Source of the DNA: Stappia stellulata DSM 5886
GTDB taxonomy: Bacteria; Pseudomonadota; Alphaproteobacteria; Rhizobiales; Stappiaceae
Length of the DNA: 64,000 nt
Assembly: GCF_000423705.1 (NCBI RefSeq)
Contig: NZ_AUIM01000012.1
Span: forward strand, 124,001 to 188,000
Reading direction: 5' to 3'
Below the pieces are notes generated by a model that worked only from the letters and a program-made list of their open reading frames with translations, did no database searches and had not been told where the DNA came from. The translations under genes were made by a program, and so were the position numbers. Below, piece after piece: positions 1 through 64,000 of the stretch. Numbering within the stretch: the first letter of the stretch is position 1; each line of letters begins with the position of its first letter.

Positions 1-51
1 GAGGACCCGGAAGCGCGGGTCCGCGCCTGGCTTGACGCAACGCGCGTCTGA
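1..51 (+). CDS. C-terminal end of an upstream gene (partial)
   Basis: Reading from base 1, an open frame encodes 16 residues (EDPEARVRAWLDATRV) and ends at a TGA at 49-51, just before the thiamine-precursor operon. The codon choice (GC-rich third positions) fits a real gene running in from the left edge. It lies 38 bases ahead of the next start on the same strand, so it is probably an upstream member of the same operon, possibly another thiamine gene. The fragment is too short to identify. Confidence 0.55.
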   Translation, partial: EDPEARVRAWLDATRV

Positions 52-89
52 CTCAATCGCTCTCAAGTTTCACGAAACGAGGCACGAAA

Positions 90-1025
90 ATGCGAATTCT
101 TGCACTGATTTTGTCGATAGTGATCAGCATGCCGGCCATGGCAGCCGACAAGATGACGCTGCTGCTCGACTGGTACGTCAACCCCGACCACGGTCCGGTG
201 ATCGTCGCGCAGGAGCTTGGCTATTTTGCCGATGCAGGCCTCGAGGTCGAGGTCATCGCCCCGGCCGACCCGTCCGCGCCGCCCAAGATGGTGGCCGCCG
301 GCAAGGCGGATCTGGCCATCTCCTATCAGCCGCAGATCCACCTGCAGGTGGCGGAAGGCCTGCCGCTGAAGCGCGTCGGCACGCTGGTCGCCTCGCCGCT
401 CAACTGCCTGATGGTCCGCGACGACGGTCCGGTCAAGACCATCGCCGACCTGAAGGGCCGCAAGGTCGGCTATTCGGTCGCCGGCGTCGAGGAGGCGCTG
501 ATGGTCGCCATTCTGGCAAAGCACGGGCTGACGATGGACGATATCGAGATGATCAACGTCAACTGGTCGCTGTCGCCGTCGGTGATGTCGGGTCAGGTCG
601 ACGCGGTCATCGGCGCCTACCGCAATGTCGAACTCAACCAGATGGAGATCGAGGGCGTGAAGGGCCGCTGCTTCTTCATCGAGGAAGAGGGCACGCCGAC
701 CTATGACGAACTGATCTATGTCGCCAATCCGGAGCTGATGGACACCGACATGATCGCCCGTTTCCTGGAGGCGACCGAGCGCGCGACCCAGTATATCGTC
801 AACCACCCGGAAGAGAGCTTCCGCATCTATTCCGGCACGGCCAAGGAGCTGCAGGACGAGCTGAACGAGCGCGCCTGGTTCGACACGATCCCGCGCTTTG
901 CGCTGCGTCCGGCCGCCCTCGACCATCGCCGCTACGCGCGCTTCGAGGCATTCCTGAAGGACGCGGGTCTGATCGAGACGGTCAAGCCGGTCTCCGACAT
1001 CGCCATCGACGTGACCGCACCATGA
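90..1025 (+). CDS. thiY: ABC transporter substrate-binding protein, ThiY-like (pyrimidine thiamine precursor)
   Basis: 311-residue periplasmic binding protein of the NMT1/THI5-like family. It starts with a Sec signal peptide (hydrophobic stretch at about residues 3-16, cleavage near Ala19), followed by the family opening LLLDWYVNPDHGP, in which a WxxNxxH-type motif normally contacts a pyrimidine ligand. ThiY proteins bind N-formyl-4-amino-5-aminomethyl-2-methylpyrimidine, a breakdown product of thiamine. The next genes are tenA, an ATPase and a permease with 4-base overlaps or short gaps, the classical salvage order, which supports this ligand over a sulfonate. A GAGG about 8 bases upstream supports the ATG. 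A related riboflavin- or sulfonate-type ligand is possible but less likely. Confidence 0.85.
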   Translation: MRILALILSIVISMPAMAADKMTLLLDWYVNPDHGPVIVAQELGYFADAGLEVEVIAPADPSAPPKMVAAGKADLAISYQPQIHLQVAEGLPLKRVGTLVASPLNCLMVRDDGPVKTIADLKGRKVGYSVAGVEEALMVAILAKHGLTMDDIEMINVNWSLSPSVMSGQVDAVIGAYRNVELNQMEIEGVKGRCFFIEEEGTPTYDELIYVANPELMDTDMIARFLEATERATQYIVNHPEESFRIYSGTAKELQDELNERAWFDTIPRFALRPAALDHRRYARFEAFLKDAGLIETVKPVSDIAIDVTAP

Positions 1026-1717
1026 GCGAGGCACCCGATTTCGGATCGCCGGTCTATGCCGCCTGGCGGGCGTCGGCCGGACCGGCATGGCCGGCCTATA
1101 CCGGTCACGCCTTCGTCAAGGGCCTTGGCGACGGCACGCTGCCGCGCGATGCCTTCCTGCATTATCTCAAGCAGGACTACATCTTCCTGTTCCACTTCGC
1201 CCGCGCCTGGGCGCTGGCGGTGGTGAAGGCGGATACGATCGCGGAGGCGCGCCTGGCGGCGGCCATCGTCGACGGGCTGGTCAATACGGAGATGTCGCTG
1301 CATGTCGAGATCTGCGGAAGGGCCGGTATCGCGGAGGCGGATCTGCTCGCCGAGGAGGAAGCGCTGGAGAACCTCGCCTACACCCGCTACGTCACCGATG
1401 CCGGGCTTTCGGGCGATTTTCTCGATCTGATCGCAGCCCTTGCCCCTTGCGTGATGGGCTATGGCGAGATCGGCTTGCGGCTTCAGGAAACATCCGCGCC
1501 CGACACGCCCTATCGCGAGTGGATCGAGACCTACGCCGGTGACGACTATCAGGCGCTTTGCGCCAAGGTCGGCGCGCTGATCGAGACGGCGACGGTCGCC
1601 CGCCTCGGCGCGCGACCGCAGGACACGCCCCGCTTCGCGGCCATCGCCGCGCGTTTCCGCAACGCGACGCGGCTTGAGGTCGGCTTCTGGGGCATGGGGC
1701 TCCGGGGTCATGTGTGA
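1022..1717 (+). CDS. tenA: TenA family aminopyrimidine aminohydrolase (thiaminase II)
   Basis: 231 residues, the usual TenA length. TenA hydrolyses aminopyrimidine degradation products of thiamine to hydroxymethylpyrimidine in the cytoplasm. The visible active-site elements are KQDYIFL (Asp52), TRYV (Tyr123), APCVMGYGEIG with the nucleophile Cys143 and Tyr147, and the C-terminal LEVGFWGMG with Glu219. The start codon overlaps the thiY stop in an ATGA junction, so translation is probably coupled. Its place between the binding protein and the transporter ATPase indicates import of the precursor followed by immediate deamination. Confidence 0.92.
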   Translation: MSEAPDFGSPVYAAWRASAGPAWPAYTGHAFVKGLGDGTLPRDAFLHYLKQDYIFLFHFARAWALAVVKADTIAEARLAAAIVDGLVNTEMSLHVEICGRAGIAEADLLAEEEALENLAYTRYVTDAGLSGDFLDLIAALAPCVMGYGEIGLRLQETSAPDTPYREWIETYAGDDYQALCAKVGALIETATVARLGARPQDTPRFAAIAARFRNATRLEVGFWGMGLRGHV

Positions 1718-1726
1718 GGGGCATCC

Positions 1727-2485
1727 GTGACAAAGGCTGAGACGCCCGTTTCCCCTGTCGGTTCCGCGCCCTCACTCCGGCTCGGCGGCGATTTTCGTCA
1801 TGCCGGCCGACCGTTGTTTTCCGGCCTCGATCTGCCGGTGGCGGCGGGGCGCTGGACCTGTCTGCTCGGGCCGTCCGGTGTCGGCAAATCGACGATCCTG
1901 CGGCTTTTCGCCGATCTCGATACCGGCGGCAGTTTCGACGGCGAGATTTCGGCGAGCGACGGCGCGCCGGTTGCCGGCCGGGTCGCCTTCATGGCCCAGA
2001 CGGATCTGCTCGCGCCCTGGCTCGATGTCATGGGCAATGTCACGCTCGGCAGCCGCTTGCGCGGCGAGCGGATCGACCGGGCGCGCGCCCGCGATCTCAT
2101 CGAGCGCGTGGGCCTTGCCGATCACGTCGAAAAGGCGCCGGCGCGGCTTTCGGGCGGCATGCGGCAGCGCGTCGCGCTTGCCCGCGTCTTGATGGAAGAC
2201 CGGCCCATCGTGCTGCTCGACGAGCCCTTCGCGGCGCTCGATGCGCGCACGCGTGCGGAAATGCAGGATCTCGCCTTCGACACGCTGAAGGGCCGCACGG
2301 TCTTGCTGGTGACACATGATCCGGCCGAAGCCGTGCGCCTTGGCCACCGGATCTTCATTCTCGCGGAATCCGGCCTGTCGGAGATCGAGGCGCCCGCGCT
2401 CGACCCCGTGCGCCCCGTCGAGGCGCAAGAGACAATGGACATGCAGGTGCGGTTGTTTCGCGCGCTGAGAGGAGAGCCGGCATGA
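1727..2485 (+). CDS. thiZ: ABC transporter ATP-binding protein for thiamine precursor (ThiZ-like)
   Basis: 252-residue ABC ATPase that powers the ThiYXZ importer at the inner membrane. Walker A GPSGVGKS lies at residues 48-55, the Q-loop at Gln91, the signature LSGGM at 141-145, Walker B VLLDEP at 162-167 and the H-loop His at about 197. The start is a GTG preceded by GAGGGG about 6 bases upstream, 9 bases after tenA ends. The sequence belongs to the NitT/TauT subfamily, as expected with an NMT1-type binding protein. Confidence 0.88.
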   Translation: MTKAETPVSPVGSAPSLRLGGDFRHAGRPLFSGLDLPVAAGRWTCLLGPSGVGKSTILRLFADLDTGGSFDGEISASDGAPVAGRVAFMAQTDLLAPWLDVMGNVTLGSRLRGERIDRARARDLIERVGLADHVEKAPARLSGGMRQRVALARVLMEDRPIVLLDEPFAALDARTRAEMQDLAFDTLKGRTVLLVTHDPAEAVRLGHRIFILAESGLSEIEAPALDPVRPVEAQETMDMQVRLFRALRGEPA

Positions 2486-3276
2486 GCGCGGGACGGGCAT
2501 TCTCCGAGGAGGTGACGAGACTGCAGCGCGTACGCGATGCGGTGCTCGCCGCCGGTGTGGCGCTGGCGCTGTGGCAGGCGGTGGTCTGGGTGACCGCCGT
2601 GCCGCCCTTCATCCTGCCCGGTCCCTGGCGTGTGGCGGAAAGCCTTGTCGCCAATGCCGGGCTGATCGCGGAAAACGCGTGGGTCACCATCGCCGAAGTC
2701 ATGATCGGGCTGGTGCTCGGTGCGGTCCTCGGCGCCGCGACCGCGCTGCATTTGATGATGTCGCCGCTGGCGCGCCGTCTGGCGCTGCCGATCATGGTGT
2801 TCAGCCAGGCGGTGCCGGTCTTCGCGCTGGCGCCGATCCTGACGCTGTGGTTCGGCTACGGCATGGCCTCCAAGATCGCGATGGCGCTGCTGATCATCTA
2901 TTTCCCGGTGGTCTCGACCTTCTACGACGGGTTGCGCCGCACCGATCCGGGCTTGCTCGATCTCGCCCGCACCATGGGCGCGCCGCCCGCGCGCACACTC
3001 CTGTTCCTGAGGCTTCCGGCGGCACTTCCGGCTTTCGGGTCGGGCTTGCGGCTTGCGGCGGTCTACGCTCCCATCGGGGCTGTCATTGGCGAGTGGGTCG
3101 GCGCCTCCAAGGGGCTTGGCTACCTCATGCTGCTTGCCAACGGACGCGCCAAGACGGACCTGATGTTCGCCTCGCTCTTCGTGCTCGCGCTCTTTGCGGT
3201 GGTGCTCTATGCCGCCGTTTCCGCTTTCACGCGGCGCATGACGCGCTGGTCGAGCGAAACGACCGACGGGGCCTGA
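2482..3276 (+). CDS. thiX: ABC transporter permease for thiamine precursor (ThiX-like)
   Basis: 264-residue inner-membrane permease of the NitT/TauT (BPD_transp_1) type with about six hydrophobic segments. The cytoplasmic coupling loop that docks on the ATPase is seen around RTMGAPPARTLLFLRLPAALP, and the family motif EWVGASKGLGYLM follows. The start overlaps the thiZ stop (ATGA), completing the importer. The gene ends 12 bases before the convergent thiamine pyrophosphokinase gene. Confidence 0.88.
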   Translation: MSAGRAFSEEVTRLQRVRDAVLAAGVALALWQAVVWVTAVPPFILPGPWRVAESLVANAGLIAENAWVTIAEVMIGLVLGAVLGAATALHLMMSPLARRLALPIMVFSQAVPVFALAPILTLWFGYGMASKIAMALLIIYFPVVSTFYDGLRRTDPGLLDLARTMGAPPARTLLFLRLPAALPAFGSGLRLAAVYAPIGAVIGEWVGASKGLGYLMLLANGRAKTDLMFASLFVLALFAVVLYAAVSAFTRRMTRWSSETTDGA

Positions 3277-3288
3277 GCGTCCCGTCCG

Positions 3289-3963
3289 TCACGCGTTCGC
3301 GGCGGTTCCATCGGCGCCGGGGCGGGCCAGAAGCACCGCCGTGCCGGAGCGAAGCGACACGTTGACACCGGCGTCATTGCCGGCGGCAACGCGGTTGGAC
3401 AGCGTCAGCGACTGGCCCATCGTCACGTTGCGGTCGATGAGCGGCCAGTCCACCCCGCCAAGGCTCAGGGCCGCCAGATCGGAAAAGGCGAGCACGGAAA
3501 ACAGAGTGCCCGCCGGCAGGCCGACGGTCTGATTGCCTTGCATCAGCGGCCAGGCTTCCTCCGTGCCGCTGGTCATCATCACCGGCAGACCGCCGGCGTG
3601 CAGGCTGATGCCGTGCAGCAGATTGTGGACCGCGTGGTCGGAGCGCGGTCCGCCGAGCGCGCCGGCGATGACCAGACGGCTCGCACCGCGTGCCAGCGCT
3701 TCCGCGACGGCGAGTTCGCCGTCTGTCATGTCCTTGTCTTCCGGATGGGACTGGCGCGGAACATGCGCCCAGTCGCGGGCCAGCCGTTCGTCGCTGGAAT
3801 CGAAGTCCCCCACCCACAGTTCCGGCGTGACCCCGAGTGCGGCCGCGTGGCGCATGCCGCCATCGGCGGCAATCACGCGGTGGCCGGCGATCTGCGCGGC
3901 GAGACGCGGGGTCGGCGTGATCTCTCCGCCAAGCAGGATGAGAAAGGGCGTGTCGTCTTGCAT
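3289..3963 (-). CDS. thiN: Thiamine pyrophosphokinase
   Basis: 224 residues. The enzyme transfers pyrophosphate from ATP to thiamine to make the cofactor thiamine diphosphate. Family motifs are clear: AADGG at 32-36, VGDFDS at 51-56, KDMTD at 77-81 and GGPRSDHAVHNL at 104-115. The gene faces the thiYXZ-tenA operon tail to tail, so salvage and final activation of thiamine are clustered. Upstream (3964-4056) is a short divergent spacer shared with the SAF-domain dehydrogenase. Confidence 0.9.
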   Translation of the reverse strand: MQDDTPFLILLGGEITPTPRLAAQIAGHRVIAADGGMRHAAALGVTPELWVGDFDSSDERLARDWAHVPRQSHPEDKDMTDGELAVAEALARGASRLVIAGALGGPRSDHAVHNLLHGISLHAGGLPVMMTSGTEEAWPLMQGNQTVGLPAGTLFSVLAFSDLAALSLGGVDWPLIDRNVTMGQSLTLSNRVAAGNDAGVNVSLRSGTAVLLARPGADGTAANA

Positions 3964-4056
3964 GTCGCGCCGTCGGGTCCGGTTTCGCTGTCAAATCGAT
4001 CGTCGCCTTGTACCACGGCGATTTTTTCGCGCATTGTGCGATCAAGGGAGGACACA

Positions 4057-5400
4057 ATGAATCTTTCGCACATGCTCGCAGACCGCGCCGAGGCAGGAAA
4101 CCCGGTGCGTGTCGCCCTGATCGGCGCCGGCAAATTCGGCTCCATGTATCTGACCCAGGCGCGGCTTACGGCGGGCGTTCATGTCGCCGCCATCGTCGAT
4201 CTCGATCCGACCCGCGCCCGCAGGACGCTTGCAACCTGCGGCTGGCCGCAGGAGCAGGGCAACGCGCCCTCGCTCGACGCGGCGATGGCCTCGGGCGCGA
4301 CCTTCGTCACCGACGCGCTGGCGCCGGTGCTGGCCGACGGCCGCATCGACGTGGTGATCGAGGCGACCGGCGACCCGGCCGTCGGCATCCGCCATTGCCT
4401 TGCGATCATCGACGCCGGCAAGCATGTGGTGATGGTCAATGTCGAGGCGGACGTTCTGGCCGGCCCGCTTCTCGCCCGCAAGGCGAAGGCTGCCGGTGTC
4501 GTCTATTCGCTCGCCTGGGGCGACCAGCCGGCGCTGATTTGCGAGCATGTCGACTGGGCGCGGACCTGCGGCTTCAAGGTCGTCTGCGCCGGCAAGGGCA
4601 CGCGCTATCTGCCGGGCTATCACCAGCTCACGCCCGATACGGTCTGGGATGTGCTGACGCAATATCTCGACATCACCGACCGCAGCATGATCAACCCGAA
4701 GATGTTCAATTCCTTCCTGGACGGCACCAAGTCCGGGATCGAGATGACGGCGGTCTGCAACGCGACCGGCCTGGTGCCGCAGCCGGACGGACTGGCGTTT
4801 CCCCCGGCAAGCCGGTTTGAACTCTCCTCCGTCTGCAAGCCGAAGGACGCCGGCGGCACGCTGGCGCTGTCGGGAACGACGGAGGTCGTCTCCTCGCTCA
4901 CCCGTGCGGGCGAAAACGTGCCGCACCATCTGGCGATGGGCACCTTTGTCGTCATCGAGGGCGAGACGGATTACGCCCGCCAGTGCTTTCGCGAGTACCA
5001 CATGCTTGAAGACGAGAGCGGGCGCTTCGCCACGCTTTACCGTCCGACCCACATGATCGGAATGGAACTCGGGCTTTCGGTCGCCTCGGCCGTGCTCAGG
5101 CGCGAGCCGACCGGCGTGCCGGGCGCTTTCGTGTCCGATGTGGTGGCAACCGCAAAGGGGCCGCTCAAGGCCGGCGACACGCTCGACGGCGAGGGCGGGG
5201 CAACCGTCTGGGGCAAGCAGCAACCGGCGGCGGTCTCGCTGGCAAAGGGGTTCCTGCCGCTCGGTCTGGCAAGCGGCGTGCGGCTCACCCGCGACATCGC
5301 GGAAGGCGAGATGCTCACCTGGGACAGCGTTGCCATCGACGCCGACGATCCGGCGGTCAGGATCCGCCGCGAGATGGAGGCGGCCTTTTCGCCGGCCTGA
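4057..5400 (+). CDS. Homoserine dehydrogenase-like NAD(P) oxidoreductase with C-terminal SAF domain
   Basis: 447 residues matching the COG4091 architecture: an N-terminal Rossmann fold with GAGKFG at residues 23-28, a central dehydrogenase-like region, and a C-terminal SAF domain from about residue 370, where GLASGVRLTRDIAEGEMLTW is typical. Relatives act on branched or sugar-derived carboxylates, but the substrate here is unknown. The ATG at 4057 follows GGGAGGA at a good distance. An open frame continues upstream but has no comparable ribosome site and overlaps thiN antisense. No operon partner on this strand. Confidence 0.75.
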   Translation: MNLSHMLADRAEAGNPVRVALIGAGKFGSMYLTQARLTAGVHVAAIVDLDPTRARRTLATCGWPQEQGNAPSLDAAMASGATFVTDALAPVLADGRIDVVIEATGDPAVGIRHCLAIIDAGKHVVMVNVEADVLAGPLLARKAKAAGVVYSLAWGDQPALICEHVDWARTCGFKVVCAGKGTRYLPGYHQLTPDTVWDVLTQYLDITDRSMINPKMFNSFLDGTKSGIEMTAVCNATGLVPQPDGLAFPPASRFELSSVCKPKDAGGTLALSGTTEVVSSLTRAGENVPHHLAMGTFVVIEGETDYARQCFREYHMLEDESGRFATLYRPTHMIGMELGLSVASAVLRREPTGVPGAFVSDVVATAKGPLKAGDTLDGEGGATVWGKQQPAAVSLAKGFLPLGLASGVRLTRDIAEGEMLTWDSVAIDADDPAVRIRREMEAAFSPA

Positions 5401-5766
5401 ACCCGGGAAGCGGACCCGCACCGAGACGACGGGTGACGCGTGGGCAGGGCCCGCGCGCGCCTGTCTGCGACCGGGTGCCGTCGGGTTCGCGCAAACCGGG
5501 TGCGGTCCGGACTTCGCAGGCGCAGAAGGTGCGGTCTCTTTTCTCTCTTGGTGGTTTTCTATTGTTCGAAAGTAAAATTGAAAAGAAGTCATCGATAGAA
5601 ATTACAATTACGCAGTTGCGATAATAATATCTGTTTGTTTTTTCCGTTTTTGGATTCTCCTATTCACTTGTTTTTTAGCGAATCGGGTGAATTTTGGCAA
5701 TTGCGTTAAGTATCCCAGATATTGCGCGTGATATTTTTCGATTTCCTCCAGGAGGCGGAGCCTGAA
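5401..5766. other. Intergenic region upstream of the chemoreceptor gene
   Basis: The first part (to about 5530) is GC-rich with no convincing coding frame. From about 5560 to 5745 the sequence becomes strongly AT-rich with several T-runs, unlike the surrounding genes, and probably carries the promoter and leader of the receptor. I could not assign a specific sigma-factor box. AGGAGG at 5750-5755 lies 11 bases before the chosen start. Confidence 0.6.
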
Positions 5767-7938
5767 ATGAAGTGGTCGTCCATCAAGATGAAGCCCAAGA
5801 TTTTGTTGGGGATGTCCTTTCCGATCCTTCTCTTGATCGTGATCGGTATCCTGTCGATCTCGAGCCTTGGAAAACTCAAGACGGCCTCCTCCTGGGTCGA
5901 TCACACCTATGAGGTTATTGGGCAAGCCCAGAACGTCATCGCTTCGGCCGTGAATATGGAAACCGGCATGCGCGGTTATCTGCTTGCCGGCGAGGATGCG
6001 TTTCTGGAGCCTTACAGGGCCGGCGAAACGACGGCCTATGCACAGATCGACAGCCTTCAGGAGACGGTCTCGGACAATCCGGGGCAGGTCGCCAGACTCG
6101 CGGAGGTCGAAAACCTGCTGCGTGAGTGGCAGTCCGACGTCACCGAGCCGGCAATCGCCTTGCGCCGTGAGATCGGTGATTCAAAGACCATGAACGACAT
6201 GGCGAAACAGGTCGGGCAGGCGCGCGGCAAGACGTATTTCGACACGTTCCGGGCGCAGATCGCGACCTTTATCGAGCGCGAACGCACGCTCCTTGCCGAA
6301 CGCGAGGCGGAATTCGAGCGCCTGCTCGGCGAGCCGGTGGTCGCCGCCGGCAATGCGAAAGCAGCCATCGACTGGGTGACCCATACCTTCAAGGTGATCG
6401 GGGCGGCCAATGAGATCATCGCGGCCGCCGTCGACATGGAAACCGGCATGCGCGGCTATCTTCTCGCTGGCAAGGAAGCGTTTCTGGAGCCTTACGTGGC
6501 CGGATCGGCGCGGTTCGCCGAACTGACGTCGGCGCTGCGCGAGACGGTAAGCGACAATCCGCCCCAGGTCGCGCTTCTGCGCGAGGTCGAGACAACGGTC
6601 GCGAACTGGCGGAACGAGGTGGTGGAGCCGATGATCGCGTTGCGTCGTGAGATCGGCGATGCGCCGACGATGGATGACATGGCACGGCGTGTCGGCGAGG
6701 CGCGGGGCAAGGTCTATTTCGACCGGTTCCGAAAGTTGATGGCCGATTTCTCTGCGGAAGAAGAAGCGCTCAAGATCGCCCGCCAGCAGCAGAGCTCCGA
6801 GACCGAGGCCGACACGCGCATGCTGATCATCGGCGGCATCGCCATCGCGGTCGTGCTTGGCGGCGGTCTCGGCTTGCTGATCGGCGGCGGGATTTCCAGA
6901 CCGGTCACCCGCATGACCGCGGCAATGGGCCGGTTGGCCGACGGCGACAAGACGGTGGAGATCCCCGGTGCCGACCGCGGGGACGAAGTGGGCGCCATGG
7001 CGGCGGCCGTTCTGGTGTTCAAGAACAACATGATCAAGACGGAGGAACTGGCGGCGCGCGACGCGGATGAGGTCCGGGCACGGGACGTGCGCGCGAAGCG
7101 GATCGACGAGATCACCTGGGTGTTCGACGTGGGGGTGTCGGAACTGCTCGGCGCGGTCGCCGGTGCCTCGACGGATATGGAAAGCACCGCCACGTCGATG
7201 TCCGGCATCGCCGACGACACCAACAACCGGGCGACCGCTGTCGCCAGCGCCGCCGAACTGGCATCGGCGAATGTCCAGACCGTGGCAAGCGCGACGGAGG
7301 AGTTGTCGAGCTCGATCCAGGAGATCGCACGCCAGGTCTCGCAGTCGGCCGAGATCGCCGGCCACGCCGTCGATCAGGCGTCCCAGACCGACGAACAGGT
7401 GAAGGGCCTGGCGTCGGCGGCCCAGCGGATTGGCGAGGTGGTCAGCCTGATTTCCGCCATTGCGGAACAGACCAACCTGCTGGCGCTGAACGCCACCATC
7501 GAGGCGGCGCGGGCAGGTGAAGCCGGCAAGGGCTTTGCCGTCGTCGCAGCGGAGGTCAAGGAACTGGCGAGCCAGACCGCCAAGGCGACGGACGATATCG
7601 CCCGGCAGATCGGCGGTATCCAGAGCGAGACCGACGGAGCCGTCGCTGCGATCCAGTCGATCGGGACCACGATCGCCGAGATCAACGAGATCGCCGCCGG
7701 CATTGCCTCGGCGGTGGAGGAGCAGACCTCCGCCACCCGCGAGATCGCGCGCAATGTCGAGGAAGCGGCGGCGGGGACCGGCCAGGTGACCTCGAACATC
7801 CTGCAGGTCACGCGCGCGGCGGGCGAAACCGGTGCGGCGGCGGTCAAGGTGACGGCGACCGCCGGCGAATTGAGCGACAAGTCCACACAGCTCAAGACGC
7901 GGGTCGAGACCTTCCTCGACGACGTGCGCAGCGCCTGA
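5767..7938 (+). CDS. Methyl-accepting chemotaxis protein with two tandem CHASE3 domains
   Basis: 723-residue chemoreceptor. The order is: TM helix at about 11-34; two periplasmic CHASE3-type four-helix modules offset by exactly 160 residues (WVDHTYEVIG at 43 and WVTHTFKVIG at 203; METGMRGYLLAG at 64 and 224); TM2 at about 352-376; HAMP at about 377-430; then the cytoplasmic signalling domain with the conserved tip EQTNLLALNATIEAARAGEA. There is no C-terminal CheR/CheB tether pentapeptide (it ends VETFLDDVRSA). The start at 5767 is preceded by AGGAGGCGGAG; an upstream in-frame start at 5722 lacks this. No che genes are nearby, so it is an orphan receptor; ligand unknown. Confidence 0.9.
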   Translation: MKWSSIKMKPKILLGMSFPILLLIVIGILSISSLGKLKTASSWVDHTYEVIGQAQNVIASAVNMETGMRGYLLAGEDAFLEPYRAGETTAYAQIDSLQETVSDNPGQVARLAEVENLLREWQSDVTEPAIALRREIGDSKTMNDMAKQVGQARGKTYFDTFRAQIATFIERERTLLAEREAEFERLLGEPVVAAGNAKAAIDWVTHTFKVIGAANEIIAAAVDMETGMRGYLLAGKEAFLEPYVAGSARFAELTSALRETVSDNPPQVALLREVETTVANWRNEVVEPMIALRREIGDAPTMDDMARRVGEARGKVYFDRFRKLMADFSAEEEALKIARQQQSSETEADTRMLIIGGIAIAVVLGGGLGLLIGGGISRPVTRMTAAMGRLADGDKTVEIPGADRGDEVGAMAAAVLVFKNNMIKTEELAARDADEVRARDVRAKRIDEITWVFDVGVSELLGAVAGASTDMESTATSMSGIADDTNNRATAVASAAELASANVQTVASATEELSSSIQEIARQVSQSAEIAGHAVDQASQTDEQVKGLASAAQRIGEVVSLISAIAEQTNLLALNATIEAARAGEAGKGFAVVAAEVKELASQTAKATDDIARQIGGIQSETDGAVAAIQSIGTTIAEINEIAAGIASAVEEQTSATREIARNVEEAAAGTGQVTSNILQVTRAAGETGAAAVKVTATAGELSDKSTQLKTRVETFLDDVRSA
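5893..6750 (+). repeat. Internal 480-bp tandem duplication in the chemoreceptor gene
   Basis: Two consecutive copies of a 160-codon unit begin at 5893 and 6373. No insertion or deletion separates matched residues from about residue 43/203 to 170/330. Several stretches are near-identical in DNA as well, such as the METGMRGYLLAG coding region followed by GCGTTTCTGGAGCCTTAC in both copies. Confidence 0.85.
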
Positions 7939-8016
7939 GTTCAGGCCTGCCGGCGGGACGGTCGGGCCGGTCGTCCCGTCGCACCCCGGACGGGCCGGTC
8001 GAGACCGGGTGCCGCC

Positions 8017-9408
8017 TCAGCACTCCACGACGTTGACCGCGAGGCCGCCCTTTGAGGTTTCCTTGTACTTGTCGGTCATGTCGAGGCCGGTCTGGCGCAT
8101 GGTCTCGATGCAGCTGTCGAGCGGCACGAAATGGCTGCCGTCGCCGCGCAGCGCCAGCGAGGCGGCGGTCACCGCCTTGACCGCGCCGAGCGCATTGCGC
8201 TCGATGCAGGGCACCTGGACCAGCCCGCCGATGGGATCGCAGGTCATGCCGAGGTGATGTTCGAGCGCGATTTCGGCGGCGTTTTCCACCTGCTCGTTGC
8301 TGCCGCCAAGCGCTGCGCACAGGCCGGCCGCAGCCATCGCCGAGGCCGAGCCGACTTCGCCCTGGCAGCCGACCTCCGCACCCGAAATCGAGGCGTTGGC
8401 CTTGATGATGCCGCCGATGGCGGCAGCGACCAGCAGAAAGGTGCGAATGCCCGCCCGGCAGCCGTCGGGGCAATGGTCGAGGTAATAGCGGATGACGGCG
8501 GGAACCACGCCGGCGGCGCCGTTGGTGGGGGCGGTGACCAGTGTGCCGCCGGCGGCGTTTTCCTCGTTCACCGCCATGGCATAGACGCCGAGCCAGTCCA
8601 TCACCGTGTGCTGGAAGGGGCGGTTCTTGCCGGCTTCCCCCAGGAGTTTCTCGTGGATCTGGCGGGCGCGGCGCTTCACCTTCAGTCCGCCCGGCAGTTC
8701 GCCCTCGCGCGCCAGGCCGCGCTGCAGGCAGGCGTTCATCGCGTCCCAGATCCGGTCGAGCTCCGCATCGAGGTCGAAGTCGATCCCCTGAGGCGCGCGG
8801 GCCGCCTCATTGGCGCGTTTCATGTCCGCGATCGCAAGCCCGCTGTCGGCCCCCATCTTCAGCATTTCCTTGGCCGATCCGAAGGGGTAGGGCGCGCCGG
8901 CTTCCTGCGTCTGGGTCATCAGGTCGTCCTGGGCGGCAAGCTCCTCCGCGCTGACGACGAAGCCGCCGCCGACGGAATAGAGCGTGTCCTCGGCGATCGC
9001 CTTGCCGTTGGCGTCGAGCGCGCGAAAGATCATGCCGTTGGCATGGCCGGCCAGCGGCGGGCCGTAGTCGAAGACGAGATCATTCGCCGGATCGAAGGCA
9101 ATCGGTCCGATGCCGTCGACCTCCAGCGTGCAGTCGCGGGCGAGCCGCTCCATCTCCGCGTCGACGTCGTCGGGATCGATGGTCGCGGGGTCGTGGCCGG
9201 CAAGGCCCAGGCAGATCGCCCGGTCGCTGGCATGCCCCTTGCCGGTGAAGGCGAGCGATCCGTGCAGCGAAACCGCGATGCGCGCGGGCGCGAGGCCGCC
9301 GTCACGCAGCTCCTGCAAAAACCGTCCGGCGGCCACCATCGGTCCCATCGTGTGGGATGACGACGGCCCGATGCCGATCTTGAAGATGTCGAACACGCTG
9401 ATGAACAC
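8017..9408 (-). CDS. sdaA: L-serine ammonia-lyase (iron-sulfur L-serine dehydratase)
   Basis: 463-residue single-chain type II L-serine dehydratase, which converts L-serine to pyruvate and ammonia. The N-terminal beta domain has [14 protein letters not shown], and the alpha domain carries the three [4Fe-4S] cysteines at 348 ([10 protein letters not shown]), 390 (GMTCDPIGG) and 401 (VPCIERN), at spacings matching the E. coli enzyme. Oxygen-labile enzymes of this type need serine as the fourth ligand. The start is GTG with GGGAGGGG 4-5 bases upstream. It is a monocistronic gene facing the chemoreceptor. Confidence 0.93.
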
Positions 9409-9531
9409 GAACCCCTCCCGCTTCTGTCATCGCTGCCGCGCGATGGCGGCGGGCGGGATCATGGCGTGCGAATCGCGGCCCGTCATCCGTGCAGTGCGGC
9501 AATGACGCAAACAAAAGGATGCGTGACGTTT

Positions 9532-10248
9532 TCAGGGGCTTGAGGCGTCGTCCGGCCACAGGAACGCATAGATGGCGAGCGAGAAACCGATGTGCTCGCG
9601 CAGCAACGCCACGGCGGCCGCTGTGTCGCGGTCCAGCGTTGCCTCCATCATCCGGGTGTGATGGGCGAGGCCGAGCGTGCCCCTGACCAGTTCGGTAAAG
9701 GCTGTGCGCGCGGCCGTATCCAACTCGCGGTGGGCGGTCGGATCGAACAGCATGTGGCGGTGGTGACGGCGCAGCTGCTCGGTGATCTGGCGCTGAAAGC
9801 GGTTCAGGCAGGCGGAGGCGCCGGCCGACAGGAGCGCGTCGTGAAAGCTCTCGTGACGAAGCTCCCATTCGGCCATGGCGGAGGCGCCGACGCCGGGGCC
9901 GGGCACCGGCGTGCGGGCGAAGGCGTGATGGGCGGCGACGATGCGGCCCTCCCATTCCGCGTCGCCGGAGGCGATGGAGCGGGCAAGCAGGGCTTCCTCC
10001 GCGGCCTGGCGCCCGACCTGGAGATCGCGGATCGAGGACGCGGAGACGGGCGCGACCCGGTAGCCCCGGTTGCGCTCCGAGACGACCAGACCTTCCGCCT
10101 CCAGCCGCGACAGCGCCTCGCGCAGCGGCGTCCAGCCAAGGCCGTAGCGCTCGGTCAGCGTGGCGACAACCAGCGGCGAACCGGCGAGCAGCGCGGCGTT
10201 GAGAATGTCGGCCTTGAGCCGTTCGAAGGCCTCGTCTGTCTTTGCCAT
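9532..10248 (-). CDS. GntR family transcriptional regulator (FCD type), likely kynurenine operon regulator
   Basis: 238 residues: an N-terminal winged helix with LTERYGLGWTPLREALSRLEAEGLV and an all-helical FCD effector domain with His residues typical of metal/carboxylate-binding FCD proteins (HHAFARTPV, LRHESFHDAL, HTRMMEATL). The ATG at 10248 follows AAGGGACACC; the frame stays open further upstream but runs through AT-rich intergenic DNA. It is divergent from kynU with a 227-base shared region, so control of the kynUAB operon is a reasonable inference. Known Pseudomonas KynR is Lrp-type, so this would be a non-homologous regulator. Confidence 0.85.
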   Translation of the reverse strand: MAKTDEAFERLKADILNAALLAGSPLVVATLTERYGLGWTPLREALSRLEAEGLVVSERNRGYRVAPVSASSIRDLQVGRQAAEEALLARSIASGDAEWEGRIVAAHHAFARTPVPGPGVGASAMAEWELRHESFHDALLSAGASACLNRFQRQITEQLRRHHRHMLFDPTAHRELDTAARTAFTELVRGTLGLAHHTRMMEATLDRDTAAAVALLREHIGFSLAIYAFLWPDDASSP

Positions 10249-10339
10249 TCCCGGTGTCCCTTGCGGCGGTTTTGAACCCGCGATGCGGTCGCTGTTGCAT
10301 CCGGCCGAAGCGATCGCGGCCGAAAATGTGCAGCAGAAA

Positions 10340-10360
10340 ATATAATACAAGAAATTATAT
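10340..10360. promoter_or_regulatory. AT-rich inverted repeat between the GntR gene and kynU
   Basis: ATATAAT, 7 bases, ATTATAT forms a perfect inverted repeat at 10340-10360; an overlapping 12-bp palindrome ATTATATATAAT lies at 10354-10365. This is the only AT-rich part of the divergent promoter region and could be the operator of the GntR regulator and/or the -10 regions. No direct evidence of binding. Confidence 0.45.
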
Positions 10361-10475
10361 ATAATATATTGAGCTCCGTCATCCTGCTTGCTAGGGTGAC
10401 GGCACTTCATCCACCGCCGAAGGTCGCCCAAAGCGCTTCATCCGGCGGGAGGCGCCGCGCAGGCGGTGCGACCGA

Positions 10476-11729
10476 GTGACCAGGACGACCGACATGCTCA
10501 CGACCCAGGGCGCGGATGCGCGCCGTCTCGACGAGAACGATCCGCTCGCCGCGAAGCGCGACCTTTTCACCATTCCCGACGGTGTTTTGTATCTCGACGG
10601 CAATTCGCTGGGCGTGTTGCCGGCCGCCGTGCCGGCGCATGTCCAGAAGGTCGTGCAGGAGGAATGGGGCACCAGCCTGATCCGGGCCTGGAACGATCAT
10701 GACTGGATCGACCTGCCGCAGCGCGTCGGCGACAAGATCGCTCCGATCGTCGGCGCCGCGCCCGGCACGGTCACCGCCTGCGACAACACCTCCGTCAATG
10801 TGTTCAAGGTGCTGGCGGCCGCGCTTGCGCTGCGTCCGGACCGCAAGGTGATCCTTTCCGACAACGGCAATTTCCCGACCGATCTTTACATGGCCCAGGG
10901 GCTGCGCGATCTGCTGGATCGCGGACATGAGTTGAAGATCGTCGACCCCGAGGCGGTCGAGGGCGCGATCGACGAAAGCATCGCCGTCGTGATGCTGACA
11001 CAGGTCGACTACAAGACCGGTCGCCTGCACGACATGGCGGCGCTGACGAAACGCGCGCATCAGGTTGGCGCGCTGGCCGTCTGGGATCTGGCCCATTCCG
11101 CCGGCGCTCTTCCTGTCGAGCTTGACGCCTGCGGTGCCGATTTCGCGGTCGGTTGCGGCTACAAGTATCTGAACGGCGGCCCCGGCGCGCCGGCGTTTCT
11201 CTATGTCGCAGCCGGCCTGCAGGACAAGGTCACGCCCCCGCTCACCGGCTGGATGGGCCATGAGGCGCCGTTCGCCTTCGATCTCGACTTTCGCGCCGAC
11301 ACCGGCATCGGGCGCATGCGGGTCGGCACGCCCCCGGTGCTCTCGCTCTCCGCGCTCGACAAGGCACTCGACGCCTTCGCCGATGTCGACATGGGCGTGT
11401 TGCGCAAGAAATCGATCAGCCTGAGCGAGTTGTTCCGGGCCGAGATCGAGCGCCGTTGCCCGGAACTGGAGCTTGCCAGCCCGCGCGACCCGCATGCGCG
11501 CGGCAGCCAGGTCTCCTTCCGCTTCGAGAACGGTTATGCCCTGATGCGGGCGCTGATCGCGCGCGGTGTCATCGGCGATTTCCGTGCGCCCGACGTCGTG
11601 CGTTTCGGCTTCACGCCGCTCTATCTGTCGCATGCCGATATTCTGGCCGCTTGCGACATTCTCGAGGACATCGTGAAGACCCGCGCCTGGGACACGCCCG
11701 AATTCCACAAGAAGGCCAAGGTGACATGA
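10476..11729 (+). CDS. kynU: Kynureninase
   Basis: 417 residues (411 if translation begins at the ATG at 10494, which has AGGA 8 bases upstream). This PLP enzyme cleaves L-kynurenine to anthranilate and alanine. The PLP-anchoring lysine is Lys230 in [16 protein letters not shown], and the cofactor aspartate lies in VWDLAHSAG at 202-210. First gene of kynU-kynA-kynB; its stop overlaps the next start (ATGA). Together with the dioxygenase and formamidase it makes the complete tryptophan-to-anthranilate route. Confidence 0.95.
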
Positions 11730-12592
11730 GCGATACATCCGGGCCGCGCGACAAGCTGTTGACACCCTTCGATCCGGAGACGGACGGGGCGGAGATGGAA
11801 TTCGACGGGCGCATGTCCTATGGCGACTACCTGTGCCTCAACCGGATCCTGACGTCACAAAATCCCCTGTCCGAAGCGCACGACGAGATGCTGTTCATCA
11901 TCCAGCATCAAACGTCGGAGCTTTGGATGAAGCTCGCGATCCACGAACTGGTCGCGGCGAAACGGCAGATTGCCTCCGACGACCTGCCGCCGGCCTTCAA
12001 GATGCTGACGCGGGTGGCGCGGATCTTCGAGCAGCTGACCGGGGCCTGGCAGGTTCTGCGCACGATGACGCCTTCCGAATACACCGACTTTCGCGAGGAT
12101 CTCGGCCAGTCCTCCGGCTTCCAGTCGCATCAGTACCGGGCCATCGAGTTTCTCGCGGGAAACAAGAATGCCGCGATGTTGCGCCCGCACGAACATGTGC
12201 CGCGCGTCCATCACTGGCTCAATGAACTGCGGCTGGAAACCAGCATCTACGACGAGGCGATCCGGCTGTTGGCGCGCTCGGGCTTCACGATCGACGCGGA
12301 ACACCTCGCACGGGATCCGGGCGAGCCCTATTCGAAGAACGCCAGCGTCCATGCCGCCTGGATCGAGGTCTACAAGGACCCGCGCCAGCACTGGCCGCTG
12401 TACGAGCTTGCCGAGAAGCTGGTCGACTTCGAGGACTATTTCCGGCGCTGGCGCTTCAACCATGTCACCACCGTGGAACGTGTCATCGGCTTCAAACGCG
12501 GCACGGGAGGCACCTCGGGCGTGAATTACCTGCGCCGGATGCTCGATGTTGTCCTTTTCCCGGAATTGTGGAATATCCGCGCCGATCTGTGA
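11726..12592 (+). CDS. kynA: Tryptophan 2,3-dioxygenase
   Basis: 288-residue haem dioxygenase that opens the indole ring of L-tryptophan to N-formylkynurenine. Family motifs include [16 protein letters not shown], the substrate pocket [14 protein letters not shown], and near the C terminus [20 protein letters not shown] with the proximal haem histidine. The start overlaps the kynU stop by 4 bases. Length and motifs are complete. Confidence 0.96.
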
Positions 12593-12635
12593 CCCTGGAT
12601 GGCGAAACCGCGCCGCCCGCACCTGAGGAGACACC

Positions 12636-13262
12636 GTGTCCCGTCTGATCGACATCACGCCGTCGCTTGCGCCGGGTGTCGCCGTCTTTCCGGGCGACGC
12701 GGCCTACCGGATCGAGCAGACCTTCGCCATCTCGCCGGACTGCCCGGTGAATGTCGCGAGCGTGTCGCTGTCCACGCACTGCGGCGCGCATGCCGACGCG
12801 CCGCTGCATTACGACGCGCAAGGCGCCGACATTGCCTCGTTGCCGCTTGAGGATTTCATCGGTCCGGCACGGCTGATCGATGCGCGGGGGGAGGGGCCGC
12901 TGTGTCAGCCCGGCGACATCGCCGACCGGCTCGACGGCGTTCCGCCGCGCGTGCTCCTGCGTCTCGCCGACGGACTGGATCCGGCGCGCTGGCCCGAGGG
13001 GTTTCGCGCGCTGGCGCCTGAAACGGTGGAGCTTCTGGCGGCGAGGGGCGTGCGGTTGATCGGCGTCGATGTGCCGTCGGTGGATCCGGAAACCTCCAAG
13101 GCGCTTCCGGCGCATATGGCGGTGCGCAAGCACGACATGCGCATTCTGGAGAATCTTGCGCTCCATATGGCGGATGACGGGGATTATGAGTTGATCGCGC
13201 CGCCATTGAAGTTAGAAGGACTTGATGCGGCGCCGGTGCGCGCCGTCTTGCGACCTCTCTGA
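12636..13262 (+). CDS. kynB: Kynurenine formamidase (arylformamidase)
   Basis: 208-residue metal-dependent cyclase-family hydrolase that removes formate from N-formylkynurenine. The metal-binding motif is HCGAHADAPLH (His48, His52, Asp54, His58), and GVDVPSVDP is the second conserved element. A GTG start follows GAGGAG 7 bases upstream, 43 bases after kynA. Last enzyme gene of the operon; an ABC importer follows after a 70-base gap on the same strand. Confidence 0.94.
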   Translation: MSRLIDITPSLAPGVAVFPGDAAYRIEQTFAISPDCPVNVASVSLSTHCGAHADAPLHYDAQGADIASLPLEDFIGPARLIDARGEGPLCQPGDIADRLDGVPPRVLLRLADGLDPARWPEGFRALAPETVELLAARGVRLIGVDVPSVDPETSKALPAHMAVRKHDMRILENLALHMADDGDYELIAPPLKLEGLDAAPVRAVLRPL

Positions 13263-13332
13263 AGAAGAGGCGCAAGGGGGGACACAACGAAGGCGGCGCA
13301 ACGACAGACCGCCAGAACACACGAGGGAGGCG

Positions 13333-14121
13333 ATGGGCTTGGGAGAGCTTATGCTGGAGGTGGACCGCCTGGTCATGGACTATGGCGGGTTTCGCGCGGT
13401 CGATCATTGCTCCTTTGAGGTGCATGAAGGGTCGATCACCGGACTGATCGGCCCGAACGGGGCCGGCAAGACCACATTGTTCAATCTCATTGCCGGAGCG
13501 TTTCCCCCGACCGAGGGGTCGATCCGCTATCTGGGCAAGACGATCACGAAGCTTTCCACCGACAAGCGGTTCCATCGCGGTCTGGTGCGGACCTTCCAGA
13601 TTCCCCATGAGTTCCATCGCCTGACCGCGTTGGAGAACCTGATGATGGTGCCGCCGGCGCAGGCGGGCGAAAGCCTCGTCGCCAACTGGCTGAGCTATGG
13701 CCGGGTGCGCGAAACCGAGGCTCGCGTGCGGGCACGCGCCGAGGAGGCGCTGGATTTCCTGGAGCTTTCGCATCTGGCCAACGAGCGCGCCGGCAATCTG
13801 TCCGGCGGTCAGAAGAAGCTCCTGGAACTGGGCCGCACCATGATGACGGATGCGCGGCTGGTGCTCCTCGACGAGCCGGCCGCCGGCGTCAACCGCACGC
13901 TTTTGCGCAAGCTTGAGGAAAAGATCGCGATCCTGAACAGGGAGCGCGGCTACACCTTCATCCTGATCGAGCACGATATGGAAATGATTGAGAAACTCTG
14001 CGATCCGGTGATCTGCATGGCGGAGGGGCGGGTGCTGATCCAGGGCGATTTCGCAACCGTGCGCTCCGACCCCAGGGTGCTGGAAGCCTATCTGGGCGAG
14101 ACGGTCGGAGACGCTGCATGA
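13333..14121 (+). CDS. Branched-chain-type ABC importer ATP-binding protein, LivG-like (cluster 1)
   Basis: 262-residue ATPase of the HAAT importer family. Walker A GPNGAGKT is at residues 40-47, the signature [11 protein letters not shown] at about 160, and Walker [10 protein letters not shown] follows. An ATG with GAGGGAGG just upstream is the best start; the frame is open further upstream but overlaps kynB. It begins a five-gene set (G-F-H-M-K order) lying directly behind kynUAB, suggesting tryptophan, kynurenine or a related aromatic amino acid as cargo. Confidence 0.88.
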
Positions 14122-14825
14122 GCGACATTCTCGTGATGCGGGACCTGGTTGGCGGCTATGGCGATGCCAACGTCCTGCAAGGCGTGTCGATGCGCGCGGC
14201 CAAGGCGGAGATCGTCGTGATCGTCGGTCCCAACGGCGCCGGCAAGTCGACCGCGATGAAGGCGATCTTCGGCCTTCTCAAGGTGCGTGGCGGGTCGATC
14301 ACCGTTGACGGCACCGAAATCACCGGCTGGGAGCCCAATCGCATCGTCGAGGCCGGCGTGTGCTACGTGCCGCAGGTCAGCAACGTCTTTCGCGAAATGA
14401 CGGTGCACGAGAATCTGGAGATGGGGGCCTTCCTGCGCACCGGCGATCTGTCGGCTGCCTACGACCGGGTCTACACGCTGTTTCCCGACCTGAAGGAACG
14501 CCGCAAGGCGCTCGCCGGCAACCTGTCGGGCGGTCAGCGGCAGATGGTGGCCATGGGCCGCGCGCTGATGCTGGAGCCGAAGCTCCTGCTTCTCGACGAG
14601 CCGACGGCGGGCCTGTCGCCGCGCTACATGGAGCAGATCTTCCAGATCTGCCGGGACGTGCGCGACACCGGCGTCACCATCGTCCTGGTCGAGCAGCACG
14701 CCAAGCAGGCGCTGGCCTTCGCCGATCGCGGCTATGTGCTCGCCGCCGGCGCCAACCGCCACGAAGGCACCGGCGCGGATCTCCTCGCCGACCGCGACGT
14801 CGCAGACATGTTCCTCGGAGGGTGA
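14118..14825 (+). CDS. Branched-chain-type ABC importer ATP-binding protein, LivF-like (cluster 1)
   Basis: 235 residues, the second ATPase of the importer. Walker A GPNGAGKS at about 38-45, signature NLSGGQRQMVAMGRAL and Walker B LLLLDEPTAGLSP are intact. The start overlaps the preceding stop (ATGA). LivF-type subunits pair with LivG-type subunits to drive the two permeases. Confidence 0.9.
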   Translation: MSDILVMRDLVGGYGDANVLQGVSMRAAKAEIVVIVGPNGAGKSTAMKAIFGLLKVRGGSITVDGTEITGWEPNRIVEAGVCYVPQVSNVFREMTVHENLEMGAFLRTGDLSAAYDRVYTLFPDLKERRKALAGNLSGGQRQMVAMGRALMLEPKLLLLDEPTAGLSPRYMEQIFQICRDVRDTGVTIVLVEQHAKQALAFADRGYVLAAGANRHEGTGADLLADRDVADMFLGG

Positions 14826-14830
14826 GTGCG

Positions 14831-15703
14831 ATGGGCGCGCTGGAAATCATCAACTTCTATCTCGTGCCGGGCATCGTGATCGGCTCGATCTATGCGCTGG
14901 GCGCGGTCGGCATCACGCTCGTCTTCTCCATCCTGCGCTATGCGCATCTGGCGCATGGCGATCTGGCGACGCTGGGCGCCTTCCTTGCGCTGGGCGCCGT
15001 GACGCTTGGCGGGGTCTCGCCCTATGTCGCGCTTCCGGTCGCCATGGTTCTGACGGCCGCGGCCGCCGTGATGATCGACAAGGCCTTCTACGCCTATCTG
15101 CGGGAACGGCCGAAAATCGTCACCGTGATGGCCTCGCTCGGCGTGGCGCTGATGGTGCGGGCCATTGTCCAGGTGGTGTGGGGCGTGGATTCGGAGACCT
15201 ATACCCGCGGCATCGTGCGTCCCGACGTATGGTTCGGTATCCGCCTCCGCGACCGCGAGCTGATCACCATCTTCGCGATGATCGGCCTGGTGCTGGCGCT
15301 TCACGTCTTTCTCCAGCAAAGCAAGTGGGGCAAGGCAATGCGGGCGATGTCCGACAATCCGGATCTCGCGTTGCTGTCGGGCGTCGACAACAAGAAGGTC
15401 GTGATGCTGACCTGGATCATCGTCGGCGGCCTGTGCGCGGCCGCCGGCGTCTTCCTCGGGCTCAACTACGAGCTCAAGGCGATGATGGGCTGGACCATGC
15501 TGCTGCCGATGTTCGCCGCCGCCATCCTGGGCGGTGTCGGGCGCGTCGAGGGTGCGGTCCTGGGCGGGTTGATCGTCGGCATCGCGGAGGAGATGTCGAC
15601 GCTGTTCCTGCCGACCGAATACAAGGCCGCGACGGCCTTTGCGATCCTGCTGCTCATGCTGCTTGTGCGCCCGACCGGGCTGCTCAAGGGCAAGGTTCTT
15701 TAG
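14831..15703 (+). CDS. Branched-chain-type ABC importer permease, LivH-like (cluster 1)
   Basis: 290-residue integral membrane protein with about eight hydrophobic helices, starting GIVIGSIYALGAVGITLVFSI and containing RYAHLAHGDLATLGAF, typical of LivH. ATG at 14831 has GGAGG 9 bases upstream; a GTG at 14822 overlapping the livF stop is the alternative. The coupling region AMRAMSDNPDLALLSGVD is conserved. Confidence 0.9.
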   Translation: MGALEIINFYLVPGIVIGSIYALGAVGITLVFSILRYAHLAHGDLATLGAFLALGAVTLGGVSPYVALPVAMVLTAAAAVMIDKAFYAYLRERPKIVTVMASLGVALMVRAIVQVVWGVDSETYTRGIVRPDVWFGIRLRDRELITIFAMIGLVLALHVFLQQSKWGKAMRAMSDNPDLALLSGVDNKKVVMLTWIIVGGLCAAAGVFLGLNYELKAMMGWTMLLPMFAAAILGGVGRVEGAVLGGLIVGIAEEMSTLFLPTEYKAATAFAILLLMLLVRPTGLLKGKVL

Positions 15704-15717
15704 GGGGGACGGCTGAC

Positions 15718-16674
15718 ATGGAATGGATCGGTCTTGCCAATTATGCCGTCTTCATGGCGATTTTCATCTGCATTTATGCGTTGCTGTCGCTGGGGCTGAA
15801 CATCCAGTGGGGCTTCACCGGCCTCTTCAACGCGGGCATCGCGGGGTTCTTCGCCGTCGGCGCCTATACCTCCGCAGTCCTGACGTCGCCGGCCGCCGAG
15901 GGACGGCTCGGCGGGTTCGACCTGCCGGTGCCGATTGGGTGGATCGGGGCGATGGTGGCCGCGGCCCTGATCGCCTGGCCGATCGGAAAGATCTGTCTGA
16001 GGTTCCGTTCCGATTATCTGGCCATCGCCACCATTGGCGTCGCCGAGATCATCCGTCTGGTGATCAAGTCGGAGGACTGGCTGACCAATTCGGCGCGGGG
16101 CATCACCGATATCCCGCGGCCTTTCGGCGATCTTCCCTACGTCTACTCGCAGCTCGCCTATCTCGCCATCGTCGCCAGCGTGTTGTTCGTCGCCTATCTG
16201 ATGGTGGAACGCCAGATCGCAGCGCCCTGGGGGCGGATGATGCGCGCCATTCGCGACAATGAGGACGCCGCCCGCGCCATGGGCAAGGACGTGCCGTTCC
16301 GCCGGCTGGAGGCCTTTATCTTCGGCTCCGCGCTGATGGGACTGGGCGGGGCGCTGTTTGCCCATTTCAACCGCACGATCACGCCGGAGGCGATCGATCC
16401 GATGATCGCGACCTTCCTGGTGTGGATCATGTTGATCCTCGGCGGTTCGGGCAACAATCGCGGCGCGATCCTGGGTGTGGCCGTTGTCTGGATCATCTGG
16501 TCGATGTCGGAGATCGTCACCGACCAGCTGCCGCATGAATATGCGGTGAAGGCGAAATACATGCGCGTTTTCCTGATCGGGCTGATGCTGCAGCTGGTGC
16601 TGCGCTTCCGTCCCGAAGGGCTTTTGCCGGAGCCGCAGGGGACGCGCGCAGAGATGTCTGAAAAGTCGAAATGA
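15718..16674 (+). CDS. Branched-chain-type ABC importer permease, LivM-like (cluster 1)
   Basis: 318-residue membrane permease with LNIQWGFTGLFNAGIAGFF, the LivM hallmark, and the coupling loop AIRDNEDAARAMGKDVPFRRL. ATG at 15718 follows TAGGGGGGACGG, 14 bases after the livH stop. Fourth gene of the importer set; the binding protein follows after 118 bases containing a small GCGGC/GCCGC hairpin. Confidence 0.9.
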   Translation: MEWIGLANYAVFMAIFICIYALLSLGLNIQWGFTGLFNAGIAGFFAVGAYTSAVLTSPAAEGRLGGFDLPVPIGWIGAMVAAALIAWPIGKICLRFRSDYLAIATIGVAEIIRLVIKSEDWLTNSARGITDIPRPFGDLPYVYSQLAYLAIVASVLFVAYLMVERQIAAPWGRMMRAIRDNEDAARAMGKDVPFRRLEAFIFGSALMGLGGALFAHFNRTITPEAIDPMIATFLVWIMLILGGSGNNRGAILGVAVVWIIWSMSEIVTDQLPHEYAVKAKYMRVFLIGLMLQLVLRFRPEGLLPEPQGTRAEMSEKSK

Positions 16675-16792
16675 AGCTTGTGGGGACGGCACGTTTCGGT
16701 TGAGACTGTCGCCTCAGACGGGACCGGAAAAACGGATCCCGGCAAGACGTGCGGCTCCAGGCCGCAGCGTGAATCATAAGTGGAGGTGAGTG

Positions 16793-17992
16793 ATGAACAA
16801 GTTCCGTACCGCCCTGGCCGCGACGCTGCTCGGCGCGACGGCGATGGCCGCACCGGCACAGGCCGACGTGAAGATCGGTCTTCTGGGCGGGGTGTCCGGT
16901 CCGATCGCGGCAATGGCGCCTGCGATGATCGACAGTGCCCGCCTTGCCGTCCAGCAGGTGAACGACAACGGTGGCATTCTCGACGGCGAAAAGCTGGTCG
17001 CGGTGATCGGCGACAGCGCCTGCAATCCGCAGAACGGCACCGATGCGGCCACCAAGGCGGTCAACATCGAAAACGTTGTCGGCATTGTCGGTCCGCATTG
17101 CTCGGGCTCGGTTCTCGCCGCGGCCAACTCGGTCACCATTCCCGCCGGCGTCACCATCATCTCGCCGTCCGGAACCTCGCCGGAAATCTCCGGTCTCAAC
17201 GACAATGACACCGTGTTCCGCACCGTGCCGTCCGACGACTTCCAGGGGCGCGCGCTTGCCCGCACGCTGCTCCTGCGCGACACGGCCAAGGTCGCCGTTG
17301 CCTATCTCAACAACGACTACGGCAAGGGCCTTGCCGAATCCTTCCGCGACGAGTTCGAGGGCAATGGCGGCGAGATCGCCGGCTTCGCAGCCCATGAGGG
17401 CGAGAAGGCTTCCTACCGTTCGAACCTGGCCGAGCTTGCCTCGGGCGGCGCCGACACGCTGGTGATCTTCGATTACGGCGACGGCTCCGGTCTCACCATG
17501 CTGCGCCAGGCGCTGGAAAACGGCTTCTTCACCAACTTCGTCGGCGGCGACGGCATGAAGTCGGATGCCCCGATCAAGGAGCTCGGCGCGGAAAACCTGA
17601 CCACCTTCCTCTCCTCGGCTCCGGTGGGCGAAAAGTCGGATTCGCTTGAGATGTTCGGCAAGGCATTCGCCGAAATCGGCGGCGACCCGGCGGCGATCTT
17701 CGCCACGACCTCCTATGACGCGGCCTTCATGCTGGCGCTTGCCATCGAAAAGGCCGGCGGCGACAAGGCCAAGGTCTCCGCATCGCTGCGCGAGATTTCC
17801 AACGGCGAAGGCGAGCCGATCCGCGCTGGAGAATGGGCGAAGGCCAAGGAGCTGATCGCAGCCGGCACCGCCATCGACTACAAGGGCGCGGCCGGCGACC
17901 ACAACTTCGACGACAAGGGCGACGTTCCGGGCACCTATGCCCTGTTCAAGGTCTCCGGCGACAACTTCGAGGTCGTGACGGAAATCCAGTAA
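16793..17992 (+). CDS. Periplasmic amino-acid-type binding protein, LivK-like (cluster 1)
   Basis: 399 residues with a clear signal peptide (MNKFRTALAATLLGATAMAAPAQA, cleavage before DVKIG), then the type I periplasmic fold opening VKIGLLGGVSGPIAAMAPAM. TGGAGG lies 6 bases before the ATG at 16793; a GTG three bases earlier is a poorer choice. It recognises the cargo of the importer next to kynUAB, so tryptophan or kynurenine is the leading guess; branched-chain amino acids remain possible. A strong terminator follows. Confidence 0.88.
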   Translation: MNKFRTALAATLLGATAMAAPAQADVKIGLLGGVSGPIAAMAPAMIDSARLAVQQVNDNGGILDGEKLVAVIGDSACNPQNGTDAATKAVNIENVVGIVGPHCSGSVLAAANSVTIPAGVTIISPSGTSPEISGLNDNDTVFRTVPSDDFQGRALARTLLLRDTAKVAVAYLNNDYGKGLAESFRDEFEGNGGEIAGFAAHEGEKASYRSNLAELASGGADTLVIFDYGDGSGLTMLRQALENGFFTNFVGGDGMKSDAPIKELGAENLTTFLSSAPVGEKSDSLEMFGKAFAEIGGDPAAIFATTSYDAAFMLALAIEKAGGDKAKVSASLREISNGEGEPIRAGEWAKAKELIAAGTAIDYKGAAGDHNFDDKGDVPGTYALFKVSGDNFEVVTEIQ

Positions 17993-18032
17993 GCCGCTGT
18001 CGCGCGCGCTGATTGAGCGCGAACGCAAAAAG

Positions 18033-18062
18033 AAGGCCGCCGGGACATCCCGGCGGCCTTTT
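18033..18062 (+). terminator. Rho-independent terminator after the cluster 1 binding protein
   Basis: A perfect 12-bp stem (AAGGCCGCCGGG / CCCGGCGGCCTT) with loop ACAT is followed by TTTT. It ends the transcript that may begin at kynU. Confidence 0.9.
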
Positions 18063-18122
18063 CACTTCATCGCTTCGAACGCTGGTGTCCGGGCTCTCGC
18101 GCCGTCCAGCCGGTCGCCGCGT

Positions 18123-18590
18123 TTACGAAACGCGGGCGGCTGTGCCGTCCGTGGCCGCGTCGATGTTCAAAAGGAAGCGGATTTCGCCCCTGTCCTCTGC
18201 CAGCTCCGCGATCGTATGCGCGTCGAGCACATTCATGAAGGCTTCCAGCGCTTCATGCAGCAGGCCGTTGAAGCCGCAGGATGTGATCAGCGGACAGTCC
18301 TTGCGCCCCGATTCGAAGCATTCCGCCAGGAGAAAGCTTTCTTCCGCGGCGCGTACCACGGCGCCGACGGTGATCTCCTCGGCCGGCCGCGCCAGCATCA
18401 GCCCGCCGTTGCGCCCGCGAAGCGTGCGCACGAACCCGTTGCTGACCAGGACCTTGAGGATCTTGAACAGATGCGTTTCCGACATCTCGAAGCTGGCCGC
18501 GATGTCCGCGACCCGGCTGGGCTTGTCGGGATTTGCCGCACAATAGATCAGGGTGCGGACCGCGTAGTTGGTTTGCTGAGTAAGACGCAT
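18123..18590 (-). CDS. rirA: Rrf2 family iron-responsive regulator RirA
   Basis: 155 residues beginning MRLTQQTNYAVRTLIYCAAN with the Rrf2 winged helix. The three cluster-binding cysteines are at 91, 99 and 105 (AECFESGRKDCPLITSC), the exact positions used by Rhizobium RirA to hold a [4Fe-4S] cluster that senses iron; RirA represses iron-uptake genes when iron is sufficient. NsrR has a similar cysteine pattern, but the overall sequence and the RGRNGGLMLARPA wing fit RirA. No iron genes are adjacent, so it is likely a global regulator encoded alone. Confidence 0.85.
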   Translation of the reverse strand: MRLTQQTNYAVRTLIYCAANPDKPSRVADIAASFEMSETHLFKILKVLVSNGFVRTLRGRNGGLMLARPAEEITVGAVVRAAEESFLLAECFESGRKDCPLITSCGFNGLLHEALEAFMNVLDAHTIAELAEDRGEIRFLLNIDAATDGTAARVS

Positions 18591-18700
18591 TTTCTAGATA
18601 TGCGTCGCGACCGGGGCCGCGTCAACGGCGGGATGCGAAAATCCTGCAGGCAAGGCTCAGGTTTCGGTCGTTTTGCGGATCTTGCGCAACGCAGCTCCGG

Positions 18701-19297
18701 CTAGGCTGCCGGGTCCTGCCGCACGAGCACCCGGATCAGCGACGATGAGATCTCCCGCAATTGCGTGTCGTCCTGATGGACGCGTTCCATCACGGCCAGG
18801 CCGCGGGTGAAGGTCACCAGGAAGCGCGCCGTCTCGCGCGGTGGGAGCACCAGCCGGTCGGCAAGAAAGGGCTGTCGCAACGACGCCTCGATGGTGTCTT
18901 CCAGCTCCTGAAGCCAGGCGCGGATGCGCTCGCGCACCGCCGGGGCGGTTTCCTGGCTTTCGGCGGCGGTGCGTGTCGAAAGGCACCCGCGCGCCGGAGA
19001 CCCGCACGCCAGGCCGGCCAGCACGTGATCGACGAAGGCTGAAAGCGCGGTGTGCGCGTCCGGCTGCTCCAGCGCGGCGCGAACCCCGCACAGGTAATCC
19101 CGGGCGTATTGCTCGAAGGCCGTCAGGAAGATCGCATCCTTGCTGCCGTAGGCATTGTACAGCGAGCCGCGATGCACCCCGGTTGCGAGCGCAAGGTCGA
19201 TCATGGAGGTGGACGCCAGTCCCTTGTGACGAAACACGTCCAGCGCGCGTTGCATTACCGCGGCTTCATCGAATTGTCTGGTTCCGACCATGCGCAT
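18701..19297 (-). CDS. TetR family transcriptional regulator
   Basis: 198 residues: an N-terminal TetR helix-turn-helix (STSMIDLALATGVHRGSLYNAYGSKDAIF) and an effector domain of the TetR_C_16/YcdC-like kind with CGSPARGCLSTRTAAE, found in regulators of efflux and stress genes. A second ATG at 19291 is an equally good start. It is divergent from an MFS transporter gene, and the region between contains two copies of a 16-bp palindromic operator, so it most likely represses itself and the transporter. Confidence 0.9.
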   Translation of the reverse strand: MRMVGTRQFDEAAVMQRALDVFRHKGLASTSMIDLALATGVHRGSLYNAYGSKDAIFLTAFEQYARDYLCGVRAALEQPDAHTALSAFVDHVLAGLACGSPARGCLSTRTAAESQETAPAVRERIRAWLQELEDTIEASLRQPFLADRLVLPPRETARFLVTFTRGLAVMERVHQDDTQLREISSSLIRVLVRQDPAA

Positions 19298-19318
19298 GGA
19301 CCTCGGCCGACATTATTC

Positions 19319-19353
19319 TTGACAGTAATGTCAATCTTGACAGGATAGTCAAG
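19319..19353. promoter_or_regulatory. Doubled palindromic operator between TetR and MFS genes
   Basis: Two 16-bp copies, TTGACAGTAATGTCAA (19319-19334) and TTGACAGGATAGTCAA (19337-19352), are 13 of 16 identical and 18 bp apart centre to centre. Each has inverted arms TTGAC/GTCAA; the second extends to CTTGAC/GTCAAG. The TTGACA cores also resemble -35 boxes, so bound repressor would block RNA polymerase. Confidence 0.85.
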
Positions 19354-19447
19354 GATGGCTGTTCCGGCAAGACCGCAGCTTGGCTGCCGCCGGGACGGGA
19401 GGAGGGAGCGGCGGCGGGGATCCCGGTGGACCCTGCGGGAGGGTACT

Positions 19448-20674
19448 ATGGAAAATGCGGAGGCAAACGGTCGCGGCGCGGATGACGCGCGCATGGAGTT
19501 CGCGACCGCGATTGCGCTGTCTACCGGCGCCGCACTTGCCCTTGGTCTGTCGCGGTTTTCCTATGCCCTGCTGTTGCCGCCGATGCAGGCTGACCTCGCC
19601 TTGAGCTATGTCGAGGCGGGGGCGCTGAACACGGCGAATGGCGTCGGCTACATCGCCGGCGCGGTGACCGCGCCCTGGGCGGCGAGCCGGTGGGGCGCGA
19701 AACGGACCTTTCTCGCCGGCTTCCTTCTGAGTGCGCTGGCCTTGCTTGCAAGCGGCCTGTTTCCGGACTTCACGGTGCTGTTTCTGGTACGGACCTTCGG
19801 CGGTCTCGCCACGGCGCATACTTTCGTCATCGGGGCGTTTCTGGCGGCCGCGATCTGCCGCTCGCCCGACCCGGGGCGCAGGGGGACGATGGTGGGGATC
19901 TATGTCGCGGGCGTCGGGGTCGGGATCGTGCTGGCGGGGATCGCCGTGCCGCTGGCAACCGACGGCATTGCCGCGCGCTGGACCCACGGCTGGATCGCGC
20001 TCGGCGGTCTCGGGCTGGCGGGGCTGCCGGTCGCCGCCTGGGCCGTCCGCGACATTCGCGAACCGACGGGGGGCAGTTCACCGCTCCTCGCACTGCCGGC
20101 ATTCCGCCGCATCGCGCCGACCTTCTTCGGCTATGGTCTCTTCGGCGCCGGTTACGTCGGCTACATGACCTTCATCATCGCCCTTCTTGGCAACCAGGGA
20201 ACCTCCGACACGCAGATGTCCTCCTTCTGGATGGTTCTCGGGCTGGTCTCGGCGGTGTCCACGCTCATCTGGGGGCGGGTTCTCGGCGCGTTGAAGGGCG
20301 GGCTCGGTCCGACCATCGTCTTTGCCGTGGCCATGGTCGGCACCCTGGCCGTCCTGGTCTCTTCCGGGCCTGTCGCGATGTTCGTGTCGGCGGTGATCTT
20401 CGGCGGCAGCTTTCTCGCCGGACCGACGGCGATCACGATTGTCGCCCAGCGGCAACTGGCCCCCCGCGACTGGACGGCCGCGATCTCGCTGTTGACGCTC
20501 AGCTTCGCGCTCGGGCAAACCGTTGGGCCGCTCGTCGCCGGTGCCGTGTCGGATGCCACGGGGACGATATCGGCCGGCTTTTGGGTCTCGCCGGTCTGCC
20601 TGGGGGCAGCGGCCTGCATCAATGCCCTGCAGCGCCCCTCCGGCGATCGCGCAACGTCCCGCGCGCAAGCGTAG
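19448..20674 (+). CDS. MFS transporter, YbfB/YjiJ type
   Basis: 408-residue major facilitator with about 12 helices. The opening GLSRFSYALLLPPMQADLALSY and the repeated signature GVGYIAGAVTAPWAASRWGAKRTFLAGF match the YbfB/YjiJ family, whose substrates are mostly unknown. ATG at 19448 follows GCGGGAGGG; the open frame extends 31 codons upstream into the operator zone, so the longer start is unlikely. It is regulated with the divergent TetR gene, suggesting efflux of a toxic or signalling compound. Confidence 0.87.
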   Translation: MENAEANGRGADDARMEFATAIALSTGAALALGLSRFSYALLLPPMQADLALSYVEAGALNTANGVGYIAGAVTAPWAASRWGAKRTFLAGFLLSALALLASGLFPDFTVLFLVRTFGGLATAHTFVIGAFLAAAICRSPDPGRRGTMVGIYVAGVGVGIVLAGIAVPLATDGIAARWTHGWIALGGLGLAGLPVAAWAVRDIREPTGGSSPLLALPAFRRIAPTFFGYGLFGAGYVGYMTFIIALLGNQGTSDTQMSSFWMVLGLVSAVSTLIWGRVLGALKGGLGPTIVFAVAMVGTLAVLVSSGPVAMFVSAVIFGGSFLAGPTAITIVAQRQLAPRDWTAAISLLTLSFALGQTVGPLVAGAVSDATGTISAGFWVSPVCLGAAACINALQRPSGDRATSRAQA

Positions 20675-20786
20675 CACGGCGGAAACGCCATCCCTTCCGG
20701 TCCTTCTGGCGCGTGCATCCCGGGGAAAGGCGCTCCCCGCGCGGCCTGCCCAGGCCGGCAAACCCCTTGCGTCAGCCTCTCAAAAC

Positions 20787-20811
20787 ATGAATAGTGATTC
20801 ATAATTCATGT
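20787..20811. promoter_or_regulatory. Operator-like element upstream of the TetR/acyl-CoA operon
   Basis: ATGAAT, 4 bases, ATTCAT forms a perfect inverted repeat at 20787-20802, followed by another ATTCATG at 20804-20810. The segment TGATTCATAATTCATGT (20795-20811) recurs as TGATTCATGTTTCATGT at 31105-31121 upstream of the second importer operon. It overlaps a possible ATG at 20808, favouring the downstream GTG as the real start. Confidence 0.7.
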
Positions 20812-20831
20812 TGGGAGGCGGCGGAGAGACG

Positions 20832-21563
20832 GTGAGCAATCCGAAGGAAACCGGTTCGCGACCGGAGAAGGGGGCGGCGGGCTCAAGCCGGAGCCGGGCG
20901 AAATCCGCCGTCGCGGCCCAGACAGCGGCTGCGGGCCGGCGGCCGGAGCCGGCGGCGCCCAAGCCGAAGACCGCGCGCGGCGAGGCGACCAGGCGCGCCA
21001 TCCTGTCGGCGGCGGAAAGGGTCATCGGCGAGCAGGGCTTCAACGAGGCCTCCATCGGGTCGATCACCCGCGAGGCGGGCGTCGCGCAGGGCACATTCTA
21101 CATCTATTTTGCCAGCAAGGACGATGTCTTCTCCGAGCTTGTCGCCGACATGGGGCGCATGCTGCGCCATGCGATCAGCGAGGCGACCGCGGGCATCGCC
21201 GACCGGCTGGACGCGGAGCGTGCCGGCCTGCACGCGTTCCTGACCTTCGTCGCCGCCCATCCCGAGCTTTACCGCATCGTTCAGGAGGCGCAATTCGTCG
21301 ACCACAAGGCCTATCTCGCTTACTTTCGCACCTTTGCCGAAGGCTACCGCGAGGGGTTGGCGCTGGCGGCGGAAAACGGCGACATCCGCCCGGGCGACGC
21401 GGATATTCGCGCCTGGGCGCTGATGGGCATCGCGCGCTCGCTCGGCGAGTATTCCGTCGTCTTCGGCAGCGCTGCCTCGATCGATGAGATGGTCGATACA
21501 GCGCATGAGATGATCGTCCATGGCCTCGCTGCCGTTTCGGACCGGGGGGACGGCCATGCATGA
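20832..21563 (+). CDS. TetR/AcrR family regulator of the acyl-CoA gene cluster
   Basis: 243 residues from a GTG start with GGAG 5 bases upstream; an ATG at 20808 would lie inside the operator. A long basic, Ala/Pro-rich leader (about 45 residues) precedes the helix-turn-helix (TRRAILSAAERVIGEQGFNEASIGSITREAGVAQGTFYIYFASKDDVF). The ligand domain has HPELYRIVQEAQFVDHKAYLAYFRTFAEGY, as in regulators that sense acyl-CoA or aromatic ligands. It heads an operon with enoyl-CoA hydratase, ligase and MaoC genes and probably controls it and the operon ending at 25302. Confidence 0.87.
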   Translation: MSNPKETGSRPEKGAAGSSRSRAKSAVAAQTAAAGRRPEPAAPKPKTARGEATRRAILSAAERVIGEQGFNEASIGSITREAGVAQGTFYIYFASKDDVFSELVADMGRMLRHAISEATAGIADRLDAERAGLHAFLTFVAAHPELYRIVQEAQFVDHKAYLAYFRTFAEGYREGLALAAENGDIRPGDADIRAWALMGIARSLGEYSVVFGSAASIDEMVDTAHEMIVHGLAAVSDRGDGHA

Positions 21564-22350
21564 TCTTGCGCAATTGCGGGTCGAGGCGGGTGTCGCAACG
21601 CTGACCCTCGACCGGTCCGGACGCGGCAATGCCCTGGTGCCGGAACTGCTCGACGCCATGCGCGACTGCCTCGCGCGGGCGGCCCGCGCGGATGTGCATG
21701 TGCTTGTCCTGAACGCGAAGGGGCGTGCGTTCTCCGCCGGCGGCGATGTCGCGGGGTTTGCCGGACACGGCGCGGACACGCAAGCGCTTCTGGCCTATTC
21801 GGCGGACATCGTGGGCGCCCTCAACCGCACCATCCTCGATCTGCTCGCCTTTCCGGCACCGGTGGTGGCGGCCGTCAACGGCGCGGTGACCGGCGGGTCG
21901 GTGGGGTTCGTGCTTGCCTCAGACATTGCGGTGATGAGCGAGCGGGCGTTCCTGCAGCCGTACTACGGCGACATGGGGTTTGCCCCCGACGGTGGCTGGA
22001 CAGCGCTTCTGCCCGAGCGCATCGGCGCCGCCAAGGCATTGGAAGTGCAGTATCTCAACACGCGGCTCGATGCGCGCGCCTGTCGCGATCTGGGGCTGGC
22101 GAGCCGGGTTGTGTCGCCCGAGGAGCTGGAGGGCGAGACCGATGCGCTGGTGAAGGTGATTGTCTCCAAGGACCCCGCAAGCCTGAAGGCAAGCCGCGCC
22201 AACGTCTGGTCGCCGTCGCGGCGGGCGCGGGTCGCCGCCGCGCTCGAGCGTGAGCGCGCCGGCTTCCTGCGGCTGATCGCGCGTCCCGAAACGGCCGCCC
22301 GCATGGCAGCCTTTCTGGCACCGGCGGCTTTTGCGGAGAAAGGACGCTGA
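21556..22350 (+). CDS. Enoyl-CoA hydratase/isomerase family protein
   Basis: 264-residue crotonase-fold protein. The oxyanion-hole segments are KGRAFSAGGDVAGF and VNGAVTGGSVGFVLASDIAVM. The usual catalytic glutamate region reads LQPYYGDMGFAPDGGW, so the classical hydratase glutamates are not evident and an isomerase or other crotonase reaction is possible. The start overlaps the TetR gene by 8 bases, after GGGGGGA. It acts on a CoA thioester made by the next gene's ligase. Confidence 0.88.
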   Translation: MHDLAQLRVEAGVATLTLDRSGRGNALVPELLDAMRDCLARAARADVHVLVLNAKGRAFSAGGDVAGFAGHGADTQALLAYSADIVGALNRTILDLLAFPAPVVAAVNGAVTGGSVGFVLASDIAVMSERAFLQPYYGDMGFAPDGGWTALLPERIGAAKALEVQYLNTRLDARACRDLGLASRVVSPEELEGETDALVKVIVSKDPASLKASRANVWSPSRRARVAAALERERAGFLRLIARPETAARMAAFLAPAAFAEKGR

Positions 22351-22351
22351 C

Positions 22352-23911
22352 ATGGACTGGCTTACCGACATGGCGGCCCAGCGGGCGGAACTGACGCCGG
22401 ACCGCCCGGCCTTCACCGATCACGCGAGCGGCTGGACGCTCACCTTCGCCGAGGTGAATGCGCGCGCGGACCGGATGGCGCGGGCCTTTGGCGCGCTCGG
22501 CCTCGGCGAGGGCGAGCGCGTCGCGGTGCTGTGCCACAATCATCCGGATTTCTTCGTTCTGTTGTTCGCGGCCCAGAAGTCGGGCGTGATCCTGCTTCCG
22601 CTCAACTGGCGGCAGCCGCCGCCGGAACTGGCGCCCGTGCTGGAGCAGGCCGGTGCCCGGATCTTGCTGCATGACGCGGCCACCCGCGAGGCGGCGGCAA
22701 CCCTTTGTGACGGAACGTCGGTTCGTCGCCTCGGCTTTGCCGATGCATCGCGGGGAGCGGGGGAGGAGAGCCTTGGCGATGTGGCCGAAGGCCTTGCGCC
22801 GACTGCAGCTCCGGCCGCGTCCCGGCGGATCCCCGCCGAGGCGCCCTGGTATCTGCTTGCCACTTCCGGCACCACAGGTGCACCCAAGCTGGTGGTCCAG
22901 ACACCGACGATGGCCTGGGCCAATGCGGTGAACTACAGCCAGGCGACAGGATTGTCCGGCGACGACACGGCGGTGAACTTCCTGCCGCTCTTCCACACCG
23001 CCGGCATCAACCTGATGACGCTGCCGCTTTTTCTCGCCGGCGGTCATTCCATCGTGTTGCGCAAGTTCGAGGCGGAAACCGTGCTGGACCTCGTGGGTCG
23101 TGGCCGGATCACCGCCTTCTTCGGCGTTCCGGCGATCTACCAGGCACTCGCGCTCGATCCGCGCTTTGAAACCGTCGATTTCGCGCCGCTGCGCTCGCTC
23201 GGCTGCGGCGGGGCGCCGATGCCCGCGCCCCTGCTGCGCACCTATCTGGCGCGCGGCGTGACCGTGTGCAACGGCATGGGCATGACCGAGACGGGGCCGA
23301 CGGTGTTCCTGGCCGATGCCGCGCGCGCTCCGGAAAAGATCGGCTCCGTGGGCAAGGCGCAGATTCTTACCGAGGTGCGTCTGGTTTCGCCGAACGGCGC
23401 GGTCGTCGAAGGCGCCGGGGAGGGGGAACTGCAGATCCGCGGACCGGGCGTCACGCCAGGCTACTTCGAGAACCCCAAGGCGACCGCCGAGGCCTTCGCC
23501 GAGGGCGGATGGTTGCGCTCCGGCGACATCGCCCGTCGGGACGCCGACGGCTATTACGCCATCGTCGACCGGATCAAGGACATGTATATCTCGGGTGGCG
23601 AGAACGTCTATCCGGCGGAGGTCGAGAACGTGCTTGTCACCCATCCGGCGGTGCTCGATGCGGTGGTCCTCGGCGTTCCGGACGAGAAATGGGGGGAGGT
23701 TGGCGCCGCCTATCTGATCCCGCGCCCCGGCATGGGGATCGATGCCGCCGCGCTGGTCACCTGGTGCCGGGAACGGCTCGCCGGCTACAAGGTGCCCCGC
23801 CACATCGAAATCGTCGATGACCTGCCGCGCACCGCCGCCGGCAAGGTTCAAAAACACATCCTCAAGATGCAACACGCCGAGACCGGCAAGGAAGAAAGGC
23901 AGGGCCGATGA
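22352..23911 (+). CDS. Acyl-CoA synthetase (AMP-binding, class I ligase)
   Basis: 519 residues of the ANL superfamily. The P-loop YLLATSGTTGAPKL is at 167-180, GMGMTETGPTVF is the A5 motif, YISGGENVYPAEVEN the hinge region, and LPRTAAGKVQK carries the C-terminal catalytic lysine. It activates a carboxylic acid to its CoA ester using ATP; the acid could be medium-chain, aromatic or cyclic and cannot be told from sequence. The gene directly follows the enoyl-CoA hydratase with GGAGAAAGGA as ribosome site. Confidence 0.9.
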   Translation: MDWLTDMAAQRAELTPDRPAFTDHASGWTLTFAEVNARADRMARAFGALGLGEGERVAVLCHNHPDFFVLLFAAQKSGVILLPLNWRQPPPELAPVLEQAGARILLHDAATREAAATLCDGTSVRRLGFADASRGAGEESLGDVAEGLAPTAAPAASRRIPAEAPWYLLATSGTTGAPKLVVQTPTMAWANAVNYSQATGLSGDDTAVNFLPLFHTAGINLMTLPLFLAGGHSIVLRKFEAETVLDLVGRGRITAFFGVPAIYQALALDPRFETVDFAPLRSLGCGGAPMPAPLLRTYLARGVTVCNGMGMTETGPTVFLADAARAPEKIGSVGKAQILTEVRLVSPNGAVVEGAGEGELQIRGPGVTPGYFENPKATAEAFAEGGWLRSGDIARRDADGYYAIVDRIKDMYISGGENVYPAEVENVLVTHPAVLDAVVLGVPDEKWGEVGAAYLIPRPGMGIDAAALVTWCRERLAGYKVPRHIEIVDDLPRTAAGKVQKHILKMQHAETGKEERQGR

Positions 23912-24744
23912 CCGCGTCCCACGCAGACGACGCCGTGTGCGGCGAGCCCTCGGAAATCGTCGTTCGCTGGACACCGGTGCAGGTCGATTTCGACCGCTTT
24001 GCGGCACTGTCCGGCGATGACAATCCGATCCATGTCGACCCGGCGTTCTCCGCGCGCACCCGGTTTGGACGCACGGTGTCGCACGGCATGCTGCTCTATT
24101 CCAGGCTCTGGGCGCTGATCCGCACCCGATGGCCCGGTTGCCGGCACGCGCTGCAGGACCTGATGTTTCCCAATCCCGCCTATGCGGAGGAGGAACTGAC
24201 GATCGCCGTTGTGCCGGGCGACACGGATGCCGATGACCTTGCGATCACGATCCGGCGGGTGGCGGATGACGCGGAGGTGCTGCGCGGACGGTGCCGTCTG
24301 GGGGATGCGCCGGGCGCTGGAGCAAACGGCCCCGAAACGTCCGCGCCCGACGGGCCGGACCGGGACACGCCGCAACAGGAGGCGCTGGCGGTCGGTCGGA
24401 GCGCGGAACTCATGCGGCTTTATCCGAGCGCGCAGGCCTCCGACTTTGCAGCACTTGCCAGGCTGGACAATGTGCCCGACACGGTGCCGGAACCGCTGAT
24501 CGGCGGGATGTTTTCCTATCTGCTGGGCGTGAAGCTGCCGGGCTTCGGAACCAACTACCTCAAGCAGGAAATGACCTTTCATGCGCCGGCGGGCTTCGAT
24601 GTTCCGTTGCGGGCGCGGGTCACGGTCACCCGGCTTCGCCCGGAAAAGCACCTCGTCGACCTGGAAACGGTCTGCGAGACGCTGGACGGGGAGGTCATCT
24701 GCACGGGGCGTGCGCTGGTCTACGTGGAAGACGTCGGCGCCTGA
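23908..24744 (+). CDS. MaoC-like (FAS1-type) dehydratase/hydratase, double hot-dog
   Basis: 278 residues with an N-terminal MaoC hot-dog domain carrying the hydratase 2 motif, ALSGDDNPIHVDPAF followed by RFGRTVSHGML (Asp and His catalytic pair), and a C-terminal half resembling a second hot-dog. Such proteins hydrate enoyl-CoA to (R)-3-hydroxyacyl-CoA or dehydrate branched acyl-CoA. The start overlaps the ligase stop by 4 bases. A crotonase and a MaoC enzyme in one operon suggest two hydration steps of a non-standard acyl-CoA. Confidence 0.83.
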   Translation: MTASHADDAVCGEPSEIVVRWTPVQVDFDRFAALSGDDNPIHVDPAFSARTRFGRTVSHGMLLYSRLWALIRTRWPGCRHALQDLMFPNPAYAEEELTIAVVPGDTDADDLAITIRRVADDAEVLRGRCRLGDAPGAGANGPETSAPDGPDRDTPQQEALAVGRSAELMRLYPSAQASDFAALARLDNVPDTVPEPLIGGMFSYLLGVKLPGFGTNYLKQEMTFHAPAGFDVPLRARVTVTRLRPEKHLVDLETVCETLDGEVICTGRALVYVEDVGA

Positions 24745-24758
24745 GGGCGGGACAGGCA

Positions 24759-24790
24759 CAAAAAAACACCGCCGGCGGGCCGGCGGTGTT
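24759..24790 (-). terminator. Terminator of the cold-shock gene
   Basis: An 11-bp stem AACACCGCCGG / CCGGCGGTGTT with loop CGGG sits between the convergent MaoC and csp genes. Read on the minus strand it is followed by a run of T, so it ends csp; on the plus strand it has only TT. Confidence 0.88.
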
Positions 24791-24819
24791 CTCGTCAGGG
24801 TCGACGTGCCGGGAAAGGC

Positions 24820-25032
24820 TCAGTCGAGCGCGAGCTGCGCGGCCTGGAGGCCACGGCCGCGACGATCTTCTTCCGTCACGAAGGTCAGCGTGGTGCCTTC
24901 AGCCGGAACGGCCATGCCCGAACGTTCGAAAGCGGTGATGTGAACGAACACGTCCTTGCCGCCTTCGGCCGGCGTGACGAAACCAAAACCACGATCATGG
25001 TTGAAGAACTTGAGGGTGCCTGTCTGGCGCAT
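24820..25032 (-). CDS. Cold-shock domain protein (CspA family)
   Basis: 70-residue single cold-shock domain, an RNA chaperone that melts mRNA secondary structure. RNP1 GFGFVTP and RNP2 DVFVHI are both present, with GTLKFFNHDRG at the front. The family normally shows strong post-transcriptional regulation through a long leader; here about 200 bases upstream contain several hairpins. It lies as an island between the two halves of the acyl-CoA/importer gene block, facing the first. Confidence 0.95.
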   Translation of the reverse strand: MRQTGTLKFFNHDRGFGFVTPAEGGKDVFVHITAFERSGMAVPAEGTTLTFVTEEDRRGRGLQAAQLALD

Positions 25033-25065
25033 GGGAAACTCCTGTCCCGAGTCTTAGTTTAAAGA

Positions 25066-25153
25066 GCGCAAGTAAGCGCACTTGCTTGCGCGAGCGTGGC
25101 ATTCAGAAACGGGAAAGGCAGTTCTGTCCGACAGAACCGGTCTTTTGGACCGG
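25066..25153 (-). promoter_or_regulatory. Structured 5' leader of the cold-shock gene
   Basis: The leader holds at least three inverted repeats: GCGCAAG/CTTGCGC (25066-25091), the 8+1+8 hairpin GTTCTGTC-C-GACAGAAC (25121-25137), and immediately after it CCGGTC/GACCGG (25137-25153). Such tandem hairpins fit an RNA thermosensor or translation control element in the csp mRNA, but they could also be promoter-proximal binding sites. Confidence 0.5.
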
Positions 25154-25301
25154 GTAAGGCGCCGCATACCGAAACTTTCTTAACCGGGGTTCGAATTTTC
25201 AAGCCCGCTTGTGAAGGACCAAAGTCCAACGACGGCATGGTAGTCGAAACGGGCCATTCCGGCAAGGGCATTGAGAATTGACGTAGGGTTTTCCGCGCGC
25301 G

Positions 25302-26099
25302 TTACTGGGCCTTGCAAAGCTCGGCAAGGAGCGCGTTGTACGCCTCCGGGGCCTCCAGATGGGGGGCGTGGCCCGCGCGCGGGACGGGAACGATGCGGCC
25401 CTGTTGCAGACGCTCAAGCTGCCATTCGGCGGCGTCTCCGGCGTAGAGCTGGCTCTGGCCTCCGGGCGTCAGGGTGACGGGGATGTCGATCCGGCCGACG
25501 AGGTGGCGAAAGTCCTGCGCGGTGAGCGATCCCCACATGGCGGCGAGCGCCGGCCCGTTCGCCTTGCGCATCTCGGCTTCCGCGAAGCCGACGAGCTGTT
25601 CCGGCGCGTCCGGCGCGAAGCTGCGGCGCGCGGTGGCGCCGACCAGACGCGGCCATTGGCTGAAGACCGCGCGGGCAAAGTCCCGGCTGCGCGCGGCATC
25701 GAGGCCCGAGCGCGTGCCATGCGCCCAGTCCGCGTCGTTCAGCACCTTCGGCGACATGTCCTCCACCACGAGATGGGCGAGACGGCTCGTGCCGTGGCGT
25801 TCGATCATCGACCAGGCGACCAGCGCACCCATCGACCAGCCGACCAGCACGACGTCGTCGAGGTCCTCCGCCGCAAGCAGCTGCTCGAGCGCATCGGCGG
25901 CCGCCCCGATGGTCAGGTCCCCGGTTTGGGCGCTTTCACCATGGCCGGGAAGGTCCGGGGCGATCACGCGGGTCTTGCGGCCGAGCGCCTCCATCTGCGG
26001 ACGGAAGAAGCCGCCATGGCACGACCAGCCGTGCAGCAGCACGAGCGGGCGCGCGTCCAGCCTTCGGCTTCCGGCCACGCGCGGGTGAAGAAGGGTCAT
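25302..26099 (-). CDS. Alpha/beta hydrolase
   Basis: 265 residues with a canonical fold: LLHGWSCHGGFF oxyanion region, nucleophile Ser89 in GWSMG, and RAGHAPHLEAPE with the catalytic histidine. The start overlaps the upstream permease stop (ATGA), so it is the last gene of the importer operon 31030-25302. A hydrolase tied to an importer suggests cleavage of an imported ester, lactone or amide before CoA activation by the convergent ligase operon. Confidence 0.87.
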   Translation of the reverse strand: MTLLHPRVAGSRRLDARPLVLLHGWSCHGGFFRPQMEALGRKTRVIAPDLPGHGESAQTGDLTIGAAADALEQLLAAEDLDDVVLVGWSMGALVAWSMIERHGTSRLAHLVVEDMSPKVLNDADWAHGTRSGLDAARSRDFARAVFSQWPRLVGATARRSFAPDAPEQLVGFAEAEMRKANGPALAAMWGSLTAQDFRHLVGRIDIPVTLTPGGQSQLYAGDAAEWQLERLQQGRIVPVPRAGHAPHLEAPEAYNALLAELCKAQ

Positions 26100-27154
26100 C
26101 CGCGGCTCCGCAGCCGGCCCACGACGCCATCGGGAAAGAAATAGACGGAGACGATGAAGAGCACGCCAAGCCACATCAGCCAGCGTTCCGGGGCGACGAG
26201 ATCGGGAATGAGCGGCAGCATGCCGGTGGCGTGTTCGGCCGCCCCCATCAGGCTCTGCAGATAGGTCTGCGCGAGGATGAAGAGCGTGGCGCCGATCATC
26301 GCGCCATACATGGTGCCCATGCCGCCGATCACCACCATCAGCAGGATGTCGATCATGATCTCCATCGAGAGTGTCGTCGCCGGTCCGGTGTAGCGGATCC
26401 AGATCGCAAGCAGCGCGCCGGCAAGCGCGGCAACGCAGGCCGACAGGACGGTGGCGGCAGTGCGGTACCAGATCACCCGGTAGCCGATCGCCTCGGCGCG
26501 GAAGGCATTGTCGCGCACGGCCTTCAGCGTGCGGCCGAAGGGCGAGTTGACGATCCTGAGAAGCCCCAGGAAGAGCACCAGCGCGGAGACGAAGACGAGA
26601 TAATAGGCGAGCAGCCGGCCGTCGATGCGCACGTCCAGGATGCGCATGTCGAGAAGCTTGAAGGCCGGTGTCAGCACGCGCGGGATACGATAGGTGAGCC
26701 CGTCCTCGCCGCCGGTGATCGTGGAAAGCTGCGAGACCAGCACGGCGAAGGCGCTGGCGACCGCCAGCGTCACCATGGCGAAGAAGATCGCCTTCACCCT
26801 GAGCGAGAACAGTCCGATGGCAAGCGCCAGCGCACCCGCCACCGCGGTGCCGCCGAGAACGCCGACGAGGATCGCGGTGAAGGAGGCCCCGAGCGCGGAG
26901 AGCGACAGCGCCACGCCATAGGCGCCGATGCCGAAGAACATCGTATGCGCGAAGGAGACGATCCCCGTGTAGCCGAGCAGCAGGTCGTAGCTTGCCACCA
27001 GCACGATGAAGATGCAGATGCGCGCCGCCGTATCGAGCGACTTGGTGCCGGGAAACAGGAAGGGCGCGAAGGCCAGCGCCAGCGCGATGACGATGAGAAC
27101 GAGCGCCAGCGGTCGCGAGTTCGGGCGGTCGCCGGAAAGGAGCCTGTCGATCAT
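26096..27154 (-). CDS. Branched-chain-type ABC importer permease, LivM-like (cluster 2)
   Basis: 352-residue membrane permease. The LivM hallmark is SYDLLLGYTGIVSFAHTMFFGIGAYGVAL, and the coupling loop is AVRDNAFRAEAIGYRVIWYRT. About ten hydrophobic helices. It follows the LivH-type gene after 9 bases and overlaps the hydrolase gene. Cargo unknown; context suggests a carboxylic acid or ester rather than a branched-chain amino acid. Confidence 0.9.
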   Translation of the reverse strand: MIDRLLSGDRPNSRPLALVLIVIALALAFAPFLFPGTKSLDTAARICIFIVLVASYDLLLGYTGIVSFAHTMFFGIGAYGVALSLSALGASFTAILVGVLGGTAVAGALALAIGLFSLRVKAIFFAMVTLAVASAFAVLVSQLSTITGGEDGLTYRIPRVLTPAFKLLDMRILDVRIDGRLLAYYLVFVSALVLFLGLLRIVNSPFGRTLKAVRDNAFRAEAIGYRVIWYRTAATVLSACVAALAGALLAIWIRYTGPATTLSMEIMIDILLMVVIGGMGTMYGAMIGATLFILAQTYLQSLMGAAEHATGMLPLIPDLVAPERWLMWLGVLFIVSVYFFPDGVVGRLRSRG

Positions 27155-27163
27155 GGATGCATC

Positions 27164-28192
27164 CTACTTCGCCTTGACGACGGGATAGAGCCCCTCGGGC
27201 CGCCACATCAGCACGCCGACCATCAGCGCGATGGTGGAGACGAGAGCGACCTTGGGGGCCAGGAACGTCATGTAGTTTGAGAGCAGGCCGACCAGCAGCG
27301 CACCGATGAAACAGCCCTCGATGGAACCGAGCCCGCCGATGATGACGACGATGAAAACCAGCACCATCAGGTCCGATCCCATATGCGCGGTGATCGTCTC
27401 GTTGTAGAGACCCCACATCACGCCGCCGAGGCCGGCGAGTGCCGACCCGACCATGAACACCACGAGGAACAACCGGCGGATGCGGTAGCCGAGCGCTTCG
27501 ACCATCTCGCCGTTTTCGACGCCTGCACGCACCAGCAGGCCGACCTTGGTCGATCTCAGGACGTGACGCATGCCGAGGAACAGCACCAGGCCGATGGCGA
27601 CGGCGAACAGGCGGTATTTCTCGATCACCGCATCGAAGACGATGACCGAGCCGCGCAGCGACTGCGGCCGGGCGACATGGATCGCGTCCGGCCCCCACAC
27701 CACATGGATGAGCTGCTGGGCGACGATCAGCCCGCCCATGGTCACCAGGATCTGCTTCAGGTGATGACCGTAGACGGGTGCGACAATGACGCGCTCGAAG
27801 GCGAGGCCGAGCACGCCGGTCACTGCCATGGAGGCGAGGATCGCGAGAAAGACGGCGGCAAGGTTCATGATCACCGCCGGGTTTTCGGTCCAGCCGGCAA
27901 GCCAGGCCAGCACGGTGAAGCCGACGAAGGCGCCGACGGAGACGAAAGCGCCGTGGCCGAAGTTGATCACGTCCATCAGGCCGAAGACGACCGTCAGTCC
28001 CGAGGCCATGATGAAGATCATCAGACCCATGGCGAGCCCGGCCACCGTCAGCGTGAGCCATGTTGCGGGATCGGCGATGGCGATCAGCCCCGCCAGCGCC
28101 ATGACGGGTGCAAGCAGCAAGGGTGCGGCCTTGCGCAGCCGGTCGCCGGCGGACGCCGCCACCAGCTTGGGTCGGATCGCGGTTTCGCTCAT
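27164..28192 (-). CDS. Branched-chain-type ABC importer permease, LivH-like (cluster 2)
   Basis: 342 residues, longer than a typical LivH by an N-terminal extension with one extra hydrophobic helix (residues 20-43). The hallmark GLTVVFGLMDVINFGHGAFVSVGAF is clear, and the coupling loop GVENGEMVEALGYRIRRLF is intact. The start overlaps the LivF-type gene by 4 bases. Part of the operon that begins at 31030. Confidence 0.9.
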   Translation of the reverse strand: MSETAIRPKLVAASAGDRLRKAAPLLLAPVMALAGLIAIADPATWLTLTVAGLAMGLMIFIMASGLTVVFGLMDVINFGHGAFVSVGAFVGFTVLAWLAGWTENPAVIMNLAAVFLAILASMAVTGVLGLAFERVIVAPVYGHHLKQILVTMGGLIVAQQLIHVVWGPDAIHVARPQSLRGSVIVFDAVIEKYRLFAVAIGLVLFLGMRHVLRSTKVGLLVRAGVENGEMVEALGYRIRRLFLVVFMVGSALAGLGGVMWGLYNETITAHMGSDLMVLVFIVVIIGGLGSIEGCFIGALLVGLLSNYMTFLAPKVALVSTIALMVGVLMWRPEGLYPVVKAK

Positions 28193-28914
28193 TGGTGCAC
28201 CTCCAGGCTCAGTCCCATCAGCCGTTCCTGCATCCCGGCGTCGCCGGAAAGCTCGGCCATGTCGCCGGCATGCACGACGCGGCCGTCGTCCATCACCGAC
28301 ACCGTGTCGCCGAGCGCGGAGGCCATGGCGAAATTCTGTTCCACCAGCAGGATGGTCGTGTCCGTCTCCTTGAGTTCACCGAGCGCGCGCGTCATCGCCG
28401 TGACGATGGCCGGGGCAAGCCCCTTGCTCGGCTCGTCGATCAGGATCAGCCGGCGCGGTTCGATGATGGCGCGCGCAACCGCGAGCATCTGCTTCTGCCC
28501 GCCCGACAGGGTGCCGGCGGGTTTCTCCCAGAAGGTTGCGATTGGCGGGAACAGCGCCTTGATCCAGGACAGACGGGTCGCATCGAAGGCGCCCTGCGTT
28601 GCCGCAAGCTGCATGTTCTCGCCGACCGTGAGGTCGGAGAAGACCCCCATGTTCTCCGGCACATAGGCAATGCCGGCGCGCGAGATCGCAGGCGTCGGCG
28701 TCCCGCCGATCAAGCGCCCGTCGAAGCGGATCTCGCCCCGGCTTGGCTTGAGAAGCCCCATGATCGTGCGCAAGGTGGTGGACTTGCCCGCGCCGTTGCG
28801 GCCCAGAAGCACGCTGACCCCGCCGCGCGGGACCACGAGGTCGACACCTTGCAGGATGTGATAGGGGCCGATGTGGGTGTGGACGCCGGAAAGCGTCAGA
28901 AGCGGATCAGCCAT
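28189..28914 (-). CDS. Branched-chain-type ABC importer ATP-binding protein, LivF-like (cluster 2)
   Basis: 241 residues. Walker A GRNGAGKST is at about 38-46, the signature reads TLSGGQKQMLAVARAI and Walker B LILIDEPSKGLAP, all typical of LivF in carboxylate/amide HAAT importers. It overlaps the preceding LivG-type gene by 8 bases. Confidence 0.9.
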   Translation of the reverse strand: MADPLLTLSGVHTHIGPYHILQGVDLVVPRGGVSVLLGRNGAGKSTTLRTIMGLLKPSRGEIRFDGRLIGGTPTPAISRAGIAYVPENMGVFSDLTVGENMQLAATQGAFDATRLSWIKALFPPIATFWEKPAGTLSGGQKQMLAVARAIIEPRRLILIDEPSKGLAPAIVTAMTRALGELKETDTTILLVEQNFAMASALGDTVSVMDDGRVVHAGDMAELSGDAGMQERLMGLSLEVHQ

Positions 28915-29740
28915 GAGCGGTTTCCTCCGCGCCCGGTTTCGGTGCCGGTTCCGGTGCCTTGCCGAGATAGGCCTCCTGCACGATGGCCGAACGCATCACC
29001 TCGCCCGGGTCGCCGTCGGCGACGAGTTCGCCGTTGTGCAGCACGATGATGCGGTCGGCGAGGGAGCGGATCACGTCCATCTTGTGTTCCACCAGAAGGA
29101 TGGTGCGGTCGCGGTCGCGCTTGAGGTCGCGGATCAGGTCGAGAATGACGGGAACCTCGTCGACACTCATGCCCGCGGTCGGCTCGTCGAACATCAGCAC
29201 CTGGGGGCCGAGCGCGATCATCAGCGCGACTTCCAGCTTGCGCTGGTCGCCATGCGGCAGGGCGGAGACGGCAAGCTCGCGCTTTTGCAGGAGATTGACC
29301 TCCGACAGAACATGATCGGCGCGTTCCGTGAGTTCGACATGGCTGTCGGCGCGCGAGAACAGATCGAAGCCCCGGTTGGCGCGGGCCTGCACGACGAGGC
29401 GGACGTTCTCGCGTACGGTGAGGCTTGGAAACAGGTTGGTGAGCTGGAAGGCCCGTCCGATTCCGCGGGTGCAGCGTTCGGCGACACTCAGCCTGGTGAT
29501 CGTTTCGCCGTTGAGGCGGACCTCTCCGGCACTTGCCTTCAACTGCCCGGAGATCAGGTTGAAATAGGTGGTCTTGCCGGCGCCGTTCGGCCCGACGATG
29601 GCGGTCAATGTGCCGCGCTGGAACGCGCAGGAAACATGATCGACCGCCACATGACCGCCAAAGCGGATCGTCAGGTCCCGGGTCTCGAGCACCGGTGGCT
29701 CGACGGGTGGCGCCTGGCCGGCAGGGTCTTCGCGCGTCAC
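28907..29740 (-). CDS. Branched-chain-type ABC importer ATP-binding protein, LivG-like (cluster 2)
   Basis: 277 residues from a GTG at 29740 with GGAG 8 bases upstream; the frame is open 17 codons further but without a ribosome site. Walker A GPNGAGKT is present; the signature is the LivG variant ALPHGDQRKLEVALMI rather than LSGGQ, and Walker B is VLMFDEPTAGMS. It is separated from the upstream binding-protein gene by 108 bases containing a strong hairpin. Confidence 0.88.
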   Translation of the reverse strand: MTREDPAGQAPPVEPPVLETRDLTIRFGGHVAVDHVSCAFQRGTLTAIVGPNGAGKTTYFNLISGQLKASAGEVRLNGETITRLSVAERCTRGIGRAFQLTNLFPSLTVRENVRLVVQARANRGFDLFSRADSHVELTERADHVLSEVNLLQKRELAVSALPHGDQRKLEVALMIALGPQVLMFDEPTAGMSVDEVPVILDLIRDLKRDRDRTILLVEHKMDVIRSLADRIIVLHNGELVADGDPGEVMRSAIVQEAYLGKAPEPAPKPGAEETAHG

Positions 29741-29804
29741 GGCTGCATCTCCGAAAGAGGGCGGAAAACGGCGGCGCGGCCGCCGTCTCACAGGCCAGAA
29801 GGCG

Positions 29805-29840
29805 GGAGAGGGAGGCGGCGCGTGTGCCGCCTCCCTCTCC
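29805..29840 (-). promoter_or_regulatory. Intercistronic 15-bp hairpin between binding protein and LivG genes
   Basis: GGAGAGGGAGGCGGC pairs perfectly with GCCGCCTCCCTCTCC around a 6-base loop. No T-run follows on either strand, so it is not a classical terminator. Hairpins at this place usually protect the upstream binding-protein mRNA from 3' decay and make it more abundant than the membrane subunits. Confidence 0.7.
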
Positions 29841-29848
29841 GGGGGACG

Positions 29849-31030
29849 TCAGCGTCCGTTGCGCACCGGGATCGACATGTCCTCGATCTTCAGTTCGCGA
29901 ACCAGCTCGGGAATGCCCCATTCGACGTCCGGATCGACCCGGATCTTGAAGTGGTACATCGACTGCAGCGCCTGATGGTCCTCGGCACGGAAGGTCATCG
30001 TGCCCTTGGGCGTTTCGAAGGACATGCCTTCCATCGCCGCGATCAGCTCTTCGGTGTCGGTCGAGCCGGCCTTGCGGATGCCCTCGACCACGGCAATCGC
30101 CGCCGACATGCCTCCGGCCGTGAAGAAATCCGGCGGCGACTGGAAGCGCTTGTCGTGTTCGGACACCAGCCAGTCGTTTGCCGGGTTCTCCGGGATCTCG
30201 TGGTAGTAATAGGTCGCGCCTTCCATCCCGGGCAGGGCCTTGTAGGCTTTCATCGCCGCCAGGATGTTGCCGCCGGTGGCGATCTCGATGCCGAGCCGGT
30301 CCGGCTCCATCGCCTTGATCTTGCCGATCGGGTTGTTGCCGCCGGCCCAGATGATGAAGAGGAACTTGCGGCCCTCGACATCCTTCATGGCCTCGAAGAT
30401 GCGCTGGGCGCTGGCGGTGAAGTCCTGCGTGTCGGTCGGTGCGTATTCCTCGAAGGCAAGCGTTGCGCCGGTGCCGGCGAGCGCTTCCTTGAAGGCGGCG
30501 ACGCCGTCGCGGCCGAAGGCATAGTCCTGCGCAAGCGTCGCGATGGTCACGCCCTCCTGGCCGAGCGCGACGGCATTGGCGATCGCGTCCTGCGAGGAAT
30601 TGCGCGCGGTGCGGAAGATGTAGCGGTTCCAGTTTTCGCCGGTGATGCTGTCGGCGACCGCCGGCTCGACGATCAGGAGCTTGCCGTATTCCTCCGCGAC
30701 CGGGAGCATCGCAAGCGCCACGCCCGACGACACGGGCCCGACCGCAATGTCGACCTCGTCGTCGCCATAGGCTTCGGCAAGGGCCGCGCGGGCGATGTCG
30801 GGCTTGAGCTGGGTATCCTTCTCGATCACGACGATCTTGCGACCGTCGATTTCCATCGTCCCGTCGGTGGCATATTCAAGTCCCATCATGAAGCCGGTGT
30901 GGGACTGTTTCGCATAGGCCTCGAGCGCGCCGGTCTTTCCGTAGACATGGGCGATCTTGATGTCGTCGGCCATGGCCGGCGCGCCCGCGAGCGCGGCCGC
31001 CACAACGGCGGCGGCGTAAAGATGTCTCAT
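29849..31030 (-). CDS. Periplasmic binding protein, LivK-like (cluster 2)
   Basis: 393 residues with a signal peptide (MRHLYAAAVVAAALAGAPAMA, cleavage before DDIKIAHVYG). The type I periplasmic fold shows KIAHVYGKTGALEAYAKQSHTG and a C-terminal half rich in acidic loops; the pattern resembles binding proteins for aromatic or short-chain acids more than LivK itself. ATG at 31030 follows GGGAGGAG. First gene of the operon (binding protein, G, F, H, M, hydrolase); an operator-like element lies about 75 bases upstream. Confidence 0.87.
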   Translation of the reverse strand: MRHLYAAAVVAAALAGAPAMADDIKIAHVYGKTGALEAYAKQSHTGFMMGLEYATDGTMEIDGRKIVVIEKDTQLKPDIARAALAEAYGDDEVDIAVGPVSSGVALAMLPVAEEYGKLLIVEPAVADSITGENWNRYIFRTARNSSQDAIANAVALGQEGVTIATLAQDYAFGRDGVAAFKEALAGTGATLAFEEYAPTDTQDFTASAQRIFEAMKDVEGRKFLFIIWAGGNNPIGKIKAMEPDRLGIEIATGGNILAAMKAYKALPGMEGATYYYHEIPENPANDWLVSEHDKRFQSPPDFFTAGGMSAAIAVVEGIRKAGSTDTEELIAAMEGMSFETPKGTMTFRAEDHQALQSMYHFKIRVDPDVEWGIPELVRELKIEDMSIPVRNGR

Positions 31031-31343
31031 GATGTCTCCTCCCGTTCGACGTCCGGTCGGCGCTTGGCATGAGCGGGTCGCGGCGTCTGCCAATATATGA
31101 CGCATGATTCATGTTTCATGTCAATTCGACCCGAGCGCGCCTCTGTCGCGCGTTCGCTCTCCCGCAAGCAGCCGAACACGGCGGACGGCGCCAGGTGGCT
31201 GCGTGCACCCGGTTTCGCCAATGCGGAGAAGCGTGATGGCTGTCACATCAAGCCCTGGCGCTTGCTTCTATCTTCAAGGCATAGGCGGACGACAGAGCCG
31301 CAGGGAAAAGTCGAACGGAAGCTCAGACAGAGGGAATGCAGTC
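31031..31343. other. Divergent intergenic region between importer operon and BA14K gene
   Basis: It contains the operator-like element at 31103-31121 about 75 bases before the importer start. The remaining part, toward the BA14K gene, is GC-rich and shows no convincing gene or specific promoter match. Confidence 0.55.
31103..31121. promoter_or_regulatory. Second copy of the TGATTCAT-type operator
   Basis: CATGA-T-TCATG (31103-31113) is a palindrome and TGATTCATGTTTCATGT (31105-31121) matches 15 of 17 bases of the element at 20795-20811. Both copies lie in promoter regions of operons with complementary functions. Confidence 0.7.
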
Positions 31344-31682
31344 ATGATGAAGAAGATCGCAGTCACCGGTTTTGCAATTGCCCTGACCGCCGGCGCCATG
31401 CTCGCGACCGGCTCCTCCGATGCCGAAGCGAAGAAGTGGCATCACCAGAACGGCTGGGCCGCGGCGGGCGGCTTCGTTGCCGGCGCCGTGATCGGCTCGG
31501 CCCTGTCCCAGCCGCGCTATGTCGCTCCGGCGCCGCAGTATGCGCCCGCGCCTGCCTACTATGGCCGGCCCGCGCCCTGGTCGCCCGCCTGGTACCGCTA
31601 TTGTTCGTCGAAGTATCGCAGCTTCAACCCGGACACCGGCTACTTCCGCACCTATTCCGGGAACTACAAGTTCTGCCGTTGA
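31344..31682 (+). CDS. BA14K family protein
   Basis: 112 residues: a signal-like hydrophobic stretch at 5-22, a glycine-rich membrane-type helix (WAAAGGFVAGAVIGSAL at 38-54), a Pro/Ala/Tyr-rich linker, and the C-terminal BA14K motif WYRYCSSKYRSFNPDTGYF with YKFCR at the end (two conserved cysteines). BA14K proteins are small envelope proteins of Brucella and relatives, some immunoreactive or lectin-like. ATG at 31344 follows GAGGG; a second ATG is 3 bases on. A terminator follows. Confidence 0.88.
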   Translation: MMKKIAVTGFAIALTAGAMLATGSSDAEAKKWHHQNGWAAAGGFVAGAVIGSALSQPRYVAPAPQYAPAPAYYGRPAPWSPAWYRYCSSKYRSFNPDTGYFRTYSGNYKFCR

Positions 31683-31708
31683 TTCGCCGCAGCGAAGATC
31701 AGGCAAGG

Positions 31709-31734
31709 AAGGGCCGGTCAAACCGGCCCTTTTT
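31709..31734 (+). terminator. Terminator of the BA14K gene
   Basis: AAGGGCCGGT / ACCGGCCCTT with a 3-base loop and TTTTT. It also lies near the 3' end of the convergent GGDEF gene and could work for both. Confidence 0.88.
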
Positions 31735-31777
31735 GCGCAATTGCGAGGTCTGTTCGCGGGGAACCGCAGGCAAGCGG

Positions 31778-33172
31778 TCAGAGCCCGGCCGGCCGGGACA
31801 CAGGATCGAGAAACCCGGAGACCGTGCGGTCGCGGCCATTGTCCTTGGCCCGGTAAAGCAGACGATCCGCCCGGGCGAAAGCGACGTCCATCGTTTCGCC
31901 ATCGCGATATTCGGTCACGCCGAGCGACATGGTGAGCGCGACCTCGCAGCCCTCGACCGTGATCGGTGTGGCATTCAGCAGCTTGCGCATGCGCTCGGCG
32001 CGTTCGACCGTATCGCTTGGGGAGGTGTCGGGAAGGAGAACGAGAAATTCCTCACCGCCGAGGCGCCCGAGGAATTCGGTGTCGCGCAATTGCGATTTGA
32101 TGCGTCGGCTGAATTCCTTCAGCACCTCGTCACCGGCGAAATGCCCGAGATCGTCGTTGACCTTCTTGAAGTTGTCGATGTCGAGGATCATCAGGCCGAG
32201 AGGCTTGCCGCGCGCCCTTGACCGGGCGCCGCAGTCGCGGGCGGCGGACAGGATGGCGCGTCGCGACATGGTTCCGGTCAGCTCATCGCGGTGCGCCAGT
32301 TCATAGAGCTCCGCCTGGCGCTCCTTCAGTTCGGTGATATCGACACGAAAGCCCACCGTTCCGCCGTTCGGCAGGCGCTTTTCCAGCACCCGCACCCAGC
32401 GTCCGTCCGGCAGAAGCTGTTCCACCGGACCGGTCGGGTTCGCGTGGGCCGCCAGGCGCTCCGCGATCCAGGCCTCTTCCTGCCCGATGGCTTCCGCATA
32501 CTGACGGCAGCGCACGCCCTCGCGGATGATTTCCTCGAAGCTGCGGCCCGGCCGGATGACATGGGCCGATTCCGGATAGGTTTCGCGATACTGTTCGTTG
32601 CAGATCGTCAAGCGGTCGTGCTCATCGTAGAGCACGAAACCGTCGGGAAGCGTCTCGATCGCTTCCACCATCACCTTCCAGGCATCGCGCGCGGTTCGTT
32701 CTGCGTGTTCATGATGTATCTCGCGAACCGCCAGATGCGCCATGTCCTCCAGGGACTGCCGGTCGATTTCCGTGTCGCGGACGGGTGACCGGCTCGCAAG
32801 GCACAGGGTGCCGATGGTGTTTCCGGCTGCGTCGCGAAGCGCGGTCCCGGCAAAGAACTGCAGGCCGAGCGCGGCGAGATCGACAGCCGGGTCGGCGGCC
32901 GATCTGCCTTTGCCTGCATGCTGGATCAACGGTGTGCGGCTCTTCAGGACGGCCGCTGCAAGCGCCGGCGCGGCGGCGCGCAGCGGTTCACATAGACCGT
33001 TGGAAAGAAAGCTCAGGCCATCGCGTGGTTCCCGAAGCGTCAGGAAAGCGCATTCAACGGAGCAAAGCCGCTTGAGGAGCCGGAACAGTCGCGCCAGAGA
33101 CGTGGCCGATGCATGGCCCTGCGCGCCCCCTGTTCGCTCAAAGGCCGATAGGGCGGTCTCTGTCAAAGGCAT
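31778..33172 (-). CDS. Diguanylate cyclase with GAF and PAS domains
   Basis: 464 residues from the ATG at 33172: a GAF-like domain at about 20-155, a PAS domain at about 165-285 (ETLPDGFVLYDEHDRLTICNE), then GGDEF at about 290-450. The active-site signature is GGEEF at 372-376, an active variant, and substrate-site residues DIDNFKKVNDDLGH are present, so it should make cyclic di-GMP. The allosteric I-site position reads RDTE rather than RxxD, so product inhibition may be weak. No membrane segment; a soluble sensor. The frame stays open upstream to a TTG at 33235. Confidence 0.87.
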   Translation of the reverse strand: MPLTETALSAFERTGGAQGHASATSLARLFRLLKRLCSVECAFLTLREPRDGLSFLSNGLCEPLRAAAPALAAAVLKSRTPLIQHAGKGRSAADPAVDLAALGLQFFAGTALRDAAGNTIGTLCLASRSPVRDTEIDRQSLEDMAHLAVREIHHEHAERTARDAWKVMVEAIETLPDGFVLYDEHDRLTICNEQYRETYPESAHVIRPGRSFEEIIREGVRCRQYAEAIGQEEAWIAERLAAHANPTGPVEQLLPDGRWVRVLEKRLPNGGTVGFRVDITELKERQAELYELAHRDELTGTMSRRAILSAARDCGARSRARGKPLGLMILDIDNFKKVNDDLGHFAGDEVLKEFSRRIKSQLRDTEFLGRLGGEEFLVLLPDTSPSDTVERAERMRKLLNATPITVEGCEVALTMSLGVTEYRDGETMDVAFARADRLLYRAKDNGRDRTVSGFLDPVSRPAGL

Positions 33173-33429
33173 CAGCCTGGGAGGTGGGTTGCCAATAATC
33201 AAGATACCGGACCCCAACGAGCGAAATAAGAACAATCCCCAAAATACGCCGAGAAAAAACGGTAACGGCAGAATGTAAATGTTCGATCAATCTGGAGTGT
33301 ATTTTTGTTGTAGTATTGAGTTAATTGGCTAAGATGATGACTCAATCGGTCATTATTACAATGAGAAAGTCTGCTTTTCGGCCGGTCTGGATTTCCCCTG
33401 CGCGAGGTTTTTCCTCTGGGGTGCCGCCG

Positions 33430-34662
33430 TCATGGGGGGCTTTCGGTGTGGTCCAGCCGGGTCAATATGGCGCTTGCGGCGGCCGTCCCTGTCGCGAAAC
33501 AGGCCTGCAGCAGATAGCCGCCGGTCGGCGCTTCCCAATCGATCATTTCGCCGGCGACGAAGACGCCGGTCCGGTCCTTGAGCATATAGCCGTCGTCAAT
33601 GCCGCTCCAGGCGATTCCGCCTGCCGAGGAAATGGCCCGCGCCATGCCGGCAACTCCGGTGACGGGAAGCGGCAGCGCCTTGATGCGGGCGGCCAGCGCT
33701 TCCGCGCCTTGCGGTCGTTCGCCGGCCTCGCGAAGCAGCGCAACGGCTGCCGGTGCGAGGCCGGTGGTCTTTCTGAGGTGATTTGACAGGGAGGTCTTTC
33801 CGCGCGGGCGCGCGAGCCTTGCCGCAAGCGTGCCGACGTCGAGGTCCGGGCGGAGGTCGAGCGTCAGCGTCGCAGGGGCAGATGTGTCCGCAAGTGCACG
33901 GCGGATGTCGGGACTGAGCGCGTAGACACCGCCGCCCTCCAGCCCGCTCGCCGTGATCATCGCCTCGCCGCGAAGGGTGCGGTCGCCGACGCTCAGCGCG
34001 ATCCGCTTCAGGGGGACGCCTTGAAAGCGGTCGGCGAAATGTTGCGACCATTTCACCTCGATGCCGCAATTGGACGGGGAAAACGGGACCCTGGCGATCC
34101 CCGCGGCATCCGTCGCGGCACTCCAGGCTCCGTCGCTGCCAAGCCTTGCCCAGCTTGCGCCCCCGAGCGCCAGAAGCACGGCATCCGGCGCGGGATGCGT
34201 TTTCGGGCCCTGCGGCGTGTCGAACGACAATGCGCCATCGGCGCCAAAGCCCGTCCAGCGCCAGCGGGTGCGGATGGTGACGCCGTTGGCGGAAAGCCGC
34301 GCCAGCAGGGCGCGTAGGAGGGGCGAGGCTTTCATCTGGCGCGGAAACACGCGCCCGCTCGATCCGACGAAGGTCTCGATGCCGAGATCCTCGCACCAGG
34401 CCCTGAGTGCCTCCGGCGGGAAGGCCTCGATCGCTGCCCGGAGCCGCGGTTCCGCCTCCCGGTAGCGTGAGAGAAAGGCGTCCGCCGGTTCGCTGTGGGT
34501 CAGGTTCAGCCCGCCGCGCCCGGCCATCAGGAACTTGCGCCCCACCGACGGCATCCGCTCGTAGACGGTGACACCGACGCCCCGGGCCGACAGCCTGTCG
34601 GCGGCGATCAGGCCGGCGGGACCGCCTCCGACGATCGCGACATCTGCGGAAGAGGATGTCAT
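33430..34662 (-). CDS. HI0933-like flavoprotein (NAD(P)/FAD-dependent oxidoreductase)
   Basis: 410 residues. The FAD-binding GGGPAG is at 12-17, followed by VGRKFLMAGRGGLNLTHSE, the family's second motif, and a C-terminal GVFVAGEMIDWEAPTGGYLLQ, which closes the FAD site. Members are widespread; their reaction is not established, though related proteins are suggested to act on modified bases or aromatic rings. It is coupled by a 4-base overlap to the glycosyltransferase upstream. Confidence 0.87.
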   Translation of the reverse strand: MTSSSADVAIVGGGPAGLIAADRLSARGVGVTVYERMPSVGRKFLMAGRGGLNLTHSEPADAFLSRYREAEPRLRAAIEAFPPEALRAWCEDLGIETFVGSSGRVFPRQMKASPLLRALLARLSANGVTIRTRWRWTGFGADGALSFDTPQGPKTHPAPDAVLLALGGASWARLGSDGAWSAATDAAGIARVPFSPSNCGIEVKWSQHFADRFQGVPLKRIALSVGDRTLRGEAMITASGLEGGGVYALSPDIRRALADTSAPATLTLDLRPDLDVGTLAARLARPRGKTSLSNHLRKTTGLAPAAVALLREAGERPQGAEALAARIKALPLPVTGVAGMARAISSAGGIAWSGIDDGYMLKDRTGVFVAGEMIDWEAPTGGYLLQACFATGTAAASAILTRLDHTESPP

Positions 34663-35459
34663 TTGCTTGTGTCCTGTGTGTCGCTTTTCGCCAGCAGTTC
34701 GGCCTCATAGGCCTTGGCCAGGCGCAGAAAGCGCGTGTAGGCGAAATTCGTCGAGATCACGAGACCCCACCAGCCGTAAAGCGCGTAGCGGCGCAGCAGA
34801 TAGGCCTTGAGGAACGCGAAGGGAAACTCGGTGACAAGCCGCCATCGGGCGATTCGCCGTCCGCGCGCCGCCATATCGTCCGCCTGCATGGTGGAGTAGC
34901 GGTTCATCTTCTCCACGTGAAAGGCGACGGAGCGAATCGAGCGATGTGCCATCGCCGCCTTTAGCTGGGCGACGTGCGCGCCTTCGGGCGGCCGCACCGT
35001 GTCGTGCACGGGCGATGCGGAGAAACGGCCTTTCGTGCGGTCGTAAAGCCGGATCTGGTTGTAGCCATAAGCGAAAGGCGCGGGACCGGCCTCATGCGCG
35101 AAGACATCCTTGATGCGAACCCGCCAGAACGGCGTCTTGAAAAGCGCGCCGCTTGCGGAAAGTGCCTGGATCTCCCGGCCGAGGGAATCGGTTGCCGCCT
35201 CGTCGGCGTCGAGATTGAACAGCCAGTCGTTGCTGCACTGGTCTTCCGCAAAGCGTTTTTGCGCGCCGTAGCCCGGCCATGGATTGACCAGGACGCGCGC
35301 ACCGAGAGATTCTGCAACGCGTACCGTCTCATCCGTTGACCCGCTGTCGACAACGATCACCTCGTCGGCGAATGATTCGACGCTGCGAATGGCCCGCCCG
35401 ATCCGGTCTTCCTCGTTGTGCGCTATTATAAAGACGGAGATTGGCGTGGCGGCGGTCAT
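34659..35459 (-). CDS. Glycosyltransferase family 2, LPS-core type (WaaE-like)
   Basis: 266 residues with a GT-A fold: SVFIIAHNEEDRIGRAIRSV, VVDSGSTDETV and the metal-binding LDADEA at about 84. The C-terminal segment with HVEKMNRYSTMQADDMAARG and a hydrophobic region is typical of KdtX/WaaE enzymes, which add heptose or glucose to the inner lipopolysaccharide core at the membrane. Acceptor unknown. It overlaps the flavoprotein gene downstream. Confidence 0.87.
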   Translation of the reverse strand: MTAATPISVFIIAHNEEDRIGRAIRSVESFADEVIVVDSGSTDETVRVAESLGARVLVNPWPGYGAQKRFAEDQCSNDWLFNLDADEAATDSLGREIQALSASGALFKTPFWRVRIKDVFAHEAGPAPFAYGYNQIRLYDRTKGRFSASPVHDTVRPPEGAHVAQLKAAMAHRSIRSVAFHVEKMNRYSTMQADDMAARGRRIARWRLVTEFPFAFLKAYLLRRYALYGWWGLVISTNFAYTRFLRLAKAYEAELLAKSDTQDTSK

Positions 35460-35832
35460 GCAAAGAGGCCCTTGTCGCTTGTCGAGGCAGCCGGAAACCG
35501 GCTTGCGCGCGATCCTTAGCGGGTTCTCCGGTCATGGTTCAAGCGAATGCGCCCGCCGCAGGGCCCAACGCCGCCATGCCCGCGAATTCGGGCGACAAAA
35601 CCGGTTTTGGCGGAAAATCGCGCTTTCCCGGCGATAAGTGCTAACAAGGCCTTAACGGGGTGTGCCCACAAAGACACACTGTGTCCGTACAGTGCCTCTG
35701 GAAGGCATTTGCCGGTTGCGAGGCGCGCACCCCGTCGCTTAAAACAAACTCGAGCTCGCGGGGAAGCTTGCTCAATTCTTCATCTCCTCTTGGCCAACAG
35801 GGCCTTGCAGGAAACAACGACGAGGTCAGGAA
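35460..35832. other. Intergenic region upstream of the porin gene
   Basis: About 370 bases between the divergent glycosyltransferase and porin genes. There is a partial hairpin around 35693-35715 (TGCCTCTGGAAGGCA). The last 60 bases form the porin leader ending GAGGTCAGGAA before its ATG. No gene is visible; the long leader is usual for highly expressed outer-membrane proteins. Confidence 0.5.
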
Positions 35833-37041
35833 ATGAACATCAAGAGCATCCTGCTCGGCGCTTCCGCAGCTGCCCTGGCAGCCACGGGCGCACAGGCCGC
35901 CGACCTTCCGGTCGCTCCGGAGCCGGTCGACTACGTTCGCGTTTGCGACGCTTTCGGCACGGGCTTCTTCTACATCCCGGGTACCGAGACCTGCCTGAAG
36001 ATCGGTGGCGGTGTCCGCGCTGAATTCCGCGTGTTCGACGTTCTCGACAACGGCGGTTCCGCTTGGGACAATCGTTCCGACGACAGCACCGGCATGCGTG
36101 CTCGCGGTTACATGAACTTCGACAGCCGCACCAACACCGAGTATGGCCTGCTGCGCACCTACGTGGCTGCGTACATCACGGTCGACAACTCGGGCGGCGC
36201 TGGCCTGACGCTTGACGAAGCCTTCATCCAGCTCGGCGGTTTCGTCGCTGGTCGCACCGGTTCGTACTTTGACTTCTACACCGGCGACAACTGGGGTTCG
36301 GTCCTGAACCAGGGCTTCGCGGATAACGGCGACGTCAACCTGTTCGCTTACACCTTCCAGTTCGGCAACGGCTTCTCGGCCTCGGCCTCGGTGGAAGTTG
36401 GTTCGGACCGTCGCGCCAACATCTTCGCTCTGGGCCTTCCGGCTGCGGGCTTCGGCTACGGCGGTGACAAGGTTCCGGATTTCGTCGCCAACCTGCGCGT
36501 CGACCAGGGCTGGGGTTCTGCTCAGCTGATGGGTGCCCTGCACCACGTCTATGGCGTCGCACCGGGCTTCGCTCCTGTGTCTACTGGCAAGGGCAAGCTT
36601 GGCTGGGCGATCGGCGCCGGCGCCACGTTCAACCTGCCGATGATCGCAGCTGGCGACAGCTTCTCGATCCAGGCCGCCTACTCGCAGGGCGCAGTCGGCT
36701 ACGTGAACGCCAACTTCGCGAACGCCGCGTTCTCCGACGCGTCCTACACCGCAGCGGGTGGCCTGAAGCTCTCCAGCGCTTGGGGCATCGGTGCAGGCTT
36801 CACGCACTTCTGGACCCCGGCGATCTCCTCGTCGCTGACCGCGAACTACTCGCGTCTCGACCAGGCTGCCGGCGGTGCCGACTTCAACGAGATCAACGTT
36901 CAGGGTAACGTTGGCTGGCGTCCGGTTTCCGGCCTCTATGTCGGTGCCGAGCTCGAGTACCGCAACCGCGACTTCCGCGCGGCTGGCGCTGCTTCCGACG
37001 ACGCTCTGGTCGGTATCCTCCGCGTGCAGCGCACGTTCTAA
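35833..37041 (+). CDS. Alphaproteobacterial porin (Omp2b-like)
   Basis: 402 residues: signal peptide MNIKSILLGASAAALAATGAQA, then the family start ADLPVAPEPVDYVRVCDAFGTGFFYIPG...CLKIGG with two conserved cysteines, and repeated beta-strand patterns ending in an outer-membrane C terminus RVQRTF with terminal Phe for assembly. It forms a trimeric channel for small solutes. Codon choice differs from neighbours (more GCT, GTT and CGT), typical for a very highly expressed gene. A strong terminator follows directly. Confidence 0.95.
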   Translation: MNIKSILLGASAAALAATGAQAADLPVAPEPVDYVRVCDAFGTGFFYIPGTETCLKIGGGVRAEFRVFDVLDNGGSAWDNRSDDSTGMRARGYMNFDSRTNTEYGLLRTYVAAYITVDNSGGAGLTLDEAFIQLGGFVAGRTGSYFDFYTGDNWGSVLNQGFADNGDVNLFAYTFQFGNGFSASASVEVGSDRRANIFALGLPAAGFGYGGDKVPDFVANLRVDQGWGSAQLMGALHHVYGVAPGFAPVSTGKGKLGWAIGAGATFNLPMIAAGDSFSIQAAYSQGAVGYVNANFANAAFSDASYTAAGGLKLSSAWGIGAGFTHFWTPAISSSLTANYSRLDQAAGGADFNEINVQGNVGWRPVSGLYVGAELEYRNRDFRAAGAASDDALVGILRVQRTF

Positions 37042-37063
37042 TTCAATCCTCACGGATTGGATG

Positions 37064-37093
37064 AAAGCCCGGCGGGAAACCGCCGGGCTTTTT
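37064..37093 (+). terminator. Terminator of the porin gene
   Basis: A perfect 12-bp stem AAAGCCCGGCGG / CCGCCGGGCTTT with loop GAAA followed by TT. Confidence 0.92.
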
Positions 37094-37143
37094 CTTTGCC
37101 GGGTCGCGCAAGCTTCGTTCGAATGGCTGCGTGACAGGACATG

Positions 37144-37176
37144 AAAAAGGGCCGTCCGGTATCCGGGCGGCCCTTT
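37144..37176 (-). terminator. Terminator of the agl operon
   Basis: A 14-bp stem with one T-G wobble, loop TAT, ending on the minus strand in TTTTT. It lies 49 bases downstream of aglK, the last agl gene. Confidence 0.85.
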
Positions 37177-37224
37177 CGTCTGTGAACAACATGATGCTTG
37201 CCGGTTCAGCCGATGGCGGCGGTC

Positions 37225-38319
37225 TCAGGCGAGACGCCGAACGGCCTGTCCATCCGCGCCGAAGACATGGCAATCGCTGCCCTTCAATCCGATCCGCACA
37301 GTGCTGTCGATCGACTGCGGCGCGTCGCCGCCGGCACGCGCGGTAAGCAGGGTTCCGTCGGCAAGACGCACATAGAGAAAATGGCTTTCCCCCAGCTCCT
37401 CCACGACTTCCACGGTGCCGGAGATCGCCTGGTCCGTTTCTCCGTCGGCATGAAAGAGATGCTCCGGGCGGATGCCAAGCGTCACCCGGTCGCCGGCAGC
37501 GAGCGCGGTGGCGTTGACGGCCGCGAGCACCTCTCCGCCGCCGGGCAGCGCGAGCCTTGCCCCATCGTTGCGCGGTTCCAGCACGTCGCAGGCGATAAAA
37601 TTCATCTGCGGCGAGCCGATGAAGCCGGCGACGAAGAGGTTCTGCGGATGATGGTAAAGGTCGAGCGGAGCGCCGACCTGTTCGACCTTGCCGGCGGAGA
37701 GCACCACGATCTTGTCGGCCAGCGTCATGGCCTCGACCTGATCGTGGGTGACATAGACCATTGTCGCGTTCATGCGCTCGTGCAGCTTGGCGATCTCGAT
37801 GCGCATCTGGACCCGCAAGGAGGCATCGAGATTGGAGAGAGGTTCGTCGAACAGGAAAACCTTCGGGTTGCGCACGATGGCGCGTCCGATGGCGACCCGC
37901 TGGCGTTGTCCGCCCGAGAGCTGTTTGGGCAATCGCTCGAGAAGGTCCGCCAATTCCAGCGTTTCGGCCGCGGCCCGTACCTTGGTCTCGATGTCACCCT
38001 TGTCGGCCTTTGACAACTTCAGGCCGAAGGCCATGTTTTCGTAGACGGTCATATGAGGGTAGAGCGCGTAGGACTGGAACACCATCGCGATGCCGCGTTC
38101 CTTGGGCGTCTTTTCGGTAACATCCTCGCCGTCGATTTCCAGCGCGCCGGCGGTGATGTCCTCAAGCCCTGCGATCAGGCGCAGGAGTGTGGACTTGCCG
38201 CAGCCGGATGGCCCGACGAAGACCACGAACTCCCTGTCGCGGACGTGCAGGTCGATCCCGTGGATCGCCTCGACCCGTCCGAACGACTTGCGCACCTGCC
38301 TGAGAATGACCTCCGCCAT
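37225..38319 (-). CDS. aglK: ABC transporter ATP-binding protein for alpha-glucosides
   Basis: 364-residue sugar-importer ATPase of the MalK/UgpC type. Walker A GPSGCGKS is at 36-43, the signature QLSGGQRQRVAIGRAI, Walker B VFLFDEPLSNLDA, and a C-terminal regulatory TOBE domain with RPEHLFHADG. ATG at 38319 with GGAGGA upstream; a longer start at 38346 is open but weaker. It is the last gene of aglEFGAK and powers uptake of sucrose, maltose or trehalose. The UgpC family often serves several sugar transporters. Confidence 0.93.
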   Translation of the reverse strand: MAEVILRQVRKSFGRVEAIHGIDLHVRDREFVVFVGPSGCGKSTLLRLIAGLEDITAGALEIDGEDVTEKTPKERGIAMVFQSYALYPHMTVYENMAFGLKLSKADKGDIETKVRAAAETLELADLLERLPKQLSGGQRQRVAIGRAIVRNPKVFLFDEPLSNLDASLRVQMRIEIAKLHERMNATMVYVTHDQVEAMTLADKIVVLSAGKVEQVGAPLDLYHHPQNLFVAGFIGSPQMNFIACDVLEPRNDGARLALPGGGEVLAAVNATALAAGDRVTLGIRPEHLFHADGETDQAISGTVEVVEELGESHFLYVRLADGTLLTARAGGDAPQSIDSTVRIGLKGSDCHVFGADGQAVRRLA

Positions 38320-38364
38320 ATCCGTCCTCCGTTCCCCCTCCGCCACGGCGCTCGGGCGTTGTTG

Positions 38365-40056
38365 CTATCGCGTCCGCGAGCGGGAAATTTGCGCGAAAAC
38401 CGCATCGAACGGTTCAAGGCGTAGCTGCGTTACATCGCCAGCCAGCTCGATTTCGCCGGTGAAATCGGGGGCGTCGAGGAGCCTGGCGCAAGAAAGACCG
38501 TCAAGCGCCGCGCGCGCCGGCGTCGGCCCGAGATTGAAGGCGCAAAGCATTTCTTGTCCGTCAAGGACACGCAGGAAGGCGAGGATCGGCTCCGGGGTAT
38601 CGAGCAGAACAATGTCCCCGGACACCAGCGCCGGCTGATCGCGCCGCCAACTGAGAAACCGCCGGGTGCGGTGGAGCGACGATGCCGGATCGGCCTCCTG
38701 TCGGGTGACGGAGCGCGCGCGGTGTTCGTCGGGGATCGGCAGCCAGGCGGTGGCCCGGGAAAACCCCGTTTGCGGCGCGTTGTCGTCCCACGGCATGGGG
38801 GTCCGGCAGCCGTCGCGTCCGCGAAACTCCGGCCAGAATTCCTTGCCGTAGGGGTCCTGGATATGTTCGAAGGCGACCTCCGCTTCCTGCAGGCCCAGTT
38901 CCTCGCCCTGATAGAGGCAGGGCGTGCCGCGCAGGGAGGTGACAAGGGCGACGATCAGCGGCGCGAAGGCTTCGGGCGGATGCACTCCGCCCCAGCGCGT
39001 GACCACTCGGGGCACATCGTGGTTCGACACCGCCCAGCTCGGCCAGCCGTCGCCAATGCAGGATTCCATCGCGCGAATAGTGCGGCGGATATAGGCGGCG
39101 GAGGAATCGGTTGTCAGAAGGTCGAAGCCATAGGCCATGTGTAGCCGTTTTCCGGCTTGCGTGTAGGCGGCCGTCGTTGCGAATGGGTCGTGGTCTGAAC
39201 CGATCTCGCCAACCATCGTCACATGGCGATAGCTGTCGGTCAGCGCGCGCAATCGCTCCAGGAAAACGAGGTTTTCGGGCCGGGTCTTGTCATGAACATG
39301 GTCTTGATAGGAGTAAGGATTGGACCGTTCGACGCCGGAGATCGGCTTTCCCGGCGGCAGCGGCGGATTGTCCCTGAGCGCCTTGTCGTGAAAATAGAAG
39401 TTCACGGTATCGAGGCGAAAGCCGTCGACGCCGCGCTCCAGCCAGAAACGGGCGGCATCGAGCACCGCATCCTGGACTTGCGCATTGTGAAAGTTGAGAT
39501 CCGGCTGGCTCGTCAGAAAATTATGCAAATAGTACTGACGGCGGCGGGTGTCCCAGGCCCAGGCCGATCCGCCGAAGATCGACAGCCAGTTGTTGGGCGG
39601 GGTGCCATCCGCGCGTGGATCCGCCCAGACGTACCAGTCGGCACGGGCGTTGTCGCGACTTGCACGGCTTTGCTTGAACCAGGGATGCCGGTCTGAGGTG
39701 TGCGAAATGACGAGATCGATGATCACCTTGAGATCGCGATCATGCGCGGCGGCAATCAGCCGGTCGAAATCCTCCAGCGTTCCGAAGATCGGATCGACGT
39801 CGGTGAAATCCGACACGTCGTATCCGAAATCATCCATCGGGGACGGGTAGAAAGGCGAGATCCAGATGGCATCGACCCCGAGGCTCTCGACGTGGTCGAG
39901 CTTGGCGGTGATACCGGCCAGATCGCCGATGCCGTTTCCGTCGGTGTCGTAGAAGGAGCGCGGATAGATCTGGTAGATCACAGCGCCGCGCCACCAGTCG
40001 GGGTGGGTTGCGTGGCGCGGACCGGTTGCCGGCTCGGTGACGGACAGTGGAAGCAT
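38365..40056 (-). CDS. aglA: Alpha-glucosidase (GH13)
   Basis: 563 residues of GH13 subfamily 23 type, cytoplasmic. Catalytic residues are Asp216 in GFRLDTVNF, Glu284 in MVGEIGS and Asp347 in VSNHDVPR, with ISPFYPSPMDDFGYDVSDF near the N terminus. It splits imported alpha-glucosides such as sucrose and maltose to monosaccharides. Embedded between the permease and ATPase genes as in Sinorhizobium aglEFGAK. Confidence 0.94.
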   Translation of the reverse strand: MLPLSVTEPATGPRHATHPDWWRGAVIYQIYPRSFYDTDGNGIGDLAGITAKLDHVESLGVDAIWISPFYPSPMDDFGYDVSDFTDVDPIFGTLEDFDRLIAAAHDRDLKVIIDLVISHTSDRHPWFKQSRASRDNARADWYVWADPRADGTPPNNWLSIFGGSAWAWDTRRRQYYLHNFLTSQPDLNFHNAQVQDAVLDAARFWLERGVDGFRLDTVNFYFHDKALRDNPPLPPGKPISGVERSNPYSYQDHVHDKTRPENLVFLERLRALTDSYRHVTMVGEIGSDHDPFATTAAYTQAGKRLHMAYGFDLLTTDSSAAYIRRTIRAMESCIGDGWPSWAVSNHDVPRVVTRWGGVHPPEAFAPLIVALVTSLRGTPCLYQGEELGLQEAEVAFEHIQDPYGKEFWPEFRGRDGCRTPMPWDDNAPQTGFSRATAWLPIPDEHRARSVTRQEADPASSLHRTRRFLSWRRDQPALVSGDIVLLDTPEPILAFLRVLDGQEMLCAFNLGPTPARAALDGLSCARLLDAPDFTGEIELAGDVTQLRLEPFDAVFAQISRSRTR

Positions 40057-40063
40057 GAACGGA

Positions 40064-40893
<830 letters not shown>

Positions 40894-40897
<4 letters not shown>

Positions 40898-41853
40898 CTC
40901 GTCTCCCCGCCGAGCCGGACCTTGCCGAGCGTGATGGTCGCGATCGTGAGCGCCGCGATCACCAGGAACAAGAGGGTCGAGGCTGCGGAACCGTAGCCGA
41001 CTTCCTGGAAATCGACGAGCTGCTGGCGTGCATAGACCGACATTGACATCGTGTCGGAGGAATTCGACGTTAGCACATAGATCAGATCGAAGATGCGAAG
41101 TGCGTCGAGGGCACGGAAGATCACCGCGACCATGATCGCCGGCTTGATCAGCGGCAGGGTGACCTTGAAGAACACCTTCACGGGATGAATGCCGTCGACC
41201 CTTGCGGCTTCGTAGCAGTCGGAGGGCAGCATTTGCAGCCCGGCGAGGATCAGGAGCGCCATGAAGGGGGTCGTCTTCCACACGTCGACCATGACGACCG
41301 CCCACATCGCGGTTTGCGGATCGGCCGTCCAGGCGACCGGCTGGGAGATCAGCCCGATGCCCATCAGGATGTCGTTCAGGACGCCGAACTGGTCGTGCAG
41401 CATCCAGCCCCACATCTTGGCGGAGACAATGGTGGGGATCGCCCAGGGAATGAGAACGGCGGCGCGCACGAGGGCGCGGCCCTTGAAGTTGGCGTTGAGC
41501 ACCAGTGCGACAATCAGCCCGAGCGCGGTTTCGATGGAGACGGAGACGGCGGAAAACCAGATTGTGTTCCACACGGCATTCCACCATGAGGGATCGACGA
41601 TCAACCCATAGGCCTCGCCGTCATAGACCGAATAGTAATTTTCCAGACCGATGAACTGTGTGGCGGAGAGGTCCGCCAGACTGGCGTCTGTGAAGCCGAA
41701 CCAGATGGTGCGCACGAGCGGCCATCCGGCGACAAGGGCCAGCACCACGATCATCGGCGTCAGGAACAGCCAGGCGGATCTCAGCCGCGACCGCGACAGG
41801 CGCGAGCGCCGGGCGGGCGTGGCGGCAGCTGTGGTCAGGGCGATGTCGCTCAT
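40894..41853 (-). CDS. aglF: Alpha-glucoside ABC transporter permease
   Basis: 319 residues, MalF-like with six helices and the coupling loop LPSDCYEAARVDGIHPVKVFFKVTLPLIKP. Its periplasmic region has the FTDASLADL and SVYDGEAYG segments typical of AglF. It follows aglE after 143 bases; the gap holds no gene. Confidence 0.93.
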
Positions 41854-41996
41854 CGGCTTTGGATCCGGTTTGTCCGCGCGGGCACCGCAGGAGGTGTCGA
41901 ACGGGGCCGCGCGGGACGCGGCGGCGGGGGCCGCCGGTGAGACGCGGGCAGGCGGTCGAACCGCCCGGCCCGGGTGTTCGGGAACGGCGGTGGGGC

Positions 41997-43283
41997 CTAC
42001 CAGCCGCGCCGCTTGATCCGCTTCAACTCGCTTTCGAGATCCGCCATTGCCGTTGCGGCATCGCTCTTGCCGGACAGAACGTCGTGCGAGGCGTTCCAGA
42101 AGGCGTTCGACACGCGATTGTACTTTGTGCCGGTCACGCGGGACGGCCGGGCAACGGCATTGGTGAAGGTCTCGTAGAGATCGCCGAAGAAGGGCGCGGC
42201 GGCAAGCACGTCCTCGTCTTCATAAAGCGCCGCGATCGTCGGGTTGTAGGTGCCCTCGATGGCGCGACGCTTCTGCTCGGCCTCGCTCGTCAGATACATC
42301 ACCAGGTCGGCGGCGATCTCCGGATGCGCGGAATACTTGGACACCGAAAGCTGCCAGCCGCCAAGCGTACCGGTGTTCTTGCCGTCCGGGCCGCCCCTGG
42401 GAAGGGCGGTGACCCCGATTTTTCCCTTCACCGGGCTGTCCGCGGAATTGCCAAGACCCCAGGCATAGGGCCAGTTGCGCATGAAGACGGCATTGCCGGA
42501 CTGGAACACCCCGCGTGCCTCTTCCTCGGCATAGTTGAGCACGCCGTCGGGAGAAATCTCGCCCACCCAGGAGCCGGCGAGTTCGAATGCCGCGATGGCC
42601 TTGGGATTGTTGATGGTGATCTCGCCGTCGGCGCCGACGATCTCGCCGCCGCCGAAACTGTCGACCCACTCGAGCGCGTCGCAGGTCAGCCCCTCATAGG
42701 CCTTGCCCTGAAAGACGAAGCCCCAGAGCGTGTCCATGCCCGCCGCGCGTTCGGCATCCTGGATGTATTTTGCCGTTTCGGTGAGCTCCTGCCAGGTCGC
42801 GGGCACCGGCCGGCCGTGTTTTTCCAGGAGGTCCTTGCGGTAGTAGAGAAGCCCGGCGTCCGTGTACCAGGGCATGGCGACAAGCGATCCGCCAACCGTG
42901 TTGTTCTCCACGATCGGCGCGAAATGCGCCTCCTCCGCGCCCTGCGAATAGGCGGCGAGGTCAATGAAGTGATTGCCGAGAATGCCGGGCCAGATGACGT
43001 CGATCTGGAAGACGTCGATGTCGTCCGCGCCGGAGGCCAGAAGCTGCTGATACAGCGCGAGCCGTTCCGTCGTCGAGTTCGGCGTCGACACGATCTTGAC
43101 CGTATTGCCGGTCTTTTCCGCCCAGGCGTCAGCGCCGGATTTGCACAATTCCAGCTCGATGCCGACCGCGCCGCAGGATATCGAGATCTCGGCGGCCTGC
43201 GCGCCGGCGTGGCCGAAGGCGAGGGGAGCGAGCAAGGGCACCGCAAGAGCGGTCGCGGCCACTAGGGAATTGCGCAGCATCAT
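41997..43283 (-). CDS. aglE: Periplasmic alpha-glucoside-binding protein
   Basis: 428 residues, type I extracellular solute-binding protein with a signal peptide (hydrophobic to about residue 25, cleavage AQA before AEISIS). The stretch PWYTDAGLLYYRKDLLEKHGRPVPATWQEL is typical of sugar-binding proteins. ATG at 43283 with CGGAGGACC upstream. First gene of the agl operon, preceded by the AglR-type operator; it delivers alpha-glucosides to AglFG. Confidence 0.93.
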   Translation of the reverse strand: MMLRNSLVAATALAVPLLAPLAFGHAGAQAAEISISCGAVGIELELCKSGADAWAEKTGNTVKIVSTPNSTTERLALYQQLLASGADDIDVFQIDVIWPGILGNHFIDLAAYSQGAEEAHFAPIVENNTVGGSLVAMPWYTDAGLLYYRKDLLEKHGRPVPATWQELTETAKYIQDAERAAGMDTLWGFVFQGKAYEGLTCDALEWVDSFGGGEIVGADGEITINNPKAIAAFELAGSWVGEISPDGVLNYAEEEARGVFQSGNAVFMRNWPYAWGLGNSADSPVKGKIGVTALPRGGPDGKNTGTLGGWQLSVSKYSAHPEIAADLVMYLTSEAEQKRRAIEGTYNPTIAALYEDEDVLAAAPFFGDLYETFTNAVARPSRVTGTKYNRVSNAFWNASHDVLSGKSDAATAMADLESELKRIKRRGW

Positions 43284-43524
43284 GGTCCTCCGGTTGGGTT
43301 GCGGTCCGGTTTCTCGCTTGCGCGGCCGGCTTCTTGTCTTCTTCCGCCTGTCTCATTCGCGCCGACGCGCGCCGCTCGAGTGCCGCACGAACGCAGGCGG
43401 GATGCGTCCGTGCCTGGCGAAATGGGGTCCGAAAAGGGGGCGGATAACGGTGCGGGTCATGCCATGCAGCCCCGTTTCGTTCGGGGCGTTTTGCCTGAGC
43501 GAACCGTCAGCATTCGCGCCCCTC

Positions 43525-43538
43525 CCAAAGCGCTTTGG
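43525..43538. promoter_or_regulatory. AglR operator, copy 1
   Basis: CCAAAGCGCTTTGG, a perfect palindrome with the central CG typical of LacI-family operators. It lies about 240 bases upstream of aglE. Confidence 0.85.
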
Positions 43539-43778
43539 AGAAAGAGCGTGCCGGATCGCTCGATGCGTGTCAAGAGAGTGAATTATACCTTCGGTTGTGC
43601 AGGGCGGAATGGCAGATTTGCGATGCATCATGAAAATCGCTGGATATCGGTCTTTCAAAGCCCTTAGGTTAGAGGAAGCAGGTGCCGGTGGACCGGGAAG
43701 TCGGGGGTTTTCAGGGCGGCGGTTGTGACGTTCCTCAGGAATACGCTTGTAAAACCTGCTTCGATATATGAGCGCTTC

Positions 43779-43792
43779 CAAAGCGCTTTGGG
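43779..43792. promoter_or_regulatory. AglR operator, copy 2
   Basis: An identical CCAAAGCGCTTTGG palindrome, 254 bases from copy 1 and about 195 bases before the aglR start. Two exact copies suggest DNA looping and autoregulation. Confidence 0.85.
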
Positions 43793-43987
43793 TTCAGGGG
43801 TGCCAAGACGTGCGATGCGGCGGTTGCGCGGGGGGGGGCTGTCACGCGCAGGGCTGTGACGGCCTTGCGGGCGTCGGCTTGCAACGGGGCGGGCCGTTAA
43901 CGGGGCGTGCTGTCTGATCGAAGCGCCCCGGTTGCACACGCACCGGGGCGAAAAGGACGACAGCGCCTTGTCGAAAAGGAAGATCGG

Positions 43988-45010
43988 GTGAACTTGCGGG
44001 AACTCTCCGCCCATCTGGGCCTGTCCCAGACCACGGTGAGCCGGGCGCTCAACGGCTATGGCGATGTGGCGCCGGCCACCCGGCGCAAGGTGGTCGAGGC
44101 GGCCGAGCGGGTCGGCTATCGCCCGAATTCCGGCGCCCGGCGGCTGGCCACCGGGCGTTCCCAGGCGCTCGGCATCGCCTTTCCCGTCGACCGAAATCTT
44201 TTGCTCGACCCGCATTTCATCGAGTTTATCGCAGGCGTTGCCGCCCATGCGGGCGAGCAGGGATATGACCTCACCGTCAGCCCCACCACGGGAACGGAAG
44301 GCGAGGTCTATCGCCGGTTCGCCCGCATGCGCACGGCCGATGCCGTGATCCTGTCCGGCCCTGTGCTGGAGGATCCGCGCATCGCGCTCCTGCGTGGACT
44401 GCAGCTGCCGTTCGTCGTGCACGGACGCACGCAAACGCCGCTTCCCTATGCCTTTGTCGACATCGACAATCACGGCGCGTTTCGCCAGGCCTGCCAACTG
44501 CTCCTCGACCTCGGTCACCGGCGGATCGGGCTGATCAACGGCGATGAAAGCCAGACCTTCGCTCGCGACCGGCGTGCGGGCTGGTCATCTGCACTGATGG
44601 CTGCGGGGCTGGTGGCTGCAACGGACGGCCTTGCGCGCGCCGGCGCGATGACGGAGGAAAACGGCTACCGCTTCGCCCGTGACCTGCTCGAAACGTCGCC
44701 ACGGCCGACGGGGCTGATCTGCTCCAGCGTGCTGCTGGCGTTCGGTGCCTATCGCGCTGTCCGCGATCTCGGCCTTGCGGTCGGCCGGGACGTTTCCGTC
44801 ATCGGCCACGATGACGAACTTCCCTTCCTGCGCCCGCACACGCTCGACCCGCCCTTGACCGTGACCCGCAGCCCGATTCGCAAGGCGGGAGAGCGTGTTG
44901 CCGATTTCGCCATCCGTCTTGCCACCGGTACGCCGATTGACCGGCTTGCCGAAATCAAGCCCGTGGATCTGGTCTATCGCGGGTCGACGGCCGCGCCGGA
45001 GGTCCGGTGA
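43988..45010 (+). CDS. aglR: LacI family repressor of the agl operon
   Basis: 340 residues from a GTG at 43988 with AGGAAG upstream. The helix-turn-helix is NLRELSAHLGLSQTTVSRALNGYGDV with the hinge SGARRLATGRSQ, followed by a periplasmic-binding-like sensor domain (DAVILSGPVLED, DIDNHGAF, LGHRRIGLINGD). It is divergent from aglEFGAK and two LacI-type operators lie between, so it is the agl repressor. An in-frame upstream start at 43907 is less likely. Confidence 0.92.
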   Translation: MNLRELSAHLGLSQTTVSRALNGYGDVAPATRRKVVEAAERVGYRPNSGARRLATGRSQALGIAFPVDRNLLLDPHFIEFIAGVAAHAGEQGYDLTVSPTTGTEGEVYRRFARMRTADAVILSGPVLEDPRIALLRGLQLPFVVHGRTQTPLPYAFVDIDNHGAFRQACQLLLDLGHRRIGLINGDESQTFARDRRAGWSSALMAAGLVAATDGLARAGAMTEENGYRFARDLLETSPRPTGLICSSVLLAFGAYRAVRDLGLAVGRDVSVIGHDDELPFLRPHTLDPPLTVTRSPIRKAGERVADFAIRLATGTPIDRLAEIKPVDLVYRGSTAAPEVR

Positions 45011-45053
45011 TCGTCTCAAGTCCGTCGTGAGTGGTGACGTATTTTTTAAAATG

Positions 45054-45065
45054 TCAAAGCTTTGA
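45054..45065. promoter_or_regulatory. Palindrome in the AT-rich region upstream of the thiolase
   Basis: TCAAAGCTTTGA is a perfect 12-bp palindrome in an AT-rich stretch (45039-45115) between aglR and the thiolase gene. It shares CAAAG/CTTTG arms with the AglR operator but with shorter spacing, so a different regulator is more likely. Confidence 0.4.
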
Positions 45066-45235
45066 TATTATTGAAATAATTAAATTTGTTTGACGTAATG
45101 GTAAAATAATCTCTTGCGCGTTTCGCGCCAAGGTGGAATTCTTGCCGCGATCCGATCGCCCCTGTCCGATCTGCCGCCGGCGCCTGGTATGTGCTCCGAC
45201 GCGCAGGGGACGCGCGACCAACAGGGAGGAAGCAG

Positions 45236-46402
45236 ATGACCGCTGCCATCGTGGGCTGGGCCCATACGCCGTTTGGAAAGCATGCCGAGGAAACCGTTGA
45301 AAGCCTGATCATCAGGGTCGCGCGCGACGCGCTTGCGGACGCGGGGCTGGAGGCCGGCGACGTCGACGAAATCGTTCTCGGTCATTTCAACGCGGGCTTT
45401 TCGGAACAGGATTTCACCGCTTCCCTGGTGTTGCAGGCCGACCCGGCGCTGCGCTTCAAGAAGGCGACGCGGGTCGAGAACGCCTGTGCCACCGGATCGG
45501 CGGCGGTGCATCAGGGCGTGCGCGCCGTGACATCCGGCGAGGCGCGGGTCGTGCTGGTGGTTGGCGTCGAGCAGATGACGACCACCCCCGGACCTGAGAT
45601 CGGCCGCAATCTGCTCAAGGCCTCCTATTTGCCGGAGGACGGTGACACGCCGGCCGGCTTTGCCGGCGTGTTCGGCAAGATCGCGCAGGGATATTTCCAG
45701 AAGTACGGCGACAAGTCCGACGCGCTCGCCGCGATTGCCGCCAAGAACCACAGGAACGGCGTGAACAATCCTTACGCCCAGATGCGCAAGGATCTCGGCT
45801 TCGACTTCTGCCGCACCGAGAGCGAGAAGAACCCCTTTGTCGCCGGCCCCTTGAAGCGCACCGACTGTTCGCTCGTTTCCGACGGCGCCGCGGCGCTGGT
45901 GCTCACCGATGTCGAAACCGCGCTCGGCCGCGACAAGGCGGTTGCCTTCCGCAGCCTCGCCCATGCGCAGGACTTCCTGCCGATGTCGAAGCGCGACATC
46001 CTGAGCTTCGAGGGCTGCGGCGCGGCCTGGAGCCGGGCGCTCGACAAGGCGGGCCTTGGCATCGAGGATCTGTCTTTCGTCGAGACCCACGACTGTTTCA
46101 CCATTGCCGAACTGATCGAATACGAGGCGATGGGCCTGACGAAGCCGGGCGAAGGGCATCGCGCCATTCTTGAAGGATGGACCGAGGCAGGCGGCAAGCT
46201 GCCGGTCAATCCCTCCGGCGGTCTGAAGGCCAAGGGACATCCTATCGGAGCAACGGGCGTATCCATGCACGTTCTGAGCGCCATGCAGCTTACGGGTCGC
46301 GCCGGAGACATTCAGGTCAAGGGCGCTGAACTCGGCGGCATCTTCAACATGGGCGGCGCGGCTGTCGCCAACTATGTGTCGGTGCTCCAGCCGCTGCGTT
46401 AG
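45236..46402 (+). CDS. Acetyl-CoA acetyltransferase (SCP2-type thiolase)
   Basis: 388 residues. The nucleophilic Cys84 sits in VENACATGSAAVHQG and the catalytic histidine in GLKAKGHPIGATG. The usual C-terminal cysteine motif is replaced by FNMGGAAVANY, as in SCP2-type thiolases and non-canonical degradative relatives. ATG at 45236 follows GGGAGGA. The gene stands alone behind an AT-rich promoter region, so substrate is unknown; it might serve the acyl-CoA pathway at 20.8-31 kb. Confidence 0.87.
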   Translation: MTAAIVGWAHTPFGKHAEETVESLIIRVARDALADAGLEAGDVDEIVLGHFNAGFSEQDFTASLVLQADPALRFKKATRVENACATGSAAVHQGVRAVTSGEARVVLVVGVEQMTTTPGPEIGRNLLKASYLPEDGDTPAGFAGVFGKIAQGYFQKYGDKSDALAAIAAKNHRNGVNNPYAQMRKDLGFDFCRTESEKNPFVAGPLKRTDCSLVSDGAAALVLTDVETALGRDKAVAFRSLAHAQDFLPMSKRDILSFEGCGAAWSRALDKAGLGIEDLSFVETHDCFTIAELIEYEAMGLTKPGEGHRAILEGWTEAGGKLPVNPSGGLKAKGHPIGATGVSMHVLSAMQLTGRAGDIQVKGAELGGIFNMGGAAVANYVSVLQPLR

Positions 46403-46489
46403 GCGGCTTTAGCGGCCTGCGAGGGTCAAAACGGGAGGCGCGATCACCGCGCGCCTTCCGGTCATCGCCTGCCTGTCGGGGGGGGCGCC

Positions 46490-47221
46490 CTAGATCAGGC
46501 TTGCCTCCATTTGCCGCGCCAGATCGAGCAGGTCGAAGGCGATGACGTCCCACGCATCGACAGGCGCGAGATCGGATGTCTGGCCCTTGCCGAACTCCTT
46601 CGGTCTGGAGAAGAAACCTGTCTTTAGGCCGGCTGCACGCCCTGCGTCGAGGTCGCGATTGTGGGCGGACACCAGCATGACGTCGCCGGGGTCCAGTCCG
46701 ATTGCCGCCGCGGAGCGTCTGTACATCCCGGGTGCCGATAGACGGCCAGGTGCCATTTCGGCCCCGAGGATCAGGTCCCACGGCAGTCCGGCGCTTTTGG
46801 CAAGCCAGGTCATCATCGAGATCGAGGCATGGGTGCAAGGGGCGATGACGTATTCGCGCCGGAGCGAGCGCAGACCCGGAACGCTGTCCGGCCAGGGGCG
46901 CAAGTGTTCCCAGCTTCGCTCGAGTGTCGCCTTTTCCTTGTCGCCCAGGCGATGCGTGAGTTCCGCCTTCTCCACGACCGCGGCCAGAGTCTGGCAGTGG
47001 ATGGCATCGAGACCCGCATAAGGCATGGAGGCATTTTGGTCCGCGACGGCGTCGATGAGGTGGGAGGCGATCTCTGCGCGCCAGGCGTCGGCGAGGTCAA
47101 AAGGCTTGATATCGGCACCGGATTTGGCGAACGCCCTGTCGAAGGCGTTCGCGATTCCGCTTCTCCAGTCCACCACCGTCCCGAAAACGTCGAAGAAAAT
47201 TGCTTTGACCACGGCATTCAC
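46490..47221 (-). CDS. HAD-superfamily protein, haloacid dehalogenase type II-like
   Basis: 243 residues with motif I FFDVFGTVVDWR (Asp11). Family members usually have SN in motif II and a lysine in KPxPxxY; here the equivalents read PCTHASISMM (about 128-137) and RLSAPGMYRR (160-169), so both are changed. The last motif VSAHNRDLDAGRAAGLKTGFF is kept. It may bind a substrate or have lost dehalogenase activity. The start is a GTG without a clear ribosome site; a GTG at 47212 is the alternative. Confidence 0.78.
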   Translation of the reverse strand: MNAVVKAIFFDVFGTVVDWRSGIANAFDRAFAKSGADIKPFDLADAWRAEIASHLIDAVADQNASMPYAGLDAIHCQTLAAVVEKAELTHRLGDKEKATLERSWEHLRPWPDSVPGLRSLRREYVIAPCTHASISMMTWLAKSAGLPWDLILGAEMAPGRLSAPGMYRRSAAAIGLDPGDVMLVSAHNRDLDAGRAAGLKTGFFSRPKEFGKGQTSDLAPVDAWDVIAFDLLDLARQMEASLI

Positions 47222-47714
47222 TCATATCGCATTATGGAAGGACTCTCGGTAGAATGCATGTCTGAGGTTGCTTGTTTCAATTAATCAACCTTTGGTGTAT
47301 TTTGCGAGTAAAATAATAGCATCACAAAATATGATTCGACACGATAAAGAACTGGAAATTTCTGTGAAACTATTGCGAGTGATGTTCATTTCCATTTAGT
47401 GTCAATTGATTTTGTTTTTTTCAAACGACAATCAAATCTTTTATCTTTCGGTTGTGGTTAACAAAAGTATGCAATTCTGACTTTGAGTTTTTTCTTCTGA
47501 GAAGCGTATAAGAGGATGCGGGTCCAAGCAAATACTGATTGTCGTCGCCGACGAAACCGGATGTCCGTCTTTTTGTTGGTTGTGGCTCGGGTCGTGTTTC
47601 GGCTGGAGATGATTTTTCTCTCTTCGTCCGTGCGATTGAAATGCCATGCCCGGCGTTCCGCAGGCGCAGGCCTTATGTGTTGGCGATATCCAATGCAGCC
47701 GGAGCCTGCTTTTC
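47222..47714. other. AT-rich intergenic region upstream of cysG
   Basis: About 490 bases between divergent genes. From about 47230 to 47520 the DNA is much richer in A and T than the genome average here, with T-runs near 47411 and 47488. No riboswitch, tRNA or gene is recognisable; it probably contains the cysG promoter and binding sites of a sulfur regulator. Confidence 0.55.
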
Positions 47715-49151
47715 ATGTTGCGTCAGTCCGATCGGAAACTTGATGTGTTCCCCGCCTTTCAAAAGGTCGCGGGCCGCCGTGTGGTCGTGGTTGGCGGCGG
47801 CGAGGAGGCCGCGGCCAAGCTCCGGCTTCTGTCTGAGACCTCCGCCGCGCTTGAGGTGATTTCGCCCGCCGTCGACCACGCTCTTGCTGCTGCCATCGAG
47901 AAGACCGGGGCGACCTGGCATCGCACGGCGTTTCGCCCTGCCTTGTTGACCGGCGCCGCCCTTGCCTTTGCGGCAAGCGGCGACGAGGGGGCGGATACGG
48001 CCGTGGTCAACGCCGCCCGTGTCTTCGGCATTCCGGCGAATGCGGTCGACCGCCCCGAGCTTTGCGACTTCTACGTCGGCGCCCTGGTGAACCGGGCGCC
48101 GGTCGCCATCGCCATCACCTCGACGGGCGTCGGGCCGGTGCTTGCGCGCCACATCCGCGCGCGCATCGAGGCCATGCTGCCCGGCACGACCGGCGATCTG
48201 GCGCGCCTCGCCGAAAGCTTCCGCGACACCGTTGCCCGCGTGATCGAGGCCGGCCCGGCGCGCCGCCGCTTCTGGGCACGGTTCTTTTCCGGAAGCGTTG
48301 CCGCAAACCTTCAGGCCGGCCGCCCGGACGTGGCGCGCTCCGAGGCGCAGCGTCTCCTGAACACCCGCAATGACGAGCCGGGCTTCGTCTGGCTCGTCGG
48401 CGCCGGTCCCGGCGCGGAAGATCTGCTCACCCTGCGTGCCCAGCGCCTGCTCCAGGAAGCCGACGTGATCGTGCATGACGCGCTTGTCCCCGATGCGGTT
48501 GTGGCCATGGGGCGGCGCGATGCCGAGCGCATTGCGGTCGGCAAGCGCAAGGGCGCGCATTCCGTGCCGCAGGACGAGATTAACGCAATTCTGGTGCGCG
48601 AGGCCTCCGCCGGGCGCCGGGTCGTGCGTTTGAAGAGCGGCGACCCGCTGGTGTTCGGCCGGGCCGGCGAGGAGCTGGCCGCACTCCACGCGGCGGGCAT
48701 CGGCTGCGATATCGTTCCGGGCGTTACGGCGGCCCTTGCGGCCGCCGCGAGCGCACGCATTCCGCTGACCCTGCGCGGCGTCGCCTCGCAACTTGTCTTC
48801 GCGACCGGACATGACAAGGACGGCGACACGCTCCCCGCCTGGGCGGACCTTGCGCTGAACGGAGCCACGGTCGCTGTCTACATGGGGCGCACCGTGGCGG
48901 CGCGGGTCGCGGCACGACTGATCAAAGCCGGTCTGCCTGCGAAAACGCCGGTCGCCGTGATCGAGAACGCCGCGCAGCGCGACGAGCGTCTGCTGTCCGG
49001 ATCGCTCGGCGACCTTGGAACGGTCGCGACGCGCGATGACATCGACGGGCCGGTGCTGATCGTGGTCGGCGCGGTCGTCGGCCATGCGGATCTCGCCGCC
49101 AGCCAGCCGTTCCGTCCGGCCGAGGCGCTGCGCGCCATCGCGGCCGCGTGA
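47715..49151 (+). CDS. cysG: Siroheme synthase (multifunctional CysG)
   Basis: 478 residues with two parts: an N-terminal dehydrogenase/ferrochelatase (VVVVGGGEEAAAKLRLL, residues 22-38) and a C-terminal uroporphyrinogen-III C-methyltransferase (VGAGPGAEDLLTLRAQRLL, then GDPLVFGRAGEE). It makes the siroheme cofactor of sulfite reductase, encoded two genes on. ATG at 47715 has GGAG 10 bases upstream; an earlier start at 47646 is open but poor. Confidence 0.94.
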   Translation: MLRQSDRKLDVFPAFQKVAGRRVVVVGGGEEAAAKLRLLSETSAALEVISPAVDHALAAAIEKTGATWHRTAFRPALLTGAALAFAASGDEGADTAVVNAARVFGIPANAVDRPELCDFYVGALVNRAPVAIAITSTGVGPVLARHIRARIEAMLPGTTGDLARLAESFRDTVARVIEAGPARRRFWARFFSGSVAANLQAGRPDVARSEAQRLLNTRNDEPGFVWLVGAGPGAEDLLTLRAQRLLQEADVIVHDALVPDAVVAMGRRDAERIAVGKRKGAHSVPQDEINAILVREASAGRRVVRLKSGDPLVFGRAGEELAALHAAGIGCDIVPGVTAALAAAASARIPLTLRGVASQLVFATGHDKDGDTLPAWADLALNGATVAVYMGRTVAARVAARLIKAGLPAKTPVAVIENAAQRDERLLSGSLGDLGTVATRDDIDGPVLIVVGAVVGHADLAASQPFRPAEALRAIAAA

Positions 49152-49178
49152 CGAAATCTCTTTGAAAGGATCTCTCAC

Positions 49179-49484
49179 ATGAAGGCACTCACCGCAAACC
49201 GGCTGATCGACGGCGAGGTCGTCTGGCTCGGCCGGTCCGGCCAATGGGTCGAGATGTTGCATTCGGCGTGGGGTCTGGAAACCCCGGAAGCGGAAGCCGA
49301 AGCGATGGCCATCGGCGCGCAGGCCGTGACCGAGCGGCTTCTGGTCGACCCTTATCTCATCGATCTGCGGCGCACCGAAGATGGCATCGAGGCGGTGCGC
49401 TTCCGCGAGCGGATCCGCGCGAAGGGGCCGACAACCCGCCCCGATCTCGGCAAGCAGGCACGGCGCGAAACCTCGGCCGCATGA
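49179..49484 (+). CDS. DUF2849 domain protein
   Basis: 101 residues with the opening ANRLIDGEVVWL and a central VTERLLVDPYLIDLRRTEDG, characteristic of the small DUF2849 family found beside sulfite reductase genes in alphaproteobacteria. No known fold or catalytic motif. It lies between cysG and cysI with short gaps and follows TTTGAAAGGATC. Its conserved position suggests assisting siroheme insertion or electron transfer, but that is only inference. Confidence 0.85.
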   Translation: MKALTANRLIDGEVVWLGRSGQWVEMLHSAWGLETPEAEAEAMAIGAQAVTERLLVDPYLIDLRRTEDGIEAVRFRERIRAKGPTTRPDLGKQARRETSAA

Positions 49485-49523
49485 CGGCATTGGACGACGC
49501 AGCGCGCCTTCAGGAGACATGAC

Positions 49524-51179
49524 ATGTACCGCTACGACGAATTCGACACCGACTTCGTGTCGGCCCGGGTGGAACAGTTCACCGATCAGGTACGCCGCCG
49601 CCTTGCCGGCGATCTGGACGAGGACCAGTTCAAGCCGCTGCGGCTGATGAACGGCGTCTACCTGCAGCTGCACGCCTACATGCTGCGGGTGGCGATCCCC
49701 TATGGCACGTTGAACGGCGCGCAGATGCGCAAGCTCGCCTATGTCGCGCGCACCTATGATCGCGGCTACGGGCACTTCACGACGCGTCAGAACATCCAGT
49801 TCAACTGGCCGCGGCTGAAGGACATTCCGGCCATTCTGGAAGAGCTGGCCAAGGTCGAGATGCATGCGATCCAGACGTCGGGCAACTGCATTCGCAACGT
49901 GACCGCAGATCATTTCTCGGGGGCCGCCGCCGACGAGATCCTCGATCCGCGCCCCTATGCGGAAATCCTGCGGCAGTGGTCCTCGCTGCACCCGGAGTTT
50001 TCCTTCCTGCCGCGCAAGTTCAAGATCGCCGTGACCGGCGCGCCGCACGACCGCGCCGCCGTGCAGGTGCACGACATCGGCCTGCAGGCCAAGCGCGATG
50101 CAAACGGCAATGTCGGCTTTGCCGTCTTTGTGGGCGGCGGGCTGGGACGCACGCCGATGATCGCACGCAAGGTGCGCGATTTCCTGCCCGAAGAGGAGCT
50201 GCTGGCCTATTGCGAGGCGATCCTGCGCGTCTACAATCGTTACGGTCGGCGCGACAACAAGTACAAGGCGCGCATCAAGATCCTCGTCCACGAGACGGGC
50301 GTGGAGACGCTGAAGGCCGATATCGAGCACGCGTTCGAGGAAATCCGCCACGGCGTGCTGCGGCTTCCCCAGGACGAGATCGACCGCATCACCGATTACT
50401 TCGCAGCCCCCGCCTTCGCCGCGGGCGCGGACGCAGACGCCCTCGACCGGGCGACCGCCGCCGATCCGGCGCTTGCCGCCTTTGTCGAGCGCAACCTCCA
50501 ACCTCACAAGGCGCCCGGTTACGCAAGCGTCACCATCTCGCTGAAGCCCATCGGCAAGGCGCCGGGCGATGCAACCGCCGACCAGATGGACGCAGTGGCG
50601 GCGCTTGCCGAACGCTACGGTCACGACGAGATCCGCGTCAGCCACGAGCAGAACCTGGTGTTGCCGCATGTGCGCAAGGCGGATGTTCCGGCCGTTTTCG
50701 AGGGGCTGAAGGACACCGGTCTGGCGGAGGCCAATGCCGGCCTCGTCACCGACATCATCGCTTGTCCCGGCATGGACTTCTGCGCGCTCGCCACCGCGCG
50801 GTCGATCCCGGTCGCCCAGCGCATCTCCGAACGTTTCGGGACGCCGGATCGCCAGCGCGACATCGGCGACCTCAAGATCAAGATCTCCGGCTGCATCAAC
50901 GCCTGCGGTCATCACCACGTCGGCCATATCGGCATCCTCGGCGTGGAGAAGAAGGGCGAGGAATACTACCAGATCACGCTCGGCGGCTCGGGCGACGAGA
51001 ACAGCGCGATTGGCGAGATCATCGGCCGGGGCTTTTCCTACGAGGAAGTCGTCGACGCCGTCGAGACGCTGGTCGACACTTACATCGGTCTGCGCGACGC
51101 ACCGGATGAGGATTTCCTGGCCGCCTATCGCAGGGTGGGCGACGCCCCGTTCAAGGAGGCGCTCTATGGGACGGCATGA
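49524..51179 (+). CDS. cysI: Sulfite reductase (ferredoxin-type, siroheme)
   Basis: 551 residues, a nitrite/sulfite reductase with the two siroheme/[4Fe-4S] modules. Cysteines 414 and 420 (ACPGMDFC) and 457 and 461 (GCINACGHHH) ligate the cluster. RTYDRGYGHFTTRQNIQFNW and QTSGNCIRNV are substrate-pocket motifs. It reduces sulfite to sulfide. A cysJ flavoprotein is absent in the cluster, so electrons probably come from ferredoxin; a ferredoxin reductase gene lies downstream. Confidence 0.92.
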   Translation: MYRYDEFDTDFVSARVEQFTDQVRRRLAGDLDEDQFKPLRLMNGVYLQLHAYMLRVAIPYGTLNGAQMRKLAYVARTYDRGYGHFTTRQNIQFNWPRLKDIPAILEELAKVEMHAIQTSGNCIRNVTADHFSGAAADEILDPRPYAEILRQWSSLHPEFSFLPRKFKIAVTGAPHDRAAVQVHDIGLQAKRDANGNVGFAVFVGGGLGRTPMIARKVRDFLPEEELLAYCEAILRVYNRYGRRDNKYKARIKILVHETGVETLKADIEHAFEEIRHGVLRLPQDEIDRITDYFAAPAFAAGADADALDRATAADPALAAFVERNLQPHKAPGYASVTISLKPIGKAPGDATADQMDAVAALAERYGHDEIRVSHEQNLVLPHVRKADVPAVFEGLKDTGLAEANAGLVTDIIACPGMDFCALATARSIPVAQRISERFGTPDRQRDIGDLKIKISGCINACGHHHVGHIGILGVEKKGEEYYQITLGGSGDENSAIGEIIGRGFSYEEVVDAVETLVDTYIGLRDAPDEDFLAAYRRVGDAPFKEALYGTA

Positions 51180-51912
51180 GGCCCTTGCGGCAATCGACGA
51201 CCCGGGCGATCTCGCGGCAAGGCTCGCTGCCCGCTTCGACGGCGCGCCGGCGGAAGAGGTGATCGCAGCGGCACGGGAGCACTTTGCAAGCGGGCTTGCG
51301 CTGGTTTCTTCCTTCGGCGCGGAATCGGCGGTGCTCTTGCATCTCGCCGCCCGCGTCGACGCGAGCCTGCCGGTGCTCTTCATCGACACCGGCAAGCTTT
51401 TCCCGGCAACGCTGCGCTACCGGGACGCGCTGGTCGAGCGCTTCGGCCTCAAGGATGTGCGCGTTCTGAGACCCTCAGTGGAGGATCTTCAGGCGGAAGA
51501 CCCGACCGGGGCGCTGTGGATGCGCGACACGGATGCCTGTTGCACCATCCGCAAGGTGCGTCCGCTGGCACGCGCCCTCGCGGGCCTCGATGCCTGGGTC
51601 TCCGGACGCAAGCGGTTCCAGGCCAGCTCGCGCTCCAATATTCCGTTGTTCGAGGCCGACGGTCCGCGCGTGAAGGTCAATCCGCTCGCCGACTGGGACC
51701 CCGGGGATCTGCGCGCCCATATGCAGACGCACGATCTGCCGCCGCATCCGCTTGTCGCGGAAGGCTATCCCTCCATCGGCTGCATGCCCTGCACCAGTCC
51801 GGTGGCTGAGGGCGAAGACCCGCGCGCCGGGCGTTGGCGCGGCGGCGAGAAGACGGAATGCGGGATTCATTTTCCGCTTCCGCTGGAAAACGAGAACGGA
51901 GCGGGGATCTGA
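51166..51912 (+). CDS. cysH: Adenylylsulfate (APS) reductase
   Basis: 248 residues. The [4Fe-4S]-binding pairs Cys125-Cys126 (DACCTIRK) and Cys206/Cys209 (GCMPC) mark the APS-reducing form instead of the PAPS form, and ECGIH (Cys232) is the catalytic C-terminal motif. SSFGAESAVLLH is the nucleotide-binding loop. It reduces APS to sulfite. The start at 51166 with CAAGGAGG overlaps cysI by 14 bases, so the two are probably coupled. Confidence 0.94.
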   Translation: MGRHEALAAIDDPGDLAARLAARFDGAPAEEVIAAAREHFASGLALVSSFGAESAVLLHLAARVDASLPVLFIDTGKLFPATLRYRDALVERFGLKDVRVLRPSVEDLQAEDPTGALWMRDTDACCTIRKVRPLARALAGLDAWVSGRKRFQASSRSNIPLFEADGPRVKVNPLADWDPGDLRAHMQTHDLPPHPLVAEGYPSIGCMPCTSPVAEGEDPRAGRWRGGEKTECGIHFPLPLENENGAGI

Positions 51913-51914
51913 CC

Positions 51915-52436
51915 ATGGCGGCACAGCTTTTCAGGGACGGCGCCTTTGTCGCCGACGACTGGCATCACCTGGGTGAAGACGATCCGCTGCCGGACAGCGG
52001 CGCCGTGATCCTGCCGCTCGGGCGCTATCTGGAGGTCGTTGCGACGGCGCCGGCGTCTCTCGGGCTCGCGGTGCTGCTGCGCGCAGGCGACGAGCCGGAC
52101 GCGCTTCAGCCGCATCTTTCGCAGCTTGGGCTGATCGCCGTCGATTTCGCCAAATTCTCCGACGGCCGCGGCTATTCGATCGCGCGGCTGCTGCGCCAGC
52201 GCCATGGCTTCGACGGCGAGCTGCGGGCGGTGGGCGACGTGCTGCTCGACCAGATCCCTTTGATGCGCCGCTGCGGGTTTACCGCCTTCGAGATCGTGCA
52301 CGCGCCAACGCGTCGCGCCCTGGAGGCTGGTCACGATGTCGAGGTGCCGTTATATCTTCAACCTGCGGAGCGGGCCGGCGAGCGTCCGGCGGGCGCGCGC
52401 GCTTGGGCGAGGCGCCCGGCGGCGTCTCGGATTTGA
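51915..52436 (+). CDS. DUF934 domain protein
   Basis: 173 residues. The core VDFAKFSDGRGYSIARLLRQRHGFDGELRAVGDVLLDQIPLMRRCGF is typical of DUF934. Homologues regularly sit behind cysH in proteobacteria and are thought to help sulfate reduction, but their biochemistry is unproven. ATG at 51915 lies 2 bases after the cysH stop. The C-terminal 25 residues are arginine/alanine-rich. Confidence 0.87.
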   Translation: MAAQLFRDGAFVADDWHHLGEDDPLPDSGAVILPLGRYLEVVATAPASLGLAVLLRAGDEPDALQPHLSQLGLIAVDFAKFSDGRGYSIARLLRQRHGFDGELRAVGDVLLDQIPLMRRCGFTAFEIVHAPTRRALEAGHDVEVPLYLQPAERAGERPAGARAWARRPAASRI

Positions 52437-52538
52437 AACGCTCCATCGCTGTGTATCCGGCACGCCGGTCGCGATGCACACTTTGACCGGGCGGGCGTGT
52501 CAGGCCTGTCGTGAATTGCGGATGTAAGGATGCATGGC

Positions 52539-53351
52539 ATGAATGTGGTCGATCTTTCCGGTACCGCGGCGGATGTCGTTCCCGCCGGCGCAACGGCCGA
52601 GACCGTGACCGAGGTCCAGCATTACACCGACGACCTGTTCCGCTTTCGCATGACGCGGCCGGCGAGCTTCCGCTTTCGCTCGGGCGAATTCGTCATGATC
52701 GGGCTGATGGTCGGCGAAAAGCCGATCTATCGCGCCTATTCCATCGCCTCGCCTTCCTGGGACGAGGAACTCGAGTTCTTCTCCATCAAGGTGCCGGACG
52801 GTCCGCTGACCGAACATCTCGCCAAGATCAGCGTCGGCGACAAGGTGCTCATGAAGAAGAAGCCGACGGGAACGCTCGTCAACGATGCGCTGATCACCGG
52901 CAAACGGCTTTACATGTTCTCCACCGGAACGGGCTTTGCGCCTTTCGCAAGCCTCATTCGCGATCCGGAGACCTACGACAAGTTCGACGAGGTCATCGTC
53001 ACCCATTCCTGCCGCTTCAAGGCGGAGCTTGCCTATTCCATCGACACGGTGGCGGCGGCCAAGGAAGATCCGCTGATCGGCGAGCTCGCCGCCGAGCGCC
53101 TGCGGCTCTTCACCTCCACCACGCGCGAGCCGTCTGATCGCATGGGGCGCATCACCACGCTGATTGAGAGTGGTGAATTGTTCGAGGCGCTTGGGCTTCC
53201 CCCGCTCGACCCCGAAACCGATCGGGGCATGATCTGCGGCTCCATGGCCATGCTCAAGGACACCAAGGCGTTGCTGGAAGCGCGTGGCCTCACCGAGGGC
53301 GCCAACAACAAGCCCGCCGAATTCGTCATCGAGCGCGCCTTCGTCGGTTGA
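52539..53351 (+). CDS. fpr: Ferredoxin-NADP reductase
   Basis: 270 residues from the ATG at 52539, which has AAGGA 8 bases upstream; another ATG at 52530 has none. FAD-binding RAYSIASPSWDE is at 65-76, NADP-binding FSTGTGFAPFASLI and the C-terminal FVIERAFVG end as in bacterial FprA. It passes electrons between NADPH and ferredoxin; next to the ferredoxin-type sulfite reductase it is the likely electron source. It follows the DUF934 gene by about 100 bases. Confidence 0.92.
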   Translation: MNVVDLSGTAADVVPAGATAETVTEVQHYTDDLFRFRMTRPASFRFRSGEFVMIGLMVGEKPIYRAYSIASPSWDEELEFFSIKVPDGPLTEHLAKISVGDKVLMKKKPTGTLVNDALITGKRLYMFSTGTGFAPFASLIRDPETYDKFDEVIVTHSCRFKAELAYSIDTVAAAKEDPLIGELAAERLRLFTSTTREPSDRMGRITTLIESGELFEALGLPPLDPETDRGMICGSMAMLKDTKALLEARGLTEGANNKPAEFVIERAFVG

Positions 53352-53887
53352 ACGCTCGTGAGGGGCGCGCCGACGGGTTGCGCGTGAACGACAGGAAAAC
53401 GTCGAAAGACGAGGCGCGCGTGCGCATGCAGGACGCGCGCGCCCCGTGCGACGGCTTTCCCGGCCACCGCGGGGGGAGAGGTGGAGCAACGCTGCGCCGA
53501 CCGCATCACCCCCCGAATGTCGCGCGACCAACAGGCATGTGATGATGGGGGTGCCAAGCTCCCTTTCGATCCGGCGCGACCGGTCGTGCTTGCGGCTTGC
53601 CAACTGCGCATGCCGGTACCGGCGTGCGGCGGTCACTCTGCTTGTTCCCGGCTCACGGCCCCGGCGCGCTTGCGCATGAGGGCGGGCGTTCGCGGTGCTG
53701 GAACTTCCGCTGATCCGGACTGTTTTCGAAACGAAGGACGCAAGCGGTCGGGACGCCGAGACCGTTGCGCTCATTCAGGTTCGGCTGTTGCGCCGTCCCG
53801 GGCTTTTTGCGTAACCTTGACGTAACGTGCCGGTGCGGCCTTTCGGCCGCCTCCCGGCGATTTCTCCGCAAATCCGAGGATTTTTCC
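53352..53887. other. Intergenic region between fpr and the MDR reductase
   Basis: About 535 bases, GC-rich for most of its length. I examined open frames on both strands; all are short with no family resemblance. No terminator or RNA element is evident. Its last part includes the MDR leader with GAGGA upstream of the start. Confidence 0.45.
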
Positions 53888-54892
53888 ATGTCGATGAACC
53901 GTACCGTGCGTCTGGTCAAACGCCCTGCACCGGGCCTTGTCAGTCCGGATTGTTTCGAGGTCCGGGACGAGCCGATTACCGAGCCGGGCGAGGGAGAGTT
54001 TCGCCTGCGTGCCGAATATGTTTCGCTCGACCCGGCCATGCGCGGCTGGGTGAACGAAGGCAAGTCCTACGTGCCGCCGGTCGCGCTCGGCGATGTCATG
54101 CGCGCCTTTTCCGCCGGCACTGTGGAGGCCTCCAATCATCCCGAGTTTCGCGTCGGCGACAAGGTTGTCGGTCTCTTCGGCGTGCAGACGCACGCGATCT
54201 CCGACGGGCGCGGCGTGCAGCGTGTCGACACGGATATCGCGCCGCTGCAAAGCTGGATCGGCGGTCTCGGCATGCCGGGGCTGACGGCCTACTTCGGGCT
54301 GTTGCGCGTCGGCGAGGCCAAGGCTGGCGACACGGTGGTGGTCTCGGCCGCGTCGGGTGCGGTCGGCTCGCTCGTCGGCCAGATCGCCAAGCTCAAGGGC
54401 TGCCGCGCGGTCGGTATCGCGGGTGGCCCGGAAAAATGCCGGGCGCTGATCGAGGTCGACGGATTCGATGCGGCGGTCGATTACAAGGCGGGCGATCTTG
54501 GCGCGCAGCTCGACAAGGCTTGCCCGGACGGCATCGACGTCGATTTCGAAAACGTCGGCGGCGAGATCCTCGACGCCATCCTGCCGCGCATGAATGTCTT
54601 CGGACGCATTGCGGTCTGCGGGCTGATCTCGGCCTACACGGCGACCTCGGTGCCGCCGGGACCGGAAAACCTGCGCTATGTGCTCACCCAGCGCCTCAAG
54701 ATGCAGGGTCTCATCGTCTTCGACTTCGCGCGCGACAATGCGGTCGCGCTTGCCGACCTCGGTGCCTGGGTGAAGGAGGGCAAGCTGAAGCTGCGTGAGG
54801 ATGTGCGCGAGGGCGGGGTCGACGCCTTTGCCGAGACGCTCAACCTGCTTTACACCGGCGGAAACTTCGGAAAGCTCAGCCTGAAGGTCTGA
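53888..54892 (+). CDS. NADP-dependent MDR oxidoreductase (CurA-like)
   Basis: 334 residues, medium-chain reductase without zinc ligands. The NADP-binding loop is SAASGAVGSLVGQIAKLKG, the family signature YVSLDPAMRGWVNEGKSYVPPV, and VDFENVGGEILDAILPRMNVFGRIAVCGLIS. It reduces the double bond of enones such as curcumin or alkenals. ATG at 53888 with CCGAGGAT upstream; a second ATG is at 53894. No operon partners. Confidence 0.88.
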   Translation: MSMNRTVRLVKRPAPGLVSPDCFEVRDEPITEPGEGEFRLRAEYVSLDPAMRGWVNEGKSYVPPVALGDVMRAFSAGTVEASNHPEFRVGDKVVGLFGVQTHAISDGRGVQRVDTDIAPLQSWIGGLGMPGLTAYFGLLRVGEAKAGDTVVVSAASGAVGSLVGQIAKLKGCRAVGIAGGPEKCRALIEVDGFDAAVDYKAGDLGAQLDKACPDGIDVDFENVGGEILDAILPRMNVFGRIAVCGLISAYTATSVPPGPENLRYVLTQRLKMQGLIVFDFARDNAVALADLGAWVKEGKLKLREDVREGGVDAFAETLNLLYTGGNFGKLSLKV

Positions 54893-54980
54893 CAGGACCG
54901 GCAACCTGGCATCTCGCCATTCTCCTGACACGATGTCGCCGCCATCATTGGGTTGCGGGCAAGCGGTTGGGAGGTTGGCG

Positions 54981-56192
54981 ATGCGGTTTGAGTGGACAGG
55001 AAAGAGAGTGCGGGCCGGGGTCGCGGTGGCGGTCCTTGCCGCCGGCATGGCGGTCCTCGCGCCTGCCGCCCAAGCTGCGTCTCTGGACGCCTGCGTCGCC
55101 AACATCCGTGCGCAGGCGATCAAGGCCGGTGTCAGCCGGGCGACCGCCGACCGCGCGCTGTCGGGCGTCGCCTACGACGAAAAGGCGGTCCGCTTTTCCC
55201 GCAGCCAGCCGGAATACAAGACCCCGATCTGGGACTATCTCGCTTTCCTGGTCGACGAGGAACGCATCGCCGACGGCAAGAAGATGCTCGCCCGTCATCG
55301 CAAGACGCTGGCGGGGGTGGAAAAATCCTACGGCGTCGACCGCTATATCGTGCTCGCGGTCTGGGGGGTGGAAAGCGATTACGGCCAGTTTCGCGGCGAT
55401 TTCCATGTGCCTCATGCGCTTGCCAATGTCGCCTGCAACGGTCGGCGTGCGAAGTATTTCCGCTCCGAGCTGGTCGAGATCCTCAAAATTGTCGACCGGG
55501 GCGACGTCAAGCTCAAGGACCTGCAAGGTTCCTGGGCGGGCGCCTTCGGCCAGACCCAGTTCATGCCCTCCACCTACCGCCGGCTTGCGGTCGACCATGA
55601 CGGCGACGGCCGGCGCGATCTGGTGAATTCCGTTCCCGATGCTCTCGCTTCGACGGCGAATTATCTCAAGAAGGCGGGCTGGGTGACCGGCATGCCCTGG
55701 GGCTACGAGGTGCGCCTTCCGAAAGGCTACAAGGGGCCGTCCGGACGCAAGACCCGCGCGACCGTCACCACCTGGGGCAAGCGCGGGATCACCCATCTCG
55801 ACGGCGGCAAGATCGCGGGCGAAGCGCGCGCCGGTCTCCTGCTTCCGGCCGGCAAAACCGGTCCGGCCTTTCTCGTCTTCAAGAATTTCGACGCGATCTA
55901 TTCCTACAATGTCGCGGAAAGCTACGCGCTGGCGATCTCGCATCTCGCCGACCGCCTGCGCGGCGCAGGGCCCTTCACGACGCCCTGGCCGACGTCGGAC
56001 ACCGGCCTGTCGCGGGCCGAGCGTCTCAGGCTGCAGGAACTCTTGCTGCGTGCCGGCTACGACATCGGCGAGGCGGACGGGCGTGTCGGTCCGGCGACGC
56101 GCGCCGGCATCAAGCAGGCCGAGGCCCGCTTCGGCATGCCGCAGACCGGCCGTCCGGGCCGCAAGATCTACGAGAAGCTCGGAGGCCGCTGA
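54981..56192 (+). CDS. Lytic murein transglycosylase (MltB type) with peptidoglycan-binding domain
   Basis: 403 residues: a signal peptide (MRFEWTGKRVRAGVAVAVLAA to ALAPAAQAAS), then a MltB/SLT-B domain with the catalytic Glu131 in AVWGVESDYG and GAFGQTQFMPSTYRR, then a C-terminal PG_binding_1 domain (RLRLQELLLRAGYDIGEADGRVG). It cuts peptidoglycan glycan strands in the periplasm with anhydromuramic ends. ATG at 54981 follows GGGAGG. No lipobox, so soluble. Confidence 0.92.
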   Translation: MRFEWTGKRVRAGVAVAVLAAGMAVLAPAAQAASLDACVANIRAQAIKAGVSRATADRALSGVAYDEKAVRFSRSQPEYKTPIWDYLAFLVDEERIADGKKMLARHRKTLAGVEKSYGVDRYIVLAVWGVESDYGQFRGDFHVPHALANVACNGRRAKYFRSELVEILKIVDRGDVKLKDLQGSWAGAFGQTQFMPSTYRRLAVDHDGDGRRDLVNSVPDALASTANYLKKAGWVTGMPWGYEVRLPKGYKGPSGRKTRATVTTWGKRGITHLDGGKIAGEARAGLLLPAGKTGPAFLVFKNFDAIYSYNVAESYALAISHLADRLRGAGPFTTPWPTSDTGLSRAERLRLQELLLRAGYDIGEADGRVGPATRAGIKQAEARFGMPQTGRPGRKIYEKLGGR

Positions 56193-56229
56193 GCGTCTCG
56201 GCTCGACCGGGGCCGCCGGGCGCGAGACC

Positions 56230-56877
56230 TCACCCCTTGCCGGGAATGCCCTTGAAGGCGTCCTTGCCCCACACCCGCTTCACCGTCTCGTCGCGACCGC
56301 ACGACCAGCGGTAATAGGTGTAGCGCGTGGGGCTCTTTTCGTAGAAATCCTGATGATAGGCTTCGGCCGGATAGAAGGTCGCGGCGTCGAGAACCGGTGT
56401 CACGATCTCCGTGTCGAGCCTGTCGGCGGCTTGCGCCTTCGCCCGTTCCGCGACCCGGCGCTGGTCGTCGTCCGTGGCGAAGATCGCCGTGCGGTAGGAG
56501 GGGCCGCGGTCGCAGAACTGCCCGCCCGCATCGGTCGGATCGACGCTGCGAAACAGCGCGGCCACCAGCTCCGCATAGCTCACCGTGTCCGCGTCGAAGG
56601 TGATGCGCACGGCCTCGTAGTGGCCCGTACCGCCCTTCGTCACCGCCTCGTATGTGGGATTGTCGAGCGTGCCGCCGGTGTAGCCGGAGACCGTTTGCAG
56701 GACGCCCGGGATCTTGTCGAAATCGGATTCCACGCACCAGAAGCAGCCGCCGGCGAAAATCGCCGTCTGTTCATCCGCCGCAGCCGCGGGGGTCGGCATG
56801 GCGGCCGTCACGGCCGTTGCCAGGAAGAGCGCGCCGATCAGTCCGCTTGCAGCGCGCGTCGCAGATGTCGTTGTCAT
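56230..56877 (-). CDS. msrA: Peptide methionine sulfoxide reductase MsrA, exported
   Basis: 215 residues with a signal peptide (hydrophobic at about 12-25, then [10 protein letters not shown]), so it acts in the periplasm, unlike cytosolic MsrA. The catalytic motif [11 protein letters not shown] has Cys45 and Cys48, and [15 protein letters not shown] follows. It repairs S-methionine sulfoxide. ATG at 56877 after GAAGGAGA; a longer start at 56904 is less likely. No msrB nearby. Confidence 0.93.
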
Positions 56878-57047
56878 GGAAATCTCCTTCTGATCGCCAA
56901 GCAATTGGCGGTCACGGGGGCGGGGATCAAGTCAAAGCCGTATCACTTCCTCGGGAAGGGCGGGACGGGCACGCGGCCGCCCGAGGCGCCCATTCGGATT
57001 GCGGGGGCTGTTGCCATCGGCTACCGTCCGCGCAAGACGGTATTCGT

Positions 57048-58523
57048 ATGACAAACGGGAGGGCGGCTTTGTCCAGCGAAATCAGGCGTTTCCAGGCCGT
57101 GATCGACGGCGTCGCCGGAGAGGCGACCGGTGGCCGGCGCATCGACGTGATCGCCCCGAGCACCGGAGAGGCATTCGCCAGCATCCCGCGTTGCGATGCC
57201 GGCGACGTGGGGCGCGCGGTGGTTGCCGCGCGCTCTGCCTTGGCGGGCGACGACTGGGGCAGGATGCCGGCGGTGGAGCGCGGGCGCATCCTCACCCGGC
57301 TGTCCGGGCTGGTGCTTGCGCATCTCGACGAACTGGCGGCGCTGGAATCGCGCGACACCGGCAAGCCGCTGCGGCAGGGGCGGGCAGATATCGTCAATGC
57401 CGCGCGCTATTTCGAATTCTACGGCGGGGCGGCAGACAAGGTCGCCGGCGACACGTTGCCCGCCCAGACCGGCTTCATGGCCATCACGCTGCGTGAGCCG
57501 CATGGCGTGGTCGGCTCCATTGTGCCGTGGAACTATCCGGCGCAGATCATGGCGCGGGTCGCGGGTGCGGCCCTTGCCATGGGCAACACGCTGGTGATGA
57601 AGCCGGCCGAGGACGCCTGTCTTTCCGTTCTGCGGATCGCCGAACTCGCGCTCGAGGCGGGCCTGCCCGCCGGCGTGTGGAATGTGGTGCCGGGCTATGG
57701 CGAGGAGGCGGGCGCTTCGCTTGCCAATCACCCGGGCGTCGATTTTCTCACCTTCACCGGCTCGCCCGACGTCGGCACGCTGATCCAGACGGCGGCGGCC
57801 AAGAACCATATCGGCTGCACGCTGGAGCTTGGCGGCAAGTCGCCGCAGATCCTCTTTGGCGACGCCGATCTCGACGCCGCCCTGCCGGTGATCCTGAACG
57901 CAATCGTCCAGAATTGCGGCCAGACCTGTTCCGCCGGCAGCCGTCTTCTGGTGGAGGCCGCGCATTTCGAGGCGGTCGTGGAGGAATTGCGTCACCGGTT
58001 CCGTGCGCTGGTCAGCGGTCCGCATGACGCCGACCTCGACCTCGGGCCCTTGATCAACGAGGCGCAGGCGCGGCGTGTCGAAGGCTTTGCCGAAGAGGCG
58101 GAGGCGTCGGACATCCCGCTGATCGCGGAAGGCGCGATCATGCCGGACAGCCCGGCGGGGGGCTTCTATCAGCCGGCCCGCGTCTATGGCCCGGTGCCGC
58201 GCGATGCACGTCTGGCGCGCGAAGAGGTCTTCGGTCCCGTGCTCGCGGTCATTCCCTTCAACGACGAGGCCGAGGCCATCGAGATCGCCAACGGCACGGA
58301 CTACGGCCTGGTCGCCGGTGTGTGGACCGGCGATGGCGCGCGGGCAATGCGGGTGGCGCGCGCGGTCCGGGCCGGGCAGGTCTTCGTCAATGGCTATGGC
58401 GCGGGCGGCGGGGTTGAACTGCCCTTCGGCGGCGTCAAGAAATCCGGCCACGGTCGGGAGAAGGGATTCGAGGCGCTCTACGAGTTCTCGGCCCTCAAGA
58501 CCGTCGTGTTCAATCACGGATAA
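57048..58523 (+). CDS. Aldehyde dehydrogenase (betaine aldehyde dehydrogenase-like)
   Basis: 491 residues. Catalytic residues are Cys294 (GQTCSAG), Glu260 (LELGGKSP) and Asn162 (VPWNYPAQI), with the NAD site FTGSPDVGTLI. It oxidises an aldehyde to an acid with NAD. The ATG has no clear ribosome site; a TTG at 57069 preceded by GGGAGG 6 bases away may be the true start. An SDR follows after 42 bases on the same strand, suggesting a two-step alcohol-to-acid route. Confidence 0.9.
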   Translation: MTNGRAALSSEIRRFQAVIDGVAGEATGGRRIDVIAPSTGEAFASIPRCDAGDVGRAVVAARSALAGDDWGRMPAVERGRILTRLSGLVLAHLDELAALESRDTGKPLRQGRADIVNAARYFEFYGGAADKVAGDTLPAQTGFMAITLREPHGVVGSIVPWNYPAQIMARVAGAALAMGNTLVMKPAEDACLSVLRIAELALEAGLPAGVWNVVPGYGEEAGASLANHPGVDFLTFTGSPDVGTLIQTAAAKNHIGCTLELGGKSPQILFGDADLDAALPVILNAIVQNCGQTCSAGSRLLVEAAHFEAVVEELRHRFRALVSGPHDADLDLGPLINEAQARRVEGFAEEAEASDIPLIAEGAIMPDSPAGGFYQPARVYGPVPRDARLAREEVFGPVLAVIPFNDEAEAIEIANGTDYGLVAGVWTGDGARAMRVARAVRAGQVFVNGYGAGGGVELPFGGVKKSGHGREKGFEALYEFSALKTVVFNHG

Positions 58524-58565
58524 CCGGCCGACCCTCGAGGCGCGGCAGAAATCGGGAGCGAAAAC

Positions 58566-59318
58566 ATGGGTGGACGTCTTGCGGGCAAGGTGGCGATCGT
58601 CACCGGCGCGGGGTCGGGTTTCGGCGAGGGCATCGCGAAGCTCTACGCCGGCGAGGGGGCTTCGGTGATTGTCGCCGACGTGAACGGCGAAACGGCCGCG
58701 CGCGTCGCCGGCGAGATCGGCGCGAGCGCCCATGCCGTGACCGCGGATGTGGGCAGGCGCGCGGACGTCGAGGCAATGTGCCGGGCCGCGCAGGAGCGCT
58801 TCGGCGGGCTGGATGTTCTCGTAAACAACGCCGGCTGCACCCACTGCAACGGCTCGTTGATGGAGGTCGACGAGGACACTTTCGACAGGGTCTTCGCGGT
58901 CAATGCCAAGGCGATTTATCTGGCGACCCAGGCGGCGGTGCCGATGCTGAAGGCGCGCGGCGGCGGCGTGATCCTCAACACAGCCTCGACGGCGGGCCTG
59001 AGGCCGCGTCCGGGGCTTGTCTGGTACAATGCGTCCAAGGGCTGGGCGATCACCGCGACCAAATCCATGGCCGTCGAGCTTGCTCCCGACAACATCCGCG
59101 TCAATGCGCTCTGCCCGGTCGCGGGGGAGACCGGCATGCTGCCGATGTTCCTGGGAGAGGACACGCCGGAAAAGCGGGCGCAATTCGTCGCCAGCATTCC
59201 GTTGGGGCGTCTGGCGCAGCCGCGCGATATCGCCAATGCCGCGTTGTGGCTCGCCTCGGACGACGCGGATTTCATCACCGGCGTGGCACTGGAGGTCGAT
59301 GGCGGGCGCTGTATCTGA
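58566..59318 (+). CDS. SDR family dehydrogenase
   Basis: 250 residues, classical short-chain dehydrogenase. TGAGSGFG at 13-20 binds NAD(P), NNAG is at 87-90, and the catalytic Ser141, Tyr154 and Lys158 are present (YNASK). The glucose-1-dehydrogenase/3-oxoacyl reductase-like body does not define the substrate. Cooperation with the aldehyde dehydrogenase upstream is likely: alcohol to aldehyde, then acid. Confidence 0.92.
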   Translation: MGGRLAGKVAIVTGAGSGFGEGIAKLYAGEGASVIVADVNGETAARVAGEIGASAHAVTADVGRRADVEAMCRAAQERFGGLDVLVNNAGCTHCNGSLMEVDEDTFDRVFAVNAKAIYLATQAAVPMLKARGGGVILNTASTAGLRPRPGLVWYNASKGWAITATKSMAVELAPDNIRVNALCPVAGETGMLPMFLGEDTPEKRAQFVASIPLGRLAQPRDIANAALWLASDDADFITGVALEVDGGRCI

Positions 59319-59327
59319 GCGCGGGAG

Positions 59328-59359
59328 AAAAGGGCAAGGCACGCTGACGCGCCTTGCCC
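59328..59359 (-). terminator. Terminator of the alanine symporter gene
   Basis: GGGCAAGGC pairs with GCCTTGCCC around a 10-base loop; read on the minus strand it ends in TTTTC. It lies between the convergent SDR and symporter genes. Confidence 0.8.
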
Positions 59360-59365
59360 CGTGTC

Positions 59366-60919
59366 TTACTTCTTGAACTTGCGGATTTCGCCGTTGGCGA
59401 GCCGGGTGCTGTAGGAATTCAGCTCCTTCTTGACAATCTTCATCAGGAAGTAAATCGCGAAGATGTTCACCACGGCCATGGAGAAGATCGCCGCATCGGA
59501 GAAGTCGATCACAGGGCCGAGGCTGGCGGCGGCGCCGATGACGATGAAGATGCAGAAGATCACCTTGAATATCAACTCGGTCGTCTTTCCTTCCCCGAAC
59601 AGATAGGTCCAGGCCTTCAGGCCGTAGTAGGACCAGGAAATCATGGTCGAGAAGGCGAAGAGCACCACCGCGAGCGCCAGGACATAGGGGAACCACGAAA
59701 TCGTCGACCCGAAGGCGGCGGAGGTCAGTGCGACGCCCGAGGTGTCGCCGATCGTCTTGATCGAGCCGCCGGCCTCATTGAGGATGAACTGCCCCGTTGC
59801 CGGATCGGTGATCAACTGGCCCGAAATGGTGATGACCAGGGCGGTCATCGTGCAGATCACCACCGTGTCGATCAGCGGTTCCAGCAAGGACACGAAGCCT
59901 TCCGTGATCGGCTCTTTGGTGCGAACGGCGGAATGCGCGATGGCTGCCGAGCCGACGCCGGCTTCATTGGAGAAGGCGGCCCGCTTGAAGCCCTGGATCA
60001 GGGCGCCGACAAGCCCGCCGGCGACGCCGAGACCCGTGAAGGCGCCAGCGAAAATCTGGCCAAAGGCCCAGCCGATCTTGTCGTAGTTGACGAGCAGGAT
60101 GATCAGCGCCGCGCCGACATAGAGAATGCCCATGAAGGGGACGACCTTTTCCGTCACCCGGGCAATCGACTTGATGCCGCCGACGATCACCGCGAAGACG
60201 ATGGCGGCGAACACGATGCCCGTGATCCAGCCTGGATAGTCGCCGACGATGCCGGCGATCTGGGCATGCGCCTGGTTGGCCTGGAACATGTTGCCGCCGC
60301 CAAGCGCACCCAGGATGCAGAACACGGAAAACATGACGGCGAGAAACTTGCCGCCGGGAAGGCCGAGTTCCGTGAACCCTTTCGACATGTAATACATCGG
60401 TCCGCCGGAGACGGTGCCGTCGGGATACTCGTTGCGATACTTCACGCCGAGCGTGCATTCGGTGAACTTCGAGGCCATTCCCATGAGGCCCGCGAGGATC
60501 ATCCAGAAAGTGGCGCCCGGTCCGCCGATGCCCACGGCAACCGCGACGCCCGCGATGTTGCCGAGCCCGACGGTGCCCGACAAGGCGGTGGCCAGGGCCT
60601 GGAAGTGGCTGACCTCGCCCGCGTCCTTCGGGTCGGAATAATCGCCCTTCACCAGCGCGATGGCATGGCCGAAGAAGCGGAACTGGACCAGCCCGAAATA
60701 GACGGTGAACACCGAGGCCGCGACGACGAGCCACAGCACGATCCAGGGAAAGGCGGTTCCGGGAAAAGGAGCGAAAATGAAATTGACGAAGGGCCCGGTA
60801 ACGGCCGCGAAGGTTTGATTGACCTGCTGGTCGATCGACATTGCCTCCTGGGCAAGGGCGGGAGCGGACAGGCCGAAAGCGGCAGCCTGGGCGAGAAGGA
60901 GCTTGCTGAAATTCTTCAT
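59366..60919 (-). CDS. Alanine/sodium symporter (AGCS family)
   Basis: 517 residues with about 11 helices. Characteristic segments include GNIAGVAVAVGIGGPGATFWMILAGLMGMASKFTECTLGVKYR and EAGVGSAAIAHSAVRTKEPI. It takes up alanine or glycine with sodium. The N terminus resembles a signal peptide (LLLAQAAAFGLSAPALA) followed by a periplasmic stretch, as in this subtype. It follows a universal stress protein gene by 9 bases; the divergent Lrp-type gene probably controls both. Confidence 0.92.
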   Translation of the reverse strand: MKNFSKLLLAQAAAFGLSAPALAQEAMSIDQQVNQTFAAVTGPFVNFIFAPFPGTAFPWIVLWLVVAASVFTVYFGLVQFRFFGHAIALVKGDYSDPKDAGEVSHFQALATALSGTVGLGNIAGVAVAVGIGGPGATFWMILAGLMGMASKFTECTLGVKYRNEYPDGTVSGGPMYYMSKGFTELGLPGGKFLAVMFSVFCILGALGGGNMFQANQAHAQIAGIVGDYPGWITGIVFAAIVFAVIVGGIKSIARVTEKVVPFMGILYVGAALIILLVNYDKIGWAFGQIFAGAFTGLGVAGGLVGALIQGFKRAAFSNEAGVGSAAIAHSAVRTKEPITEGFVSLLEPLIDTVVICTMTALVITISGQLITDPATGQFILNEAGGSIKTIGDTSGVALTSAAFGSTISWFPYVLALAVVLFAFSTMISWSYYGLKAWTYLFGEGKTTELIFKVIFCIFIVIGAAASLGPVIDFSDAAIFSMAVVNIFAIYFLMKIVKKELNSYSTRLANGEIRKFKK

Positions 60920-60928
60920 GACTTCACC

Positions 60929-61366
60929 TCAGACCACGACGGTGACGGGCACGCTGGCGCTCATCACCAGGTTCGATGTCGCGCTTCCGAAGATGCGCCT
61001 GGTGAAGCCGCCCTCGGAGGACCGCCCGACGATGATCTGGTCGGCGCCCTGTTCCTCCGCGAGCGTGTTCAGCGTCTCCGCCACGTCGCCGTGACGAACG
61101 ATGCCGCTGGCCGCAAATCCGGCATCGCGAAGGCTTTTTACGGCCGGGTCGATGATCCTGCTTGTCGCGGTGGAGAGTTCCTCTTCGCGCCGCTTGTGGC
61201 GCTCGGCGTTTTCCTCCTGGGTCTGGAACGAGTAGGGCGACCACTCGATGACGTAGGCGGCAACGAGTTCGCAGTCCCCGATCTGCTTCGCAAGTACCTG
61301 GGCATGCGCCATTGCGCGCTCGCCCGATCCGTGGCCGTCCAGGCCGATCAACAGTTTCATTCCCAT
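60929..61366 (-). CDS. Universal stress protein (UspA family)
   Basis: 145 residues. KLLIGLDGHGSGERAMAHA at the start and GADQIIVGRSSEGGFTRRIFGSATSNLVMSASVPVTVV at the end match the ATP-binding Usp fold (the GxxG-9x-GS/T type motif is visible). ATG at 61366 after AGGAGG; a second ATG is 6 bases on. It is co-transcribed with the symporter and may modulate it or act during stress. Confidence 0.9.
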   Translation of the reverse strand: MGMKLLIGLDGHGSGERAMAHAQVLAKQIGDCELVAAYVIEWSPYSFQTQEENAERHKRREEELSTATSRIIDPAVKSLRDAGFAASGIVRHGDVAETLNTLAEEQGADQIIVGRSSEGGFTRRIFGSATSNLVMSASVPVTVVV

Positions 61367-61480
61367 TTCTTCCTCCTGAATACAGGGTTCCCCGATGGTC
61401 AGTTCAAAGCAAAGGTGCGGGCGCGGTTGGAGTCCGCGTCTCTTGCAACCTTGGCGATTCATTATAGGAAAAAAGACTGG

Positions 61481-61509
61481 TTGATGTGCCTTTTATTAGG
61501 CTGTATTAA
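61481..61509 (+). promoter_or_regulatory. Predicted sigma-70-type promoter of the Lrp gene
   Basis: TTGATG, 17 bases, TATTAA, about 45 bases ahead of the start codon, in an AT-rich divergent region that also includes AGGCTG and CCTAAA repeats, possibly Lrp sites. Confidence 0.5.
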
Positions 61510-61553
61510 GGAAAATAACCTAAAAATCAGGAATAAATAGGCAATAAGGCTAA

Positions 61554-62039
61554 ATGGCTAGGCTTTTGGATTCCATCGACCGGCGCATACTGGACGAGCT
61601 TCAACGGGATGGACGGCTTTCCATCGTTGAACTGGCAGACCGGGTGGGACTTACGAAAACGCCCTGTGCCCAGCGGGTCCGGCGCCTGGAAAACTCCGGC
61701 GTGATCAGCGGTTACAGTGCAAAGCTCGATCCGGTCGAGGTCAACATGAACCACGTCACGATCGTCCAGGTGAACATGATGCAGACCGTCGACACCTCGC
61801 TGGACGACTTCAACGAGGCGGTGAAGCGCATCCCGGAAATCCAGACCTGCATGATGATCGCCGGATCATTCGACTATCTGCTTCAGGTTCGCACACGCGA
61901 CATCGCCCATTTTCGGGCCTTGCTTGGCGAGGAGATCAGCAAGCTGCCGAATGTCATGCAGACGCATTCCTTCGCCGTTCTGGAAACGGTGAAGAACAGC
62001 GAGGTCATCGAAATGGCCGAGGAGCACTCGCGGGTGTAG
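61554..62039 (+). CDS. Lrp/AsnC family transcriptional regulator
   Basis: 161 residues. The helix-turn-helix is LSIVELADRVGLTKTPCAQRVRRLENSGVI, followed by a RAM ligand domain. Lrp-type proteins sense amino acids such as proline, alanine or lysine. Divergent from the Usp/symporter operon, so it likely tunes alanine uptake. ATG at 61554 follows an AT-rich leader with AAGGC upstream. Confidence 0.9.
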   Translation: MARLLDSIDRRILDELQRDGRLSIVELADRVGLTKTPCAQRVRRLENSGVISGYSAKLDPVEVNMNHVTIVQVNMMQTVDTSLDDFNEAVKRIPEIQTCMMIAGSFDYLLQVRTRDIAHFRALLGEEISKLPNVMQTHSFAVLETVKNSEVIEMAEEHSRV

Positions 62040-62054
62040 CGGACGCCGTGGCGC

Positions 62055-63308
62055 CTATGAGGCGACGACGCGGTCCCGGCCGGCGGATTTGGCCGCATAA
62101 AGCTGGATATCGGCGGCATGAAGGGCATCTTCCAGTGTCTCCGCGCCGCCGTCGTCGAGGCCGATGCTCAAGGTGACGGTTCCGATCCTGCACAGCGATC
62201 CGTCGGAGCTTGTCAGGGCGCGCATGCGCAGGCGCAGATCGTCCAGGAAGCGGGCGCAGGCGTCAGGAGCCAGGTCGGGCAGGATGACGCAGAATTCGTC
62301 TCCTCCCAGACGGGCGGGGAATGCTTGCGGCGGGCAGCAGTCGGCAAGCGCGCGCCCGAAGGCCTTGATCAGGGCGTCGCCGGCCTCGTGGCCATGGGTG
62401 TCGTTCACACTCTTGAAGCGGTCGATATCGATGGAGGCCACCCGCGCGCCAGCGCCCCTGTGGCGGGCCGCGTCGAAGATCCCGCGCCCCTGGGAAAACA
62501 GGTGACGCCGGTTGGAGAGGCCGGTGAGCGCATCGCGGTGGGCCATGTCGGCCAGCGCCTGGATCCGGTCGAGCGTGTCGAGGTTTTGCGAGATCCGGAG
62601 CATGAATTCTTCCGGAGTGCATGACTTCGGCAGAAAGTCGTTGGCTCCGGACTTGAGGAAGCGGGCGATGATCTCCGGTCCCGCCTGTCCCGACAGGCCG
62701 ATCACGGCAAGTTCATGCATGCCGTAACGGGCCCGCAGGTTGCGCAGCAGGTCAAAACCGTCGGTGCTCGGCATGAGGTAGTCGAGCACCACCAGCCGGA
62801 GATTGGGAAGCGTGTCGATCAGTGCGAGCGCGGCCGTGTGATCGACCGCCGTGTGGACGTTGAGCTGGTAGAGCCTGAGCCGCCGCGCCACGATCTCCAG
62901 GTCGACGCGGCTGTCGTCCACCACCAGCGCATCGATCCTGCGGTTGGCGTAGACGCGCTGCACCAGTGTGGTGACATAGGCAAGGCTGGAGGCATTGTCC
63001 TTCAGGATATAGTCGACCACGCCCTTGGCGAGCAGGGTGTCGCGCAGCCGCTCGTCGAACCGGCCGGAGAACACGATGGTCGGCAGACAGGCCGCCATGG
63101 TGACGTCGACGATTTCGCCGTCTGGCGCATCGGGAAGCGTCAGGTCGACAAGGGCGACATCCAGGGTGATCGCCGGATCCGCGATCACCCGTTCCGCGTC
63201 GGCGCGCGTTGGCACCGAGATCACGTCGAGCCCTGCGGACGTGCTGAGCTGGCGCTTGATCACCCGTTCGAAGAACGGCGTGTCTTCAACAAGGAGAACC
63301 TGTCCCAT
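62055..63308 (-). CDS. Two-receiver GGDEF response regulator (PleD-like)
   Basis: 417 residues: REC1 at about 1-120 with phospho-acceptor Asp55 (VALVDLTLP), REC2 at about 126-245 with Asp176 (VVLDYLMPSTDG), and GGDEF at about 250-415 with an intact ARLGGDEF at 333-339 and IDIDRFKSVNDTHGHEAGD. Phosphorylation should drive dimerisation and cyclic di-GMP synthesis. No RxxD inhibitory site is seen before GGDEF. No partner histidine kinase in the window. Confidence 0.92.
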   Translation of the reverse strand: MGQVLLVEDTPFFERVIKRQLSTSAGLDVISVPTRADAERVIADPAITLDVALVDLTLPDAPDGEIVDVTMAACLPTIVFSGRFDERLRDTLLAKGVVDYILKDNASSLAYVTTLVQRVYANRRIDALVVDDSRVDLEIVARRLRLYQLNVHTAVDHTAALALIDTLPNLRLVVLDYLMPSTDGFDLLRNLRARYGMHELAVIGLSGQAGPEIIARFLKSGANDFLPKSCTPEEFMLRISQNLDTLDRIQALADMAHRDALTGLSNRRHLFSQGRGIFDAARHRGAGARVASIDIDRFKSVNDTHGHEAGDALIKAFGRALADCCPPQAFPARLGGDEFCVILPDLAPDACARFLDDLRLRMRALTSSDGSLCRIGTVTLSIGLDDGGAETLEDALHAADIQLYAAKSAGRDRVVAS

Positions 63309-63423
63309 GGCGCATTCTTTCGGTCCTGTGCCGCTCCCGCGACAATGGGAACAATCGTCCTCGAGCGGTTAAGGAAACGTGCATCGGCGGCGGAAGGTTT
63401 CACGACGTGATCGCCGTACAACA

Positions 63424-63456
63424 GAAAACGGCCGGGCACGCGTTGCGCCCGGCCGT
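63424..63456 (-). terminator. Terminator of the CoA-transferase operon
   Basis: ACGGCCGGGC pairs with GCCCGGCCGT around a 9-base loop, followed on the minus strand by TTTTCTG. It lies 33 bases after the scoB stop. Confidence 0.85.
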
Positions 63457-63488
63457 CTGTCGTCGATACAAGACTGTCGGGTGCCGCC

Positions 63489-64000
63489 TCAGGCGGGAAC
63501 CTTGACCTTCGCCTTGGTGTTGGCGAGCACGTCCTCGATGGTGACGTCGGGAGCCAGTTCAACCACGTCCAGGCCGTCGTCGGTGACGTCGAAGACACCG
63601 AAGTTGGTGATGATGCGGTTGACGCATTTCACGCCGGTCAGCGGCAGGGTGCATTCCGGCAGCAGCTTGGGATCGCCGGCCTTGGAGGTGTGATCCATGA
63701 TCACCACAACGCGCTTGACGCCGGCGACCAGATCCATCGCGCCGCCCATGCCCTTGACCATCTTGCCCGGGATCATCCAGTTCGCCAGATCGCCGGTCTC
63801 CGACACTTCCATGGCGCCGAGAATGGCCATGTCGATGTGGCCGCCCCGGATCATCGCGAAGCTGTCGGCGGACGAGAAGAAGCTCGTCTGGGGCAGCTCG
63901 GTGATCGTCTGCTTGCCGGCGTTGATCAGGTCGGGGTCGATCTCGTCCTCGGTCGGGAACGGGCCCATGCCGAGCATGCCGTTTTCCGACTGGAGCGTCA
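63489..64000 (-). CDS. scoB: 3-oxoacid CoA-transferase subunit B (partial at right edge)
   Basis: The coding frame runs to the window edge; the visible 170 residues include [15 protein letters not shown], a signature with the catalytic glutamate of CoA transferase subunit B, and the end [36 protein letters not shown]. It transfers CoA from succinyl-CoA to a 3-oxoacid such as acetoacetate; pcaJ (3-oxoadipate) is a close alternative. Subunit A is expected just outside the window. Confidence 0.88.

Follow-up and report, generated by a model that had tools for sequence, protein, structure and literature searches.

The window analysed here, 64,000 nucleotides of the marine bacterium Stappia stellulata DSM 5886, contains two operons that are convergent, as originally predicted, with a cold-shock-like gene (24820-25032, - strand) between them. 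The features of the two operons and of their presumed control regions are the following.

20767-20795, + strand: putative tetR promoter, read by eye (TTGCGT at 20767-20772, 17-bp spacer, AATAGT at 20790-20795 inside operator 1)
20785-20811: operator 1 (tetR promoter), ACATGAATAGTGATTCATAATTCATGT, with TGATTCA at its centre and complementarity in 11 of 13 pairs
20832-21563, + strand: TetR-family regulator, GTG start (PF00440, E 1.2e-14)
21520-22350, + strand: enoyl-CoA hydratase/isomerase (PF00378, E 1.4e-32); longest frame, start probably slightly downstream
22331-23911, + strand: AMP-forming acyl-CoA ligase (PF00501 and PF13193)
23908-24744, + strand: MaoC-type hydratase, 278 aa, a two-domain length (PF01575, E 8.2e-15)
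24766-24789: GC-rich hairpin separating the two operons; on the - strand a T run comes after it, so that it resembles a terminator there; read from the sequence
25302-26144, - strand: alpha/beta hydrolase, longest frame (PF12697, E 8.6e-24)
26096-27154, - strand: LivM-type permease (PF02653)
27164-28192, - strand: LivH-type permease (PF02653)
28189-28914, - strand: LivF-type ATPase (PF00005)
28907-29791, - strand: LivG-type ATPase (PF00005; PF12399 just under the cut-off, 25.0 vs 25.5 bits)
29849-31030, - strand: periplasmic substrate-binding protein (PF13458, E 4.9e-55)
31095-31121: operator 2 (importer promoter), ATATGACGCATGATTCATGTTTCATGT, with complementarity in 10 of 13 pairs
31095-31124, - strand: putative importer promoter (TTGACA at 31124-31119, 18-bp spacer, TCATAT at 31100-31095)

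The hairpin is absent from the sites reported by the scan. Curated families gave no substrate assignment: none of the NCBIfam matches listed attained its cut-off, the listing comprising 25 of 69 families for the hydratase and 25 of 105 for the ligase. The solved structures closest to the binding protein are 3n0x (607.6 bits) and 3nnd (582.9 bits), which we take to be proteins from Rhodopseudomonas palustris; a link to a ligand was looked for in these two structures and none was found. The MaoC protein corresponds to two separate matches at three of the related loci (L042, L045 and L047). A profile search of the proteins encoded by the two operons found neither an acyl-CoA dehydrogenase nor a thiolase, and the encoded pathway is therefore incomplete.

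Both operons are preceded by a copy of the same site. The 17-bp copies, TGATTCATAATTCATGT at 20795-20811 and TGATTCATGTTTCATGT at 31105-31121, are identical at 15 of 17 positions, exactly as claimed, and lie 20 bp from the GTG of tetR (20832), in front of the TetR-hydratase-ligase-MaoC operon, and 64 bp from the ATG of the binding-protein gene (31030, - strand), in front of the importer-hydrolase operon. Here, we found that the operator is indeed shared, as the original prediction held, but that its unit is not the 17-bp stretch but a 27-bp dyad, AYATGA-N4-TGAWTCA-N4-TCATRT, whose right-hand part corresponds to the 17-bp match. The conserved boundary of the dyad is sharp, which rules out a purely 17-bp or direct-repeat site. 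Two dyads that overlap can be discerned in its core, TGA-N4-TGANTCA-N4-TCA, where a G-to-C distance of 11 bp occurs twice at a 7-bp offset, and two dimers would therefore probably bind.

Within this genome, the site is unique to these two places. At up to one mismatch the core occurs twice in the whole 4.6-Mb genome, both times exactly, which rules out a motif widespread in unrelated promoters of this genome, and TGATTCATNNTTCATGT at up to two mismatches (4,608,496 bases scanned) is found at the same two places only, with no match for the reversed control. Chance agreement had been judged unlikely, and the window bears this out, with four overlapping matches at the two places at up to three mismatches compared with an average of 0.05 in 100 shuffles. 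By motif, the regulon is thus predicted to consist of these two operons only.

At both operons the site overlaps the presumed promoter, whose hexamers are tentative. On the tetR side, each of the 26 Stappiaceae sites listed has a TTG 14-16 bp upstream of the operator, a count that includes two sites from one genome and leaves out decayed sites (e.g. L103-L105 and L112) and genome G007; a consensus promoter scan did not recover the putative tetR promoter. On the importer side, operator 2 occupies the spacer and the -10 of the putative promoter, and a TTG directly adjoins the operator in 19/19 Stappiaceae sites listed; the promoter scan gives a different pair there, ATGAAA-16-TATATT at 31119-31092. 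A gene reading across operator 2 was considered and rejected, since the frame at 31097-32221 on the + strand looks non-coding, and the + strand gene apparently starts at 31344. Could the TetR protein be an activator, rather than a repressor, of one or both operons? FasR structures occur among its fold matches, and TetR-type activation has been reported for FasR of Mycobacterium tuberculosis (PMC7382501), but both sites overlap a presumed -10 or a -35 to -10 interval, where a block of the polymerase is expected, and we consider activation quite improbable.

Does the operator go with the regulator gene in other genomes? In the genus Stappia, 13 of 14 genomes carry two exact copies of the core, with operator 1 at tetR in all 13 genomes that have the gene and operator 2 unchanged (27/27) in the 13 that have the operon; the sole genome without the core is also without a close TetR and the importer's binding protein. 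Among 87 genomes of the family (Stappiaceae), 52 have both TetR and operator, 3 TetR only, 1 the operator only and 31 neither; two TetR-bearing genomes, G044 and G080, have decayed sites only (5 and 4 mismatches). A further 18 Hyphomicrobiales genomes encode the binding protein; among them, the operator precedes the gene for this protein in 12/12 with TetR and in 0/6 without it (one of the latter, G173, is only 84% complete), or, counted by genus, in 5/5 and 0/5. Fisher values for this co-occurrence overstate certainty because the genomes are related. In Breoghania, where 160 kb separate the two operons, an exact site has been kept at both.

The pairing of TetR and operator is found again in six bacterial phyla, and gene order is shared across phyla. 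Outside Stappiaceae, 61 loci were compared (80 loci minus 19 taken as Stappiaceae by record title). In 48 of them the consensus has its best match at tetR (43 loci) or at the binding-protein gene alone (5 loci); the reversed pattern reaches 13, and 20 permuted patterns reach 5-21. At up to one mismatch the core is missing in 14 of the 80 distant TetR loci, among them L121 (Marinobacter), which has the whole gene set except a hydrolase match, and in 6 further loci it does occur, but neither at tetR nor at the binding-protein gene. The identity of the recognition helix across these loci is partly built in, because AGVAQGTF was one of two patterns by which the loci were fetched.

These comparisons weigh against two alternatives. 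A similarity due to chance or promoter composition could draw on the AT-rich permuted patterns, which also prefer upstream regions; 0.008 sites per genome are expected at up to two mismatches, and the two exact sites in nearly every Stappia genome, together with the separated operons of Breoghania, refute this explanation and leave it a vanishing probability. An unlinked regulator that binds the dyad, with TetR a mere passenger of the cluster, would account for genome G069 (Stappiaceae), which has a TetR and no recognisable site at tetR. Under such a regulator, however, the importer-side site should not follow TetR as it does in the order, where the binding protein is present in all 18 genomes, nor should the site adjoin tetR in unrelated phyla with varying neighbours, and we regard the passenger reading as very improbable. 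The prediction of one regulator and one regulon is therefore well supported by these genome comparisons, and since the operator travels with a single regulator gene across many genomes, the two clusters very probably constitute one jointly controlled pathway.

What might the regulator respond to? The protein matches PF00440 with 54.2 bits (cut-off 24), its predicted structure is all-helical (mean pLDDT 84.6), and the dyad at its own promoter (20785-20811) is a trait of the TetR family. Among 19 named NCBIfam TetR groups listed, none reaches its cut-off (FadR 49.1/200, PsrA 26.5/300). The nearest solved relatives, by sequence and by predicted fold, are 6el2 and 6en8, FadR of Sulfolobus acidocaldarius (FadRSa), with a phmmer score of 102.7 bits over residues 44-214 of 243 and Foldseek rank 1 (E 1e-9; its chains take ranks 1-5); the next fold matches include other fatty-acid and acyl-CoA TetRs. 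Three of four DNA-contact residues of FadRSa are kept (Gly48, Tyr51 and Tyr53 correspond to G87, Y90 and Y92), while Tyr47 is replaced by Gln86, and overall identity is about 32%. As reported in the available text on FadRSa (PMC6449355), the two systems share autoregulation (predicted here), few sites, dyad operators with an 11-bp G-to-C spacing and a cluster with lipases or esterases and CoA-ester enzymes; there, the second dimer is accounted for by a G-C pair that lies 11 positions away from the symmetric C-G. According to the same source, FadRSa differs in its 16-bp motif, compared here with the 27-bp dyad in length and not in letters, and in its regulon, a cluster of 30 kb that encodes lipases and enzymes of beta-oxidation.

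The TetR-type FadR of Bacillus (3whb, 3whc, 5gp9) has the same fold and is an acyl-CoA-dependent regulator of fatty acid degradation, a response that we would expect here too, although identity is only 19-23% and the NCBIfam FadR score stays far below its cut-off. QacR, which governs drug efflux, has an operator similar in length to the 27-bp dyad. Its two overlapping inverted repeats are described as binding two dimers (PMC6449355), the mode that may apply here. PA3973 of Pseudomonas aeruginosa is a TetR protein that binds its own promoter, as is predicted here, beside acyl-CoA genes, with TGAATC/GATTCA half sites; unlike the 27-bp architecture found here, 14-bp palindromes, a 13-bp motif (SAAGRNMTGAACG) and 308 ChIP peaks are reported for it (PMC9736018).

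By analogy with these relatives the effector is probably an acyl-CoA, and we infer that the substrate class is a hydrophobic carboxylic acid or its ester. The same regulon could instead respond to the free substrate or to an aromatic compound such as a hydroxycinnamate: the second-best solved relative of the ligase, 8wev, is labelled feruloyl-CoA synthetase, and binding proteins of the same class from R. palustris have been reported to bind aromatic, fatty or dicarboxylic acids (PMC3223731). The regulators closest by sequence and fold, in contrast, respond to acyl-CoA, and the hydratase reaches 86.8 bits against a cut-off of 276 for p-hydroxycinnamoyl-CoA hydratase/lyase; we therefore hold a free or aromatic effector to be unlikely, with an appreciable chance of being correct.

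We are highly confident in a two-operon regulon in which the TetR protein, an autorepressor at both 27-bp dyads released by an acyl-CoA, governs uptake, hydrolysis, CoA activation and hydration; binding, repression and effector are what we infer. The TetR protein (20832) would bind the dyad at its own operon and at the importer-hydrolase operon, probably as two dimers per operator, and block both promoters, the dyad covering the presumed -10 region and start on the tetR side and filling the presumed -35 to -10 interval on the importer side. Once substrate enters, the ligase would convert it to an acyl-CoA; this or a later CoA ester would bind the TetR protein, which would then leave the operator, so that uptake, hydrolysis, CoA activation and hydration would be raised jointly.

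In the open-licence papers examined, no description of the regulon or the motif was found. The regulon would give an operator defined to the base to genes otherwise named only 'branched-chain amino acid type transporter' or 'enoyl-CoA hydratase', and an EMSA-ready system for identifying the inducer and hence the substrate. Because it accompanies the regulator from phylum to phylum, the operator may be used to find and join parts of the pathway where the genes separate, as in Breoghania. We further speculate, with the chances evenly divided, that a TetR clade related to archaeal FadR and spread over six or more bacterial phyla has kept its 27-bp double-dyad operator code almost unchanged, and that it controls a mobile module that encodes a hydrolase, a Liv-type importer, a CoA ligase and hydratases and serves a single, hitherto unnamed class of exogenous esters or acids. 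If so, such operator conservation in six phyla would be unusual for TetR proteins, and the mobile module would mark an uncharacterised catabolic pathway.

Some minor observations concern the letters of the site. Frequencies at core positions are biased because site selection allowed at most one mismatch; the non-core positions alone escape this bias. Two ATGAATN4ATTCAT sites elsewhere in the genome (C3:915654 and C6:88920, one mismatch each) do not fit the full dyad. With the 17-mer at two mismatches, several Stappia genomes show scattered additional matches, one of them in G010; with the 27-mer at three mismatches, G008, G011 and G010 each have one additional match, and the reversed control has a match in G008.

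The two operons very likely form a single regulon: the uniqueness of the operator, its co-occurrence with the TetR, and the contrasts in Breoghania and across the order support this inference of the original prediction. The 17-mers on which it was built are present at the positions it gave and identical at 15 of 17 bases, and its reading of the genes as two convergent operons, TetR-hydratase-ligase-MaoC and importer-hydrolase, was right. The shared match stands, the length of 17 bp does not. Overlapping matches on both strands revealed a longer unit, a 27-bp dyad AYATGA-N4-TGAWTCA-N4-TCATRT with the centre TGATTCA, in which 11 of 13 (first site) and 10 of 13 (second site) pairs are complementary. 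The elements are arranged as follows.

20785-20811: operator 1, before tetR
20832-21563, + strand: TetR, 3' of operator 1
+ strand, TetR operon, 3' of operator 1: enoyl-CoA hydratase, AMP-forming CoA ligase, MaoC hydratase (23908-24744)
between the convergent operons: cold-shock-like gene (named from sequence) and a GC-rich hairpin
minus strand, behind operator 2: binding protein, LivG, LivF, LivH, LivM, alpha/beta hydrolase
31095-31121: operator 2, before the binding-protein gene

None of the ten proteins of the two operons reached the cut-off of any NCBIfam family listed (the best 25 for larger lists). Neither an acyl-CoA dehydrogenase nor a thiolase was found among them, so that later steps would be encoded elsewhere or the acid would already be unsaturated. 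The MaoC product (278 aa) has two-domain length; two MaoC genes or matches of about 115-150 aa occur in the Stappia loci L042, L045 and L047, the gammaproteobacterial loci L125, L131 and L133, and L102. About 220 bp from operator 2, a gene for a small secreted-looking protein (MMKKIAVTGFAIALTAGAMLATG..., 31344-31682, + strand) runs divergently from the binding-protein gene; a long + strand frame across it (31097-32221) looks non-coding. A few kb upstream of tetR is a second Liv-type ABC importer (13351-17380, + strand), parts of which are 26-36% identical; it is shared by several Stappia relatives and carries no operator copy.

Only these two places were found by the window scan at up to three mismatches (four overlapping matches; shuffle mean 0.05) and, with TGATTCATNNTTCATGT at up to two mismatches, in the whole 4.6-Mb genome. 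The pattern of 19 specified positions likewise gave just two sites in this genome at up to three mismatches, where composition predicts 0.17 sites per genome, and 0.008 at up to two. The 12-base core, TGA-N4-TGANTCA-N4-TCA, gave two sites at up to one mismatch, both exact. Thus, the motif is not common in unrelated promoters of this genome.

Does the TetR travel with the operator? Among 87 Stappiaceae genomes, 52 carried both (TetR at E ≤1e-45, operator at up to two mismatches), three the TetR only, one the operator only and 31 neither; because the genomes are related, the Fisher value of 5e-19 serves only as a guide. Two of the three genomes with the TetR alone have decayed sites (5 and 4 mismatches) at the expected place and the third has none, while the operator-only genome has a 2-mismatch match with the window's proteins absent from the surrounding 3 kb. 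In a Breoghania genome (G014), 160 kb separate the tetR operon from the importer-hydrolase operon, and each has an exact 27-bp site. The binding protein (E 1e-120) was present in 22 of 199 genomes sampled from the order, 18 of them outside the family, and 12 of these 18 had the TetR at E 1e-30. In all 12, the best match of the 4-kb binding-protein locus was the operator (0-3 mismatches), 71-239 bp upstream of the binding-protein match; it was found at that locus in none of the six genomes without the TetR (best 5-7 mismatches). Six of the 12 belong to one genus and one of the six TetR-less genomes (G173) is 84% complete; counted by genus, the contrast is 5 of 5 versus 0 of 5. Together, the Breoghania split and the order-level contrast indicate that the predicted operator is probably read by the TetR.

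Within Stappia, 13 of 14 genomes carry two exact core sites each and no others, and all 27 bases of the importer-side site are the same across these 13. The remaining genome, G010, has none; it contains no close TetR (best E 3.8e-11 versus 9.6e-91 or better in the others), and the binding protein was not found there at E 1e-60. The 19-position pattern gave one extra 3-mismatch match each in G008, G011 and G010.

In all 26 listed Stappiaceae sites at tetR, of which two come from one genome, a TTG precedes the operator by 14-16 bp, which would put the -10 element within the operator; at the importer, a TTG abuts it in all 19 sites listed (TTGACA in the window). A consensus scan detected no promoter at tetR, and its candidate at the importer differed slightly from this one; the exact hexamers are therefore tentative. 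Whichever hexamers hold, both sites are placed where a bound protein should block transcription.

The system is predicted to belong to a known class, the acyl-CoA-type TetR regulons. The TetR matches FadR of Sulfolobus acidocaldarius (FadRSa) along residues 44-214, and FadRSa chains occupy fold ranks 1-5 for its predicted structure (mean pLDDT 84.6), followed by other fatty-acid and acyl-CoA regulators beside other TetRs. FadRSa is reported to be released by acyl-CoA and to bind as one or two dimers, the second being ascribed to a G-C pair 11 positions from the symmetric C-G (PMC6449355). The same 11-bp G-to-C spacing occurs here twice (G5-C16 and G12-C23), offset by 7 bp, so that binding of two TetR dimers to each 27-bp operator would be natural. 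The CoA ester that the ligase makes is the most likely effector; candidates for the substrate are fatty, dicarboxylic, aromatic and terpenoid acids. No earlier description of this regulon was found among the matches listed from the open-licence literature.

Regulator and operator are conserved together widely. The best 80 of 534 confirmed TetR relatives in named genomes include Roseibium, Breoghania, Tepidamorphus, Ferrovibrio, Prosthecomicrobium, Thalassobaculum, Marinobacter, Alcanivorax, Salinisphaera, Peptococcaceae, Nocardioides, Caldilineaceae, Ktedonobacteria, Trueperaceae and Myxococcales; the invariance of their AGVAQGTF helix is in part due to the way the loci were fetched. In the 61 loci taken as non-Stappiaceae, the Stappia consensus matched best 5' of tetR in 43 and 5' of the binding-protein gene alone in 5, versus 13 and 0 for the reversed pattern and 5-18 and 0-3 for 20 permuted patterns, control counts that probably reflect AT-rich promoters. 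Across all 80 loci (1.43 Mb), the core at up to one mismatch gave 85 sites, of which 72 fall at tetR or the binding-protein gene; 66 loci had at least one site, 60 at these genes, and 14 had none. Our confidence in the two-operon reading is slightly lower because the other six loci have sites only away from both genes.

In L130 (about 7789-9958), one of these six loci, a ketoacyl-synthase-III-like gene is followed by an alpha/beta hydrolase gene and the TetR, and is itself preceded, at distances of about 50 and 190 bp, by two operator copies spaced 136 bp from each other; L136 has sites at matching places (7771 and 7907, same spacing; read from the site positions). Ketoacyl-synthase-III-like genes also occur in Chloroflexus (L164) and Caldilineaceae (L169) loci.

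At 10 of the 14 site-less loci, hydratase, MaoC and binding protein had no match in the fetched DNA (some loci being short); some members of this TetR clade thus probably serve another function. Among the remaining four, the gene set is complete in L112 and lacks only a hydrolase match in L121, and hydratase, ligase and MaoC at least are present in L128 and in L105, a short contig; L112 and L105 are apparently the genomes G044 and G080, both with decayed sites. Ten loci with TetR relatives of 44-51% identity (L134, L137, L143, L144, L145, L151, L152, L155, L156 and L158; five from Ectothiorhodospiraceae) show neither a hydratase nor a binding-protein gene nearby in the DNA that was fetched; the core site is absent from eight and present in L134 and L156, and these loci may represent a branch that differs in operator or role.

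TetR, hydratase, ligase and MaoC recur with the importer in alpha- and gammaproteobacteria, and TetR, ligase, binding protein and LivGFHM in L130 and L136 (Peptococcaceae, Acididesulfobacillus). An alpha/beta hydrolase adjoins the set in the loci checked, its family varying (Abhydrolase_1/6 in Ferrovibrio, Peptococcaceae, Caldilineaceae and Nocardioides; Abhydrolase_3 in Marinobacter and Alloalcanivorax), which suggests import of an ester or lactone, or of a compound converted into one. In Alloalcanivorax (L125, 11509-13980), an 823-aa NHL-repeat protein is encoded between hydratase and ligase, and an 825-aa frame of similar length and position occurs in Microbulbifer (L133, 11474-13951).
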